Assembly (NCBI GenBank): GCA_022829145.1
Contig: CM040763.1
Span: 13,005,141 to 13,069,140, forward strand
From: Albula goreensis
Taxonomy: Eukaryota > Chordata > Actinopteri > Albuliformes > Albulidae
Direction of reading: 5' to 3'
DNA length: 64,000 nucleotides
Numbering within the stretch: position 1 is the first letter of the stretch; every line of letters begins with the position of its first letter. The translations under genes and the position numbers were made by a program. The notes under the pieces are model-generated. The model was not told where the DNA came from, ran no database searches, and worked only from the letters and a program-made list of their open reading frames with translations. Of the stretch, positions 1 through 64,000 are shown piece by piece.

Positions 1-2385
1 TATCAATATCTATTCCTCAGAAACGTTTTGTATCTTATTTATCTTTTTCCTTTCAGAGTTCCCTGGTAATCACTGTGATACAGGTGCCAGGTTTTCTGCA
101 CTGCACAGTCACTTTACAAGTGGCTTGTGCATTTGGGTCAGGCAGATTGCGGGCAGCCAATCAAGCAGAGTCGCTGTGCATGAATGATGAGGCAGGGAAT
201 TCTTATGCTGTACGATGGCTGATCACTGTGGGACTCTTGATGACAGCTACTGTATTGTCAGCAGTTGATCTGGATGGGGGGGGGGGGGGTTGTTGGGGGT
301 GGGCGTGGACGTGGAGGGGGCTGCATAAGAATCCCAGCTGGATACACCACCCAGGAGGTACCATCAGTAAGTATTTGAAAATGAGTCCTAAGGAGAAAAT
401 ATGTTACTTATTCTAAGTTGTACCAAGAACACACACCAAGAGAATTATTTCTGCAAGGCTCATTTTTACATTTTTTTTCTAAAGGTGCAGCATTATATTA
501 GCACTTATAAATGCTGAATATCCAAATATTTTCCCAAGGTTATATGTTCTTTCCTTTATTGTATAATCAAGCTTGAATTTGAGTGCCCGGTCATGATCGT
601 ATGCCGGTCCTTACACCGCTTTGTTCTCCAGCATCTGTCCTTTGAAATGTATGTCAGTCAGTTGACTGCTTCTTCTTCACTCTACAATCTGACAGCTAAA
701 GAAAGGTTATTGAAGTAAAGTCTCAAAGGACTTGTGGGCACCCAATCGACCAGTGGAGTCCCTTGTGAGCTAGGCTGCCTGAGATCTTCCCTTCCTAGGC
801 TGTTGCTACGGCCAATTACGTATCGACCCATGGGATTCCAGACCCACGGTGGGCTCTGGCTCAGACAAGATTGGCCTGAGCTGCACAACTCATACCTGCA
901 GTAAAAACACATGCATTACACAGACATGCATCCATTCTGCTATTGAACACCTGAGCCCCTTTCTGTGTGTTCCTAATCGGCATTGTCTGAAGGACACCGA
1001 ACAGCCCACAGATAATGGGGACTGCTTATTCCACTAAAGTCAGCACATCCTGTTTGTGATAGATCTAAGAGAAGCTAAGTCACAACTCACTATTGCAAAT
1101 ATCACTCCCAGCAAGGCAAAAGGAAACCAAAAAAACAATTGGATGGAGATTGCACACATCTAAAGAGGGAGATTATGCGCAGGTTCAAAAGCACGCTGAG
1201 TCGCTTTAGCCTTTGATCAGTTTTCTCGGCAGTGATCTATGTAGCAATCTCCAAAACTGTTTGCTGACACACAAATCCGTTCAAAATTTTAAAACAATTT
1301 ATTGCAACATAACAGTGTCAAACTCTCAGGGGTTCAGTTTCCTGGAAAATTCTTGACATTCCATGTCTATGCAAAGAAAAATATGAATTGACATAATTGT
1401 GAGAATGTTTGTCAGGTGGATAACAGGTGGATAATGAAGATACACAGTTGCTCAGTCCAGTGAGGGTAGGGGCCAACCAATGTATAATTAGGGGTTATGA
1501 TGATATCATTCTATTAAGTTGTGACAAATGGAAATTACTGTAACACCTCTGTTATGTCCCACCCAGTGTCTCTTTCTTAATGTGCAGTCATCATTTAGCT
1601 AGTATAGCTGGGGACAATCCCTTTACAACAGCTACTCTAAACAGAAAGCACCACAGAGCAACACATACTTAAGCACATGATTGGAATGTATTCAAGCATG
1701 ACCCATGACCCCGAAAGAAGTGTTGAAAAATATGCTCTCTTTCTTCATGTTGTGGGTCAGTAAGTTCAATTACCATGACCGGGTGGTTTGTCAATTGATA
1801 TTTCATTCTGTGCAAATTTTATGCGCTCGGCACCGATTCTCAGTAAAGAGGTCAGTCCTATGTAAATCAAACGTGATTAACTGATGGATTTCCGTAAACA
1901 AGGTCCTGGAGGTGAAACTATTCAATATTTTCTTTTTGGCCGGAACATTGTGGATAATGTAAACAGAGATGGCCCAGCATACATTATTTCAATTTATATT
2001 GACTTACTGTGTCTTACAAGAAAAGGCAAGAGAATAAGGGAGGAGGACATGGATGAAAAGAGGTGAGTCCTTTTTTTCATGCGAGCACAGTACTTGCACA
2101 TACAATAACATTTCCTGCAGAGCCGATTCAACTGGGAGGGCAAGGCTATCCCAAAACCACACGATAAGGGTTTCATTACCACATGAATTGAGCCATGCTA
2201 CAGCCTGCTGAATAGCACGAAAAGGAATATTGAAGTCCTGCATCCTCGGGAGAATTCCAACAAACGCGCACGGGAGCAAAGTGAATTACTGCTGTCTGAA
2301 GTAATCTGGGGTAGGCGCTCACTCTGGGCTGCGAGTGGCCTACTGAGAGCAGCACGGCAGCTGGATGCTGGAGCGAGAGAGTGTG
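1..2385. other. Gene-free stretch
   Basis: No supportable exon on either strand. It contains a 12-G run at about 278-289 and otherwise unremarkable AT-rich sequence. The short open frames have no recognisable relatives. Confidence 0.6.
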
Positions 2386-2700
2386 TGAAAGTGTGTGTGT
2401 GTGTGTGTATATGTGTGTGTGCAGGTGCATGAGTGTGTGAGAGTGCATTGTGTGTCAGTGAGCGTGTGAGTATGTGTAGGTGTGAGTGTTTGTGTGTCTG
2501 TGCGAGTGGGCATGTGTGTGTGCAGGTGCATGAGTGTGTGAGAGTGCATTGTGTGTCAGTGAGCAGGTGTGAGTCTGTGCGAGTGGGCATGTGTGTGTGT
2601 GCAGGTGCATGAGTGTGTGAGTGCATTGTGTGTCAGTCTGTGAGTATGTGTAGGTGTGAGCAGTGAGTGTGTGTGCACGTGCGTGAGTGTGGGTGTGCAT
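2386..2700. repeat. GT-rich repeat with higher-order units
   Basis: Built on GTGTGT with recurring longer words: GCAGGTGCATGAGTGTGTGA starts at 2421, 2522 and 2601, so the spacings are 101 and 79 bases. GTGCATTGTGTGTCAGT recurs inside each copy. The many His/Thr-rich open frames on the opposite strand are a by-product of this composition, not genes. Confidence 0.9.
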
Positions 2701-5700
2701 AAGGGGCCTCAGCAAGTGTGTGCACAGCATGCAGAGGATGCAGAATCAGGGGTCACCTTTGGGGGTCCTGATTTGATTGTGTCCAAAAACAACCGAAAGG
2801 CAGGTCTGATCTATGCTGGAGGAGGCACCAGCATCAATCTTAAGCCTGGACTGGGGTGCGATTCTATTCCATCCTACTGCTCTAGTGTAATAACATCATG
2901 TTTTGCCATTTTTTAAAATCTCATACATTGTGTTCCCAAATGGAGTAATACAGTGGTTTGCCGTGCAACTTTATTTGCAACATATTTTATAAGTGTTGCA
3001 CAGAATTGTTCACAGTCAATACAAGGCACAGCAATCTCTTTTGAAATGCAGATTCAATTCAAGCTCATTGATAAATGGAATGAAGGAATAAATTAAGGAA
3101 TTTAGATACAGTAGGACATCAGAGAGATGAAGCTCAGTGTTATGGACTTGACCGGTCAACAGGAGAGAAAATGGAGGTAGCATGCACAATAACGCTTTAT
3201 CAAGCTCATTACCGTGTCTGGTGCAGAAAGCACGCATTAAATGAAGTCAGGTTTTACATACAAATAAAAACATAATCAATTTTATTCAAAGTGTATATTG
3301 CGCAATGAAATAACTTGATATTGCAATGAAATATAATGTTTCATAAGATTTCCTATTCAGTGGGTGGAGCAGTGGTTTATTGTTTTTATTGCAATCTGGC
3401 TCTTGATGAATGCAAGCAGCTGTGTGAATGACAGTTACGGCCGTGTTTTGTGGAAGAACATGTTGTGTGCTGTGCTGGTTTTATGTGGTCTCTGCAATAT
3501 TTCATCCTTCCATATGTCTCTTCCCGTCTTTCCAGACAGGAAAAGCTAAGACGTGGATGCTTGACAGCAGGAATTAATGCATACAGTGAGAAACATTGTG
3601 TACTAAAATCGTGTACTTGTGACAGAAATAAATGTCAGTGTTTACCACAGATATAACATATAATTATGTAATTATAATGCCTTTATGAGGAAGAGGAAAT
3701 ATGATTATTTACTAGTTTTTGAAATACAATTTTATTAATTTTGTCAACCGGGGGCAATTTCAAAATAATGGGAGTACTTTAATTGAAAATATTATATTAT
3801 GGTAGCAACACAATTTGATGGATTGACATTGCCTGAAAACCATTATGAAACCCAGCTATTAACTCAGAAGCGCATGGTAAATTCAACATCCATCCACAGC
3901 TCCACAGGCAAAATGAATCATTAATTAGGAAAAAACATACTCAATGCGGTAGGTTCACCTCTGGGATAAAATGTGATTTTAGTAGAGGAGAAGCTCAAAC
4001 CAAGACACAATCACATTTAATTATTTCATCAACATTGCACTGGTGGTACTCAAGTGGAAAACAGAGAGCAAAATAATTACTTTCCATACTAATATTTTGA
4101 CTCAATCTACCTCCATATTCAGAAATAGCACGCTTTGTAGTCTCTGTGATCAGTTATTGTTGAGTCTCCTGACACAAGCCCTTCTGTAAAGCTCTACGTC
4201 TGCTTTATAATCATAATCATTATCAATATTCAATTAATTTTGTAGCAGATGGTCTTATTGAGATTGACTCATAAACAGTATTTTGTTTTTGTCTGATTAT
4301 GTATTTCTGATCTTCAGTATTTATCCTAATCACTCTTAAATTGAGATTTATATGGGATTACTGGTGTGTGTCTGTCTTTTTGTCTGTCAGTTTACAGGAC
4401 AATCAAGGAAACTGGGTCAACATAAAACTTTTAGGTAAAATAGCTTTCTGCAAAAAAAGGAGAATATTTCATGCTTCATATATTTATTCATTTGTATAGA
4501 TTTGATAACATAGCCACCAGAGGCATGCACTCATCAAAGTGTCAAGTTATTTCAGTTACCATACAAACCTTACCCAAGCACAGTACAGTGGTTTCCCACC
4601 AAGAATTTAGCTTCTTCCCTGTTCCCTAATCACTATGCCAGAGTGTATAGGCATTTTGCACAAAGTAATAATTTCAGATTTAAGTTTATGTTGTGAAACG
4701 CAGCATGCCAAGCCTGACCGAATATTAAGTATTATTCTGTATGGAAATAAGGTGCATATGGTGGATTTACATGCATTTTGACCATACATCACAACTACTT
4801 TCTGAATTTAGTCACACCTATGCAGTGATGTCATATTAAGGCTGTATTTCCTGTTTATCATTGCTGAACTTTAGAAAAAAAGCTTGAGACTTCATTTTTG
4901 TCAGGCTTTTGACTGTGACAGAGCAGTGCAAATACAAAAAGCATGGGTAAATTGTTCCATTTCTTCATCTTACAAATATGAAAGATGATATGAAAGGGAA
5001 TAAGGAGCAGTGGATCTTTTCTTAAAGAGAACCCTCTGCCGCAATTTTTTTGGCATGCTGCTGGATACTCGGTCTAATATCTCATCACACCATGTTCAGG
5101 TAGATCTAAAATTACAGGCTGCCATCTCCTCTGAGCTATGTGTGACGGGCCCTGTGCTGTTTGTATAGTGGCATGCTGATTCCCACTGTCAGCATTTGTC
5201 TCGTGTGTCATTTTCTGGCAATTATAGCATTTTGGTTAATGAATGGCACCTGGGGGTCCAATATGACGTCTCACTCTCACATGTGGAGAAGACAGACTGG
5301 GCCAATGTGATACACCAGTCTCAAGAGGTTTGTGGAGGCTCTGGAGTTTTGATGGTGAATAATAACCTTTAAGAGGAGAAATAAATGAAACACGCTGTCA
5401 GACTGCACAAAAGAAATATATCCTGACACCAACGGCAAGTATTCCTCAAGCCTTTATCCGGAGTCATTCCACTCCATACCAAGACAGCTCCTGTTTGTCG
5501 AGCTTTGAAGTGCAGAGATCCAGAGCAGTTAATGAGGGTCACAAAAAAAGGAGGCGCCAGGAGAGCCATCCGTAGAAGGAGTATTCCCGCAGTAGTCCAT
5601 CTTTGTGACTCTCAGTACCTGCAGAGCATCCAGCCATGAAATAGAGGGAAAACCTCCAGAGTAGAGAGTTAATTGACCGGCTTTCAGAGAAGGTGGGGAA

Positions 5701-6214
5701 ATCATCAATACTTTACCTTAGCGTTGTCACTAAACACACACTTTAAGCTTGAAATTAATTTGATAAAACAAAGGAAAAAAAGCAGACCGTTAATGAAACC
5801 AAAGGAGAGATCTTGGTTGGATGCATGCTGTGCTGTGTTCTGTTGTACATACTAAGCAGACGCACAGGTCTATAATCAGACTGGACAGACACCACCCACT
5901 CTTCGCCTCTGAGAGGAGTCTGTGCTGCTGTTCCCCACAGCTGGATTCCCCTGGCATGGCCGTCACAAGGGAAGATTCTTTCATTAGCATTGAGCAGGTG
6001 GCATAGCCAATCAATGTTCATATGGCAGATCAGCACTCACTTGTTTTGCAGGGCTAAATTCAATCCCTCACCAAAGCCTTAATCCGCACAGCCATGACCC
6101 AGTGTACTTGAGCAGAAGTGCTTTGTTTTAAGTGTGATCATTGCAATTCATTCCTAGATGAAGGTTGTTACACCATTATATACTTGTTCTCTTAGAAGAA
6201 TTATATATGTATAT
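2701..6214. other. Gene-free stretch
   Basis: I see no gene, RNA or clear repeat. A slightly GC-richer zone at 5280-6000 gives overlapping open frames on both strands without family resemblance. Confidence 0.55.
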
Positions 6215-7290
6215 TATGTGGAGGTAGTAATGGAAAAACCAAATGTGAAATGAGTTTTGAAGTAACTAAATTGAGTTTCTAAACCAGCAATGAGAGATTG
6301 AATAGATTTTGTTAGGAGTCCAATAGCTGGTGCCTTGCAGGTGCATCAGTCACAGAAACAGCTAAATTATTTAATGTGTCAAGGGGAACAAGTGTTGGAA
6401 ATCATGAAAGCATGCACCAAAGAAGGAAAACCTGCATCAGAAAAAAGAAACTATGGCCACAAGTCATAGCTCTTTAAAAGGGACAGAAATATAACAGAAT
6501 GGTTGGTAAAACCACAGAACAACTGCCTCAGAAATTACCATGACTCTGATTCCTCACCTCAACAAAAACTGTACATTCTGTGCTTCACAAGCATGATAGC
6601 TATGGTAGGGCTGCCATTCAGACACCGCTAGTATCTGACACCATGTACTTCTGAACAATGGAAGGAAGTATTATGGTCTGATGAGCTGTCTTCTGCTCTT
6701 CTCCTACGGCTGGATGGGTCAGTGTTCAAAGACACCCGTCAGGCAACATTGCCTGTTCCTGGCAGGTAAACATTGTGGTGGATCTCTTACGGTACAGGAA
6801 ACCATCTCAAGGAAGCCATTTGAGATTGATTATTACAGTGCATTGCAAAATTACAGCCAAAGAATATAAAGAAATTTTAGGCACCTGGATACACCCTATA
6901 GTGCGAACAATCAAGTTATTGCTTCCATCCATATCCCAAAATAATAATAATGCCCAATACAAACCGATAAACTGATCCATGAGAGGTTTAATAAACACCA
7001 GGATGGAGTCACCTTCCACTGCCCGCCCAGTTACCACATTTCAGTATCATTTTACCTTTAGCAGAAGTTCTACAGTGTACAGTCCTTCATCTCTGTAAGA
7101 ACTGGAGGCTTTCCCTCTGAAGAATGGCTCAGGATTCTACCAGAAACAGATCAAAGGCTGTAAAAATTCATTCCAGGAAGGACTGAAGCTGTTCTAAATC
7201 CAAAGGGCAGCCAAACTCCTTATTGGTTAATAAATATTCATTTATTGTTTGATGTTTCCATTATGTTTTATATCTGTTATCTGTACATGT
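6215..7290 (+). pseudogene. Decayed Tc1-like (Tc1/mariner) transposon with broken transposase
   Basis: The + strand reads as a Tc1-type transposase with several stops and frameshifts. Visible in order are a helix-turn-helix segment TAKLFNVSRG (from about 6356) continuing a frame later as KACTKEGKPASEKRN, then WKEVLWSDE near 6665 carrying the first catalytic Asp region, and the C-terminal SEEWLRILPET followed by EAVLNPKGSQTPYW near 7115-7220. Imperfect terminal inverted repeat remnants are seen as AGTAATGGAAAAACCAAA at about 6225 and TTGATGTTTCCATTAT at about 7249. The element is non-functional. Confidence 0.75.
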
Positions 7291-10200
7291 TGAACCTATA
7301 TATATATATATAGTTACATCTCTTCAGGCAGTGAAGTATGTCGATCCATGCATTCTTTTGGAACATGTACTCCTCAGGGTAGTGGTATGCCTGAGGCAAA
7401 ACTAAGGGCCATTACAACTCCCAGGAGCATGAGTCCCTTTCCATTCCTATTGTGTGATGGACTATAATGAGTACTTTAGCTGTTTTCAAGACCATTTTAT
7501 ATCCAGTGTGCTACCACAGACATTGATACTGTGTTTTAACTGGCCACATTAGAGTGTGCTTGAGCCATGCTGTAAAGGCTCCAAGCAATCATTAACATTG
7601 TATTGTGTTGATGCAGGTATACCTGACCCTGTAAAAATGTTTATGCCACAGCTACATGTCATGGCCATTCAAGCATAGTTTCATCATAGGTTAGTTCTGC
7701 AACAAGTTGGTAATTCGTCTAAATTATCCTGTTGGAAGCAATGATGTATTACTAAAATGTGTCATTCACACTGAACACAATGTTTCACAAAGATTTAACA
7801 CGATCGTCAATGGTCCTTACAATACAGCGCAATGAAAAGGAGACCAGGAAACCACAGTAGATGTGCTGCAAAATGTTCTTGTTTTCATGTGGTGATAGCA
7901 TCCAAAAATCAAAATTCAAAGAACCTGCTGTTTCAGTATTCAGTATTCCCAAAACCCAAACGTATTGCTTGTAACTACTGTGACAGTGTGACAGGCATAG
8001 TCAATCTGCACTGTAGAACACCTCTGGTCCATGCACAGTTCCTGTATTAGACAAGCTGGCCTGGCACTCTATGAGATGCAATTGGTGCGAATCAATTTTC
8101 GGCAGCTCCCCCAAGTTACCCTGGCACAGGCCAGGGTCCATCCAGGCCCATTACAGAGTAAGCGTGGCTGACAGGGTGTAGCGCCAAACGGCGGGGACTC
8201 AGACAAATGGGCCCGCTCTTCAGATGACCTCGCACTGCTGGGCTCAGCCAGAGAGCCGACCCCCTCATCAGCCTCTGTTCTGATGTTCTCCCTCATTCTG
8301 TACATTAATGAGCTTGGCGGTCGCCAGGAATCCTAATTAAACCACATCTCTATTATCCCAACTGTTCGCAGGGCTCCTTCTGCTGTTGTCATACTAATTG
8401 GCCGCTTGTTGTTGATTTCTATTTAACGCAGGGGGAGTCCGCATTGAATTGTAAAACAGGGAAAGGGGACCATTTTGAGAGACTAAAAGAGGGGGTCACA
8501 GTTCAACCAAGAACACTGCCAGTCAGACCAGCTGAGAGGTTGAGTGCTAAGGCACTGCACAGTGAACACTACTTGGCTTTTCTATGAATGTGAGATAAGG
8601 TGAGGGTGAGTGTCAGGAAAAGACATCCAGATGAATCACTATTTTATGAAATTAAATAGACGCTCTTCAAATTGAAAACAAAGCTTTTGCTAAATGAGAT
8701 TTGCACATTGTGCCATCCAGATTTTCGAAACTGGAGCTTGTGAAGTTTTCTTGAAATTTCCAGATGCTGAAGGCACAAGGCATACGGCAGAGCTACATGT
8801 GTGATATCAGTCTTATTCAAGCACATATTGTGTCTGCAGTAATGAGTGAAAAGCTCAACTCTAGTGTGACAAACCTTGAGAGGAAATACGTTTCACCTAG
8901 AAAGAAAGCAATGACTTGTTTTCAATCACAGAAAGCTGAGTTTACTTTCAATCCAAGAAAGCACACCACTGTCAATACTATTTTCGCTCCTAATTTCCCC
9001 CTGGTTGCACGGTTTGCACTCTTTGAAGAGAAGACAAAAACCTATTACTCTTAAAAAAATAACCCCTGCCTCTGGAAAGGAAGCACTGATGAACAGAATT
9101 CCTCCTCTGACACCTGAAATATTGTCAAACCCATGAGTGATAGTAGTGGTAAAGACTGAAGCGGTACATCTGTTGTACTGCAGTCATAGAAAAATGTCAT
9201 TCTTGTAGAATTCTTGCAAAAAAGCAGTATCGATGGTGATGTCCTTAGAACTAAAAACTAGAAAAACTTTCCAAGACTCCGATAATGTATTCGATTCCCT
9301 TATCCAGCAATAATTCATGAGTGGACCTTTAGTTACCATGGATTGTTTGGAGATCTAATTAGTTGTGTCACAGCGATCTGGCAGCAACAAAGATAAGTGG
9401 TGTGAAATAATTACTTTCTGAATTAATCTTGAAAAAGGCGGGCTATCTCTACCCAACTAATATTACGGTTTCACACAGTCTCTGACCTTTCATAACCCTT
9501 TCTTAAAATATGCATGAAAAAATTCATAACGATTAAAAAACATTAATGACTACAACCCTCAATAATTATGAATAGCATGTTATATTGCTGTGCACAGATG
9601 CATGGCAGATCCACTGAATGTGGTCCTGATAACTCGAAATAAATTGTTTTGCCTTTTCCCGTCATGATTCCAGAAGACTGGCTCGCCTTGCTTGTTAAAG
9701 CAATCAAATATAAAATGCAAATTCTAAAAATCCTGCAGCAGTCGGTATCAAACAGAATTTCACACTTGAGCTCAACCTTGCAGATCTTGCTCATTGCTGC
9801 TCTATCATGCAAGTCAGCTATTTTTAACCACCACACAACAAGGAACACGGTCTTTCAGGGAGCTGAGTATCTTCAACGCACTGTATCTGCCAGTACTAAC
9901 CTACAGCATTATAACTACAAACCACTATGTGAATTTAATTCCTTTGAAAGTGAACACAGGGAGTCAGAATTTACACCATGCGATTGAAACAGAGCGTGAT
10001 GTTGGCCCTCCCAGGGGTTCAAAAATTACAGAAAACTAGGAATGCAGCTTTTTCCCTAAAGGCAACATGAAGGGCTTCCTTTGAACAGACAATTGTAAAT
10101 GAGAAAATCTTGTCTTCAGACCAATATTGCAATACAAGCAATGTATTTTCAAATGTGATGAACTTAAACAATTAAATCATAGAAGACTGCCCAACTCCAA

Positions 10201-13200
10201 AAGGACAGATTCTACTAGCTATTCACGGCATATGATACTACAACAGTCTTTCTGTATGAGGGTCTATGTATTTGATCATAGAGCATTGAAATCCAAAACG
10301 CCAAAAGATGAAAGAGCAATGAACACAGTCACTGCCTTTATTATTGGTCACATAAACTGCCATGTTTACTGGACTGTGCAGTACCTATAACTGCTGCACA
10401 AGCAGGTACCCATAGGACAAAGGTTGGATGTTAGAGAAGACCTCATGGAAAGCAAACTTTGACAAACGATGCCTGTAAGATGCTGACAGTCTTTGATACT
10501 GGGAGCGGTTCCCATAGTTGCCTCCTCTGCATTGTCTCCCATCTGTCAGGAGGCATCAGAGATCTGGCACACTGGGGTTCACGCACACTGACAGCCCAGG
10601 GACCGGCGGGGACGGGGTGACAGAGTGCAGCTGCCCTGGAGGTAATAGGCCCCCCTGTGATGGCTGGGAGGAAAAAGCACTGTGTATGTTAGTGTCCGTG
10701 TGTGTGAGCGTGTATATGTGCCACAAGCCAGATAGCGTATCACGCTCTCACTGACAGAGATCCACAAGAGGCCCGCCTGTGTCCTAAACACCATTAAAAC
10801 CAAACAATGGGCTGCAGAAAAAAGCAAAGGGGCCAGAGGGATTCTCCTTCTCTCTCATCTCACCAGCCACTGCACCGTGCATCTTTTATCCGAGGGTAGT
10901 CAAGCTTCACAACACGTTCCTCCTTTTGATATAGCACTGTAGCTTTTTTTTAAGTTCAGAGTCTGTGGCTCTTAGCATGATTTACAAGAGCTTAAATAGG
11001 CTGCAAGCATGTCATCCGTAGCAGTGGTGGGAAAGGAGCAAGTTATAATAAAGTGTTGGGAGGCCTGGAAGAAGGAACCGAGGTGTGTCCACTTGTCTCT
11101 TCCCGCAATGCTAGGCTTCACTTCCCTGGAGTCTCCTATGCAATGGAGAGCATTTATCAGCCTGTTATGAAAACCCTTTCTAATAAATATCCACATGGGC
11201 TTTGGCGTGCAGCTCTTGTACTTCAGTAAGGCTGAGATGCTACTTCATGTGGTAAAGCTCATAGAAAGTCTTGGTTTTCCCCCAAAACTGTTTGTTATGC
11301 ATCTGAGGATTTTTCAGTGCATTGCAGGGCTGATATAACATGGGGATTCAAATGTGAATCACTGTGGCAACAAGAGTAATAAGTAAAGAATAGCTAGATG
11401 TGCAGTACACTGTTTAAGCATCAACAATGGTAATATTAAAAAAGCGCAGGGAAAGCACTGTGCCAAAGAAATATTATGCTTATCCTGAAAAGCACAGATG
11501 ACCTGTAAATATCACATTACCTAAGGCAATACAATAAGGCGATATTAACTTTGAAGCATTGAATATTCAAGTCACTAATGATGCGCTGGTGCTGTGCATG
11601 ACACGTATCTCAATGATAAGTTAGTCTTTGCGCTAGGCACCATGATGAAGGCTGAAATGGTGTGTTATGCTGTTGGCATTGGAAAATGGTAAGGACTGAC
11701 AGGTATGACAAATGCAAGTCCAAAATACCACAGAGGGTATTCTGCAGCCAGAGATGATCAGAGGTGACTGACTATATGAATTTTCCAAATAACATGATGA
11801 GCACACATGTAGTCAAAGCAAAGACACTCTACATCCCTACCATCCTCTGTCCATGTAGAGCAATCTGTGTGACTCCTGGAGTAAAAGCACACTTTAATGG
11901 TTGAGCTGTGTATCACCCAGCTGGGTGTTTGAAAGCCAGCCATTCCATTACCAGCTATGGCTCAATGTCCATACTGATGAGGCAGCACTTGGCTCAGCCT
12001 CACTGGATAAAATCAGGGGTCAAGCAAGTTAAATGCTCAGTATCATTGCTCCCTAGCAGCCCTGTCCTGTCCTGTGCATTTGAAATGGTCAAAATTGGAC
12101 TTAATATGTGATTGCTGTTGCATCTGCAGTATGGAAAAAACTGAGAAGTCATTAAAATGTGAAATGGAGAAGTTATGTGTGTGGCTACTTCCTCTTTACC
12201 TTTAGAAAAAGTTACTCATTGAGGCGAACAGTGTAGCTAAATCTGGGTGGTTAAGGTGGGTGAGGGCAAACAAAAGTCATGTTAGACTGAAAACAGACAC
12301 TCATTGACTAAGCAGATGACATATTCAGTGTGAGATATTTGACTTTCCCACATAAGATTTCCCCATTGAAAATGAAAGTGTGACGATTAGAGCTATTTCA
12401 TTGGTATCAAGGAGGATGTATGGGTCATCATTTTTCAAAGATGGGCAAAGACAGCTTTTATATGTGTGAAGAGTCACTGGCTCAAAGAGTCATTTCCCAG
12501 GCTACTCAGCCTCTGTCCGATCATGACTGTTTTACTAGAAGAAAACCTGCAGCGGGTATGTGGGAAACCCTGTCACATCTTTCCAACAATTGAGCCATTT
12601 TTACCGCCTTGGTAAATTGTTAATGTGCCATTTTAATGAGTCTGGAGAATGATGAAATGCCAAAGCAACCTCATGAAAATAAACAATTCGCTCCATCCCC
12701 TTCAGCAATAATCTGCCTGAGCATGGGCCTTTTTCCTGCAATGATTAAAACGAAACACTCGGTAAATGAAAGCTTTGTGTAACAATATTTCATGCAATTT
12801 CATTGGGTTCCAAAACAGTTTAACTATTACAAAGCCTACATCCCTAGCTTCAATGGCAATCTGTTGCCTAAAAAAAGATTCCAATCTTTCTTGCAGAGCA
12901 GAACACTGGTATATCTGTATTTTTCATTTAACCTTGAACTTTTTATTTTTTTATATCAATTGCATTTTGGCTGTATACCTATCATTTTAGTATATTTGGT
13001 CTTTAATAACGATTTGTCCCTTTCCTTTCATGATCTGGGGAAAATTTACTAATTTATAAGTTTCTGAAATAATTATACTGCTCATGTATATTTCAGAATA
13101 CAGCATTGAAATGTATTTGAACACTTGAACCAACTGCACCCACAGCACCTGGAAATATATTTCCTTAATTAAATGGTGTCTACTGAATAAACATATTCAA

Positions 13201-15717
13201 CAAGCATGCATTATTTAATTAGTAAACACCAAGTGGCATCTAATTTACTACCATTCTGAATGTAAACATTCCAAAGGTAATGGTATTTTGTTTTGTCTCT
13301 CTCCCTTGACTGCATTCTTTTTAATATGACAATAAGAAATAGACTTTCCTATGATGTATTTCCCTGACAAAAAGCTCCTAAAACTAATTACTACAGTTTA
13401 TGATTTATTTTTGCTGTGTCTTTATTCAAACTGGCAGCCTCAGATTTCACACATGCCTCTGTGTATTTCCTTGGGAGATGTGAAACTGATATCTTTCTGC
13501 TCCTAACTTTTAAAGTAAGCTCAATGCCATGCCAATTAAGAGAACAAGGCATCGGGAATCTAAATTAGTGCAGCGAGATCATGCATTTCCCCATGCGGTT
13601 TAATGAGTTTGCCTAATACCAGTCATGTGAAAAAATGTTGCATGAGGTTTAGTGCTGAAGACAACTGTGGTTTACCAATGGGTCCTGTACTGTTTATCAC
13701 CCCTGACTGCTGGAGTAAATCCATGCAAGAACTCTGATCCTGCAGTAGCAATGCCATATGGATCTTGACCAAAAAAAATGTGATAATCCAATCAAAGTGT
13801 ATGTGCTGAAAGTCAAGTGAGTGTATGAATCCTTACTCTATCCTGTGCAATGCATAATATTTACTCTTATCAAATTTGCCTTCAACAGAGTAAAAATGAT
13901 TACACACAAACTGGAACAATACTTGTTCCTGTTTGGAACAATACTTAAAAGAGCTGTGGAGAAGTTTTGGATATCTGTGTAATCTTGCAACCCCCAACTG
14001 GTGAAAAGTATTATCTTCCCATACTTAATTGTTGCAGCTGTGTGAAGAGTCAAGTCTGGTGTTTTACCATGAGATAACATGAAACCCTGTTTGATTTTTT
14101 GAACAATAAAACTGTATTGAGATTTCGAGATTTTGTTTCAGACAAATTAAAAATGAGATTGAAAATGATAATGGTAGCAAACTAGCTATGACCAGAAAGT
14201 AGTTTCATAAAGTTATTGTTATCAAAAGAGAAGGACACCACTAGCTATCTACCAGGTATGAAAGCCAAGCCAGCCAACAGACTAACTACATCTATCTGTT
14301 TAAAAAATGGGCAATGTTAGACAGCTAACATTAGCAACAGCAAGTTCAAAAAACAGCAATGTCACATGGTTTTCAGGAGAGTAGAAATAATGTCAGCTCA
14401 TAGTAATTTCTGAAGCCTTTTGCTTCATGTAGTTCTATCCCATGTATGAGTGCCACACCGCTGTGCGTGCGTGTTTTACCCTGCAGGGCTGCGACACTGA
14501 GCTGATGCTGAATTAAGCCCTTTGTATGTGGCATCCTTGCGGCTTGGTAGCCAGCGACAGAAGAGAGTGGATAGGATTTCCATTTGTCACTTGAAACAAC
14601 ATATCCTTAAATAGAAGGGTAAGGTAAATGCTTGAAATTCACCTGTTCTCAGACCAATAGACACTCCTCATACAAGTGTAGTCATACCCTAGATGTTCAG
14701 CCTATTATTTGAATTTTCTGACATAAAAATATGCAATCTCTTGGTGCTTTCCCAAAGCATGCTTTTGTTTTCATGAAATCATGTTTACAAAATATACTTA
14801 ATACCTCCAAATTTCTTGCCAACTAATATAAGCATAATGAGGCTAGAAGCATAATATGATCTATTTTATACACAGATCAATGTCACATTGTGTCTCAGGT
14901 GGCATCTGTATGTATTGGACTGTGTAAGATACCCAACCTTTCAAAACGCAATCCCAGACATTTCATTACATTTTAATTGTACTGTCTCTGCTGCTTTTCC
15001 GGTTTATGTTTATGTAATCCCAAATTAGTTCAAACAATAGACTCGATGAGTACATTTTCTCAGACACATTTTTTTTAATATAGCAGGGAGAAGGACAGTA
15101 AGTTTTCATATTATGTTGTTTATTCAGACCTTACAACACTCCTTTGTATCAATGTAGCCTGTTTTTAACATCTACAGCTTGTTTACCTCTCTGCCCTCTT
15201 CCTAAACATCAAAGGGAACTCCTTAGGCACTTTAAAACATGCTGAGGCCCTTGTCATAAACAAATGTTCTGGTCTCCAGGAATGCTGATAGGGTTTATTA
15301 TTTCAATGAAAAAACAACAAAACCTTTCGTCTTTTGCAGTGCACTCCTACACTAGTGAAATGTTGCCAAATTGGTCCTCTAATGTTATGTTACTCACTGG
15401 CTAGTTGGCTATACACAAAGCACAATTACACAGAAAAAATTCCCTCATTGATAACAGAAAATAAGCCACATTTTTTAAACAATGACAACAGATATACAGA
15501 AATTTAAATGCATGTTAAAATTTTCTGATAACATACTATTTGCATATTATTTACAAGTACAATGTATGTCATTTCATGGACAACCCGTAACATCTAATGG
15601 TGCTATTTCATGGATGCAACAAACAATATCCAGAGCACTCAGATGGTGAAAGAGAAATCTGCGAATCTCTTTGGAAGTTATCAGGAGAGTAGCCTTTACT
15701 TGATAGTACCTGAACAG
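7291..15717. other. Gene-free stretch with a few complex, less AT-rich blocks
   Basis: The Tc1 relic is followed by (TA)n at about 7300. Blocks at 8090-8460 and 10500-10900 are of higher complexity and contain unbroken homeodomain-like words (for example CCTAATTAAA at 8331). They look more like regulatory DNA than exons. No coding frame is supported. Confidence 0.5.
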
Positions 15718-15805
15718 GCTGTTCAATTCAGTTCAATTCAGGTTTATCTATAATAGAATTTATTTCAACAGAATTGCTACAAAGCAGCTTTACATAAAAC
15801 ATATT
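15718..15805. mobile_element. Short dispersed fish repeat (3' tail type)
   Basis: A short TTCAATTCAG tandem is followed by GGTTTATCTATAATAGAATT and by ATTGCTACAAAGCAGCTTTA. The last motif and the TTCAATTCAATT prefix are typical of a widespread teleost repeat (usually with TATTTATATAGCGC between them). Only a diverged copy remains. Confidence 0.5.
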
Positions 15806-18800
15806 GCCTATCGACCTCAATGCTCATGTGACCATTTTAATAAAGTTACAAAAATAGTGTCAGAATTTCAGTTTAAGAGAGTTTCTTAATGGAGAGAACA
15901 TGAATGAATGAAATGACACAAGTGTTGAACAGCAGTGACTGTTTTTACAGACACACCCTATATTGCCCTGCCACACCACCCATGTTTGTGCAAACTCCAA
16001 AATTGAAGACTGCAAAACTGCCAAACTTGGTGGAGGCAAGAAAAGTTCATCTGCAGATGACAAGATTAGCAACTCTGCTACCACTTGGGTGTGTTTCAGC
16101 TGCCATTCTTACCAAAATAGAACTCATTATCTTGTTTTAAGTTCTAATTACAATGTGAACTCATGGTAGTGTAAACAACTTAATCTTCACCCAGGGGATG
16201 TAGCTACAGCTACGTCATGCATTGCTCTTGGAATCTGTATATACAAATGTATGAAACAAGCAATGCTGAGGAGGGACTTCTAAGTTCATTCCTTTATCTC
16301 ACAATCTCTTTATCCTATTTCCTTTATCTTTCTTTATGAATAAAGCTGATTTGTATCCAAGGATGATAACAAAAATAAATGTATTATAAATCCGAGGAAA
16401 TTAAAAGGTATAGAATATGGTATTTTAATCTAAAAATAAATTCTTTCCAAAGCATGACTAACATGGTTCATCCACTTCAGATGCAGAAAACAGAAAATAC
16501 AAAAACAATGATTACACATTAGAAATTGTGCAGTATAGAGTATCTAGCTATACACTACACAACTATTGATTTATACAACCATAAAAATCTGAACCAATGA
16601 GCCAATTATTTTTTACAGCTTTCCAAAAAATCAGCCATGACATTTAATTACCATGCTACATGTTTGGGGACATTTCTTTAGATATTGTGATGTGAAATCC
16701 AGGGGAAAAATATTAATTTAATCTATAAAAAATGTACACTGTGAACAGAGCTTAATCATTCATGAAGAAATAATAATTTTATTATGACAAAAAAGCATCA
16801 TCACTTCCTTTGATATGCTTTATACTTTGGAAAGGTTTATGTGCCACATTAACTCAAGAGCTTGGTAGCTATTCAGATTTGCAGTCAATGACAGCTAAAT
16901 ACCATGCAAAGTCTGAAACAATCTACATTTCCACTTTTTCTACAATCTGTGCTTCTTTCTTATAAATGTTTGGATGTGAAAGCTTGACATTTCAAACAGT
17001 GTCACTCCTCTTCCTCCTCACTCCACTCGCTTAGGAAGTTCTCGCTACAGCAAAATCCATGTTATATTCATAATGTGGAACAAATTTGAATCAGCCCACA
17101 TTTTCTGTGACAGTGAGCCAATGTGCATTTTCATGTGCAGTATAACCTTCTATTCACGGATGATAATAGAGGCCCTCTGGCATGGAAACCTAAAATACAG
17201 GTATTAGGCCTTTCACTCCTCAGTGAAATCCCATGAAGATGTTTCAGTTATCCGTCAATGGCTGCTGGCTGGCACCAGTGATGTTGACCGTTCTGTGTGA
17301 TATCAGTGTAAAAGGGTCACCCTGGTGTGAATCTGAAGACTCCGCCACCTCGTCTCCTTCATGGGGCAGCGTTTGACACGCTATTCTGAATGTTTATTTT
17401 TTTCCATCCAGTCTTCTAACACCAGTGTCGCCATGTAATCCCCCAGATGTGTCTAAGGTGATGCGAGAGGAAAACACTTGAAAGCACTCCTAATGTGTGG
17501 CCTTTAGCGTATAATCCTCAGAATGCCAAGCCTGCGCTCTCTTCCCAGCAGCCTTCAGCAAGCATTTTAGCAGGTTGATCACACACCATCTTCTGTCTCA
17601 CTACTTCTGAGGTAGTTTATAGATATTCCACTCCAAATCCTACAGGACTGCAACCAAGTCCAAGTCCAATTCAACCTTATGTGAAAAGTATGTCTAACTA
17701 TACTTGACGACCATGATAAATATTTGAAGTTTTCTGAAAACATAAGAACAACACTGAATGGAATATTTTTTTGCAGTTAGCCTGACAGTCAGTGAAGCTC
17801 TGCATTCACAGTGTAAGGTCTTGACCACTCCTCTTCACAGTTAAAGACAGTCCACTATATGTTATATTCTCCTAGACTTCATAGAAATGTTGTTTTCTGC
17901 TTTATGTATGACCACCTCATATTTCTGTCAAGGGCCAGTGAATTGTGGACATTCGTTCCATTGTCATGTAAAAGGAAAAATTGTTCCCAGCGATACACAT
18001 TTAATTTGCCAATATAACATACAGGAACGTATTTTATGTAACCCCCCAGTCAAGTTCCCTGGATTTAATGAAACTGCCAAACTGAAATGGCACCATTTAT
18101 TTGTGCCAACCCAGACTAACAAACACCCAATCCTGACCCTTTCCACCCACTCAGCACAAGTGCTGGGATGGAAAATCAAACTCAAATTAAAGATCTTTGC
18201 ATGTGCTCGTCCTGTCCCACATTACAAATCTGCACTGGTGACCATTACATTCAGGATTTTTGCAATATCAAATTATGAACCCACTGTGTTTTATCATTTT
18301 CAGAACTGTGGGTTTGGCAACATCATCAAAACCTCATAGTGTGCTTGTCATTTTATATCAGTGCACAGTAGCCATAGCTTCAGCGATCGCTACCATGTAA
18401 TGTCTAAGAAAACATGATGGATTAGTCGCTTAGTCTACACAACCTGCAGGCAGTAAAAACTAGAATCTGAGTAGGAAAGAAACATGAGGGAGGAACGTCA
18501 GGATCCTGTAACTGTGTTCTGATTATGTTTTTGTATAATGGTCTCCTATTCACAGATGCAAAAAGACTCAAACAAGGAAGAGAATGTAGTTTAACTTAGC
18601 AAAATGTTGACTTCCATTTTTGTAAGGAAACTTCCTAAAAGCCACCATTTTGTCATAAATCACATTTTTGGAACAGAGCATTCATTACAGCAGTAACTAC
18701 CACTATCAGACTCTTACAATGATACAAATGAGAATGAATGATCCTCAGTGAAAAACTGCTAAGCACCCTTGCAACTTGCCTATGTTGATTCATGCAATGA

Positions 18801-21800
18801 CTTTAATTGGATTTTTGGGCCTGTAATACATCTATGTTCCTCCACTGATCTAGACAAAGGTTCTGTTATGCCTTTCTGTTCTTGATTCTCCCTTTTCTCT
18901 TGCTTATGTTGTGTTGCTATGGCTGCTGCCTTTTGAAAACTGTAAAGGAAATTCAGAGAGGGGAACAGTAGGAAGGAGGGATCATTTTCTAATCATAATG
19001 TTCAAAATTATTGAAAGAAAAAATAGGATTTCACTCCAAATTAATGAGCCTTCATAGAATTACACTGGTAGCATGCAGGGCCCTTACAGCTTATGTTGGT
19101 TTGAGCACAGATGGAGGGGAAATGTTTTCAGCTCCCAAATCTCTCCAACACAGCGCCACGGGAGTTCATGCGATCAACTTTATTACAGACTGAGGGGAGA
19201 TTCCAAAAGGGATTCTTACTCCATTTGCTTTGTAACAGATTTATTCCTCTGAAATTTTACAGCTTAATGATTGGGCAGGATAAAAACCTGAGCAGGAAGA
19301 TAAATTTTTAAATTGCCCGGGGACGAAGGTGTATCGATTTGAAAGTCAGCTGGAAGAAGGAGATGAAAAAACAGACTGAATGGCAGTGGGCTTTATCGCA
19401 TTGGCAAGATGCCTCTTGGTTGTACATCATCCCTGAGTTGAGGGGGATATCAGGCTTTGCTGCTGTCCCCCTTCCGAGCTGAATCAAGACTGCTGTCAGG
19501 CCCACAAACCACAGTCAAGCACTAATGGATGCCTGCAGTCTTCCTGGTTAAATTTAATAGGTCTCTGGCAAAAGAGGCAAAGAGTTATGAGAGAGCCGCT
19601 GGAAGATGTGTGGAAACTGAAAAAACAATGCAAGCTTTGATATGTCTGTGCAATTAACCTTTCTCTAGCACTTGTCTCTTCTGTCCTTTGTTTAAAAGGC
19701 TGATCGACCTTTAGTTAACATTCTTAACCTACTTTATGCATTCCTACATTAGCAATCATTGTATGTGCATGTTTGTGTGTGTGTGTGTGCGTGTGTGTCC
19801 ATGTGGGTGTAAATGCATGTATATGTGCACTTACGTATACATGTCTGTGTGTGTACGTATATGTAAATGTGTGTGTGTCTGTGTGTGCGTGCGCATATGT
19901 GTGAGTGTATGTGTATGTGCTTGTGTGCGTGCGCAGTCATGTGCCTTTCTGCAGGCACACACATTCTCACCCTCGCTTTAAATTGATTAGAATTACCAGC
20001 AGTAGCTGCTGAGATGCCACGGTCACAATCTTGTTTGAATCGCGTGTTGCCTGGGAGTAAATTATTGCCTGCATAGGAGATGTAGGTCTATTCAATAATT
20101 ACTCAGATGGGGCCATAAATAAGATTTATGCTTTCTCAGTTCTGTCTTTTCTAAATCTGAAGCAAGCTTACATTGCTAAGTATTACATAAATATTTATGC
20201 ACATTGAAAATGTAATGTCATGGATATTTGCAAGAATTACACAGAGGAAAAGATTAATCTATTGATGGCTGAAAAATACTGTTTAAAATTTAAAAGCTGC
20301 TTCTACTACGAAAGGTTATGAAATCCCACCTAACATAAATCCCTTGGTTGGTCACTTTCTTGTTAAGTCTGCATAAATGTTATTGTTTTCATTTACTATT
20401 CATACTTTATTAAATAAATTCCTCAGAGCCTGGGCAAATTTACAAAAGGCCATGTCCCTTCCTGTCAGACAAAGCAGACTGTTATTGAGTTGTTATTGAG
20501 GACCACTATTGGTTTTCACAGAGTTCCAGGAATTTCAGTATTATAGCACGACAGAGGAAATTTATAAAGCAAGGACCCCAGTCACACTAGTTTGCAGTTA
20601 GAGTAATAATAAATTAATTGTGGCGCAGGAAAATGCAGGAACAGTGTGAGACTGACTGCTTTGGGAACGAATTTGCACATGCTCTATAAGAATAACAATG
20701 CAAATTGCAGACAATTTCTTGCAGCTCAATTATGATATAGCACTCTATTTTGACAGCCCCAACTCATGGCCCAATGATAAGAATATATCAAATAATTGAT
20801 ACATTATCTATTTGATGAAACCCATATTTGTTTGATACTTGTATCTGAAATTGATCCCACACTGTTCTGAAATAAATAGGGTTGAAATTACTCAAGGATA
20901 AATGCTATATTTTTACCATTACACAATGACACCTAAGTCTGACGGGCAATAGACGGAAGAAAATACCCAGTATCATGTATAAAATTCAATATAGCTTGTT
21001 TTTTTATCATGATACTATATTGTATAATTTATACAGCTTTTGAAATATTGATAGCTGTATTTTTTCATTCAAAAATCAAGTTATACATAGACACAAGTAG
21101 GTGATCACCAAAAATTCATTTACCAAACCGTTACAAAAGACCATTCATCTGTAGTTCTAAGTTAAGAACAAATATTGAATTCATGCCTTTGACTCAGGGC
21201 TCAAGGACAGTTGTTTCCTCAAAAAAAGGCTTTTGGATCATTGTAAACTTTTGATCGACTGCCCAGCACTGGGAGCCGTGCACGGAATAGAAACAAGATG
21301 CATTTTTATACTGACTCCCACTCTGTCATGATACTGAAAATAAAAGTCTGCTGGTCATAGAGAAGAAACAGTCCAAATATGCTTCAGCCCTTCTCCAAGG
21401 AAATGCCACTATGTCAGCACCACTGTCCACTCTATCCCAAAGTATCAAAAGAGATGCATAAATATTGTTATGGGTGAGTTATCAATTCACCTATAACCAA
21501 CTTGTCTTAAATTGCATCTGGACAAGAGAGACAAATTCAGGAGGCATGTAAAATGAACCAATGACTGTACTGGTACACTTCAAAAAGAAAGGGTGCTCTG
21601 GCCATTTCAATATCAAAAAGAAAGAAGGAGTTGCATAACAACGGACGGACCAATTACCTGATGACTTGAGAGCAGGGCTGACACGTCTGCTTCAGAGAGT
21701 AGAGGTATTCCCATGTATTCTGCATTATGTTTTTTGGATGATTTTGAGAAGCACTGCTATAGCAGATGAAGCTACAGTGTAGCCCACACCACAATACAGT

Positions 21801-21860
21801 TTGTTTTTCAGTCTCAGGATGCACAGAGTCACATCCCACTACACCAAAATCCAACAGACT
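15806..21860. other. Gene-free stretch
   Basis: Apart from the GT repeat at 19760-19942, I recognise nothing. The 150-codon open frame at 17887-18339 has no recognisable motif. The block 19080-19510 is of higher complexity and could be non-coding regulatory sequence. Confidence 0.5.
19760..19942. repeat. Imperfect GT/AT-rich microsatellite
   Basis: About 180 bases of interrupted (TG)n with ATG/GTA insertions. It creates Cys/Val-rich and His/Thr-rich open frames on the two strands that are not genes. Confidence 0.9.
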
Positions 21861-21890
21861 AAGCATGGCACAGTCATCTCTGGGGTTTAT
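21861..21890. repeat. Lone diverged copy of the 41-bp minisatellite unit
   Basis: AAGCATGGCACAGTCATCTC followed by TGGGGTTTAT matches the core of the unit repeated at 23917-24151 at all but about three of 30 positions, 2 kb upstream and in the same orientation. The remaining part of the unit is not recognisable. Confidence 0.6.
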
Positions 21891-23916
21891 TGCTTTGTGC
21901 TCCTCACAGGGCAAAGAGAATGCTGTCCTTGATACTTGATAAAATATGCAGAAATGCCCATTTATTCAAATTGAATAAAATGCACTGTGAAACTCTACTC
22001 ATGTGATGTACATCTGATGGCTGGGTCATACAAACACTGGTGGAGTTAAATTAACACAGAACATTTTTCTTTGTGGAGTAATGTAAACTGGCTTTTAAGG
22101 TTAAACCAAACTCAGTTTGGAATCCATAACCCAGAAAAGACTTTCACGCTGATGTTGAATTTCTCTGTGTTTACAGGAATATCTGAATGCCCTTAAATCC
22201 CTGTTAGACATGCACATGAATCAAGCTCCTTGATTCCAAAGTGTTCTGTGCCTGTCCCCCTTTGAATTGTTACTTCTATTGATTGGGAGACACCTGTCAA
22301 AGCACCTTATGAATAAATGTATGTGAGTCATGTACATATAGCTGAACTTTTTTCTTGCAATTGAACATCTTTGGAGTGATATTAACAACATAAAGTATCC
22401 TGCAGGCAATGTGGAAAATCTGTCTCACAAAAACTACACCATCCTTAAACAACTGGTATCTATAAAAACTGTATGCTTTGAGACTGCTGATTTTTCAGTG
22501 CTCTCAGTAAGACCCACTGCACCACACCTTAAACCTTCATGTTGCTTTGAACCAGCATGCATGTGACTTAATATTAAAAAAGTGTGTCACATTGACTTTG
22601 TGCTGTAAGCTCTGCCTTCTTGGGCCATGTTGTCAACATTTTATAGAATTCCAGAAGTCACATGTCAGAGAGACGTCTCCCAAAGAGACATGCTGAAATT
22701 GCATACGCATGTAACTGGTATTGCTTTGACTGAGGTGCATGCTGTGTGTGCATGTCTGTTCAGGGGTGATAAAAACATAAGAAGCTTCTCAACATTTTTT
22801 TTCTGCAGAATGAGGAACATGGTTCTGTTCCACTCTCAAACACACTGAAATGTTCTTACAGACTGTGAGATAAGACACACTTGGCTTTGCAGAATAAGCT
22901 ATGAGTTCACATCAGGAGGGCAATTCGCTACACTTAAGCTTGGGATCTTCAGAAAAAATATCTAATTAAGCTCCCACTGAAAGCTGAAATGCATTTTCTG
23001 CTAGTTCAGCTTTTATCTGCCACCTTGTCATGCTAACTGTAATACCTCGTGATTGTAAAATGAACGACTTTTAAGGCTTATTCTTTAAATTACTGTGACG
23101 CGCACAAACATTCCGATGAAAACCTCTCCTCTCCCCTCTTTTCTTTTCCCGACACACAATACTGTTCATTTGCAATACATTAATGGATTCCTTATTTGGT
23201 ATTCATATTTCAACAGATGTTCAGACACTATATCAATGATCAAAGAAGAACAGCATACAGCATTCATGCAACTGATTTCCATAGCGTAAACACTTTCAAT
23301 AAATAGTTTTTAATGTGTAGGCCTCTACATATAGATGTGCAGGGAATTTCTTTCCGCAAACAACACATCCTAAAAATGAATGAACAGACACCTGGCTCAT
23401 TATTTCATAATCACACATCTGTAAGATAAAGAAATCAGTACGGACTCTTAAGATGAAATAAGCTTGTGATAACCCCAGCCCTGGTACTGAAGTGTAGAGC
23501 TTGATGAGAGGTCTGTTTTCTGTACTGAGTGTGAAGTTGAAGCAGACAGAAGCAGGCCACAGAAAAGGAACACTCAGCTGCGAACCCACCTGGTTATCTT
23601 CACAAGGCAAATTTTAAGCAGCCCACTCCTCTCCTCCCCTCCCCCCCTCCACCCCACTTCTCCCCCACCTCCACAGGACACTCTCATCAATCCCTCCAGC
23701 ACAAGTTTGCACCCACCCATTCTGCACCCCTCCCTCCCTCTCTCTCTCCTTCTCCCCAGCCTCGCCCAGACGCTGCTCAGGTATTAGGCTTGTAAATGAG
23801 ACTGTGGGGAGCTCCACTGCTATAATTGCTAATTTACAGCGAAGGAATCAACCAAGCAGTGAATCCTACAGGTGAGGGGAATACAAAATGCCTACTATGA
23901 CTCTGTGCCCCTCAGA

Positions 23917-24151
23917 GTCAGCATGGCACACTCATCTGTTGGGTTTATGCCCACATAGTCGGCATGGCACACTCATCTGTGGGGTTTATGCCCACATAGT
24001 CAGCATGGCACACTCGTCTGTGGGGTTTATGCCCACATAGTCAGCATGGCACACTCGTCTGTGGGGTTTATGCCCACATAGTCAGCATGGCACACTCATC
24101 TGTGGGGTTTATGCCCACATAGTCAGCATGGCACACTCATCTGTGGGGTTT
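23917..24151. repeat. 41-bp minisatellite, about 5.7 copies
   Basis: Copies begin at 23917, 23958, 23999, 24040, 24081 and 24122, the last truncated after 30 bases. Each unit starts GTCAGCATGGCACACTC and ends GGGTTTATGCCCACATA. Copies differ by only one or two bases (for example CTCATC against CTCGTC, and GTTGGG against GTGGGG), so the array is recent or homogenised. Confidence 0.95.
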
Positions 24152-27100
24152 TTGACTATTAACCGTGTTCTGATCAGCCTTTTATGAAACAGTGTTAAAG
24201 AGAGGAGGAAAGGTGAAGGCGTTCTGATAGAGACACATACTTTACATCAACTCTTGTTTAAATAATACTTTTTTCAATTTGTTGCTAGAGAACAACAAAG
24301 CCATGATGTTGCCATAAAATTGTTGTAGTTGGACAAATAAATAGCTAAAACTGCCGTATGGCAGTATGTTATACTTTGACCACCTCTCTTTTTCTCTCTG
24401 CTCTCTTACCTTGTATTTTCAGTTCATCCCATTCTCTCATATATATATGCACACACACACACCAGCACAGGTGAGTAATATGTCACATCTACCTCTCTTG
24501 AAATGTTTTTGAGTAAAGAACACTCATTTTCTGCCCTACACTTTCAAGTCACGGATATGAGAAAGAAAATAGTTCCTCTCCTTCACAATTCAAAACTTAA
24601 AATCATCTCTGAGTAGTTCTGTCAACCAGACGTCCAGACAAATAAACACCAATGAAACTCGCAGCTGAGCCTACTTACCAAAACCACAAAATGGCCTGGC
24701 AGCAGCATCATGGTGAAGTTGCATTGTGGTCAGTGAAAGTCAAGTAAAATGTGACATTAGTAAAAATCCACTTTAATTTTGGCCTTGTTTAAGTAATATG
24801 AGTCAGCATATTAATCATAATGAACTGCGCAAAGTGCCTTTCTGTGTGTATGAGAGAGAAAGACAAAGAGAGAGAAAGTTTGTTTGCCTGTGTGTGAAAG
24901 ATAGACAGAGAAAGTGACTGTGTATCTGAGTGTGTGTATGCGGGGCTGAGTTTAGGGTAATCAGGGCCCAACCTTCCTTTGCATCCCCTCCTGCCTTATT
25001 GCAGTCTAAGGCAGTATGAGTCAGTTAAGACTAAATGACTGGCATTTTTGGACAAATGGCACATAAGCATGTGGAAAGACAGGTGAAACATTTCTGTTTC
25101 ATGGCATTTCTGAGGAAACTGACATCTTGCTTCTCTCTGATCTTCATTACTTCAAATTCCAGAGCAGTAACTGCAAATTATTTGAAAACCTAAGAATTAT
25201 GAGGGCAGCGATGTGCAGATTAGTCATAGGTTTTTAAGCTGTTCTGGTTCTCTATTTCAGCAATTAAATGTCCATTATTACCAATGACCATTGATTGAGG
25301 TTACAGTACACACAGACTCTTACCAGAATCCTTAAAAATGCTTCAATAATAAACTCTCATTTTAGCATTGAAGCTCTCCTGGAAGTATCTCCCACTAACA
25401 ATCTGCCATTACACATCCTCAGCTTATTATGCAGCAACTCCTTTCTCTTTGATGTAACTCCAGCGAAATTAGATTAAACAAGCTGACGTGACATTTAAAT
25501 GTTATCTCTTCTTTTATACCCTCACACACTTATACCGAATAATTAAAATAATCTAAATTGCTTTTGATATGCTTTTAATTTTTAATTTCACTGTTTAATA
25601 TTGTAAAGGAAATGTATGCACCATATGAGCTCTTACAGTTTGAGGCTGGCGTCACACTTTGAAAGGGAGATGAAGACTATCTTCAGGAACATATATAAAT
25701 GATTTAGAGAGCGTTTGTAATGAGATGTGTCCTGACTGTGGTTTTTAGATCGTTGTTGTCAATCCTGTCTTTTTTTCCTCTGAAGTTTCCCTTATCAAGC
25801 ACAGTAAAAAAATCATTATCTGCTCAGCTTAGATTCTGATGAGATCCTGAACGCTTCCCACAGCATTAATGTTTAATGGTTTGGCTACATTGGAGGTTCA
25901 ATTTGTTTGTCTGTTTGTTTGTTTGTTTGTTTCTGGGTACTGTTTTTTTCATCATGCCAAATGTTATATTTCCTTTTAAAAAATTCATTAGTCTTCCAGA
26001 ACCACTGCATATTTCAAATTAAGTAGGCTAATTTTAAATATAGCAATCATATTTCAAGATAGATTCAAACTTAAAACTAGATATTCAACTGATGTTTGTC
26101 CATAAGGGTAAATGGGTTATCACAAATTCAATCAAGTATTAAGAAATTAGCCATCATCTGTGATTTGTATTCTAACCAACAGGCCTGTTAATTATTTACA
26201 ACCAAAATGGATTCTGGACAACTACCAAAGATAGGTACGTCCCCTGCTGCTTAACCTCTCGGAGCCTGATTAAACTGTATTTGAGCAGCCATCATCTCTC
26301 CAGTGGTGACTTAAATGGTACAGTAAGCGCAAAAAAGGTTTCTCTCATTTAATTAAAATGGCATTTTTATGAGAACTTGGTGGTATTAGGCCTTGAAAGG
26401 TCATGACTGTCAGAAGACTGATGAATACAGCAGGCCTTATGCCTCAGTCTAAGGCGATGAGACCTGTCTCAGACACATACTCTCAACTGACAGTCCCTCT
26501 AAATGCCCTCTTTTTCATCCAATCTCACATGCCAAGCACTTTGAGGAGTCTCTGCTGAAGGGAACCATGATGGCCAACAACACAGCAACTTTCCCCTTCA
26601 GGGTATAGTGCTGGGGACTTCTCCTATAAGGACAAAAATGAGAATTCTTCCAAATACAAGGTCATCCTGTTGTGTACTAGGCATATGTAATTTTCAATTG
26701 AGACCATAAAAATAAAATTAAGAGCCAATCAGACACACAAGGGAAGTTGCAGCAGTCATATCAGGCAGCGAGAGAGCTGTTCAGAGGATGATCATTGATG
26801 TTTTTTACACGTAGGCACTCATGCACTGCCCTGGGGATTTACATTTCATTATTCATGTGACCTCTTCAGAGTCACATATTAATCTATATCATCCATACAC
26901 CTGCTCATAGTTTTTATGTCTCCTTTTATGATGTAAACATTTCCGCTTTTACATCTTTGTGCCCAAAAAGTCTTGGTATGGTATTATGGCTTGGAATGGT
27001 TTTGCAGCTCTTCTCTAGATGTCAAGGAAAGAAAAATGCCTAATTTTAGTAGAAAGACCAAACAAGAGATGAAAGAAACAATTCACAAAAAAACCAATAG

Positions 27101-29244
27101 AAATTGTGTGGGGATACCTTCATTTCATACATTGCTCAAGGACCAGACCAAGTGCTCTGGTGAGAGCTTTCAGGAGATATTGCATTGTTCAGCTTGCTCT
27201 GAAACATATTAAGTTGATGAAAGCTGCTTGGCAACAGCAAGACACCTTCACAATGGTGGGGATTAGAGCTGTTTTTTTTCTCAGTCAACAGTCATTTCAA
27301 GGTGCTGTCTTCTTGAGAAATTGAAAGGCAAACAGTAAACATTTACAGCTCGACACAACCCATTTCCTCAAAGAGCAGATAAAGGTTGGATTCACAGGCA
27401 AACATTTGAACTTCTGTATAGCCATTACTGCACATCTACATTTTTGCATTGCTGAAAATTAATCAGTGAAAGCTGTCTGTTTTTCTGCAAGTTAATGCTG
27501 AAGTCATTTCAAAGGGATTTTATTTTTTCTGCTATCACCACCTAGCTTTGCAAGGATGATGACAATGTATTTACATGCTTATGAGAAAATAACTGTGTTA
27601 CAGGAATCAAAGGCCGCATAGCTTAACTATACACAGAGTAAACTCATAGTTTATTAAGTTCTGCACAAAATAAGGCACTATGGCAGGATTCCTCAAAGAT
27701 TACCATGTTACTTCAGTTGAGACAATAAACAAATATTGAACTCTTATAATAATGCTGAAGAACAGACTATATCAAAATACAAGCGGTGATACAGGTCAAG
27801 TGTGAAAAGCAGTGCAACTTGCTGTTATTTACATCATCGGCCTTCTAACATTAGTCCTGGTGTGAACCGGATTGACTGCAGGCATAGGTTTGTCATGCCT
27901 TTACACAGATGGATAACTAGATAATTCAGACAGCAGTCTTTGATAGCACACCTTTCAGGGTCGACACTTTTTCACAGGATAACTACCATGAAAGACGGTG
28001 ACTCCAGAAAGATGCTGAGTTCCAGCACTCTAGTGGTAGCAGTGATGTGTCTGAAGTATGGTAAGGTATAACAGCATCAAAAAAGATCAATCATAGACTT
28101 CAAAGTTCATCTCTGAGAAACATATTATCATTATGGTATTGTTTAGTGCTCGGCTTTGTGCAGTCCTCATGAATATGGCCGTGTGTCACAGCTAGTGAGA
28201 ACACTGGCAGTGCACTCATGCAGTGGAGGACTAATATACAGATCTCCTGTTTTGACAAAGGATGTTGTTGACATTCGGTTGCAAGGTTTTGAAATTAAGA
28301 GAAAGGCACAAAAATAAGGCTTTAAAAAATGCTCATGAGTATTTTTCCTAGAAACTGCAATACATTTAAATCTAACATGATCTTGGAATTGAAGGAAAAC
28401 ATATGCCAACATCTTAAAAATCACATAAACCTAACATTTTGTTTACATAATTAAATATAAAAGCATCTTTGTTGCCTATTGCAGAAATGTCATACATTGG
28501 CTGCATGATTACTAATGAGCTATACCAACTGAGCAAACAGTACAAACATTTATTTAAAGCTGTACTGTGTATTAGCAATGTAGTTTGATGCATCCATATT
28601 GATTGCAGAACACTAAGATAGAAAACTACAGACAATGACATGCAGAACTGTGCTGAAGGAGGTGGAAACAATAACAATGAAAAAACTCAGATTTCTAAAC
28701 AATCCGATGGCAGTGGGCTAGGCTTGGTAGAAATAACTTTTTACTGTAGTCTATTTAGAACCATGCCAGATTGTCTCTTTTGAAAACCGTTTTCCAAAAT
28801 GCTTAATTAAATCAATCTTGGGGATTGTACATATACTTGATTGAACAGAATCCATTTTTATTGAAAGACATATTGTGGTTGCTGCATTTATTTCACTTTG
28901 GGCAAGTACACTAGCAATTTCCTTATCCTGAAGGGTGTGTTTTTGAACGCAAACAAGTGACATGGTCACAATTTGATCACTTATGACCTTATGATTGGTA
29001 GCATTTGAGTCTGCTCTCATCAAACTAACTTCGTAGCATGAATGTTTCTAGATGAAATCAGAGGGGAGAGAAACATGATTGATAAAGGAGTAGCCTATAC
29101 CACATACCCTTCAAGAGACTGAGTCTGTTTGATTCAATTGTGTTTGATGATACCAGTTTGCAGGAGTAACATGGTATAGCTGTACACAAAAACGTTTATA
29201 AAACCATTCAGAACACATTACATTCAGAAGGTAACCATTCATGT
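24152..29244. other. Gene-free stretch
   Basis: AT-rich DNA with short simple repeats: TA/CA at about 24440-24462, a purine-rich AGAGAGAA stretch at about 24850-24880, and TTTG at 25902. No supportable gene or RNA. Confidence 0.55.
25902..25932. repeat. (TTTG)n microsatellite
   Basis: TTTG units with one TCTG interruption. Confidence 0.9.
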
Positions 29245-29480
29245 ACATGCAGTGACCGCCATAATGTTTGGGACAGCTTCAAATGCTTTTATTTATTTGG
29301 CTCTGTACTGCATTATTTCAGATTTGTAATCAAAAACTCACATGTGGTTAATGTTCTCAGCTTTTATTAGAGGGTATTTTCATATATACCTGGTGAAAGA
29401 TATATGAACTCACCAAATGCCTCATGATAATAACCTTTATGCTGCTTGATTAAAAATCTTTCAGATTTAACTAACGATCA
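29245..29480. mobile_element. Fragment of a fish Tc1/mariner-type DNA transposon
   Basis: The phrases CATAATGTTTGGGACA, TTTGGCTCTGTACT, ATTTCAGATTTGTAAT and ATTAGAGGGTATTTTCATA match what I remember of abundant terminal or internal sequences of fish Tc1-like elements. No transposase frame is present. Edges are approximate. Confidence 0.5.
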
Positions 29481-29829
29481 ACATAAATCATTATGACACA
29501 GATGTGATCAAAGGGAGTTCAACCACCACTATAATCCCAATATAACCTCCGTATAAAGCATACGTACTGCACGGATCATAAATTAATCACTGTGTACTTC
29601 ATTGTTACCTTGTTATAAATCAAATGAACTACTTAATTAGGTTTGCTATTTTCATGTGCAGCGTTGATTTCACATTGTCATCACCACTGAAAGTCCATAT
29701 TACAGTCTCCTAGTCCATATTACTGAACCTCACGCATGTTCCCAGGGACGTTAGTTTTGCTCGAACCCGGCAAGTCAGCATTAACCATCAATTTGGTGTA
29801 TAGAAGGAAGTAGGAGCGCAGCATAAATA

Positions 29830-30035
29830 AATAAATGCTTTGCATTATTCATTTGCCTAGCAGACGTTCATAGCTCACATCTTATACATTATCCAGTTAA
29901 ATAGCTGCATATTTACTGAAGTAATTCAGGTTAAGTACTTTGCTCAAGGGTAGTGCAGTGATGCCCCACCCAAAACTTGGAACATTTAACCCTCAGGTCA
30001 CAAGTACAGATTCCTGACCTCATCTGCACAAACCT
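29830..30035. mobile_element. Degenerate dispersed repeat (SINE or MITE-like)
   Basis: Contains GTTAAGTACTTTGCTCAAGG, then GTGCAGTGATGCCCCACCC and AACCCTCAGGTCACAAGTAC. This order is common in dispersed repeats of many ray-finned fishes (AAGTACCTTGCTCAAGGGTA and so on). It is diverged and its class is uncertain. Confidence 0.45.
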
Positions 30036-30443
30036 GTCTGTCTCCATGGTAACAGACACTGGGCACAAAGCTGCAATCTCAGGGGAGTTAGTCGAATTTC
30101 AGATTAACAGTTTTTTATATGATATAATTCATCTGAGTGAGTTGAGTGTATTTATCCATCTACATTTTAAAATCAATCCGTTCTCTTCTTGTATAAGTTT
30201 GATTGAAGCGACACTATATTAAAGCTATATTGTTAAAGGGCTGTCTGTAAAATCCATGGTCATACATCATGTTGTGTGATTAATGTGCTGTATGTGTTAG
30301 TATTACCGAAGGTTATATACAGGTACAGTATTTCCTCATATTGTTGCAGAGGTTGCATAACACAAATGTATATTTTCATTAATATTTTTTTGATAATTAA
30401 CATTTTAATGATTAACAGTTCTGTTTTATCTTGTTCTTATTGA

Positions 30444-30468
30444 TAACAATAACAATAACAATAACTAT
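30444..30468. repeat. (AATAAC)n short tandem repeat
   Basis: About four copies of ATAACA (GATAACAATAACAATAACAA and onward). Confidence 0.85.
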
Positions 30469-31153
30469 GAGCATCGAATTCTGTGGTGGTTAATATCACA
30501 TAAAGCACTGACAATAACATGGTAATGATCCATGTGGTTAAAGAATCACAGGCTGGCAAAAGTGCAGACCACATCTCCAAGGCTGATAATGTCATATATT
30601 GATGAGCACAGTGAATGAATAATGACTGAATTTTCTTTTTTTATGGTGTTTGATTAGCTGAAACCTGAAATTCTCCTTTCACGCATAGAAAAAAACTGCC
30701 TGCAGACAGTAAAGAAAAACACTGAAACACTGTTCATCATGGACTTTAAAATGTATTGTGGAGGTTTAACAGTATAATGAATGACTTGACTGCACTTCAT
30801 TTATCACAGAGTTTCAAACAGTCCAGTCTCTTCCATTTCCTCAAGAGAGGCACGTTGTTCCAGTGTCTGAGAAATGAAAAAAATAAATTTGACAGGTACC
30901 ATATGACAAGCTGTAAGACAAAAGGGATAAACTTTAAGGACAGAGTCTGACAGCACGGGAAAAACTTTTTGAACGATTTGACTAATTCTTCATCGAAAAC
31001 TGGCTTTTGAAAAAGTTTAATTGTATTCTGGCCTGCCATCTCAGATTAAATTCGAAACAGATTCGAGAGGCTCTCACAGACAGCCAAAATCAAAAGACAC
31101 AACTGACATACAGCCATGGAAGGATGCTCACAGAAGGCTTTATAACTAAGTGC

Positions 31154-31199
<46 letters not shown>
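31154..31199. repeat. (TA)n(CA)n microsatellite
   Basis: ATATATATA passes directly into about 18 CA units. Confidence 0.95.
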
Positions 31200-31201
<2 letters not shown>

Positions 31202-31452
31202 CATTCATTAGACAGATTGGTGCAGATCACCGGGGGACCAATCAAAGAGCACCAGCCTCTTCCTGTGCCTGTCATTTTCTGAGGAAGCACAACGGGACTT
31301 TATTTTACTTTTACAGAACAGCAGCCACATTTTATGATAATCACTAATAATCTAAATGTTTGTGCATGTTTGCGAAATAGAAATCTCAAATGGAGCATTC
31401 CCCAGAATGCTTCAGTGAGCAGATCAGGTTGACAATTCAGTGGTAGACTATT

Positions 31453-31497
31453 ACACACACACACAGACAAATACACACACACACACACACACACACA
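31453..31497. repeat. (CA)n microsatellite, interrupted
   Basis: Two CA blocks (31453-31466 and 31472-31497) are separated by GACAAAT. It lies 250 bases from the previous CA array. Confidence 0.93.
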
Positions 31498-34400
31498 AAA
31501 TATACAAAAATATACTTAACACTAAATATACAAAAGATCAATGAATTTACTTTCAGTGTGATTACAAATTGTTTTCTGGTTTATTGCAAACCACTGCCCT
31601 CAACATCATTTGCTAAATTCAGAATCAACAGTCTATTACGAAAAAAAATCTCTGCAATAGTGCTGTGCCTTATAGTTAAAGTGACATAATTTGTATGGCA
31701 AAAGCCAATTATCATATAAAGTAGGAAATACTTAATGAGCAAACATTTCTGACCTGCATCTGTGCACTCATTATGTAGCACAGATCAGAGAGCAGCAGGA
31801 TCGATCTGTAACATGTGAAATACTACCTACTGTACTGTACATGGAAAGGAAAGAATAGGTTTTTGGCAGAGTTCTCCTTTGAGGTTGCATCGGGAGGTAA
31901 AAATACAGGGGGGTTAGTGGTGATAAATGTGATGTTGAGAGCGAAATAAGGTCAGACCAGATGAGACGGAGAGAGAGAGAAATAAAACTCTGGGGTGAAG
32001 ACCATGGGGAACGGGTCCTGGCTACAGCATGTGCGCATTAATTATGGCCAGCAACAGATGTACTCTAATGAAAAAAATATATATTTAAACAAAGATGTCT
32101 ACAGTCACTGTGGCAGAACAGCTGGAGGTAGATATGTCTTAGTCAAACAAAATCCATTTAAGCTTTTTCACATCTGGTTTGTTTGGACACGTTAATTAAG
32201 CAGCCGAAGCAGCTTTGCATTTCATGTAATATCACATGGATATATCAGACCAAAAACATATGATTTGAAAAATACTTTCATCCTAAAATTGTAAAGGAAA
32301 ATAATTGATTTTAAAGAAAAGACTTTGATTTGAGCATATTTAAGACAGCAATTTTAACTATTGTATATACAACTTTAACTTATGGTTTTAGTTTTATTGC
32401 AAAATTTTGAAAATGGTTGCAGAATGCAGAGCCTTCCTCCCCAGAGGAGATTATACAGTGTAGCATTATGTCATTTTAATTCTCACAGTTTATTGAAACT
32501 ATCAATGTCAGTATGAGAAAGCACACAGTTTAAGCCACTTGTTTTCCCAAGGATATCCGCACTGCCATTCCTCAGACCAGAGCTATTATCTCTCAAGTAG
32601 ATACGATACACAGATCATAATAAAAACAAATCTGAATTGTCTAACATATTGTGTAAAGTTGAATCACAACATTGCTCCATTTGACAGCCATAACAGTGAT
32701 TTAGTAATCAGAGCAGTTCCTCAAATGCATTTCTTTGAAACATGCATAGTGTTTTTCTGACATCGTTTGAATCAGGCCTTGCTGAATATGCTTCTAGTTT
32801 GCCTTGAAGGAAAAATATAGTTTCATCAGCAGCACATTAAATTCTAACTTATATCTGCAAAAAAATGTTGCACAGACAGGAGTATCTAATTCCCACAGTT
32901 AATTGCCATAGCAAATCCAGCTGTCTTGGCATCTGAATAACACTATAATATAATGATTTTCTTTGGATGAAAGGAAGATGTGTGGAGTTTGAAAGAAGTT
33001 TTATCATTTATGTAGAACACTCTACCAGCAGAAAACTTGGAAATATGTTGAGTATAGGTGTACGTTTCTTCAGGGGATCAAGCCAGTGAGCTATATCTCA
33101 GAACATAATTAAAAGCTTTACATGAAGAGTAATGAGATGCTGAATTGAGTTATTACATTATTTATTGATATATTGATAAAAGTATGCACGTTGTGCGAAA
33201 CCGAATGGGGGTGTCATTTGCCTAGCAGAAGCATGGGGTCTCTCAGGTATAGGGGTGCTATCAATTAATATAAAATGTTGAAAATATCTGCAAAACATCT
33301 AAACCGTCTGTGACTGTATACCTTGCTCTTTGAGCTTGCTTTTTTCAATTTTGAATTATTGTGATTCCTTCAGGAAGGTCATTCATTCTAGGATACCATT
33401 CCATTGAAGTTTTAAAAAAGTACAACTTTCAATGCTTTGATTACTCTTGGCTCTGCTTTAATAAAGATGTCAGCATGTCACTGACAGTTTCTACATTACA
33501 TAGTCCTAGTCAGCATGTAGCAGAAGGCTGTTCCCTCTGTGGAAAAATAACATTTCTGAAATCTAAACCGAAGACAAGAAGGCCAACAAATGTACCTGAA
33601 CTAGCTTCACCAGGCTCATGGCGTAGTCAATTAAAATGTACAATACAAATTTTGTTCATTTTTTTAAATATAAAAGTCACATCCTTTTAAAATAAAATTA
33701 AGCTTATTAGATGCAGCAGGTTCTCTATTCATTTCCATCATCAGTAAGAGTAGGAGTAGGTATTACACACTGCCCTATTCAATATAAATTAATAACATGA
33801 ATTCTAAATATACTGTACATCCAAGTTCATACATCACATTACAGTGAAATAGACCATACAGCTATAGCTTTAAGTATATGATTTCATGTATTATTTTAAT
33901 GGAATTATTTTTAGGGCTCTAGAATTGATCAACAGCCTAAGACCAGGATCTGTCAAACAAATTTTTCCAAGAAATATGAAGAGAGGATGTTCCCTAAAAA
34001 CTCCAAACTATTGTTCTTGTTACTATAGACTAACCTTGAAGTCCTTGAAAGTGCTCCTTTTAGTCTTACTGTGACATTACTTCGTTTGCCACTTGAGAGT
34101 TTGAGTGCTTGTGGAGTAGCGCACTACATATGTAGTGTAGGCAGCCAGTGGAGATAAGAGGCTGCAGAGCCTATGCCAGCATGATCACATGATCATGGGT
34201 CACACACTGCACATCCATCCTCAGTGATAAAGATGGAGCTGCAAGCTTATCTGTTGGCCTGGCACAAGCAGTGTTTGTGTACAGGCACAAACAGTACTTC
34301 AACTAATTTCACATATTTCTCCCGAGATGCAGTACATAGAACAGAACCTACTTTTTTTGCTTCTCTTTTTGCTCCTCAAAAAAGCTAGCTCCATTTTGAC

Positions 34401-35176
34401 CCTGGCCCACTATGCACTATCACAATCACATAGCCAACAACAATGTGCTGAAAAGGACAGCACAGAAATTCTGATTTAAGCAAGTTAGGAGGGCAAAAAT
34501 TAAGATATTCACACTATAATGACAACACAAAAATAGTGCTATTTAGATAAGGAGATCACAGAAGATGCCCTAAGCATTTGTACCTGTAACCAGTCAGGAT
34601 AAATGCATAGGCGTTTATGAAAAAAATATGAGAGCCAAGATTCAAACAAATGAATTTAGTCGCTTTAAAGGAATATGATATTCAATCAAAGCACAACAAA
34701 CCCATCCAGATTGGTCAGGCAATGTATCTCATTTAAGTCTAGGTGACTCACCATGTTGCTCTCCCCGAGTATGAGAATATATGGCCATTCAGAAGGTGAA
34801 GTAAGAGGTTCTGGCCTAATGAAAACAAGGAAATAGCTCTTGTAGTAAAAAGATGCTTTTATGCTAATGGTATTTGTTCAAGTCGTAATGTTTACATCAG
34901 TGTGATGTTTACATCACTGAACCCCAGAATTAGGAAGATGTCACGCCTTGGGAAAATACATTATTGCAACTTCAAAATGGTGTTCTAGCCTTGTGGTAAT
35001 TAAATTTGCAAATAAAAATATGCAAATGAATGAATGAATCAATGCACACTTACATAATATATAGATACATACACAAAATAATAATTCAAAAAACTACATT
35101 TTCCTTGTATCACATATTTTAGTCATACATGGTGAATATGTACAGTATTGTGGATGCACAGTAATTCATTTTACCA

Positions 35177-35213
35177 CAATAATACTCATGAATGTGAATC
35201 ATGAGTATTATTG
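35177..35213. repeat. Perfect 15-bp inverted repeat (hairpin) with 7-base loop
   Basis: The left arm CAATAATACTCATGA (35177-35191) and right arm TCATGAGTATTATTG (35199-35213) are exact reverse complements around the loop ATGTGAA. The adjacent sequence (CACTGATCTT twice, from about 35219) is a short direct repeat. Confidence 0.95.
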
Positions 35214-36824
35214 AGAGTCACTGATCTTCACTGATCTTCTCATTTATCATTTCTAGCAGTAAAATTCAACTGAGATCTTTTTTTGATCACATTGCATATG
35301 CCCTTAATAATGAGACCAAATACATCTGACAGAGCAAACCCTGGCTGATCTATTTAAATTAAGACATGTTTTATGGATTCTTCAGCCTTACCTGTAATCA
35401 GGATGCAAGCAGACAGAATGGTACTGTATATAAACAGAGATCAGTAGGGTGCTCTTTTCAAAGAGACACAGCCCCAAGCACCCCTTTTGCTTGCTCATGC
35501 CCACAGTCATCCCGGCGGCACATCCACACCCCCAGACATGCAGGATTCACAGAGCCTGGGCTAATAGAATGGAGGGCTCCAGCTCAGGTTACAGCTCTCA
35601 AGAGAGACCATTCATTGCCAGTACAATTCCCTGCATTATATTTCACAGCTACGGTCCTAATTCAAGTGCAATCCAATCGCAATGCAATTAATTACAGATG
35701 GCCAATCATGCAACTGTGAATAATACATCAGTGACCCTGATATACACTGAATAGGAATAAATTATGTGGTGTTTTCTAAGGGGCCCATAAGAGGGAAAAA
35801 AATGCAAAGTACAGAAAACAGAGACACAGGCATTCCTGACAGGAGATGCTGTACACAGATTTACAGCATTCATCTGTCTCACCTGAAAACACAGGGAGCA
35901 GCCTATCTGATCTCTGTAAGGCTATCTATCTGCAGGGAAAGCCATTTGTGCAGAATTTCAATGGCAGGACCATAAATTGGGTAATAGACACACTTGTACA
36001 CAAATGTTGAAACCATGCTTTTATTAGCCTGGTCACTTAAGCCATTGCTTGTTAAAGTCTTAAAACACCTAATAGTAACATCTGCATGTATAATAGCAAT
36101 TCATTGTCCTGAACAAAGCAGCTTGTCTGAAATGCAATATCACAGTAAATTTCAACCACAGATATGTGTGCTCCAAATTCTCACTCAAGTCATCCACAGA
36201 TATACCAGGTTTTCCAACAAAGTTCAAATATATTTGTGAGGGATACTAACAATAGAATTTGCAGAGCCTCCATAAATATTTCTCAGAGTTCAACTTATCT
36301 CAGGAAAATTGAGCTTGGCTTCTCAGGAAGTTTCATTTCCATTGGATATCCAGGTTACAGACAGCCAGTTAGCCAGTGAGATAGCAGAACAGTTTAAAGG
36401 ACAGTTAGCAGGTCAATCAGTCTTTATAATCTTGGGCTCAACTTCAAGACCACGAATGAACAATATAAAGCCACAAACAATGCAAAATTTCTTGGTGATT
36501 GCCCTTCCCTGATGCTCTCTGTATATATGTGCTCTTTGATCAGCATTCATTTTCATCACTCAGTCACAAAACCTGAAATATCAAACACACTATGGGCAGT
36601 AACAGTAGCCAAATAACTGTGTCTGAATTCTTAAAGAAATCCACTTCCTTCCTGTATCTGGGGTGTACCATTGAACCATCTAACAAACCCAGGTTGGCTG
36701 ACAGTAATGAAGCATAATTATTTCAGAATAATGAAGTACCTTTTATTGCCGGTAAATTAACTGAAGAAAAGGCATATTGAAATGTCTGCTGCATTAGTTG
36801 CAGTGCACATTCAGTCAGCAAGTA

Positions 36825-36840
36825 ATGAGTCATGACTCAT
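36825..36840. promoter_or_regulatory. 16-bp palindrome of two abutting AP-1-type sites
   Basis: ATGAGTCATGACTCAT is its own reverse complement and contains TGAGTCA and TGACTCA directly adjoining. Each is a consensus AP-1/bZIP site. Function is inferred from the motif only. Confidence 0.4.
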
Positions 36841-37464
36841 GACAAGGAAGGAACATACTGATTAGAAATACACAGATACTAATCATTAAAGTGCACATCA
36901 ATTAATGAACATGCTTATTAGCATGTAATCACAATTTTTATAGATAGTCAATAATTTTTTTGTCCTTTCACATTGAAGTACATTTTGTGTTTGTAAGTGA
37001 CATAAATTAAGCAAAAATGTAAATCCATCTGAATTTTTGTTTGGGCCCAGTTCCATTCCAGCCTGTATTTCCTAGCAACACATCCCAGTGACTTAAAATA
37101 CAGTCACAATGTCCATTACCAATAAACAGGACATATGCTACATTTTTTAAAATCCTTAAAAAATATCCACAACTGTGTAAATAACACACTGTAAGGGCAA
37201 GTTGAAATATTTCAAACCAACTTTTCATGGAATGAGAATCATTCAAGCATTCATTCCAAGAATCAGTACAGCATTCTGTTGTCACTGAACTCCCACAAAC
37301 AACACAATCATACAAATATATCTTAAGAATAAAACCTATTTCCTCATCCTCAGTTCTTTGCCTTAGATTTATGAAACAGCAACAACAAATAAAGAAACAA
37401 ACATTCCAGGAACTCAAGCAGGAAGAAATAAAATGGCTGTAATAAACAGAATCCCATCTCTTAC

Positions 37465-37529
37465 CTGAATAGGCTTTTTCATCAGAAAGAGCAGATTTCC
37501 TTTTAGTCGACACCATCTCTCTTTACTGT
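37465..37529 (-). CDS. Candidate minus-strand exon continuing the PH-like domain
   Basis: On the - strand, a strong pyrimidine tract (TTTTCTTCCCCTTTTCTGC) leads to an acceptor TTGTAG ending at 37530. A near-perfect donor (TTCAG followed by GTAAGA) starts at 37464. Spliced from the exon at 41373, the 65 bases read in phase as DSKERWCRLKGNLLFLMKK plus PIQ, ending on a codon boundary. RWCRLKGNLLF is a typical PH-domain beta2-beta3 pattern. In another frame the exon has its own ATG in good context (37516; MVSTKRKSALSDEK), but that frame has no recognisable relative. I could not identify the following exon to the left. Confidence 0.45.
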
Positions 37530-40500
37530 CTACAAGCATGCAGAAAAGGGGAAGAAAACAGAGATGTCTAAGGAGCAAAGCTACTGAATGTCGATTTTTG
37601 TTTATTTCAGTAGATTCAGTGTGGAGCTCTTGCCTGGGATCACAGGGATGATGCGGGAGGAAAGCACGTTGGTTTTAAAGGTCAGAGCAGGGGGGGAAAA
37701 TCATTAAAGATTTCTGCTCTGGCCAGCAGCTACATGAGTGTGACAGGCAGCTAAATGCCAGATAACTTCCCAGAATGTTCCGGATTCCCCGCAGCCCAAA
37801 GATGTGGTGACTGCAGCACAAAACTCCACTTTATTCTCATTGGCTCTGGCCTCTCTGCTGAGAAGAGTAAATCAGTTTCTTAGGCTGGGGGGAAAAGAAG
37901 CACTACTTGAAATCTGTGGGGAGAAATGGGAAGCAAACCTCCAATATTACCCCTCGGAGAACATGATTTTACACAGAGGACATACAAATGCACAGCTGCT
38001 ATGCAATGGGTGTAATCTCATCAGTTAAAATATGGTAACATTACAATAAGATTATTCTGAACGCTGACATTAGGAGGGATGCGTGGATGAATTTCCTCCT
38101 AAGGTTTACTTGAATCTATCTTTCTTCTGCAAAAGGAGCTTCATTCACACAGAGGTTATGTCTGCATTAAAACTGGACCCTTGATGTGGAACCCAAATTC
38201 TTGTTTTATGATTTTTAAAGGCCCCTAGATTCCATGTTAAAAAGTAAGTCTTACAAGGCAGTTTGGACATAAATAAATACATAAAGTATGTAAGACTGCA
38301 GACACATACACAAGAAACATAACCACTGCCTTGGTATAAGCTTAATATCGAAAAAATAAATACTTTTACTGTAGCTCTTTTTTAAACACCTCCTGACATT
38401 TTTTCTGAAAGTTTTAGTAATAACTTTTATTTGGACATACACATTAAATTATGCTTGAAAAGTAAATTATTAATGATTTTTCAGAGAGCATGCCATAATT
38501 TTAAAGGATTACATCTGGTATGGAATCACAGCAAGACACATTCACTAACATCATGTGTGTGATCTAGAGTTGCGACAGAAAAAAGCACTAAAGAATTTCG
38601 AACTTTACAGGATTTACCATCAAATTTTGTGTCAAACAAGCAAATAAGCTCTTATATGAACATTTTCACATGAACAAGGGTGAAAGCGCTAAAACTGGAA
38701 GGGGGTCTTGTACATGGGTGCATTAATAGCTTCAGTGAATCTGCAGAAAGGCTAGAAATGTAAATGGAGGGCATTAAGGCTTATGTTTTGGATTCAGCAT
38801 ATACTTTATGTCCTTACTATTCCACACACATACATTTTTCATTTTGGTCTCTAAGTGATATGTACTGCAAACTACCCCCACATATTTGTATTGGATCATT
38901 TTGCTAAATATGTATTTGCCAGCCTGTGCATTTGAATATTCTGCCATGTAGTGATACTCATGCCTGGTCCAGTAGAGCCACATAATCAACTGGTGTTTGT
39001 TCTTAAACTCTCAACACCATGTTGCAAGGTTCTTGAGGAGCTCAAGTTTCAGAAAGAGTGGCATAATGGAAAAAACAATATACCTATTTGTGTACAATAA
39101 GCAAGTGCTTTTATATGTTTTGATAAGTGCAAGGACTGATTTGTTTATTAACAGTGCACTTCAAATTGAGATGGATGTTCAGATGCACCTTCTTCATCAG
39201 TCTACTGCTGCTCCCTTTTCAAACTTCCATCCATGACAACATGTCTTTTGACAGTGCAAGACCCATTCTTTGCTAATGATTTGTACTTACCGTTCTGCCT
39301 GTGTTTTCCCTCAAGCCAGTGCTTTTTTGGTCAATAGCTTTAAGCCTCTCTGAAATGGAGAGATATACATTGTTCCTGCTTTGAAATTTTATATTAGTAT
39401 TTATAATTTCCTTTTTAGGGGGTTAAGGACAGATAGTATTTTTGCATTTGTGAACTACAGATGCAAGTCATTCTTTCAGCATATGCCAACATTAGTCATA
39501 TCCTCTCTTCATTTTGTTGTATCATAATTTGGGATGTAAATGCAATGTCTAGTGGTGAGTTATCAATGTTTTTGTGTGTTACATGTTATATCCCCAAAGT
39601 GGCATTCCCAATATACCTGCCCAAGTGCTTTAACATCTTCCCTTTATTTAGGATGGAACAGACTGGCATACATATTCTGAGGCACATGTAGCCAGCCATC
39701 ATTTCTTTTCACTCTGCAGCTGTACTGCAGGACTGTACAACTAATGTGGCAGAGAATGATTGCAGAAGTAAAATTGGCACCGAAACTGTCCTTCCCTGGG
39801 TGATGCTGTGGCCAACTCCCTGCGGGCTCCCTGGCCACAGTTCACAAGGTCAAGATTCAGTACAAACTGCAACGTGCATGTGTTTGGGCGTGTGTCTGTG
39901 TGTGTGGGTATGTGCTGGCACAGAGGTATGGTGTTTGTGTTGAGAAAGAGCATAATCACACAACATTAGTAGTCTGAGTGGCCTCACACACAACCACAAA
40001 AAGCTTTGATGGAAAATGAACTTTCATAGGTAAGAGACGTTGTAATTTAATGCCGAAGGCTCTGCAGGTCTAACTGAACGTGTTGTAGTCAGGCCCATGA
40101 AGTGCCATATTGGTTGGCTCAATCAATAAGAATGGCAGAGAAATCATAGATGACTCAATCACTGAAGTGAGCCTCATACACCACACTTTTCACTGATTTA
40201 CTTTGAAGGGTAATCCACAAAGATCAAACCTGCTTTAGAGAAAAGCATTACTATGCAAATGCAGTGCATTGTAATCAAACCAAATCCTCTGTACCTTACA
40301 TCTAAAACAGGGCCAATTTTCCTGGTCATTTTCAAATATACTTTTGCAGGCCTAATGCAACTGACATAAATCAATATGCATCCTTTAAAAATAACCAAAA
40401 CATGTATTTCTGGAAAATCTAATTAAATAAAATGTTTCCAGGGGTTGGTGTTTGTGTTTTTTATATGTGAGAAAATGTATTTCAGAAGCCTCAGAATGTA

Positions 40501-41372
40501 TTTACAAAGGAAAGCTTTTTACTTCCAGATAAATATTATTTTTTGCAGCACCTCCACCCATACGAATAAAACATAGCAGTACCTGGGCAGCTGCTGTCAG
40601 AAATAATCTAGCTTCGCACAATAAATTATCCTTGTTTTTGGCCACTGCATTACACTGTCTGCCTTGTGATAAATAATGTTCAAAGTCAAGTTTTCAAGGT
40701 GTGGGTACTTCAAACACAAAGTTTTAACTTCAGATACATGATGTAATGCACTGTAAATTATAAATAATAGATGTGTGTGTGTTAAATATGTAAACATTTA
40801 AATTAAAAAAGGTGTGTGTGGGTGTTTGTATTTATACACATACTATAATAAAAGCACACTTAAATAGATTTTCATATCTCTCTCTTCTGACAGAGCAGCC
40901 AGCAAGTAACAATTTCATCTCCTGTCATTGTGTCCTGGCAAAACACAAACTAGCATTACTAAATTATATGTGTGTTATATTATAGTCATTTTCCTTGAAA
41001 TCACTGAGAATGCAGGCATTTTACTTTTACAATCAGTAAATTCTAACAATTTTGTTTTGCCTTTTACATTCATGTTTTTAACTGTTGTTGTGTCTGATGT
41101 CTTGACATATTCATGACCCACTTTTTTATTTCAAAGCGCACACACGCATTTTGTCTCAGCAGGAAAAAGAGATATGGCCCTTGGCCATACACAGTACCTC
41201 AGAGCTCAATCCATTCATCCTGCACCACTAAACTCCCACCGTATTTAGCAAAGTGATTGGCCTGTTTATCAGAACATATTTTCCACTGTTTGTCCATTGC
41301 TCACTGCTGGATGGCTCTTCCCTTTCTCGATAAGCATCCAATGCTTCACATTGTCTTGTAAAACAACTATAC
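37530..41372. other. Intron between the two PH-like candidate exons, or intergenic
   Basis: No other exon is supported. The 37600-38030 block is GC-richer and complex, a candidate regulatory element. The rest is AT-rich. Confidence 0.45.
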
Positions 41373-41521
41373 CTTGAGCCTTCTCTGAATGGCTGGTAGA
41401 CAGTCGATTCACCCATAGCTTTCCTTCTTTGTCAAAGCTTCCAGGAGGTCCTCTGGAAACAGCAGCAAGCTGTGCAGCATTGAATCTCATCCTCCTCTTC
41501 TTCACAGTACAATGAGCTCCA
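41373..41521 (-). CDS. Candidate minus-strand exon encoding the start of a PH-like domain
   Basis: Read on the - strand, a good acceptor (CTGCGTTTCAG) ends at 41522 and a donor (CAAG followed by GTATAG) begins at 41372, giving a 149-base exon. An ATG at 41490 (A at -3) opens a frame beginning MRFNAAQLAAVSRG and continuing to FDKEGKLWVNRLS, 39 codons plus one base. KEGKLWVNRL resembles the first beta strand of PH domains, and MRFN/MRYN openings occur in some small PH proteins such as PLEKHJ1. The frame joins in phase to the candidate exon at 37529-37465. The exon lies on the strand and side where INPP4B sits relative to USP38 in mammals, so a 5' exon of inpp4b is possible but unproven. No transcript evidence is available here. 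Confidence 0.45.
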
Positions 41522-44500
41522 CTGAAACGCAGACACGCTGTCATTCAGTAAAAGAAACTCTTAAAATGTACCTATAATCTGTGGTTAAATTCAATACTTG
41601 AGACCATGCATTAAGGGCCAAATGCAGACCTGTGCTAAAGTGCATTTTCCATGGAACTGATTGTGGGAGTGAAAGCTTTGGACAGAAAATACTCTTAAGT
41701 GCAGGTCTACATTTGGCTGTATGTTTGTACTTTATGTTAAGCCCTTGAGGGAATACAAAGTCCAGAGCAGGGCAACAACTTGATATTGGGTTCTGGCTAA
41801 GCGTGTATTACAGAATGAGTTATTATTTTTTAAACTTTTCTCATATTTTTATGCAAATAAAATGAGCAAAAAATAATCAGTAAATGTACATTATTCTATG
41901 TATTATAATCTGGAGCCATAACTTATTTATGCCACCCTTACCTGAAACTACAGTATTAAAAAGTTGGCTGCTAATTTTGTGCTATAATTTTCGATGGACT
42001 TACAGATACAGAACATCAGAGAAATCTTGTCTTGTCTACAAAATACTACAAACAAATGTCAACAGTTTGTATGCACAAGATGCCAATAGTCCAGTATATT
42101 GCACATGATGATTTACCATGGTAATTATTCATAAATGTGAATGGTTTTTCCACAGAAAAACCTATGACCACACATTTGTCAGATCTGGAGGAACATCATA
42201 CAGCCTCCAGTGAACACATTACCTTGCTGTAAACTGTTGATCTCCTGTCAAATTTGACAAATTCTGCATGAGAGTGGGTGGCCATTATTCTGACCCACAT
42301 TGCAAAAGTTAGTCTGTAACTTACTGTTGTTCAAGAATAGAAAAATTGCTACAGTCAACTCATGGTTTATGAAATGTCTGCTTTATCAACAAAAGTTTGC
42401 AAAGTAAGTGGATTCCGCACAGCTGCACCCACAATCAATTATGCAGTGTTACTTTTCTCTGTTTCTACAGACAAGCAGTGCGGCAGTTGCAAAAATAGAC
42501 CGTCAGCTATTCACTGCGCATCACACGCTATCTTGAATTATCCTAATTTATGGAGCAGGTTTTGCAAATGTGTTCCATAAGTCTATTAACATTTCATTTG
42601 TGGCATTTCATATAAGTGAATAACTTTACAAGAAACAAAGCCGGATGTTAGGACTGCATCATTGACAAAAAGAATTGTGAGAATATATTCTTTTGTTTAG
42701 GTACCCAGGACAGAAGACATTTCCAACAGGAACTAGAGTTATGTTGTCCATGACAATGGGGGTTAAAGTATGGCTTTTCCAACTTTACTGTCGTCATGTT
42801 TTCCTCTGAAACATACCTGAGAAAACGTTATTTTTTTAGCCAACCTTTCCAAATCATACATCCAGTTAACAGCACCATTACACATTGTGGTCTCAGATAC
42901 CTCCCTCTAAGAATCGATCCAGCACATAAAAATGCACATAAAAGTGATTCTTAATTGCTGTCTCCCACCTTATAGTTAAGCCATTTGGGTCACACTGCAT
43001 ATAGTTACAGATGAGTAATTCTACACAAATCATACTAATAGTCTTTTTTCATTATCTTTTCCTTCCCTCAATATCCTATTTTCACTAAACTAAATACTAA
43101 ATACAGCTGAAAGTATTGTAAGACATCATAGTCCAAACATACTAAATTGTTCAAAAACATGAGCTGTGTGAAGACATTAGTCAAAGATAAATGTAGACAT
43201 TCGTCAGCATTTACTAAGAGTTATTTTTAACCTGCTTAATTGAATTGATCAATAGGCTTGAACCTGCATTCATATTGTTGAAAGTCTGTTATTCACAGTC
43301 TCCTCCTGGGTATGCAAATAAAGATCAAGGTCAATGGGTTCTGAAGCATTGACCTCAGCGGCTCGGAAATGAAAAACATCTTCTTATTAATCTTAACACC
43401 TGCGTTAGTGAATATGCCTGAAACTCATTTAGCCACTGGAGGAGGGTCACAGCAGTGTCTGTGCTATTATCCATGCCATACTGCGGCATTTCGCACAACT
43501 CCAAGCAGGCCAACTGTATAATTATTTGCTTAGATGAGAATGGAATTTTTTTTTGTTTTTTTCACCAGCGATTGAAATCGTACTGGAAGAGGCTGCCTGG
43601 CTTGGCAAAATCAGTTTTGTCAGCTTTCACTGGTGTCTGTGGTGCTTCAGGTCCCATATGGATCACCTGTCTCTCATTTCTGTATTTCAAATGTTTAATC
43701 AGATGTAGTGCATCAAGGGCTGGAATGAATTTCAGACACTTCAGTTGGGCTGCCAATGTCGTCTTCGTTTAGTCTCTCCAGACTGTATTGATTCCATTCC
43801 AGCATTTTTACCAAACTTCGGCATGGCTCCACTGGTGCTTGTCACAAACGTTTCACAGACTAAGAGGGAGAAGTCCAGGGAGGTGTACAATTTGGGGGGG
43901 GGGGGTCTAATCAGTCCAACCACAAAATGAAACAGGACTCAGAAAAATTTAAGATGCACTTTTTGTCACGTTAAATATTTAACATCTTAAAACTGACAGA
44001 GAGAGGGAAAAAAACACATGCTATTTCAAAAAGTTACACTGTCGGAATAAATTCCAAAGTTATTTTGTCAGTTGTCTGTGGCAACAATGTTCTCCCAGCA
44101 GACAGCTAATCCATTGCAGGACCATTAGGCTCATAATTATTCAGCAGGCAGGGAGGCAAAGATATAAGCTTCATGATTCAAGTTTTGGGTATGAATTATG
44201 AATTCATGATTCAGCTTTTGGTAATGTGCCGAACACACACATTTTTGCAACAGTTTAGATTGTTGAAATATAATGGGTTTATAATAACCTATCATAAACA
44301 ATATATTTGTACAGTAAAGCTTGGGGAAAACAATGACAGTGTAATTTTTACAGTATATATGCTCAAAAAAAGACACATTTGTTATGCCCCTCTCTCCTCT
44401 AATGGAACAGAAAGTTATCTTATTTCTGTCTGTGCAACAAGATGGTGTGCATTTTTTTTCTTTTTAACCTCATGTAGTTGTACACATACCATCATGGACT

Positions 44501-47500
44501 TTCCTCATTTTTACATATTTTACTCTAAACCCTTCTTTGCATCTCATGCAATGTTCATGTGCCATCAAATGAGACACTACACAGACAGTACTGCAGAGTC
44601 AGGTGAATCCCGCAAGTGATTTTCTATACTGCTGGTGCCCTATTACTTGTGAAAAATCAATCATAGAATCCAAGAATCACCTTAAATGCATCCATACAGA
44701 TAAAAAGTATGTACAGTATTCAGATTCTGACACATCTTTTAATCATGCTGACTGTGATGACTTAACAATCAAATTGAAATGACCCTGCAGATATTTTCGA
44801 CTGTAAACCTTTTTTGTTTTTCGATTACATTCTTTGTGGCACATTAAGTTACCTGCCGTTCAGTCAGTTATTAAGGAAAGAACAATTTGGGAGCAAGTAG
44901 CATTAAATTGAACAAGATATTAAATTATGCCTTGTATGAGAGCCTCCTATAGCTGCTCTGAATGTAGCATTAAATGTCACTCCTGCCTGATTATGAGAGA
45001 GGTAATTACATTCAAATTACACAGCAGCTGCTTCTCATTGCACTTGATACATTGTTGTGTCCATAGAATTGGCTTAATTTAGTGGGACTGAAAAATAGAT
45101 GGAAGTTCTTTCAAATGCATGTCATTTGCTTTGCAGACATTTACCTGCTTGACAGCGTAGTGTGAAAGTCACCCCTCTGCTCAAGCAGGGGACCAATAAT
45201 AACATGTTACTTAGAATAACATGAGATACCAAAGCATGGATTTATCTGTACTGATTTATGGCCATTAAGTTTTATGTTTAAATCTTGGTTACATCACTGC
45301 TGTTGGCTAATATTTAAATTTTAAAGAAACTTGATGCTATTTCAAACAAATGAACAAAAGACTGCACAGACTTTCTACTTTAATCCTATGAGACACACCT
45401 CTTTCTGACTGGCATAGGACTGTATAAAAAATATAAACATGTATAAAAACATTTATATTGGACAATTGCTAAGAAATAGTTTTCTCCTGAAATTAGTTTT
45501 GATGATTGTGTATGAAAATAGATTGTTTATATTCAAGATGACATTCTACAAACTGGGCAACTGTGAGAAAAAAAGTGCTGACCATTGCTGCGCCGAACAA
45601 ATGCAAAAATTGTATTTTCCTTGTATAAAGAGACCAACTCAAAAGGGAAAAGAGAGCAATCAATGTGTCATTTTCATATGATGTCTTTGTTTGACTCCTG
45701 GCAGTTAAAAATTCTGTTTATGAAACCACACTTATACAACTGGAGGTGTATTAATGAGATGGTCTCCATTTTTTCCATCAAGAACTTTCACCTCACCTCC
45801 ATCCCAGCCACTGCTGGAATATTGATTGCAAAGATGACATTCAACTAACCCTCGCAAGACAGAGAGGAGAAGGCTGTGCAGTTGCCGGTTATTGCAGTCT
45901 CGTAAAATCTTCCATTTTAATTATTTGCCTTAATGTAAATCTAGTGCTTTTTATTTATTTTTTACAATGATGGATTAGGACCACATATATACTTGAGTCA
46001 TTTGCCCATTTTAATCATAGGGCAAAGGGGAAGCTACATCACCCACTTTTGGAACCATTCTTTTTTTCAGATCCTGGAAGTAAGTCGTTGCATGACAAGG
46101 AAGAAGTACAATATAACAAACCTAATGTTGAACATTTCTCTTTTTAATGATCTTTTTTTAACCGAGGAATTTTACTGTTTAGCAAGAACAGCCAAATACA
46201 ATAGCTCTTGATCCACTACCCCAACCTCGTTCAGAGAGGGAATAATGTGTTGTTTATTTTCTGATGAATTGACCAATAACCAACATTAGTTAAAACAGCC
46301 ACTCCATTTACAGATTGATCTACCTCTGACCACTCAGATGTTGTAGCTGTAATTTCCCCGCTACGCCTATTGTTAACATCTAGAAGTATCTGCTTCTAAT
46401 GAGACAATCCACTTCCCCTCCTCTAAATTCAGTTCTAGCATGGCCCAGTTTTTGCTTACTCTGCATCCTCGCTGGGGTCCTTTACGTCTGAAAATGTGGT
46501 TGTGTTGATTTAATTGTTCCTTCAGAGTGGTGACATGCTCCCATCACTCATGTACAGGATGTTATTATTGCTATCACTGAGATGCTTGTGTTTCAGTTTA
46601 TTGCGGTGCTGTTCATAATTACTTGTCTGATGAAACCTTGTTTTATTCCCCTAGGACATTTGCTTTGCGTCCAGCATATTGGTATATGAGAACTATGCTC
46701 ATTAAAAAATTGCTTAATGGAGAAAACTATGCATAGGTCTACACAAAGACTTATTGCATATTTACTTTCATACTCCTAAAATGGCTTGATGAGTCTCGAT
46801 GAGATGTCAACATAATCCTGCAACTAAACACCCTCCAGATTGTTGTACACACTGCCATGTGCTGTTGGCATTATTTCTCTATGCAGTCTGTTGCACTGGT
46901 ACAAAGTTGGACATGCAGAGGATTGAAGGTGGTATGAAATGACATTTAAAGTAATAATGTGAGCCTGAGTACAGAGCAGCTGTTCGGCCGTATGAAATGC
47001 CATTTTTGAATCATCATCAACTTTGACTGGCTTAATTATTCTGAGCAACAAACATTACTGCCATTTAGACAGAAAGAATCAACGTGCTGACAATTGGGTT
47101 TAGCTTGTTGTACACAAGCAATGAGCCTACAATGAGATAATACCCAGAAATCTCACAGAAGCCTTAGTTTTTCATGAGGGAGTATTGGTACTATGCTACT
47201 GTCAAAGCTCAGAGATATACACACTCAGGAGAGGTCTTTGGAAGTTTTATATTTGTCATCTTATTTTTAAATAGGTTACCCTCCTTTGTAGCTGTAAAGG
47301 CTTAAAATATGACCTTACCTTCTTTCTTTCTGTCATATGATCTTTCTTCCATCTGTATGAGGTTCTAATAGTCAATTGTTCACTGAAACAAATGTACAGT
47401 CAAATATATTCATTTTATACAGTCATTTATTTACTTGGGTCAAATTAAATACATATCATTCATTGTTAGCATTATGTAATGTATTGTGCATAAGTTATAA

Positions 47501-48689
47501 AACAAATTGTTGAAGAATTCATCATGATGCTTAATTGTCTAATGAGAAAGTTTAATTAATTGATGAAAAATGCTTAATTGAAAAAAGCTTTATGTCTTAG
47601 GTTAAACAGATGGACAATATATCCACCGGCCAACAATGGCTGGGACAAACTATCCTCTGCAACAACTCAACTTTTATATCTGCTATGAAAATTGAGACAG
47701 AAGTGCAATAAAAAAGTGCAGTCCTGCACCATTCCTTTGCTGTATCTGCCAAGTTTTCAGTCCTAGGAAAAGCCCTCTTTCATCCTGTCCTTAGCTGCAT
47801 TCATTTTCATATGTGCTATGGGTATGTATGGATAAATTCAAATAAACACTGCTTACTTTTGAGCCCTTGAGGAATTTAATTTCAAAACATAAAACAAATG
47901 ACATGGTGCAATGGAGGCTGAAGGATTCACTCGGTTTTTCATGCAGTGAAGTAAGTTTCTCACAAGTTCAGGTTCAGTGGATGCAAAACTTACGGAACTT
48001 AAAAGAATAATCAAAAATTTTCCTTGAGTGACATACAATATATATGATACATCAACTTAGCATGGTGTATAGTAGGATGCATTTGCTTTCTGTGGTACAT
48101 TTTATAAAACACAATTTAATTAATCATTTACACTATAATAATTGTGTTAATGCTTGATTGCACCTTATATAGGTCATTTTATGTTCTTATAGCCATTTAC
48201 AGTTAAGGGAGGTACTCACCTCAACCACTGTCAATTTTCAACTCCCACTTCAATGATACAAGGAAGATATTTTGCTCTAGAAAGTTCACTATTCATCAGC
48301 TGAGTACAGAGACAGTATTACTGACTCAATTAAATGTATGATTCATTAGGTGGCCAGATTTATAAAGCCAGGAAGGAAATTTCTGCCAAGGCACTTGGTA
48401 ACCCCCACCTCTGACACATATGCCTAGGGAGCACTTGCTGAGGTAATACCATAATCTAACTCTTTACCACAGTACAACAAAAGGAGCATAGGCATTCAGA
48501 AATTTGTGTCACAACAGTTTTACAGAGGGATCCAGGTTTTGTATTTTTCTTATTAATCCAGTATTTGTTAACTGTTTCATGTTTATTAACCACATCATAA
48601 ATGAATCAAAACACTATGCAGCAATTAGATCACTTTTAGCCCTCTGTTTCATTCGAGACCATAACCTGTTGTTCAGGATTCTACAAAGA
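41522..48689. other. Gene-free stretch (possibly first intron of the leftward gene)
   Basis: It contains the octamer and ERR motif pair at 43312, a run of 13 Gs at about 43894, and a 33-bp direct duplication of TTCATGATTCA at 44170 and 44203. The 148-codon open frame at 44173-44619 overlaps this duplication and looks like chance. Confidence 0.5.
43312..43333 (+). promoter_or_regulatory. Octamer site next to an ERR/SF-1 half site
   Basis: ATGCAAAT (43312-43319) is a perfect POU octamer. TCAAGGTCA (43325-43333) is a perfect extended nuclear-receptor half site, five bases later. These are motif matches only, in a gene-free stretch. Confidence 0.25.
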
Positions 48690-48895
48690 ATTCTAGCCAA
48701 AAACTCTGTAGAAACTAATGATTCACAAGGACACACTATTTCTTTTTATCGTCATTCTTTTAATGATGTGTATTTTTAAAAATGTATCTTATTTCTTTAC
48801 TCTTTTTACCTGTGTAAAGCACTTTGAATTGCCTTTGTGTACAAAATGTGCTATACAAATAAATTTGACTTGCTTTGCCTTGCCTATCAATAATA
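48690..48895 (+). mobile_element. 3' end of a non-LTR (L2/CR1-type) retrotransposon
   Basis: A T-rich run ends in CTGTGTAAAGCACTTTGAAT, then GTGCTATACAAATAAATTTG and a TTGCC/TTGAC-type short repeat tail. This is a very common 3' terminus of fish LINE elements and their SINE partners. No reverse-transcriptase domain remains, so this is a 5'-truncated copy. Confidence 0.6.
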
Positions 48896-50504
48896 CACTA
48901 TCAAACACAAATAATTCCAGTAGGCCAAACTGGTGCCAAGTATTCATTATAGCGTCACTTACCACAGCACTGCTTGCCATCGCAATCTACTAATAGCAAA
49001 GATTTTAGTGACTTTTTATGACTGTAAAATAATATTTCAGAATCACACCACAATTTTCATAGATCTCATCTCCCTCTCTATGATGACATGCATCTGCTCT
49101 ATAAATGCAATGCGGTTGGCTACCACGGCACTGGTTTGTCAAGCAACAATGCCACCTGCTGTTTTACGTTCTCACTCTGTTAAGACTGCATGTGCACAAA
49201 CTACAAAAGAACAATTTTCATATGCGCTGAAGACTGAATTAGAATTTAGTTTGATCAGCTGGTGTGAGGTATTCTTCTGACAGTTACAACACATATGCAT
49301 ACATTGATAAAACTGGTCAAATTGATCATTCATCAAATACATTGGTAAAACATACAGAATGTACTTATCTAATCGATTTTATTTGATGGGATTTTTCTCT
49401 TTATAAACATAAAATTAAGGGGCTGGGCTTCCACCTCAGATGTAGTGGATATGACTCCCAGATAGGGCACTGCTAGAAGGGATGCTGAAACTGCTGACAG
49501 TATTGTTTTGAGTTCAGTGTCCAATTATTTAAATTGAATGGCAATGGCTATCACTTCAGATATTACTTGGTGTTCTCACGACATCAGAGAGAGAGAGAGA
49601 GAGAGAGGTTCAACTCTCATTTAGAAGAAAGATGCTTTTTTCTCAACTGAAAAATCGCTCATTTTCTGAACAATAATCCACTTACAAGTCATGGTTTTCA
49701 AATATTCAAAATACTGTATTTTGGGGAATTTCGCCTTTTGTAATGGGCACTGTCCGTTCCCTTGACATTTATATCATTTTCAGTACAAAATGTTAATCCA
49801 AGAGCAATTTAATGCAATTGAGATTTCAATTAAGATATTTTAATATTAAGGTTAGCTTGTCCTTGAAGAAACGTAACTTGAACTTTAATAAGATTTATCC
49901 TACTTAGTGTCTTGAATATCCACAAATTCATTCAAAGTAGCAACTTCATGTATCTGACATCTTAACAATGTAAATGACTTATAGTTAACTTGGTAGCAAA
50001 TGACCACTCAAAATGTTCAGAGCTATAAGAAAAATCAGAATATTGCCCGGTGGAGAATACAAAAATTCAGGAAGCAGGCCTACCCCTTGAGACTCTCTCC
50101 TTTGAACATGAAAGGAAAAGGGAAATTATATACAAAAAAATATTCTTCACCAAAAACTTTATTGACTGTATTAAGTGTACAGTTTATAGCAAATATAATA
50201 TAGGCTATATGACAGGAGCAGCACGCACTGCATGCTGTTAATTCACTTCATATGATTAATATGCCACTAAAATGATTTATTTACACTTCAGAGACAAGCT
50301 TTTGCAATCTGATTACAATCCAAAAGCCTGTGGAGTGAGACAGTTGTTAAAGAAAATAAATAAATAATCATATACATTTAACTTAAACGGTTTTAGATTA
50401 TTCAACCCATTACCACCCACTAGTCATGATCTGACCTCTGAGAATCGCTCTGCCATTTATTAGCATAGACGCTCATAAATTAACATGTATTAACATAACT
50501 TACC
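48896..50504. other. Gene-free stretch
   Basis: AT-rich, with the GA microsatellite at 49586. Nothing else is recognised. Confidence 0.5.
49586..49608. repeat. (GA)n microsatellite
   Basis: About eleven uninterrupted GA units. Confidence 0.9.
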
Positions 50505-51270
50505 ATTAAATTCGCGACGTGGAAGTGGGACTGAAATTTCGGACGGCAGATGATCCTTGAGGAACAAAAAACTGTTGCTGTAACGTTGAAAGTCCAACTT
50601 TGTTAAGCGCAAAGAAGGCTACAGTCGGTTCTACTGCTGTAGTTAAAATGAAAAAAGTAAATAAGTAACCCTTACTTTACCGGCTCTGGAGTGTTGGATT
50701 TAAAGTTATCTTTAATTTGCAATGCTATAGCTCTGTAAGAAGACAAGGCTACTATTGCATAATCATTATCGTCATACAGTCTAACGTCGGTGCATGTATA
50801 CTGTAATCTGAAACAGGACTTCAGTGTAATTCCCTGAATTGCGACACGGCTAATCTGAACCACGAGGAATTGAAACCTTTGAGCAAACAAACAAGCTGTA
50901 AAGTACGTCAAGCGCTTAGCCAGTCCAAAACATGCATCATGAAATATGTATGTTCCATTTCTAAATGTGTTTATAAAGTAAATTGAAATAAAAACTAAGA
51001 TAGCTAATGAAGAAAAAGTCATACTGTTCATAATTTCACGGGCAAAAAGGAACCCATGTTGTTAGTCAACTAGGTCATTAATAAACTAGCTAGACTATTT
51101 TCGTCATTCCAGGTCAAATAGGTAGGTATCACATTACAATCAAATTATTCTGGAAAGACTGGAAAGTTTAGAAGAGGAGTCAAACTCACGACGAGTTTCC
51201 GGGAATCGAGCCTGCAGTGACTTGCAACTGTTGCCATCACAATCTGCGCTGTATACCTTCCATGAAAAGG
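50505..51270 (-). promoter_or_regulatory. Candidate divergent promoter and alternative first exons (minus strand)
   Basis: Within AT-rich DNA this stretch holds clusters of CpG (TTCGCGACGTGG, TTCGGACGG, AACGTCGG, GCGACACGG, ACGACGAGTTTCCGGG). It carries three minus-strand donor-like sites: AATG followed by GTAAGT (exon end 50514), CCG followed by GTAAAG (exon end near 50687) and CGTC followed by GTGAGT (exon end 51190). This is what alternative first exons of a leftward transcript would look like, 1.2-2 kb from the usp38 promoter. When either the 50514 or the 51190 donor is joined to the acceptor at 41521, the frame carrying MRFN has a stop upstream of that Met. Confidence 0.3.
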
Positions 51271-51689
51271 AAGTGGATTATATTACCACGGCCGATGACA
51301 TCCTTTTCATTGGAATAGCCCAATTTCATTGTTTTCCAATTTGACCCTTCCAACAGAGCTTTTGATTAATTCAGCCCACTTGTATCAATCTGTTAACTGG
51401 ATAGATGCGCCTGAACTGGATTTGATATCAACAGCTCATGAAATCCTTGGTACTAAATGAATAGTTTTCAGAAAATTTGAGGATTGTATGAATAAATAAA
51501 TTGACATATAAATGCAGTGATCCATATAATTCCTTTCAGTTGTGCTTGTGCATCCTCTTTGTGTCCCAACTTTAAACAGGGTTCATTTATTAATTAGCCT
51601 CTGTTCGATTATGTGAATTCTCAGTGATGGACTTTGCCAACCCTTGTGTTAAAGCGTGACGCAAAGTGCACAACCTGAAATACATGCCT

Positions 51690-51962
51690 TGGGCACTGAA
51701 TGGTCGTGTCTATAATAAGATACCTACAGATCTATGGTGATGGCAACATAATATCTAGAGTGTTAAAAAGCCTTTTAAAAGCCTGATGTTTTATATGTTA
51801 TGTGTATTGTGTTGTCTTATATTGACATTTTGTTTCGCTACTACCTTGGCCAGGTCTCTCTTGTAAAAGAGATTCCGAATCTCAATGAGACTTCCTGGTT
51901 AAATAATGGAAAATGAATGAATGAATGAATGAATGAATAAATAAATAAATAAATAAATAAAC
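51690..51962 (+). mobile_element. 3' end of a non-LTR retrotransposon with AATG/AAAT simple-repeat tail
   Basis: Includes CTTGGCCAGGTCTCTCTTGT, AAAAGAGATTCCGAATCTCA and ATGAGACTTCCTGGTTAAAT, the familiar tail of a teleost LINE family. A broken open frame before it resembles the end of a reverse-transcriptase polyprotein (YNKIPTDLW, then KPFKSLMF). It ends in (ATGA)n(ATAA)n at 51912-51961. It sits between the candidate divergent promoters. Confidence 0.6.
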
Positions 51963-52429
51963 ATTAAAACACGTTTGAATAACATTGCATTTAAAATATA
52001 TGTTCTCTAACATTTTATAATAATGGTTTGTGGTTTGCATAATATGCTGAGGGTTGTCCAGTTTTGGTTTTGGAATATTCCCACAATTTTACGGGATTTA
52101 AATATTTGGAAAAATGTACTTATTCACCTATAGGTTTAACTCGATTAGCTCAGTTTTGGGCTCGTGTCAAAAGTTAATCCCCAGATATGAAGACATGAAT
52201 ATTTTAGTTTATTCAGTGTTGCTGGATGGCCACTACTTGATGGTAAAACTATAGCAAATTATTTTTTAAATAATTGTACAAAATACAGACCCGACATACA
52301 CTATGTGATTCGATGCCTTACATTTGCATAAATGTAAAAATAATCTTACTATCCAGTGTAACTGTAAAATGTTGCCTACATGTTCTAGGATAAGCTATTT
52401 TCACGTATTTTACGACAGGCATTTTGCTT

Positions 52430-52560
52430 AGACGAAAATATTGAGGTCCTGTCGCTGTCCGGGGTCCTAAGTGACGCTACCTGCCAGATTTTTCAATCAG
52501 CTGATTCTGCGAAGAGTAAGCAACGCAAAAATCATTGACATTTGACATCGATATAATATT
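52430..52560 (+). promoter_or_regulatory. Candidate usp38 promoter
   Basis: This is a locally more CpG-containing stretch (GTCGCTGTCCGGGG, AGTGACGCTACC, CTGCGAAG) directly upstream of the inferred non-coding exon. It also carries TCAGCTGA-type palindromes (CAATCAGCTGATT at about 52495). No TATA box stands out. The assignment rests on position and base composition only. Confidence 0.3.
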
Positions 52561-52592
52561 CTCAGCTGAGCCTAGAGACATGTATTGTCTTG
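52500..52592 (+). other. usp38: Probable non-coding first exon (5' UTR) of usp38; start approximate
   Basis: A consensus donor (TTG followed by GTAAGT) lies at 52593, and an acceptor (TTTCTTTGGCAG) ends at 53348, 50 bases before the usp38 start codon. Splicing these removes a 756-bp intron. The DNA between 53100 and 53348 is AT-rich with no promoter character, while CpGs and a CRE-like GTGACGC lie just upstream of 52500, so transcription probably starts there. The 5' edge given is a guess. The exon ends with an ATG (52580) that would open a short upstream reading frame. Confidence 0.4.
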
Positions 52593-52744
52593 GTAAGTTT
52601 ATGTTTGTTTTTGGTAGAGTGTGCCAGTGTTTGTGTGTCTACATTGCTAGTACAAAGCTTGTCATCTAGTAGCATTTGCTAATGTTTGGCCTGCTTTGTT
52701 TCATTATCGCTGCCAACACTCATGAGTCATGGTGTACAATGCTA

Positions 52745-52910
52745 GCTAGCTTGCTAACTACTCAGCGGGGTCTCCGTGTGAACAGTTGGTAGTTAGCAAG
52801 TTAGCCGTCTAGTTAGATACCTCTTTATTTATGATCATGTTTTCACCCATGGAAAACCCGTTATTCGGGACATTCGAATTACCGTGACTAGCTAGCTTGC
52901 TAGCTACTGT
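52745..52910. repeat. GCTAGC-type inverted and direct repeats in usp38 first intron
   Basis: GCTAGCTTGCTAACT (52745-52759) pairs with AGTTAGCAAGTTAGC (52791-52805), 14 of 15 bases. A further direct copy, GCTAGCTTGCTAGCTACT, starts at 52891. TAGC-rich stretches of this kind are frequent near fish promoters. Confidence 0.8.
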
Positions 52911-53348
52911 TAGCTAAACACGACTTCTTGCGACTTAATGACACAGTGGGATGCGTTCGGATATTAGAATTGTAGGTTGCTCGTTAACTTACTTGCTAGC
53001 GAGTTACACATCTTAGACCTATCAAATCTAAGAAATGCCCACATATAGTAAATACCCACATATTTTGAAACGTACTGAGCAAAAATGTCGTGGCTTTCCT
53101 AAACACGAGCCCCTAGTGTCTGAGTGCATCATTATTACTGAAGTGTAGTATTAGTCGGTATTTTTGTGATTATGCGACTAAAGATAGGCTTTATAAATTA
53201 AAATGTTCCTTCTTTACTAAATTTCTGTGGGGCAGTTGGGCGGTGTTTTTCCCATTATCCTCGATGTCTTCCCTGTTTGTGAAGAACTGGAGAAATTGTT
53301 TACATTTGAGTATTCTGATGATTTTTGATCTTTGCCTTTCTTTGGCAG

Positions 53349-54080
53349 ATGCGGTTTCACATCCACACTGCACCGCTGCTGTGCTGTAGACTTTCGCCAT
53401 GGACAAGATTCTGGAGGCCCTGGTGAGCTCGTCTCACTCTGTACCTGTGAAGAAGGCCATTGTGAAGAAGGTGGTGGAGGCTGCTGAGAAGGATGTGACC
53501 GAGGAGCAGTGCCAAGCTCTCTTCAGCCTCACCGCCCGCCTCATCCTCCTTGGAGAGGATGCCTTCCAGAAGCAGGTGGGCTACCAGGTGCTGGAGGCAT
53601 ACGCCCGCTACCACCGCTCTGAGTACGAGCGCTTCTGCAGCAAGGACTTCATAACGGGCCTCCTGCAGCAGGGCTATGGCCCACTGGACAGGAAGGACCC
53701 AGCCATCATTGACTACATCCACAGCTGCCTCCGGCTACTCATCAGCTGCCCTGCTGTGCTGGAGATCTTCGTGGTGATCCAGATGGAGGTGCTGCGGATG
53801 GTGTGCGAGCGGCCGGAGCCCGTGTTGTGCGCCCGGATCAGCACCATGCTTTCAGACTTTGTGCAGTGCATCCCCAGGGACAAGTCTGCTGCCCTTTTCT
53901 GCCAGCAGCTGGTCCGGACTATCGGGTACTTCCAGTGCGCCGCCACACGGGAGCAGGAGCTGCGCGAGTACGTCTCTCAGGTGACCAAAGTGGGCGCTTT
54001 GCTCCAGAACATCTGGAAGGCGGAACCTGCCACACTGTTGCCCTCCCTTCAGGAGGTCTTTGCCATCATTTCTTCCACAG
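53349..54080 (+). CDS. usp38: usp38 coding exon 1 (with 50 bases of 5' UTR)
   Basis: The acceptor is at 53348 and coding starts at 53399. It encodes residues 1-227 plus one base of codon 228: the conserved N-terminal helical region with motifs LEAYARYHR, LDRKD, CERPEP, FCQQLVRTIG and LQNIWKAEPATLLPSLQEVFA. The donor is CACAG followed by GTGAGT at 54081. Codon choice is strongly G/C-ending, in contrast to the AT-rich flanks. Confidence 0.95.
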
Positions 54081-57000
54081 GTGAGTCTTTGTCTTCATAG
54101 GACGTTTGGGTAAAAATAGTAGTTCTAGTACATTATGAAAAAGAGAATACAGAGGATTCAAAAAGGGCTCCTCTGGGGTATGCTGGATGACACCGTTTAG
54201 AAAAAAATAAATCTGTGCCACTTAGTCTGCCTCACAGTCTGTAACCAAACCCTGGTGTGATATTCCTCACTTCATCACATAAGAGCACATCCTCTGGTTA
54301 ATTGAGTGCCTGTAGTCTGCATGCTGTAGCTACAAAGCATTCGCTTCATCAGCACAAACTACATTTCCCAACACACTGTCAGTTCAGAGGGATGCTGACT
54401 GTCCCATGCATCATCTGAAACAGTTGTAGCTTTTTTCTGCATGCTGCCTCTTTTCACCATGCAGTCTGCTGGCAGAGGTGAGGCCCCTTTAGAGGGGACT
54501 GATTTGTTTGTGGAGCTGGTGCAGGCACTCTGTCAACCAGAGGAGTGTGTCTCGTGTAAAAGAAAAAAAAAAGGGAACTCCCGGGACCCCTCCCCCTGGT
54601 GACAGCATTGCCAATTGCAGGCTGCCAGCCTCACCAAGCTCTGGAATGCTCTGGATTTGAATTTGGAACATTGTGCAAGTCACCCAACTGAGAACAAATG
54701 CTTTAGGTGGCAGCCCCATTCTATTTTAATTTGACTGCAACAGAATTGTGACAAAAAAAATAGTAAAACTACTGACTAGTTTCTGTATTGTGAGCAAGGT
54801 ATAAAAGAAATTATATGTTTTATTTAATTGGCCTTTTATAAGCTTTTGGCATTTTTCTCTGATATGTTTCATTCTGATGTTTGCATGTCATTTGAAAATG
54901 AATTTTGTCACCAGACATCCAGAACTGGTGGATATATTACAATGTGCTCTCAAGACGCAACAGATCACTGTGTCTGCAATAACAACTTCTCCTTCATTGG
55001 TTGTTTTAAGCATGCTGTGATATCAAAACGTCTCTCTCGTAGACTGTTGCTCCAGTGCTTTTGGTCAGAGTTTTGTTTGAAATAATAAACTTATCTCTGA
55101 TCTTATCTCTGTTTGTGGAAAATTACATCCCATTATGCCATTTAATATTTTTTCCAAGTCACAGGGTCCAGTTATTGGAGTGAGAGGGCTTCCATGTAAT
55201 GTTTTAATTGTACCTGTCTATTGTTAATTGGCTGATGTCAGCAAATAAGTACAAAAGCTATAGAATGTTTATGACATCCTTACAAAGTCATTTTTCACAA
55301 ATCTTAATCATAGTTATACTCTTAACAAGGTATATAGGTAAAGTGTACATACTCTTTTTTTCCCCAGATATAGACATTCTGGAAAAACCTTCAATTGAAA
55401 ACAAACGGTCCTTAGAAAAATGTTTTTATGTGTAACATCACTATGTTCAGTTGCTCATTATTCTGTAATAATTGTATGATAACAATATTTGAATATATTT
55501 TACAGCTGACATCCAGATATATTTTTTCCTCAAAGTCTGAATCACATTTTTAAATCTGTATCATTATTTCTTGCAATCATTATTTATCATAATTCAGGGA
55601 TGGAATTTCTCCTGACTAATCAGGGTGTGCCAATTTATTTTCAGGCTCAACCACATTCAGAGGACTTGGGAATGATATAAGAGCAAACATGAAGCTTTTT
55701 CTCTCTTTCACAGCTGTTAGCAGGAGAGGAAGTCTAGCAAGCCACATAAAAGTGGCTCCAGCAGTATTTATGGTCAGAACATGAGTATTTCCTGTTCAAT
55801 CAGGAACAGTCATATTGCTGATAACTCCAGTGGTGCTCTTGGCATGCGTTAAGCTGTCGAGCTTGTTGAAATAATAACCTTTTTTGGCATCCTACAATGT
55901 TTCTCCCTTGTTGTGTTCTTTACAGACCCTTCATTTGATCCTTCCATTGCACTAGCGAGTCTGGTTCAGCACATACCATTGCAGATGATCACGGTTCTCA
56001 TCAAGAGCCTCACCACTGACCAGAATGTAAAAGATGCCTGTATGACTCAGGCGCTTTGCAGGTGATCTTTCCCCTTTTATTTAAGACTTCTGTAATGGTC
56101 AGAAAAATGAGCATAATTAACTAAAGCTGTTTTTTATGTAAAATGTTACATTTGCCAACCATTGCGCATGCCTTTTGTTTTACCTTTTCAACACAAGCCA
56201 AAAAGATAAAATAGTGCCTGTTTTTGTGTGTACATGCCCAGCCTAGTAACAAACTGATGGATAATTTTATGTGAATTTGTTGTCTTGTTTTTTCTGTTGT
56301 CTGCTCACTGCTGATGAGCAGTGGAGAGAGTATTGATTTTGGTGTTGCATGATGGGTTTGTGTTATAACAGAAACAGTTTGCTGCCCGCTGAATGACCAC
56401 CCTGCCTCATTATTTAATTTGCTCCCTCCTTCAGGATGATTGACTGGCTGTCTTGGCCTCTGGCGCAGTACGTGGACACCTGGGTAATCGCTCTGCTGAA
56501 GGGACTGGCAGCCGTACAGAAGTTCACCATTCTCATAGATGTCACCCTCCTCAAAATTGAACTGGTGCGTACACCCAGGGGAAACGGACAGAGTCACGGA
56601 CGCCGTCTCAGGAAATATTGCAGCTACGATAACCGCTGATTGCTGGCTGAGTTCAGCGCACTCCACGGGGAATGGTGTTCTTGGCGTTTTGGATGTTATT
56701 GCGCAAATAAATGATAATATATCCCTTTCGTGATGTGAATTGCAGCCTGGTGATTTTGCAGCCAGGTCACTCAGCAGAGCTGCTCAAGAGAGGCATGAGA
56801 ACACATCTTCAGCAAATGGGATTGGGTCTGACGTCTGTTATTGCTGACGATAGTTTGGTCTGTGGGCCTGTGAGTCATTTAATTTGCTCTCACATATCAT
56901 CTCTGCGCAGAGCAGCAGTAGCCCACCTGGCCCTGTGCACTTGTGTTTGTTAAGGCAGCTCTGTGTTTGGGAAGTAAGCTATGAGTGCAGCTCATGGACC

Positions 57001-60000
57001 CAGGTGCTGGCATATGTACTATAAAATGAAAGAATAGAATTTCACTCAGCCTTAATAAAAATGCAGATGGCTTATATTTTAGATGATGGAAAGTGGGGAA
57101 AGCATTTCTTAGAACAACAAAAAAGTCAAATTTGCATTGTATTCTATCATATGTTATTCCTCTTGTATTTGAAGTACGTGTGTGTGTGTGTGTGTTTGTG
57201 TCTCTGCAGGTTTTTAATCGGTTATGGTATCCCATAGTGAGGCAGGGAGCCCTTGCTGTTCTCTCTCACATGCTGCTGAGTTTCCAGCACTCCCCAGAAG
57301 CTTTTCACCTGGTAAGACTAAAATAAATAGTACACGTAATTAGTCCCTAAACAGTAATTAATTGTTCCGTGACTGTGAACAGTTGTTTGATTGACCGATT
57401 TAACCTGAAATTCAGTGAAAACCTGAATCAAAACAAATTCCTCAGGGTGGAAGGAACACTTTTCATGAGAGCATAGCTTTCACAATGATCTTATTGTGCA
57501 CACATATCAAAAGATGTCAAATCTGGAGAAGTGCTTGATTGTCTGCTCAATCAGCCATAACCCAATTAAGTGCTATATTGGAATTAACACCAACATTTGC
57601 TGGGAGTCCCCAGGCCCATGGCTGAGAATACTTTCTCTCAATGACCCCAGGGTGAATGGAGAATATGGGTCTTAATTGCAGCTGGATTCAATTTGCGTGC
57701 CTTTTATTAAAGCACTTAAAAGAGTAACGCTATACAAGGAGTGTAGTGGCAAGCAAGATAAACATGTCACCACAATGCTGTTTGCAGTACTTGAGAGATA
57801 AGATTTGCTTTAAATGACCTCATTTAAAATGCACACAGAGGTGACCAAAACCCAGCAGCAGTACCTCTTTGATCAGGTGCAAATGAAACAGCCAGACTGT
57901 AGCAAATCATCTACCCCAGGTGTATTTCCTTCCTTACTTTTTTTTTTTTTTTTGGTTAGAGTCTGTCTCGCCTATCAGCTGCCCTCAAATACTGCTTTAG
58001 TTGTGCCGGGACGTTGATAACAACCACTTCCATTTTCTGCCCATTCACACTGACATGCCCCCGAAATCCAGCCCTGGCAGGATGCTGAGTCCTTTAATGT
58101 CTCCATGCCTCTAACAGTCATGAATAGAAAAGGGCGCAGAACAGCAGTATGTCATTTCATGCAAGAGGAACCTCAGACTACCTTCCTAATGCAGTGACCG
58201 CCCTGTCGGTTTGACTCGTACAAGGTCTGGCCATAATGAAAGAGGCGCGATCCGTTGGCGCGGCGGGCTGACGGCCGGCTCTCATTTCCCGCAGGTGGTC
58301 CCGCACATCGTGCCCCTGGTCCAGACACTGAAGAGCGACGGGCTCCCCACGAGCAAAGCCTTCCTGCTGCAGTTCACTGACCTCATTCACTGCATGATGT
58401 ACCAGTACTCTGGCTTTCCAGACCTCTACGACAACATCCTCGAAGCCATAAAAGTAAGATGGCTCCTCGGGGAGAACATAATGTTTAAATTGCTGGCTGA
58501 AAATGGGTCAGTGCTGCAAGTGTAACATGAATTTCTTTACAGGTGGTTTAGTCATTATTGTTTAGAATTATTTTCCCCTGACTACAAATGGTGGGTTTTT
58601 TTTTTTTTTTAGCTTGTTGGTTACTGTGAAGCTCTAGATTTTGTATAAGTCTATGACATTTACAGGTCATTGCAAAAATGAATATTAAAAGTTTGCAGAG
58701 CTCAATCAGTCACCAACTTAGCTTGAATTGTATAAGGTAGTGCTATTAGTCCCTTTGCTCTGCACAACCCTCTTGTTCACTTGTTTCATTCTGCCCAGTA
58801 ATAGTTTAAAACTTTTTTCAATTTAACAAACAAAAAGTACATTGAAAACCTTTGATGTGTGTAATATAATGTGGGAGTAAAGCACTGCAGCCCCTCCTAA
58901 CGTGTCACTGTGACTGCAGGAGCTGCCTAAACCCAGCGAGGAGAAGATCAAACTGATTCTGAACCAAAGTGCCTGGACCTCGCAGTCTAACTCCCTGGCC
59001 TCTGGGCTGCTGAGGATCACAGGAAAGTCTGAGACTGGCAAAACTGGCCTAATTAACCTGGGCAATACCTGCTACATGAACAGCATCATTCAGACTCTCT
59101 TCATGGCCACAGAGTGAGTCCCAAACATCTCCCTTCCCACACCAGAAATCTTTCAGCTTCTCTCCTTGTCTTTTGGGATAATTGTCCAGGGTATTGCTGT
59201 TTCTTTCCCACAAGGCAAAAATCAAATATTTCCAATGTAGGTGCGTGTGTATTTCATACTCCGAGGTCTGTTGTGTGCAGTTGTAAATGAATGCATATAT
59301 CTTTTTCTGTTGCTTGCTGCATAAATATGCATTTATTTGCAGATTAATGTATTCATTGTTTTGTTTGTTTTATATATACACACATCTATATATCTTTCTC
59401 TGGAGTTTAATGTAAGAATTCCTCCAGTGCATACTTATTTTCCAGCAGTTTGCCATATAATTATATTTATGAATGTTTATCTTTCTCTACAGTTTCAGGC
59501 GATCTGTTTTGTCCTTGAATCTAAATGGCTCCAATACACTGATGAAGAAACTTCAGCTCCTGTTTGCCTTTCTAGCACACACTCAGGTTAGAAATCAGAC
59601 CCACATATCTTGGTATATTTAAATGTGTCAGTAAGCATATAAATTCAGTTCAGTTAATCTTAGTGATACATTCGGGTTGTACCAGTTAATGACATTTTTA
59701 TGCATCTTCTACAAATACATTATTGTGTATGCAAAGACTTTTTATCAGGAACTGTATAATAGAGGTGAAGTAATGCCACGTTCTTTTCATTTATGTTGAG
59801 GTGAGATTTGTGTCTTGAGTGAGGTCCACAAAAAGTGCTTGCTAAAATTTGTGTTTTCGTTTTGTGTTAAAGAGAGCAGCGTATGCTCCCAGGAATTTTT
59901 TCGAGGCCTCAAGGCCCCCGTGGTTCACCGCTGGCTCCCAGCAGGACTGTTCTGAGTACCTGCGCTTCCTCTTGGACAGGTGACAAAGCGGACCTGACAC

Positions 60001-63000
60001 TCTGTTCCTCAGCCACTGTATGAGGAATTACTTCAGTAAAATATGTCAGAAGTTGTGGCTTATTAGTGTTCTTTTCACAAGACAAGAGCTGGGAAAGTGG
60101 GTTAAATATTGACAGGTAACAGTAAGACATCCAGACCGGATTGTGACTGGAAGAAGAGCAGGAAGGAACAGTTATATATTATCTGACATCCAGTTTTTCC
60201 ACCTAGAATTGTTATTTGTGAGAAATGATGTTGTTTAATAATTTGCACAAATGTTGTTCATTGTAGGCTAAGCTATACCATTTAGGCTATAATTTATTAA
60301 TACAAGCCCTGCAATGTCTTTACCCACTGTAAAGGTTGCATGAAGAGGAGAAAACCATCAAAGCTTTTAAGCTGGCGAAGCCGGCTTCAGCATCCCCTGA
60401 CGGCAGCTCTAACTGTAGCCCCGGGGCTCAGCTCCCCACAGATGCACACCACCTCACAGAGGCCCCGCCAGAGAGAGAGGGGGAGAAGGAAACGCTTATT
60501 GAGAAGATGTTCGGCGGCAAGCTGTCCACGGGCATCTGCTGCATGCAGTGCGCCAGCGTGTCTGAGAAAGAGGAGCCCTTCACCGACCTCTCCCTGGCCT
60601 TCTGTCCATCATCTGCCGGGCGGCCCTCTGGTAGGTCCCCTGCGGGCGAGGCTCCTCACGCAGACGGTGGAGAGGCGGACTGCGGGAAAGGGCCCAGCAT
60701 GACACACCAGGGGCCAGTCAACGGGGGAAGCGAGGCCACCACTGATGGCCTGGCGAAGGAGAAGTACGTAGGGGCAAATGGGGGCATACCCCCTGCTGAG
60801 AGGGAGAGGCCGGCCCCTGACCCACCCCTTTCAGTCCCAGACCTAATAAACTACTTCCTGGCCCCAGAGATCCTGGACGAAGACAACAAGTATTATTGCG
60901 AAAACTGCGCCTCCCTGCAGCGGGCGGAGAAGACCATGCAGGTGGTGGAGGCCCCTGAGTACCTCATCCTCACCCTGCTGCGCTTCTCCTATGATGCCAA
61001 GTTCCACGTGCGGCGCAAGATCCTGGACAACGTGTCCATCCCGCTCTTCATGCAACTGCCTGTCCACCGCCGGGCCCCGCCCCGGGGCAGAGTCCCCGGG
61101 ATGATGGCAGCTGCTCCTCCTCCCCTCTGCAGGTGGACTCCCCTGACAGTGGGGAGAACCTGGCCAAAAAACTGAAGCCCTCTGGGAAGGAGGAGGCGGG
61201 AGGGAGGCAGGCCCAGAGCGAGGAAGCTCCACCCTTGGTTAGACCAGTGCCGTACGTGCTGAGCTCGGTGGTGATGCATTCTGGGATGTCCTCCGAAAGC
61301 GGCCACTATTACTGCTATGGCAGGAACGTAACAGGCTCTGACGGAGTTCAGTCGCCACCCCTCCTGCGGCCGAGGGCAGGAGTGGAATCTCCGGACGGCG
61401 CTGCGAGCCAGTCTGAAATTGACCCACAGGTCTGTACCTCCCTCTCCGGCCAAGAGGCGGAGCTGGAGGGCCAGCCTGCCAGAGACTGGTTCCTCTTTAA
61501 CGACAGCAGGGTGACGTTCACCTCATTCCCCTCCGTACAGAATGTCACCAGCAGGTTCCCCAAGGACACGGCATACGTACTGATCTACAGGAAGCAGGAG
61601 CTCAGGCAGCTGCAGTCTGGAGGAGGTCCCAATGGCTTGAGACTGAGTGCAGAGCCGCCTCTGCAGAAAGAGCTCATGGATGCCATAACTAAGGACAACA
61701 AGCTTTTCCTGCAGGTGGGTGGGACTCTGTCAAGTTGAATTAAGGACACCTTGGGTCAGTCTCCTGGCTCTGAAGGACAATCAGAACATGACCACATGAC
61801 CGTGATGTCACCCAAATAACATTCATTCAATAACAACCCTAATTTGTGTTTTAAGTGTATTATAAGTTCAGTGAAAAATCGTTTTTCTTTGCTTGACCCC
61901 CCCCATTCAGTGTGCCAACAACATATGTTATTATTTCTTGTTATTTTATTGGCAGACATAATTGATATAATTTAATGATGGTTTGGCTGACCTACTCAAG
62001 CTGAGATTATCCTTGCAATAGTACTTAAAAAATTAACCAAGCAAAATTTGAAAAATTATTAACAGAAAACAGGCCATGTTCTCAATTAAGGAGAAAGGAG
62101 TGGATGAGCTTCATGGGTCGGTGATCATCACTGTTGAATAACAGCGAAAGGGCTGTCCATGGACATGGTGTCATGACTGTTTGGGAAAAGAAAAAAGATC
62201 GGATTTAATCTAAATCTGCTGCATGTGTAACCTAATGCAAAACGGTGGGAATGTGACCATTACAGAATCATTCACAGCAGAATGGTAAGGTCATAGGTCA
62301 GTCTGCAGGGGTGTGTTTTGCTTTCCTCATACACCCTCTGTTTTGATACTCGTGGAGATGAGGGTGACCCCCACCAGCTACTAACCAGCTTCCGCAAAAA
62401 GCGTCAGACGCCCCAGCCAAACCCGGCCGACCTCCTCCCCTCCGCTCACAACGCAGCGCAGAAATGCTCAACAAAATCACAAGGGCAGCAGCGGTAAACA
62501 GATTCTGCCCACCAGCACATTTTAATTGCTCCCTTAAACCATTCCAGAAGCAGCCAGTGGCAGACGGAGTGGGGGTGGTCTAACCAAGCGAGCTTGTATT
62601 TATCACATTTCCATAATCATTTAGTACCAGGGTAAAATAAATTAAGCTTTGCATAATTGGGCCAATTGCTTTTCTAATCCATTGCCCCGCAAAGTGTCGG
62701 CCCCTGAGCTCTCCTTCGGTTGCCATCTGAATACTTGATTAATGTGAACCATTAAGGGTATCCAACCACATAACGTGTCAGGATTACAGAACAGTGTTCA
62801 TTTTGTAGATTTAAGCACCCTTATCCACAGTAGCTATTGCCTTGAGTAACTCATTTGATATTGAGGGATGTGTGACTATTTTAAATGGACAAGCCCACGT
62901 TCATTTCAAGAAATGGAATTACTGTATGCAAAACTGTTAGGTACACTTTCACTAACCAGAATTTACAGGTGTTGATCATCAGTCTTAAGTTATTCTTTAA

Positions 63001-63547
63001 GGGTAATGAAGGGTATTCTTTTTTAAGATATGATTTTTAGGATAAATGTTTACATTTGGACTGCTGCTACTTGCATATATTTCAGTTTTTTTGTTTGGTT
63101 AGAAACCGTAAACAAGATGTAGATTGAGAATATCAGTGAATATTATAAAAGAGAACAATATTAGAATAACTTCTGTGACATAGTTGGTATATTTATATGG
63201 ACTGAATATTTTGAAGCTAAGTAGATTTGTCAGATGTAATGAATAAAATCACCACTAGATGTCAGCAGGACAGAAATGTGTAATAGGAAATGAAGACCCT
63301 CTGTGGACAGTGGAACTGTCTTTACTGGAACTCTCTCACCCACACCCCTCTCCCCCTCCTCCCCCTTGTGTCTGTCGCACAGGAACAGGAGCTTAATGCT
63401 CGCGCCCGAGCCCTGCAGGCCACATCCGCTTCCTGCTCCTTCAGACCCAACGGCTTCGACGACAACGACCCCCCGGGCAGCTGCGGGCCCTCCGGTGGGG
63501 GTGGGGGCGGTGGGGGCTTCAGCACTGTCAGCCGTTTGGTCTTCTAA
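53399..63547 (+). CDS. usp38: Ubiquitin carboxyl-terminal hydrolase 38 (ten coding exons)
   Basis: Cysteine protease that removes ubiquitin from substrate proteins; mammalian USP38 is reported to act in innate-immune signalling and chromatin regulation. Coding segments are 53399-54080, 55926-56061, 56435-56564, 57210-57311, 58295-58453, 58920-59113, 59493-59586, 59873-59979, 60335-61714 and 63383-63547. All junctions are GT-AG and phases agree. The first ~400 residues form the conserved helical N-terminal region. The USP catalytic core follows: Cys box GLINLGNTCYMNS with Cys454 (codon at 59070), QQDCSEYLRFLLDR, two CxxC pairs (about residues 604/607 and 723/726, probable zinc ligands), His box SGHYY (His about 859, codon at 61304) and Asp box FNDSR (Asp about 925). 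The C-terminus ends in a glycine run and RLVF. Length is about 1,049 aa against 1,042 in human. The start ATG has a good context (GCCATGG) and begins MDKILE as in the family. The frame breaks once in coding exon 9 (see findings), so a naive translation is truncated. Confidence 0.96.
55926..56061 (+). CDS. usp38: usp38 coding exon 2
   Basis: It follows a 1,845-bp intron, with acceptor TTCTTTACAG. It encodes DPSFDPSIALASLVQHIPLQ and onward to MTQALC, matching the USP38 family. The exon begins by completing an Asp codon and ends two bases into an Arg codon. The donor is TGCAG followed by GTGATC. Confidence 0.93.
56435..56564 (+). CDS. usp38: usp38 coding exon 3
   Basis: Encodes RMIDWLSWPLAQYVDTWV through LLKIEL. 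The acceptor is CTCCTTCAG, and the donor is ACTG followed by GTGCGT. The exon ends on a codon boundary. Confidence 0.94.
57176..57199. repeat. (TG)n microsatellite abutting the usp38 exon 4 acceptor
   Basis: About ten TG units end ten bases before the acceptor AG at 57209, where a pyrimidine tract would normally be. Confidence 0.9.
57210..57311 (+). CDS. usp38: usp38 coding exon 4
   Basis: Exactly 34 codons, VFNRLWYPIVRQ through SPEAFHL. The acceptor TCTCTGCAG is immediately preceded by a (TG)n microsatellite in place of a long pyrimidine tract. The donor is CCTG followed by GTAAGA. Confidence 0.94.
58295..58453 (+). CDS. usp38: usp38 coding exon 5
   Basis: 53 codons, VVPHIVPLVQTLKSDGLP through NILEAIK. 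The acceptor is TTCCCGCAG and the donor is AAA followed by GTAAGA. Both ends fall on codon boundaries. Confidence 0.94.
58920..59113 (+). CDS. usp38: usp38 coding exon 6, containing the catalytic cysteine
   Basis: Begins ELPKPSEEKIKLILNQSAWT and carries the USP Cys box GLINLGNTCYMNSIIQTLF. The nucleophile is Cys454 (TGC at 59070-59072). The exon ends two bases into a codon, which the next exon completes as Asp. The donor is ACAGA followed by GTGAGT. Confidence 0.95.
59493..59586 (+). CDS. usp38: usp38 coding exon 7
   Basis: Encodes (D)FRRSVLSLNLNGSNTLMKKLQ through FAFLAHTQ, continuing the USP thumb region. The acceptor is TTTCTCTACAG and the donor is CTCAG followed by GTTAGA, slightly off consensus. 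Confidence 0.94.
59873..59979 (+). CDS. usp38: usp38 coding exon 8
   Basis: Encodes RAAYAPRNFFEASRPPWFTA, then GSQQDCSEYLRFLLD, the conserved USP QQDxxE motif. The acceptor is TGTTAAAG, with a weak pyrimidine tract. The donor is GACAG followed by GTGACA. Confidence 0.93.
60335..61714 (+). CDS. usp38: usp38 coding exon 9 (large; frame breaks inside)
   Basis: Begins (R)LHEEEKT. It runs through a variable Ser/Pro/Gly-rich linker, two CxxC pairs (CMQC and CENC), the core segment EYLILTLLRFSYD, then the His box SESGHYY and the Asp box WFLFNDSRVTF, and ends AITKDNKLFLQ. Reading starts in one frame, which is open from 60336 to a stop at 61175. The family sequence resumes two frame positions later (VDSPDSGENLAKKLKPSG from 61133). 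One base is missing between about 61062 and 61100, in a run of C and G. The donor is CTGCAG followed by GTGGGT. Confidence 0.93.
63383..63547 (+). CDS. usp38: usp38 coding exon 10 and stop codon
   Basis: 54 codons plus TAA. It begins EQELNARARALQATSASCSF and continues with FRPNGFDDNDPPGSCGP, a run of eight glycines and FSTVSRLVF. This C-terminal tail is very strongly conserved in USP38 proteins. The acceptor is TGTCGCACAG. The preceding intron is 1,668 bp. Confidence 0.95.
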   Translation, partial: EQELNARARALQATSASCSFRPNGFDDNDPPGSCGPSGGGGGGGGFSTVSRLVF

Positions 63548-64000
63548 AGAAGCTGGAGCACAGGCAGCCACAACACTGGACATTACACACTGGCCAATAA
63601 CAGGCCCCCAGTCCACACCGGGAAGGGATGAAGGGACACTTATTAAAAAATAAAAAAAGACACTACCTCTTGCCATGCCAAGTGGTGGATGTTCAGATCT
63701 ACTGTTCTGTTTTGCATGTACTCACAAAGTTGTGCTAAATTTGAGTTGGCCTTTTTTCCTTCTTTTTGACAAGGCATTTGGCAATTTTCTAAAAGTGTTT
63801 TCTTGCTCATTGCCCACCTGGACAGTAATAAGACACACAAAGCATATCTAATGCAATAATTTTATACTAGGATGCAATATACACTTTTCTGTATTCATGA
63901 CATGAATTTGAATTGCTGCCATTGTGCATGAAATCCATAGATAGAAACAAATTTTAAAGGACTTGAAATGTACATAACATTTTTTTGGTCAAATTGTGAT
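63548..64000 (+). other. usp38: usp38 3' UTR (end uncertain, may run off the window)
   Basis: AT-rich sequence after the stop codon. A canonical AATAAA lies at 63649-63654, about 100 bases after the stop, embedded in an A-rich run. The sequence beyond it has no feature I recognise, so a longer UTR using a later site cannot be excluded. Confidence 0.55.

What the first reader, a model, noticed from the sequence alone, without database searches (positions are those of the whole stretch)
37465..41521. Two hidden minus-strand exons that splice into the start of a PH domain
Seen: exon-like segments 41521-41373 and 37529-37465 each have acceptor and donor signals. The junction phase (one base plus two) is exactly right, and the joined frame gives MRFNAAQLAAVSRG, then KEGKLWVNRL, then DSKERWCRLKGNLLFLMKK. 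Known: PH domains open with a K-x-G-x-L-x strand followed by R-W-x-x-L-x-G-x-L-x-x-F; PLEKHJ1-type proteins start MRYN/MRFN. Inferred: a leftward gene begins here. In mammals the opposite-strand neighbour of USP38 is INPP4B, whose commonly described form starts with a C2 domain, not a PH domain. If these exons belong to inpp4b, they would give it a PH-bearing N-terminus. The exons are too short for ordinary ORF finding, so they are easily missed.
Basis: partly seen in the sequence, partly recalled or inferred. Interest (0 to 1): 0.78.

Follow-up and report, generated by a model that had tools for sequence, protein, structure and literature searches.

The report
PH-domain start exons of fish inpp4b
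Two short exons in a fish genome are the beginning of the lipid phosphatase gene inpp4b and add a PH domain, a fold that often binds membranes, that usual descriptions of the protein leave out, although gene models of other vertebrates already show it.

Summary
The exons at 41490-41373 (coding part) and 37529-37465, minus strand, join in phase (G|AC) to a 61-aa peptide. It matches the N-termini of INPP4B gene models: Conger 77%, E 5.7e-22; 47 of 50 rows cover 93-100% of it. Shuffled windows reach 26.9 bits against 37.0-57.8 for the real window.

The window's own genome gives the link. inpp4b lies on the same contig and strand. After a 66.5-kb intron comes exon 3, then exon 4, completing the PH domain, and exons 5-9 with the C2 domain; all nine join in phase without a stop. 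In this joined stretch Pfam finds PH (33.8 bits, cut-off 25.1) and C2 (24.5, cut-off 22). The two window exons alone give no Pfam hit.

The kind is not new: automated models from sharks to birds already carry this N-terminus. Reviews of which I read passages put the C2 domain first. A recalled human INPP4B start aligns to a methionine just behind the PH domain of emu, so mammals may have lost the PH exons; that is not shown. No transcript data were available.

The parts
41373..41490 (-). inpp4b coding exon 1: Met1 to first base of codon 40 (118 nt; MRFNAAQ...SEKAQ + G), N-terminal helix and PH strand 1
   Evidence: donor gtatag (weak)
41491..41521 (-). possible 5' UTR part of exon 1, behind a candidate acceptor (gcgtttcag) at 41522
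   Evidence: sequence only; not tested by transcripts
37530..41372 (-). intron 1, 3843 bp, phase 1, GT-AG
37465..37529 (-). inpp4b coding exon 2 (65 nt; DSKERWCRLKGNLLFLMKKPIQ), PH strands 2 and 3; ends in phase 0
   Evidence: acceptor ttgtag, donor gtaaga
1..37464 (-). right-hand part of intron 2 (66,532 bp in all; exon 3 lies outside the window, 29 kb beyond its left end on contig C23 of the same genome)
53399..61738 (+). USP38 gene, head to head with inpp4b (likely ATG at 53399; Usp38-like_N and UCH domains in ORFs of this stretch; true 3' end not determined); supports inpp4b synteny

Best explanation
The two segments are coding exons 1 and 2 of inpp4b (type II inositol 3,4-bisphosphate 4-phosphatase). 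They encode the N-terminal helix and strands 1-3 of a PH domain; exons 3 and 4, outside the window, encode the rest, and a C2 domain and the C-X5-R phosphatase follow. SHOWN by sequence: gene identity, strand, phase, collinearity, PH and C2 matches. SHOWN by prediction on a relative (Conger): PH fold. INFERRED: the exons are transcribed and spliced as drawn; the PH domain helps the C2 domain bring the enzyme to membranes carrying 3-phosphoinositides, so that it removes PI(3,4)P2 there; forms starting at other first exons or at Met56 would lack half of the PH domain and would be expected to bind membranes less.
Against: No transcript data could be searched. The two window exons alone give no Pfam hit and no PDB sequence hit. 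Donor 1 is weak (GTATAG). K/R at position 42 is kept in only 11 of 18 rows, and the strand 1-2 loop is long, so lipid binding is not certain. Of 128 relative models, 66 do not hold exon 1, so the PH form may be a minor isoform in places or the exon is often missed. The relatives are mostly automated predictions. The AlphaFold model is weak overall (mean pLDDT 51.6; 58-86 over blocks 1-120). A review passage says INPP4B, presumably mammalian and so without PH, is found at early endosomes as well as in the cytosol (PMC7730566), so the PH domain is not needed for all membrane targeting. The last coding exon of this fish's gene was not resolved.
Confidence: 0.88

Rival explanations
1. The exons are the start of inpp4b, but the PH domain is not a lipid binder; it serves as a protein-protein or autoinhibitory module.
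For: K/R at position 42 is lost in 7 of 18 rows; the strand 1-2 loop looks longer than in classic lipid-binding PH domains (comparison recalled). A shared fold shows no function (note).
Against: K/R21, R29, R44 and R47 are kept in 18 of 18 rows; the chains aligned by fold include the lipid binders DAPP1 and TAPP1.
Confidence: 0.3
2. A separate short PH protein (PLEKHJ1-type) starts here, unrelated to inpp4b.
Against: All 50 rows are full-length type II 4-phosphatases by name, though the padded query admitted only long proteins; exons 3-9 continue in phase into the C2 domain on the same strand; the PH query finds all four of its exons only at this locus.
Confidence: 0.01
3. A chance pair of splice-like open segments.
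For: AG, GT and short open frames are common; donor 1 is weak.
Against: 37.0-57.8 bits against a maximum of 26.9 in 1100 shuffled pairs; homologous junctions; collinear gene.
Confidence: 0.005
4. A decayed remnant: the exons are still legible but the fish's inpp4b now starts at a downstream first exon, as in the Aldrovandia model.
For: Aldrovandia (P0066; 67 of 97 identical in the PH region it has) is annotated without exons 1-2; intron 2 is 66.5 kb.
Against: Both exons are open, keep 19 of 19 invariant columns and have GT/AG sites; Conger and Anguilla models include them.
Confidence: 0.06

Closest known systems
INPP4B, type II inositol 3,4-bisphosphate 4-phosphatase, long predicted isoforms (Conger conger P0001, Anguilla rostrata P0052, Lepisosteus P0002, Acipenser P0003)
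   Same: Same PH start and same order PH-C2-phosphatase; PH region identity 102 of 140 (Conger), 96 of 140 (gar), 100 of 137 (sturgeon), 90 of 140 (Anguilla).
   Different: Another species; whether this fish's own copy is annotated with these exons is not known from my calls; its final exon is not resolved here.
INPP4B as described in reviews (PMC3248162, PMC6563779, PMC5301276; passages read)
   Same: C2 domain and phosphatase domain.
   Different: Described as having an N-terminal C2 domain; no PH domain of INPP4B in the passages. The recalled human sequence starts at emu residue 131, behind the PH domain.
INPP4A
   Same: Same family; two INPP4-like loci in this genome on C5 and C21, taken as inpp4a by inference.
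   Different: Matches to INPP4B at these loci begin only at residue 209; the PH query finds nothing there at E<=10.
Short PH proteins of the sesquipedalian/PHETA kind (name recalled; locus C4:45351242-45351553)
   Same: PH domain with a similar start and an R-W-x-x-L-K-G-N motif; Pfam PH 66.4 bits.
   Different: 31% identity, one long ORF, only PH families found in it.

Membership tests
INPP4B | Sequence continuity with the C2 domain and phosphatase on one strand | tested here: met
   Conger INPP4B exons in order on C23 minus; nine phase-consistent exons; C2 24.5 bits against 22
INPP4B | C-X5-R catalytic motif | tested here: met
   CKSAKDR in the spliced model
INPP4B | Type II rather than type I (INPP4A) | tested here: met
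   C23 locus 67-96% to Conger INPP4B; C5 and C21 loci 40-70%; no tree was built. USP38 next door (that USP38 neighbours INPP4B in mammals is recalled)
INPP4B | PI(3,4)P2 4-phosphatase activity | not testable with these tools
   needs enzyme assay
PH domain (PF00169) | Pfam score above gathering cut-off, whole domain (exons 1-4) | tested here: met
   35.5 bits against 25.1; 33.8 in the 312-aa stretch
PH domain (PF00169) | Pfam score above cut-off, the two window exons alone | tested here: not met
   0 families for the 61-mer; it is only half a domain
PH domain (PF00169) | Seven-strand barrel capped by a C-terminal helix | tested here: met
   [not shown]
PH domain (PF00169) | Phosphoinositide binding (only some PH domains have it) | not testable with these tools
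   basic residues conserved in part
PLEKHJ1-type protein | Short single-domain PH protein (recalled) | tested here: not met
   the gene continues into C2 and phosphatase exons

The most novel reading that the evidence does not exclude
Ancestral jawed-vertebrate INPP4B was a PH-C2-phosphatase with two membrane-binding modules. Mammals lost the PH exons and now start translation at a methionine that is internal in other vertebrates, just behind the PH helix, so mammalian work describes a truncated enzyme that leans more on recruiters. Other lineages make the PH domain optional through alternative first exons.
Probability: 0.45. Interest if true: 0.6.

Novelty: new member of a known kind. Interest (0 to 1): 0.38.

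Why it matters
INPP4B is studied in cancer as a phosphatase that ends PI(3,4)P2 signalling (PMC3248162, PMC7730566; passages). If many jawed vertebrates carry an extra PH domain in front of the C2 domain, targeting can be tested by comparing natural PH and PH-less forms, and comparisons of fish or bird INPP4B with the human enzyme need to allow for the missing domain. For annotation, exon 1 is short and far from the rest: 47 of 128 relative models fetched begin at the MKNK methionine in exon 2, which may mean that exon 1 was missed or that another start is used.

Tried and rejected
Motif scan for the next exon inside the window found nothing convincing; the next exon was later found outside it. 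tblastn with recalled human INPP4A/B N-termini gave only noise in the window. Pfam and PDB sequence searches with the 61-mer alone gave nothing. A first spliced alignment without the exon 3 and exon 5 regions forced false micro-exons there and at the C-terminus; it was replaced for exons 1-9, and the C-terminal end is left unresolved. One script failed on a parsing error and was corrected. I checked whether the window holds the odd first exon of the Aldrovandia model; no convincing match. Rfam: 0 matches. The PLEKHJ1-type and chance readings were rejected as told above.

Literature: searches for INPP4B with PH-domain or isoform terms listed no title on a PH domain in INPP4B; (with 'lizard') returned 0 papers. 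I read passages only, of PMC3248162, PMC6563779, PMC5301276, PMC7730566 and PMC6400549; the mouse gene paper (Ferron and Vacher 2006) was seen only as a reference. Hit lists were capped and most papers unread, so a description in print is not excluded.

Absence of mammal, zebrafish and percomorph names is weak evidence: one search lists 120 of 133 rows, a row names only one or two members of a 90% cluster (one cluster holds 498), and candidates need shared 5-residue words.

Full report
WHAT WAS CHECKED. On the minus strand the ATG is at 41490 and exon 1 ends at 41373 before GTATAG; exon 2 is 37529-37465, between ttgtag and GTAAGA. Alone it gives no Pfam family and no PDB sequence match.

WHAT IT IS. 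Padded with X so that full-length proteins became candidates, the peptide hit 50 proteins among 75 candidates. Conger conger type II 4-phosphatase: 77%, E 5.7e-22; gar 70%; sturgeon 72%; birds 60-63%; lizards 51-56%. Of the 50 rows, 47 cover 93-100% of the peptide; three weak ones (E 2.3-9.6, birds) cover 31-38%. The gar PH region (residues 1-130) reached 66 of 189 candidates at E<=0.01, adding bowfin, Anguilla, mormyrids, salmonids, sharks and rays. The emu region 1-150 gave 133 of 556 candidates at E<=10, 120 listed.

NOT CHANCE. Eleven relatives' first 61 residues gave best hits of 37.0-57.8 bits in the window, all on exon 1 or exon 2; 1100 pairs against 100 block-shuffled windows reached at most 26.9. 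Of 128 relatives fetched, 62 hold exon 1 from its start. Of the other 66, nine change over at the exon 1|2 junction and eight at exon 2|3 (six and five species; points read by eye), two begin inside exon 1 and 47 at MKNK in exon 2. The window peptide keeps 19 of 19 columns that are invariant among 18 relatives aligned without it.

THE REST OF THE GENE. The window is C23:13005141-13069140 of a 932-Mb genome. Conger INPP4B matches it exon by exon on C23, minus strand, in order, from exon 1 at 13046630 to 12840905; weaker INPP4-like loci on C5 and C21 match from residue 209 on. Exon 3 was found at 12976072-12975988 by tblastn (E 3.6e-9 with the Aldrovandia piece) and by a splice-bounded scan: score 94 (81 and 75 with alternative acceptors of the same exon), the next unrelated candidate 13, among 503. 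Exon 5 was found likewise. Exons 1-9 join in phase to 936 nt without a stop; introns are 3843, 66532, 3031, 10765, 19562, 4461, 31175 and 18587 bp. The C-terminal part carries CKSAKDR; its last exon was not resolved. A genome search with the four-exon PH peptide finds the four exons of this locus, a PH protein on C4 (31%, E 5.3e-6) and three weaker rows (E 0.02-5.4).

HOW IT LIKELY WORKS (inferred). The PH domain adds a second membrane-binding element in front of the C2 domain of a PI(3,4)P2 4-phosphatase. INPP4B is described as diffusely cytoplasmic (PMC6563779, passage), and INPP4B was recruited by induced dimerisation in an assay that depletes PI(3,4)P2 at the plasma membrane (PMC6400549, passages). 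A PH-bearing form might reach such membranes by itself. Against this, another review passage places INPP4B at early endosomes too (PMC7730566), so a PH domain is not needed for all targeting. I have no binding or localisation data.

KNOWN OR NEW. Automated models in sharks, ray-finned fishes, lizards and birds already have this N-terminus; 41 of the 50 rows carry a precomputed PH domain. The reviews whose passages I read give INPP4B an N-terminal C2 domain and mention no PH domain in it. The recalled human N-terminus aligns from its Met1 to emu residue 131, behind the PH helix. Loss in mammals is therefore a reasonable but untested reading; no mammal name was printed, with the limits told under Tried and rejected.

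VERDICT. Ordinary as a gene, moderately interesting as a domain missing from the usual description.

Noticed in passing
window 53399-61738, + strand: USP38 lies head to head with inpp4b, 11.9 kb between the two likely start codons; ORFs carry Usp38-like_N and UCH domains.
   Followed up: partly
window 23909-24151: Tandem array of a 41-bp unit, 5.9 copies, 96% matches, inside inpp4b intron 2.
   Followed up: no
window 2379-2697: GT-rich degenerate tandem arrays with overlapping periods (18, 37, 77, 101) in intron 2.
   Followed up: no
P0066 (Aldrovandia affinis model): Annotated INPP4B lacks exons 1-2 and begins with an unrelated start of about 18 residues before exon 3: a missed pair of exons or an alternative first exon.
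   Followed up: partly
47 of the models P0074-P0128 (birds, lizards, turtles): Start at the Met of exon 2 (MKNK...), cutting the PH domain in half; the two turtle models listed (P0126, P0127) also look divergent in the PH region.
   Followed up: partly
L028 (C4:45350900-45352300): Another PH protein in one long ORF (sesquipedalian/PHETA-like by recall), Pfam PH 66.4 bits.
   Followed up: partly
[not shown]
   Followed up: no
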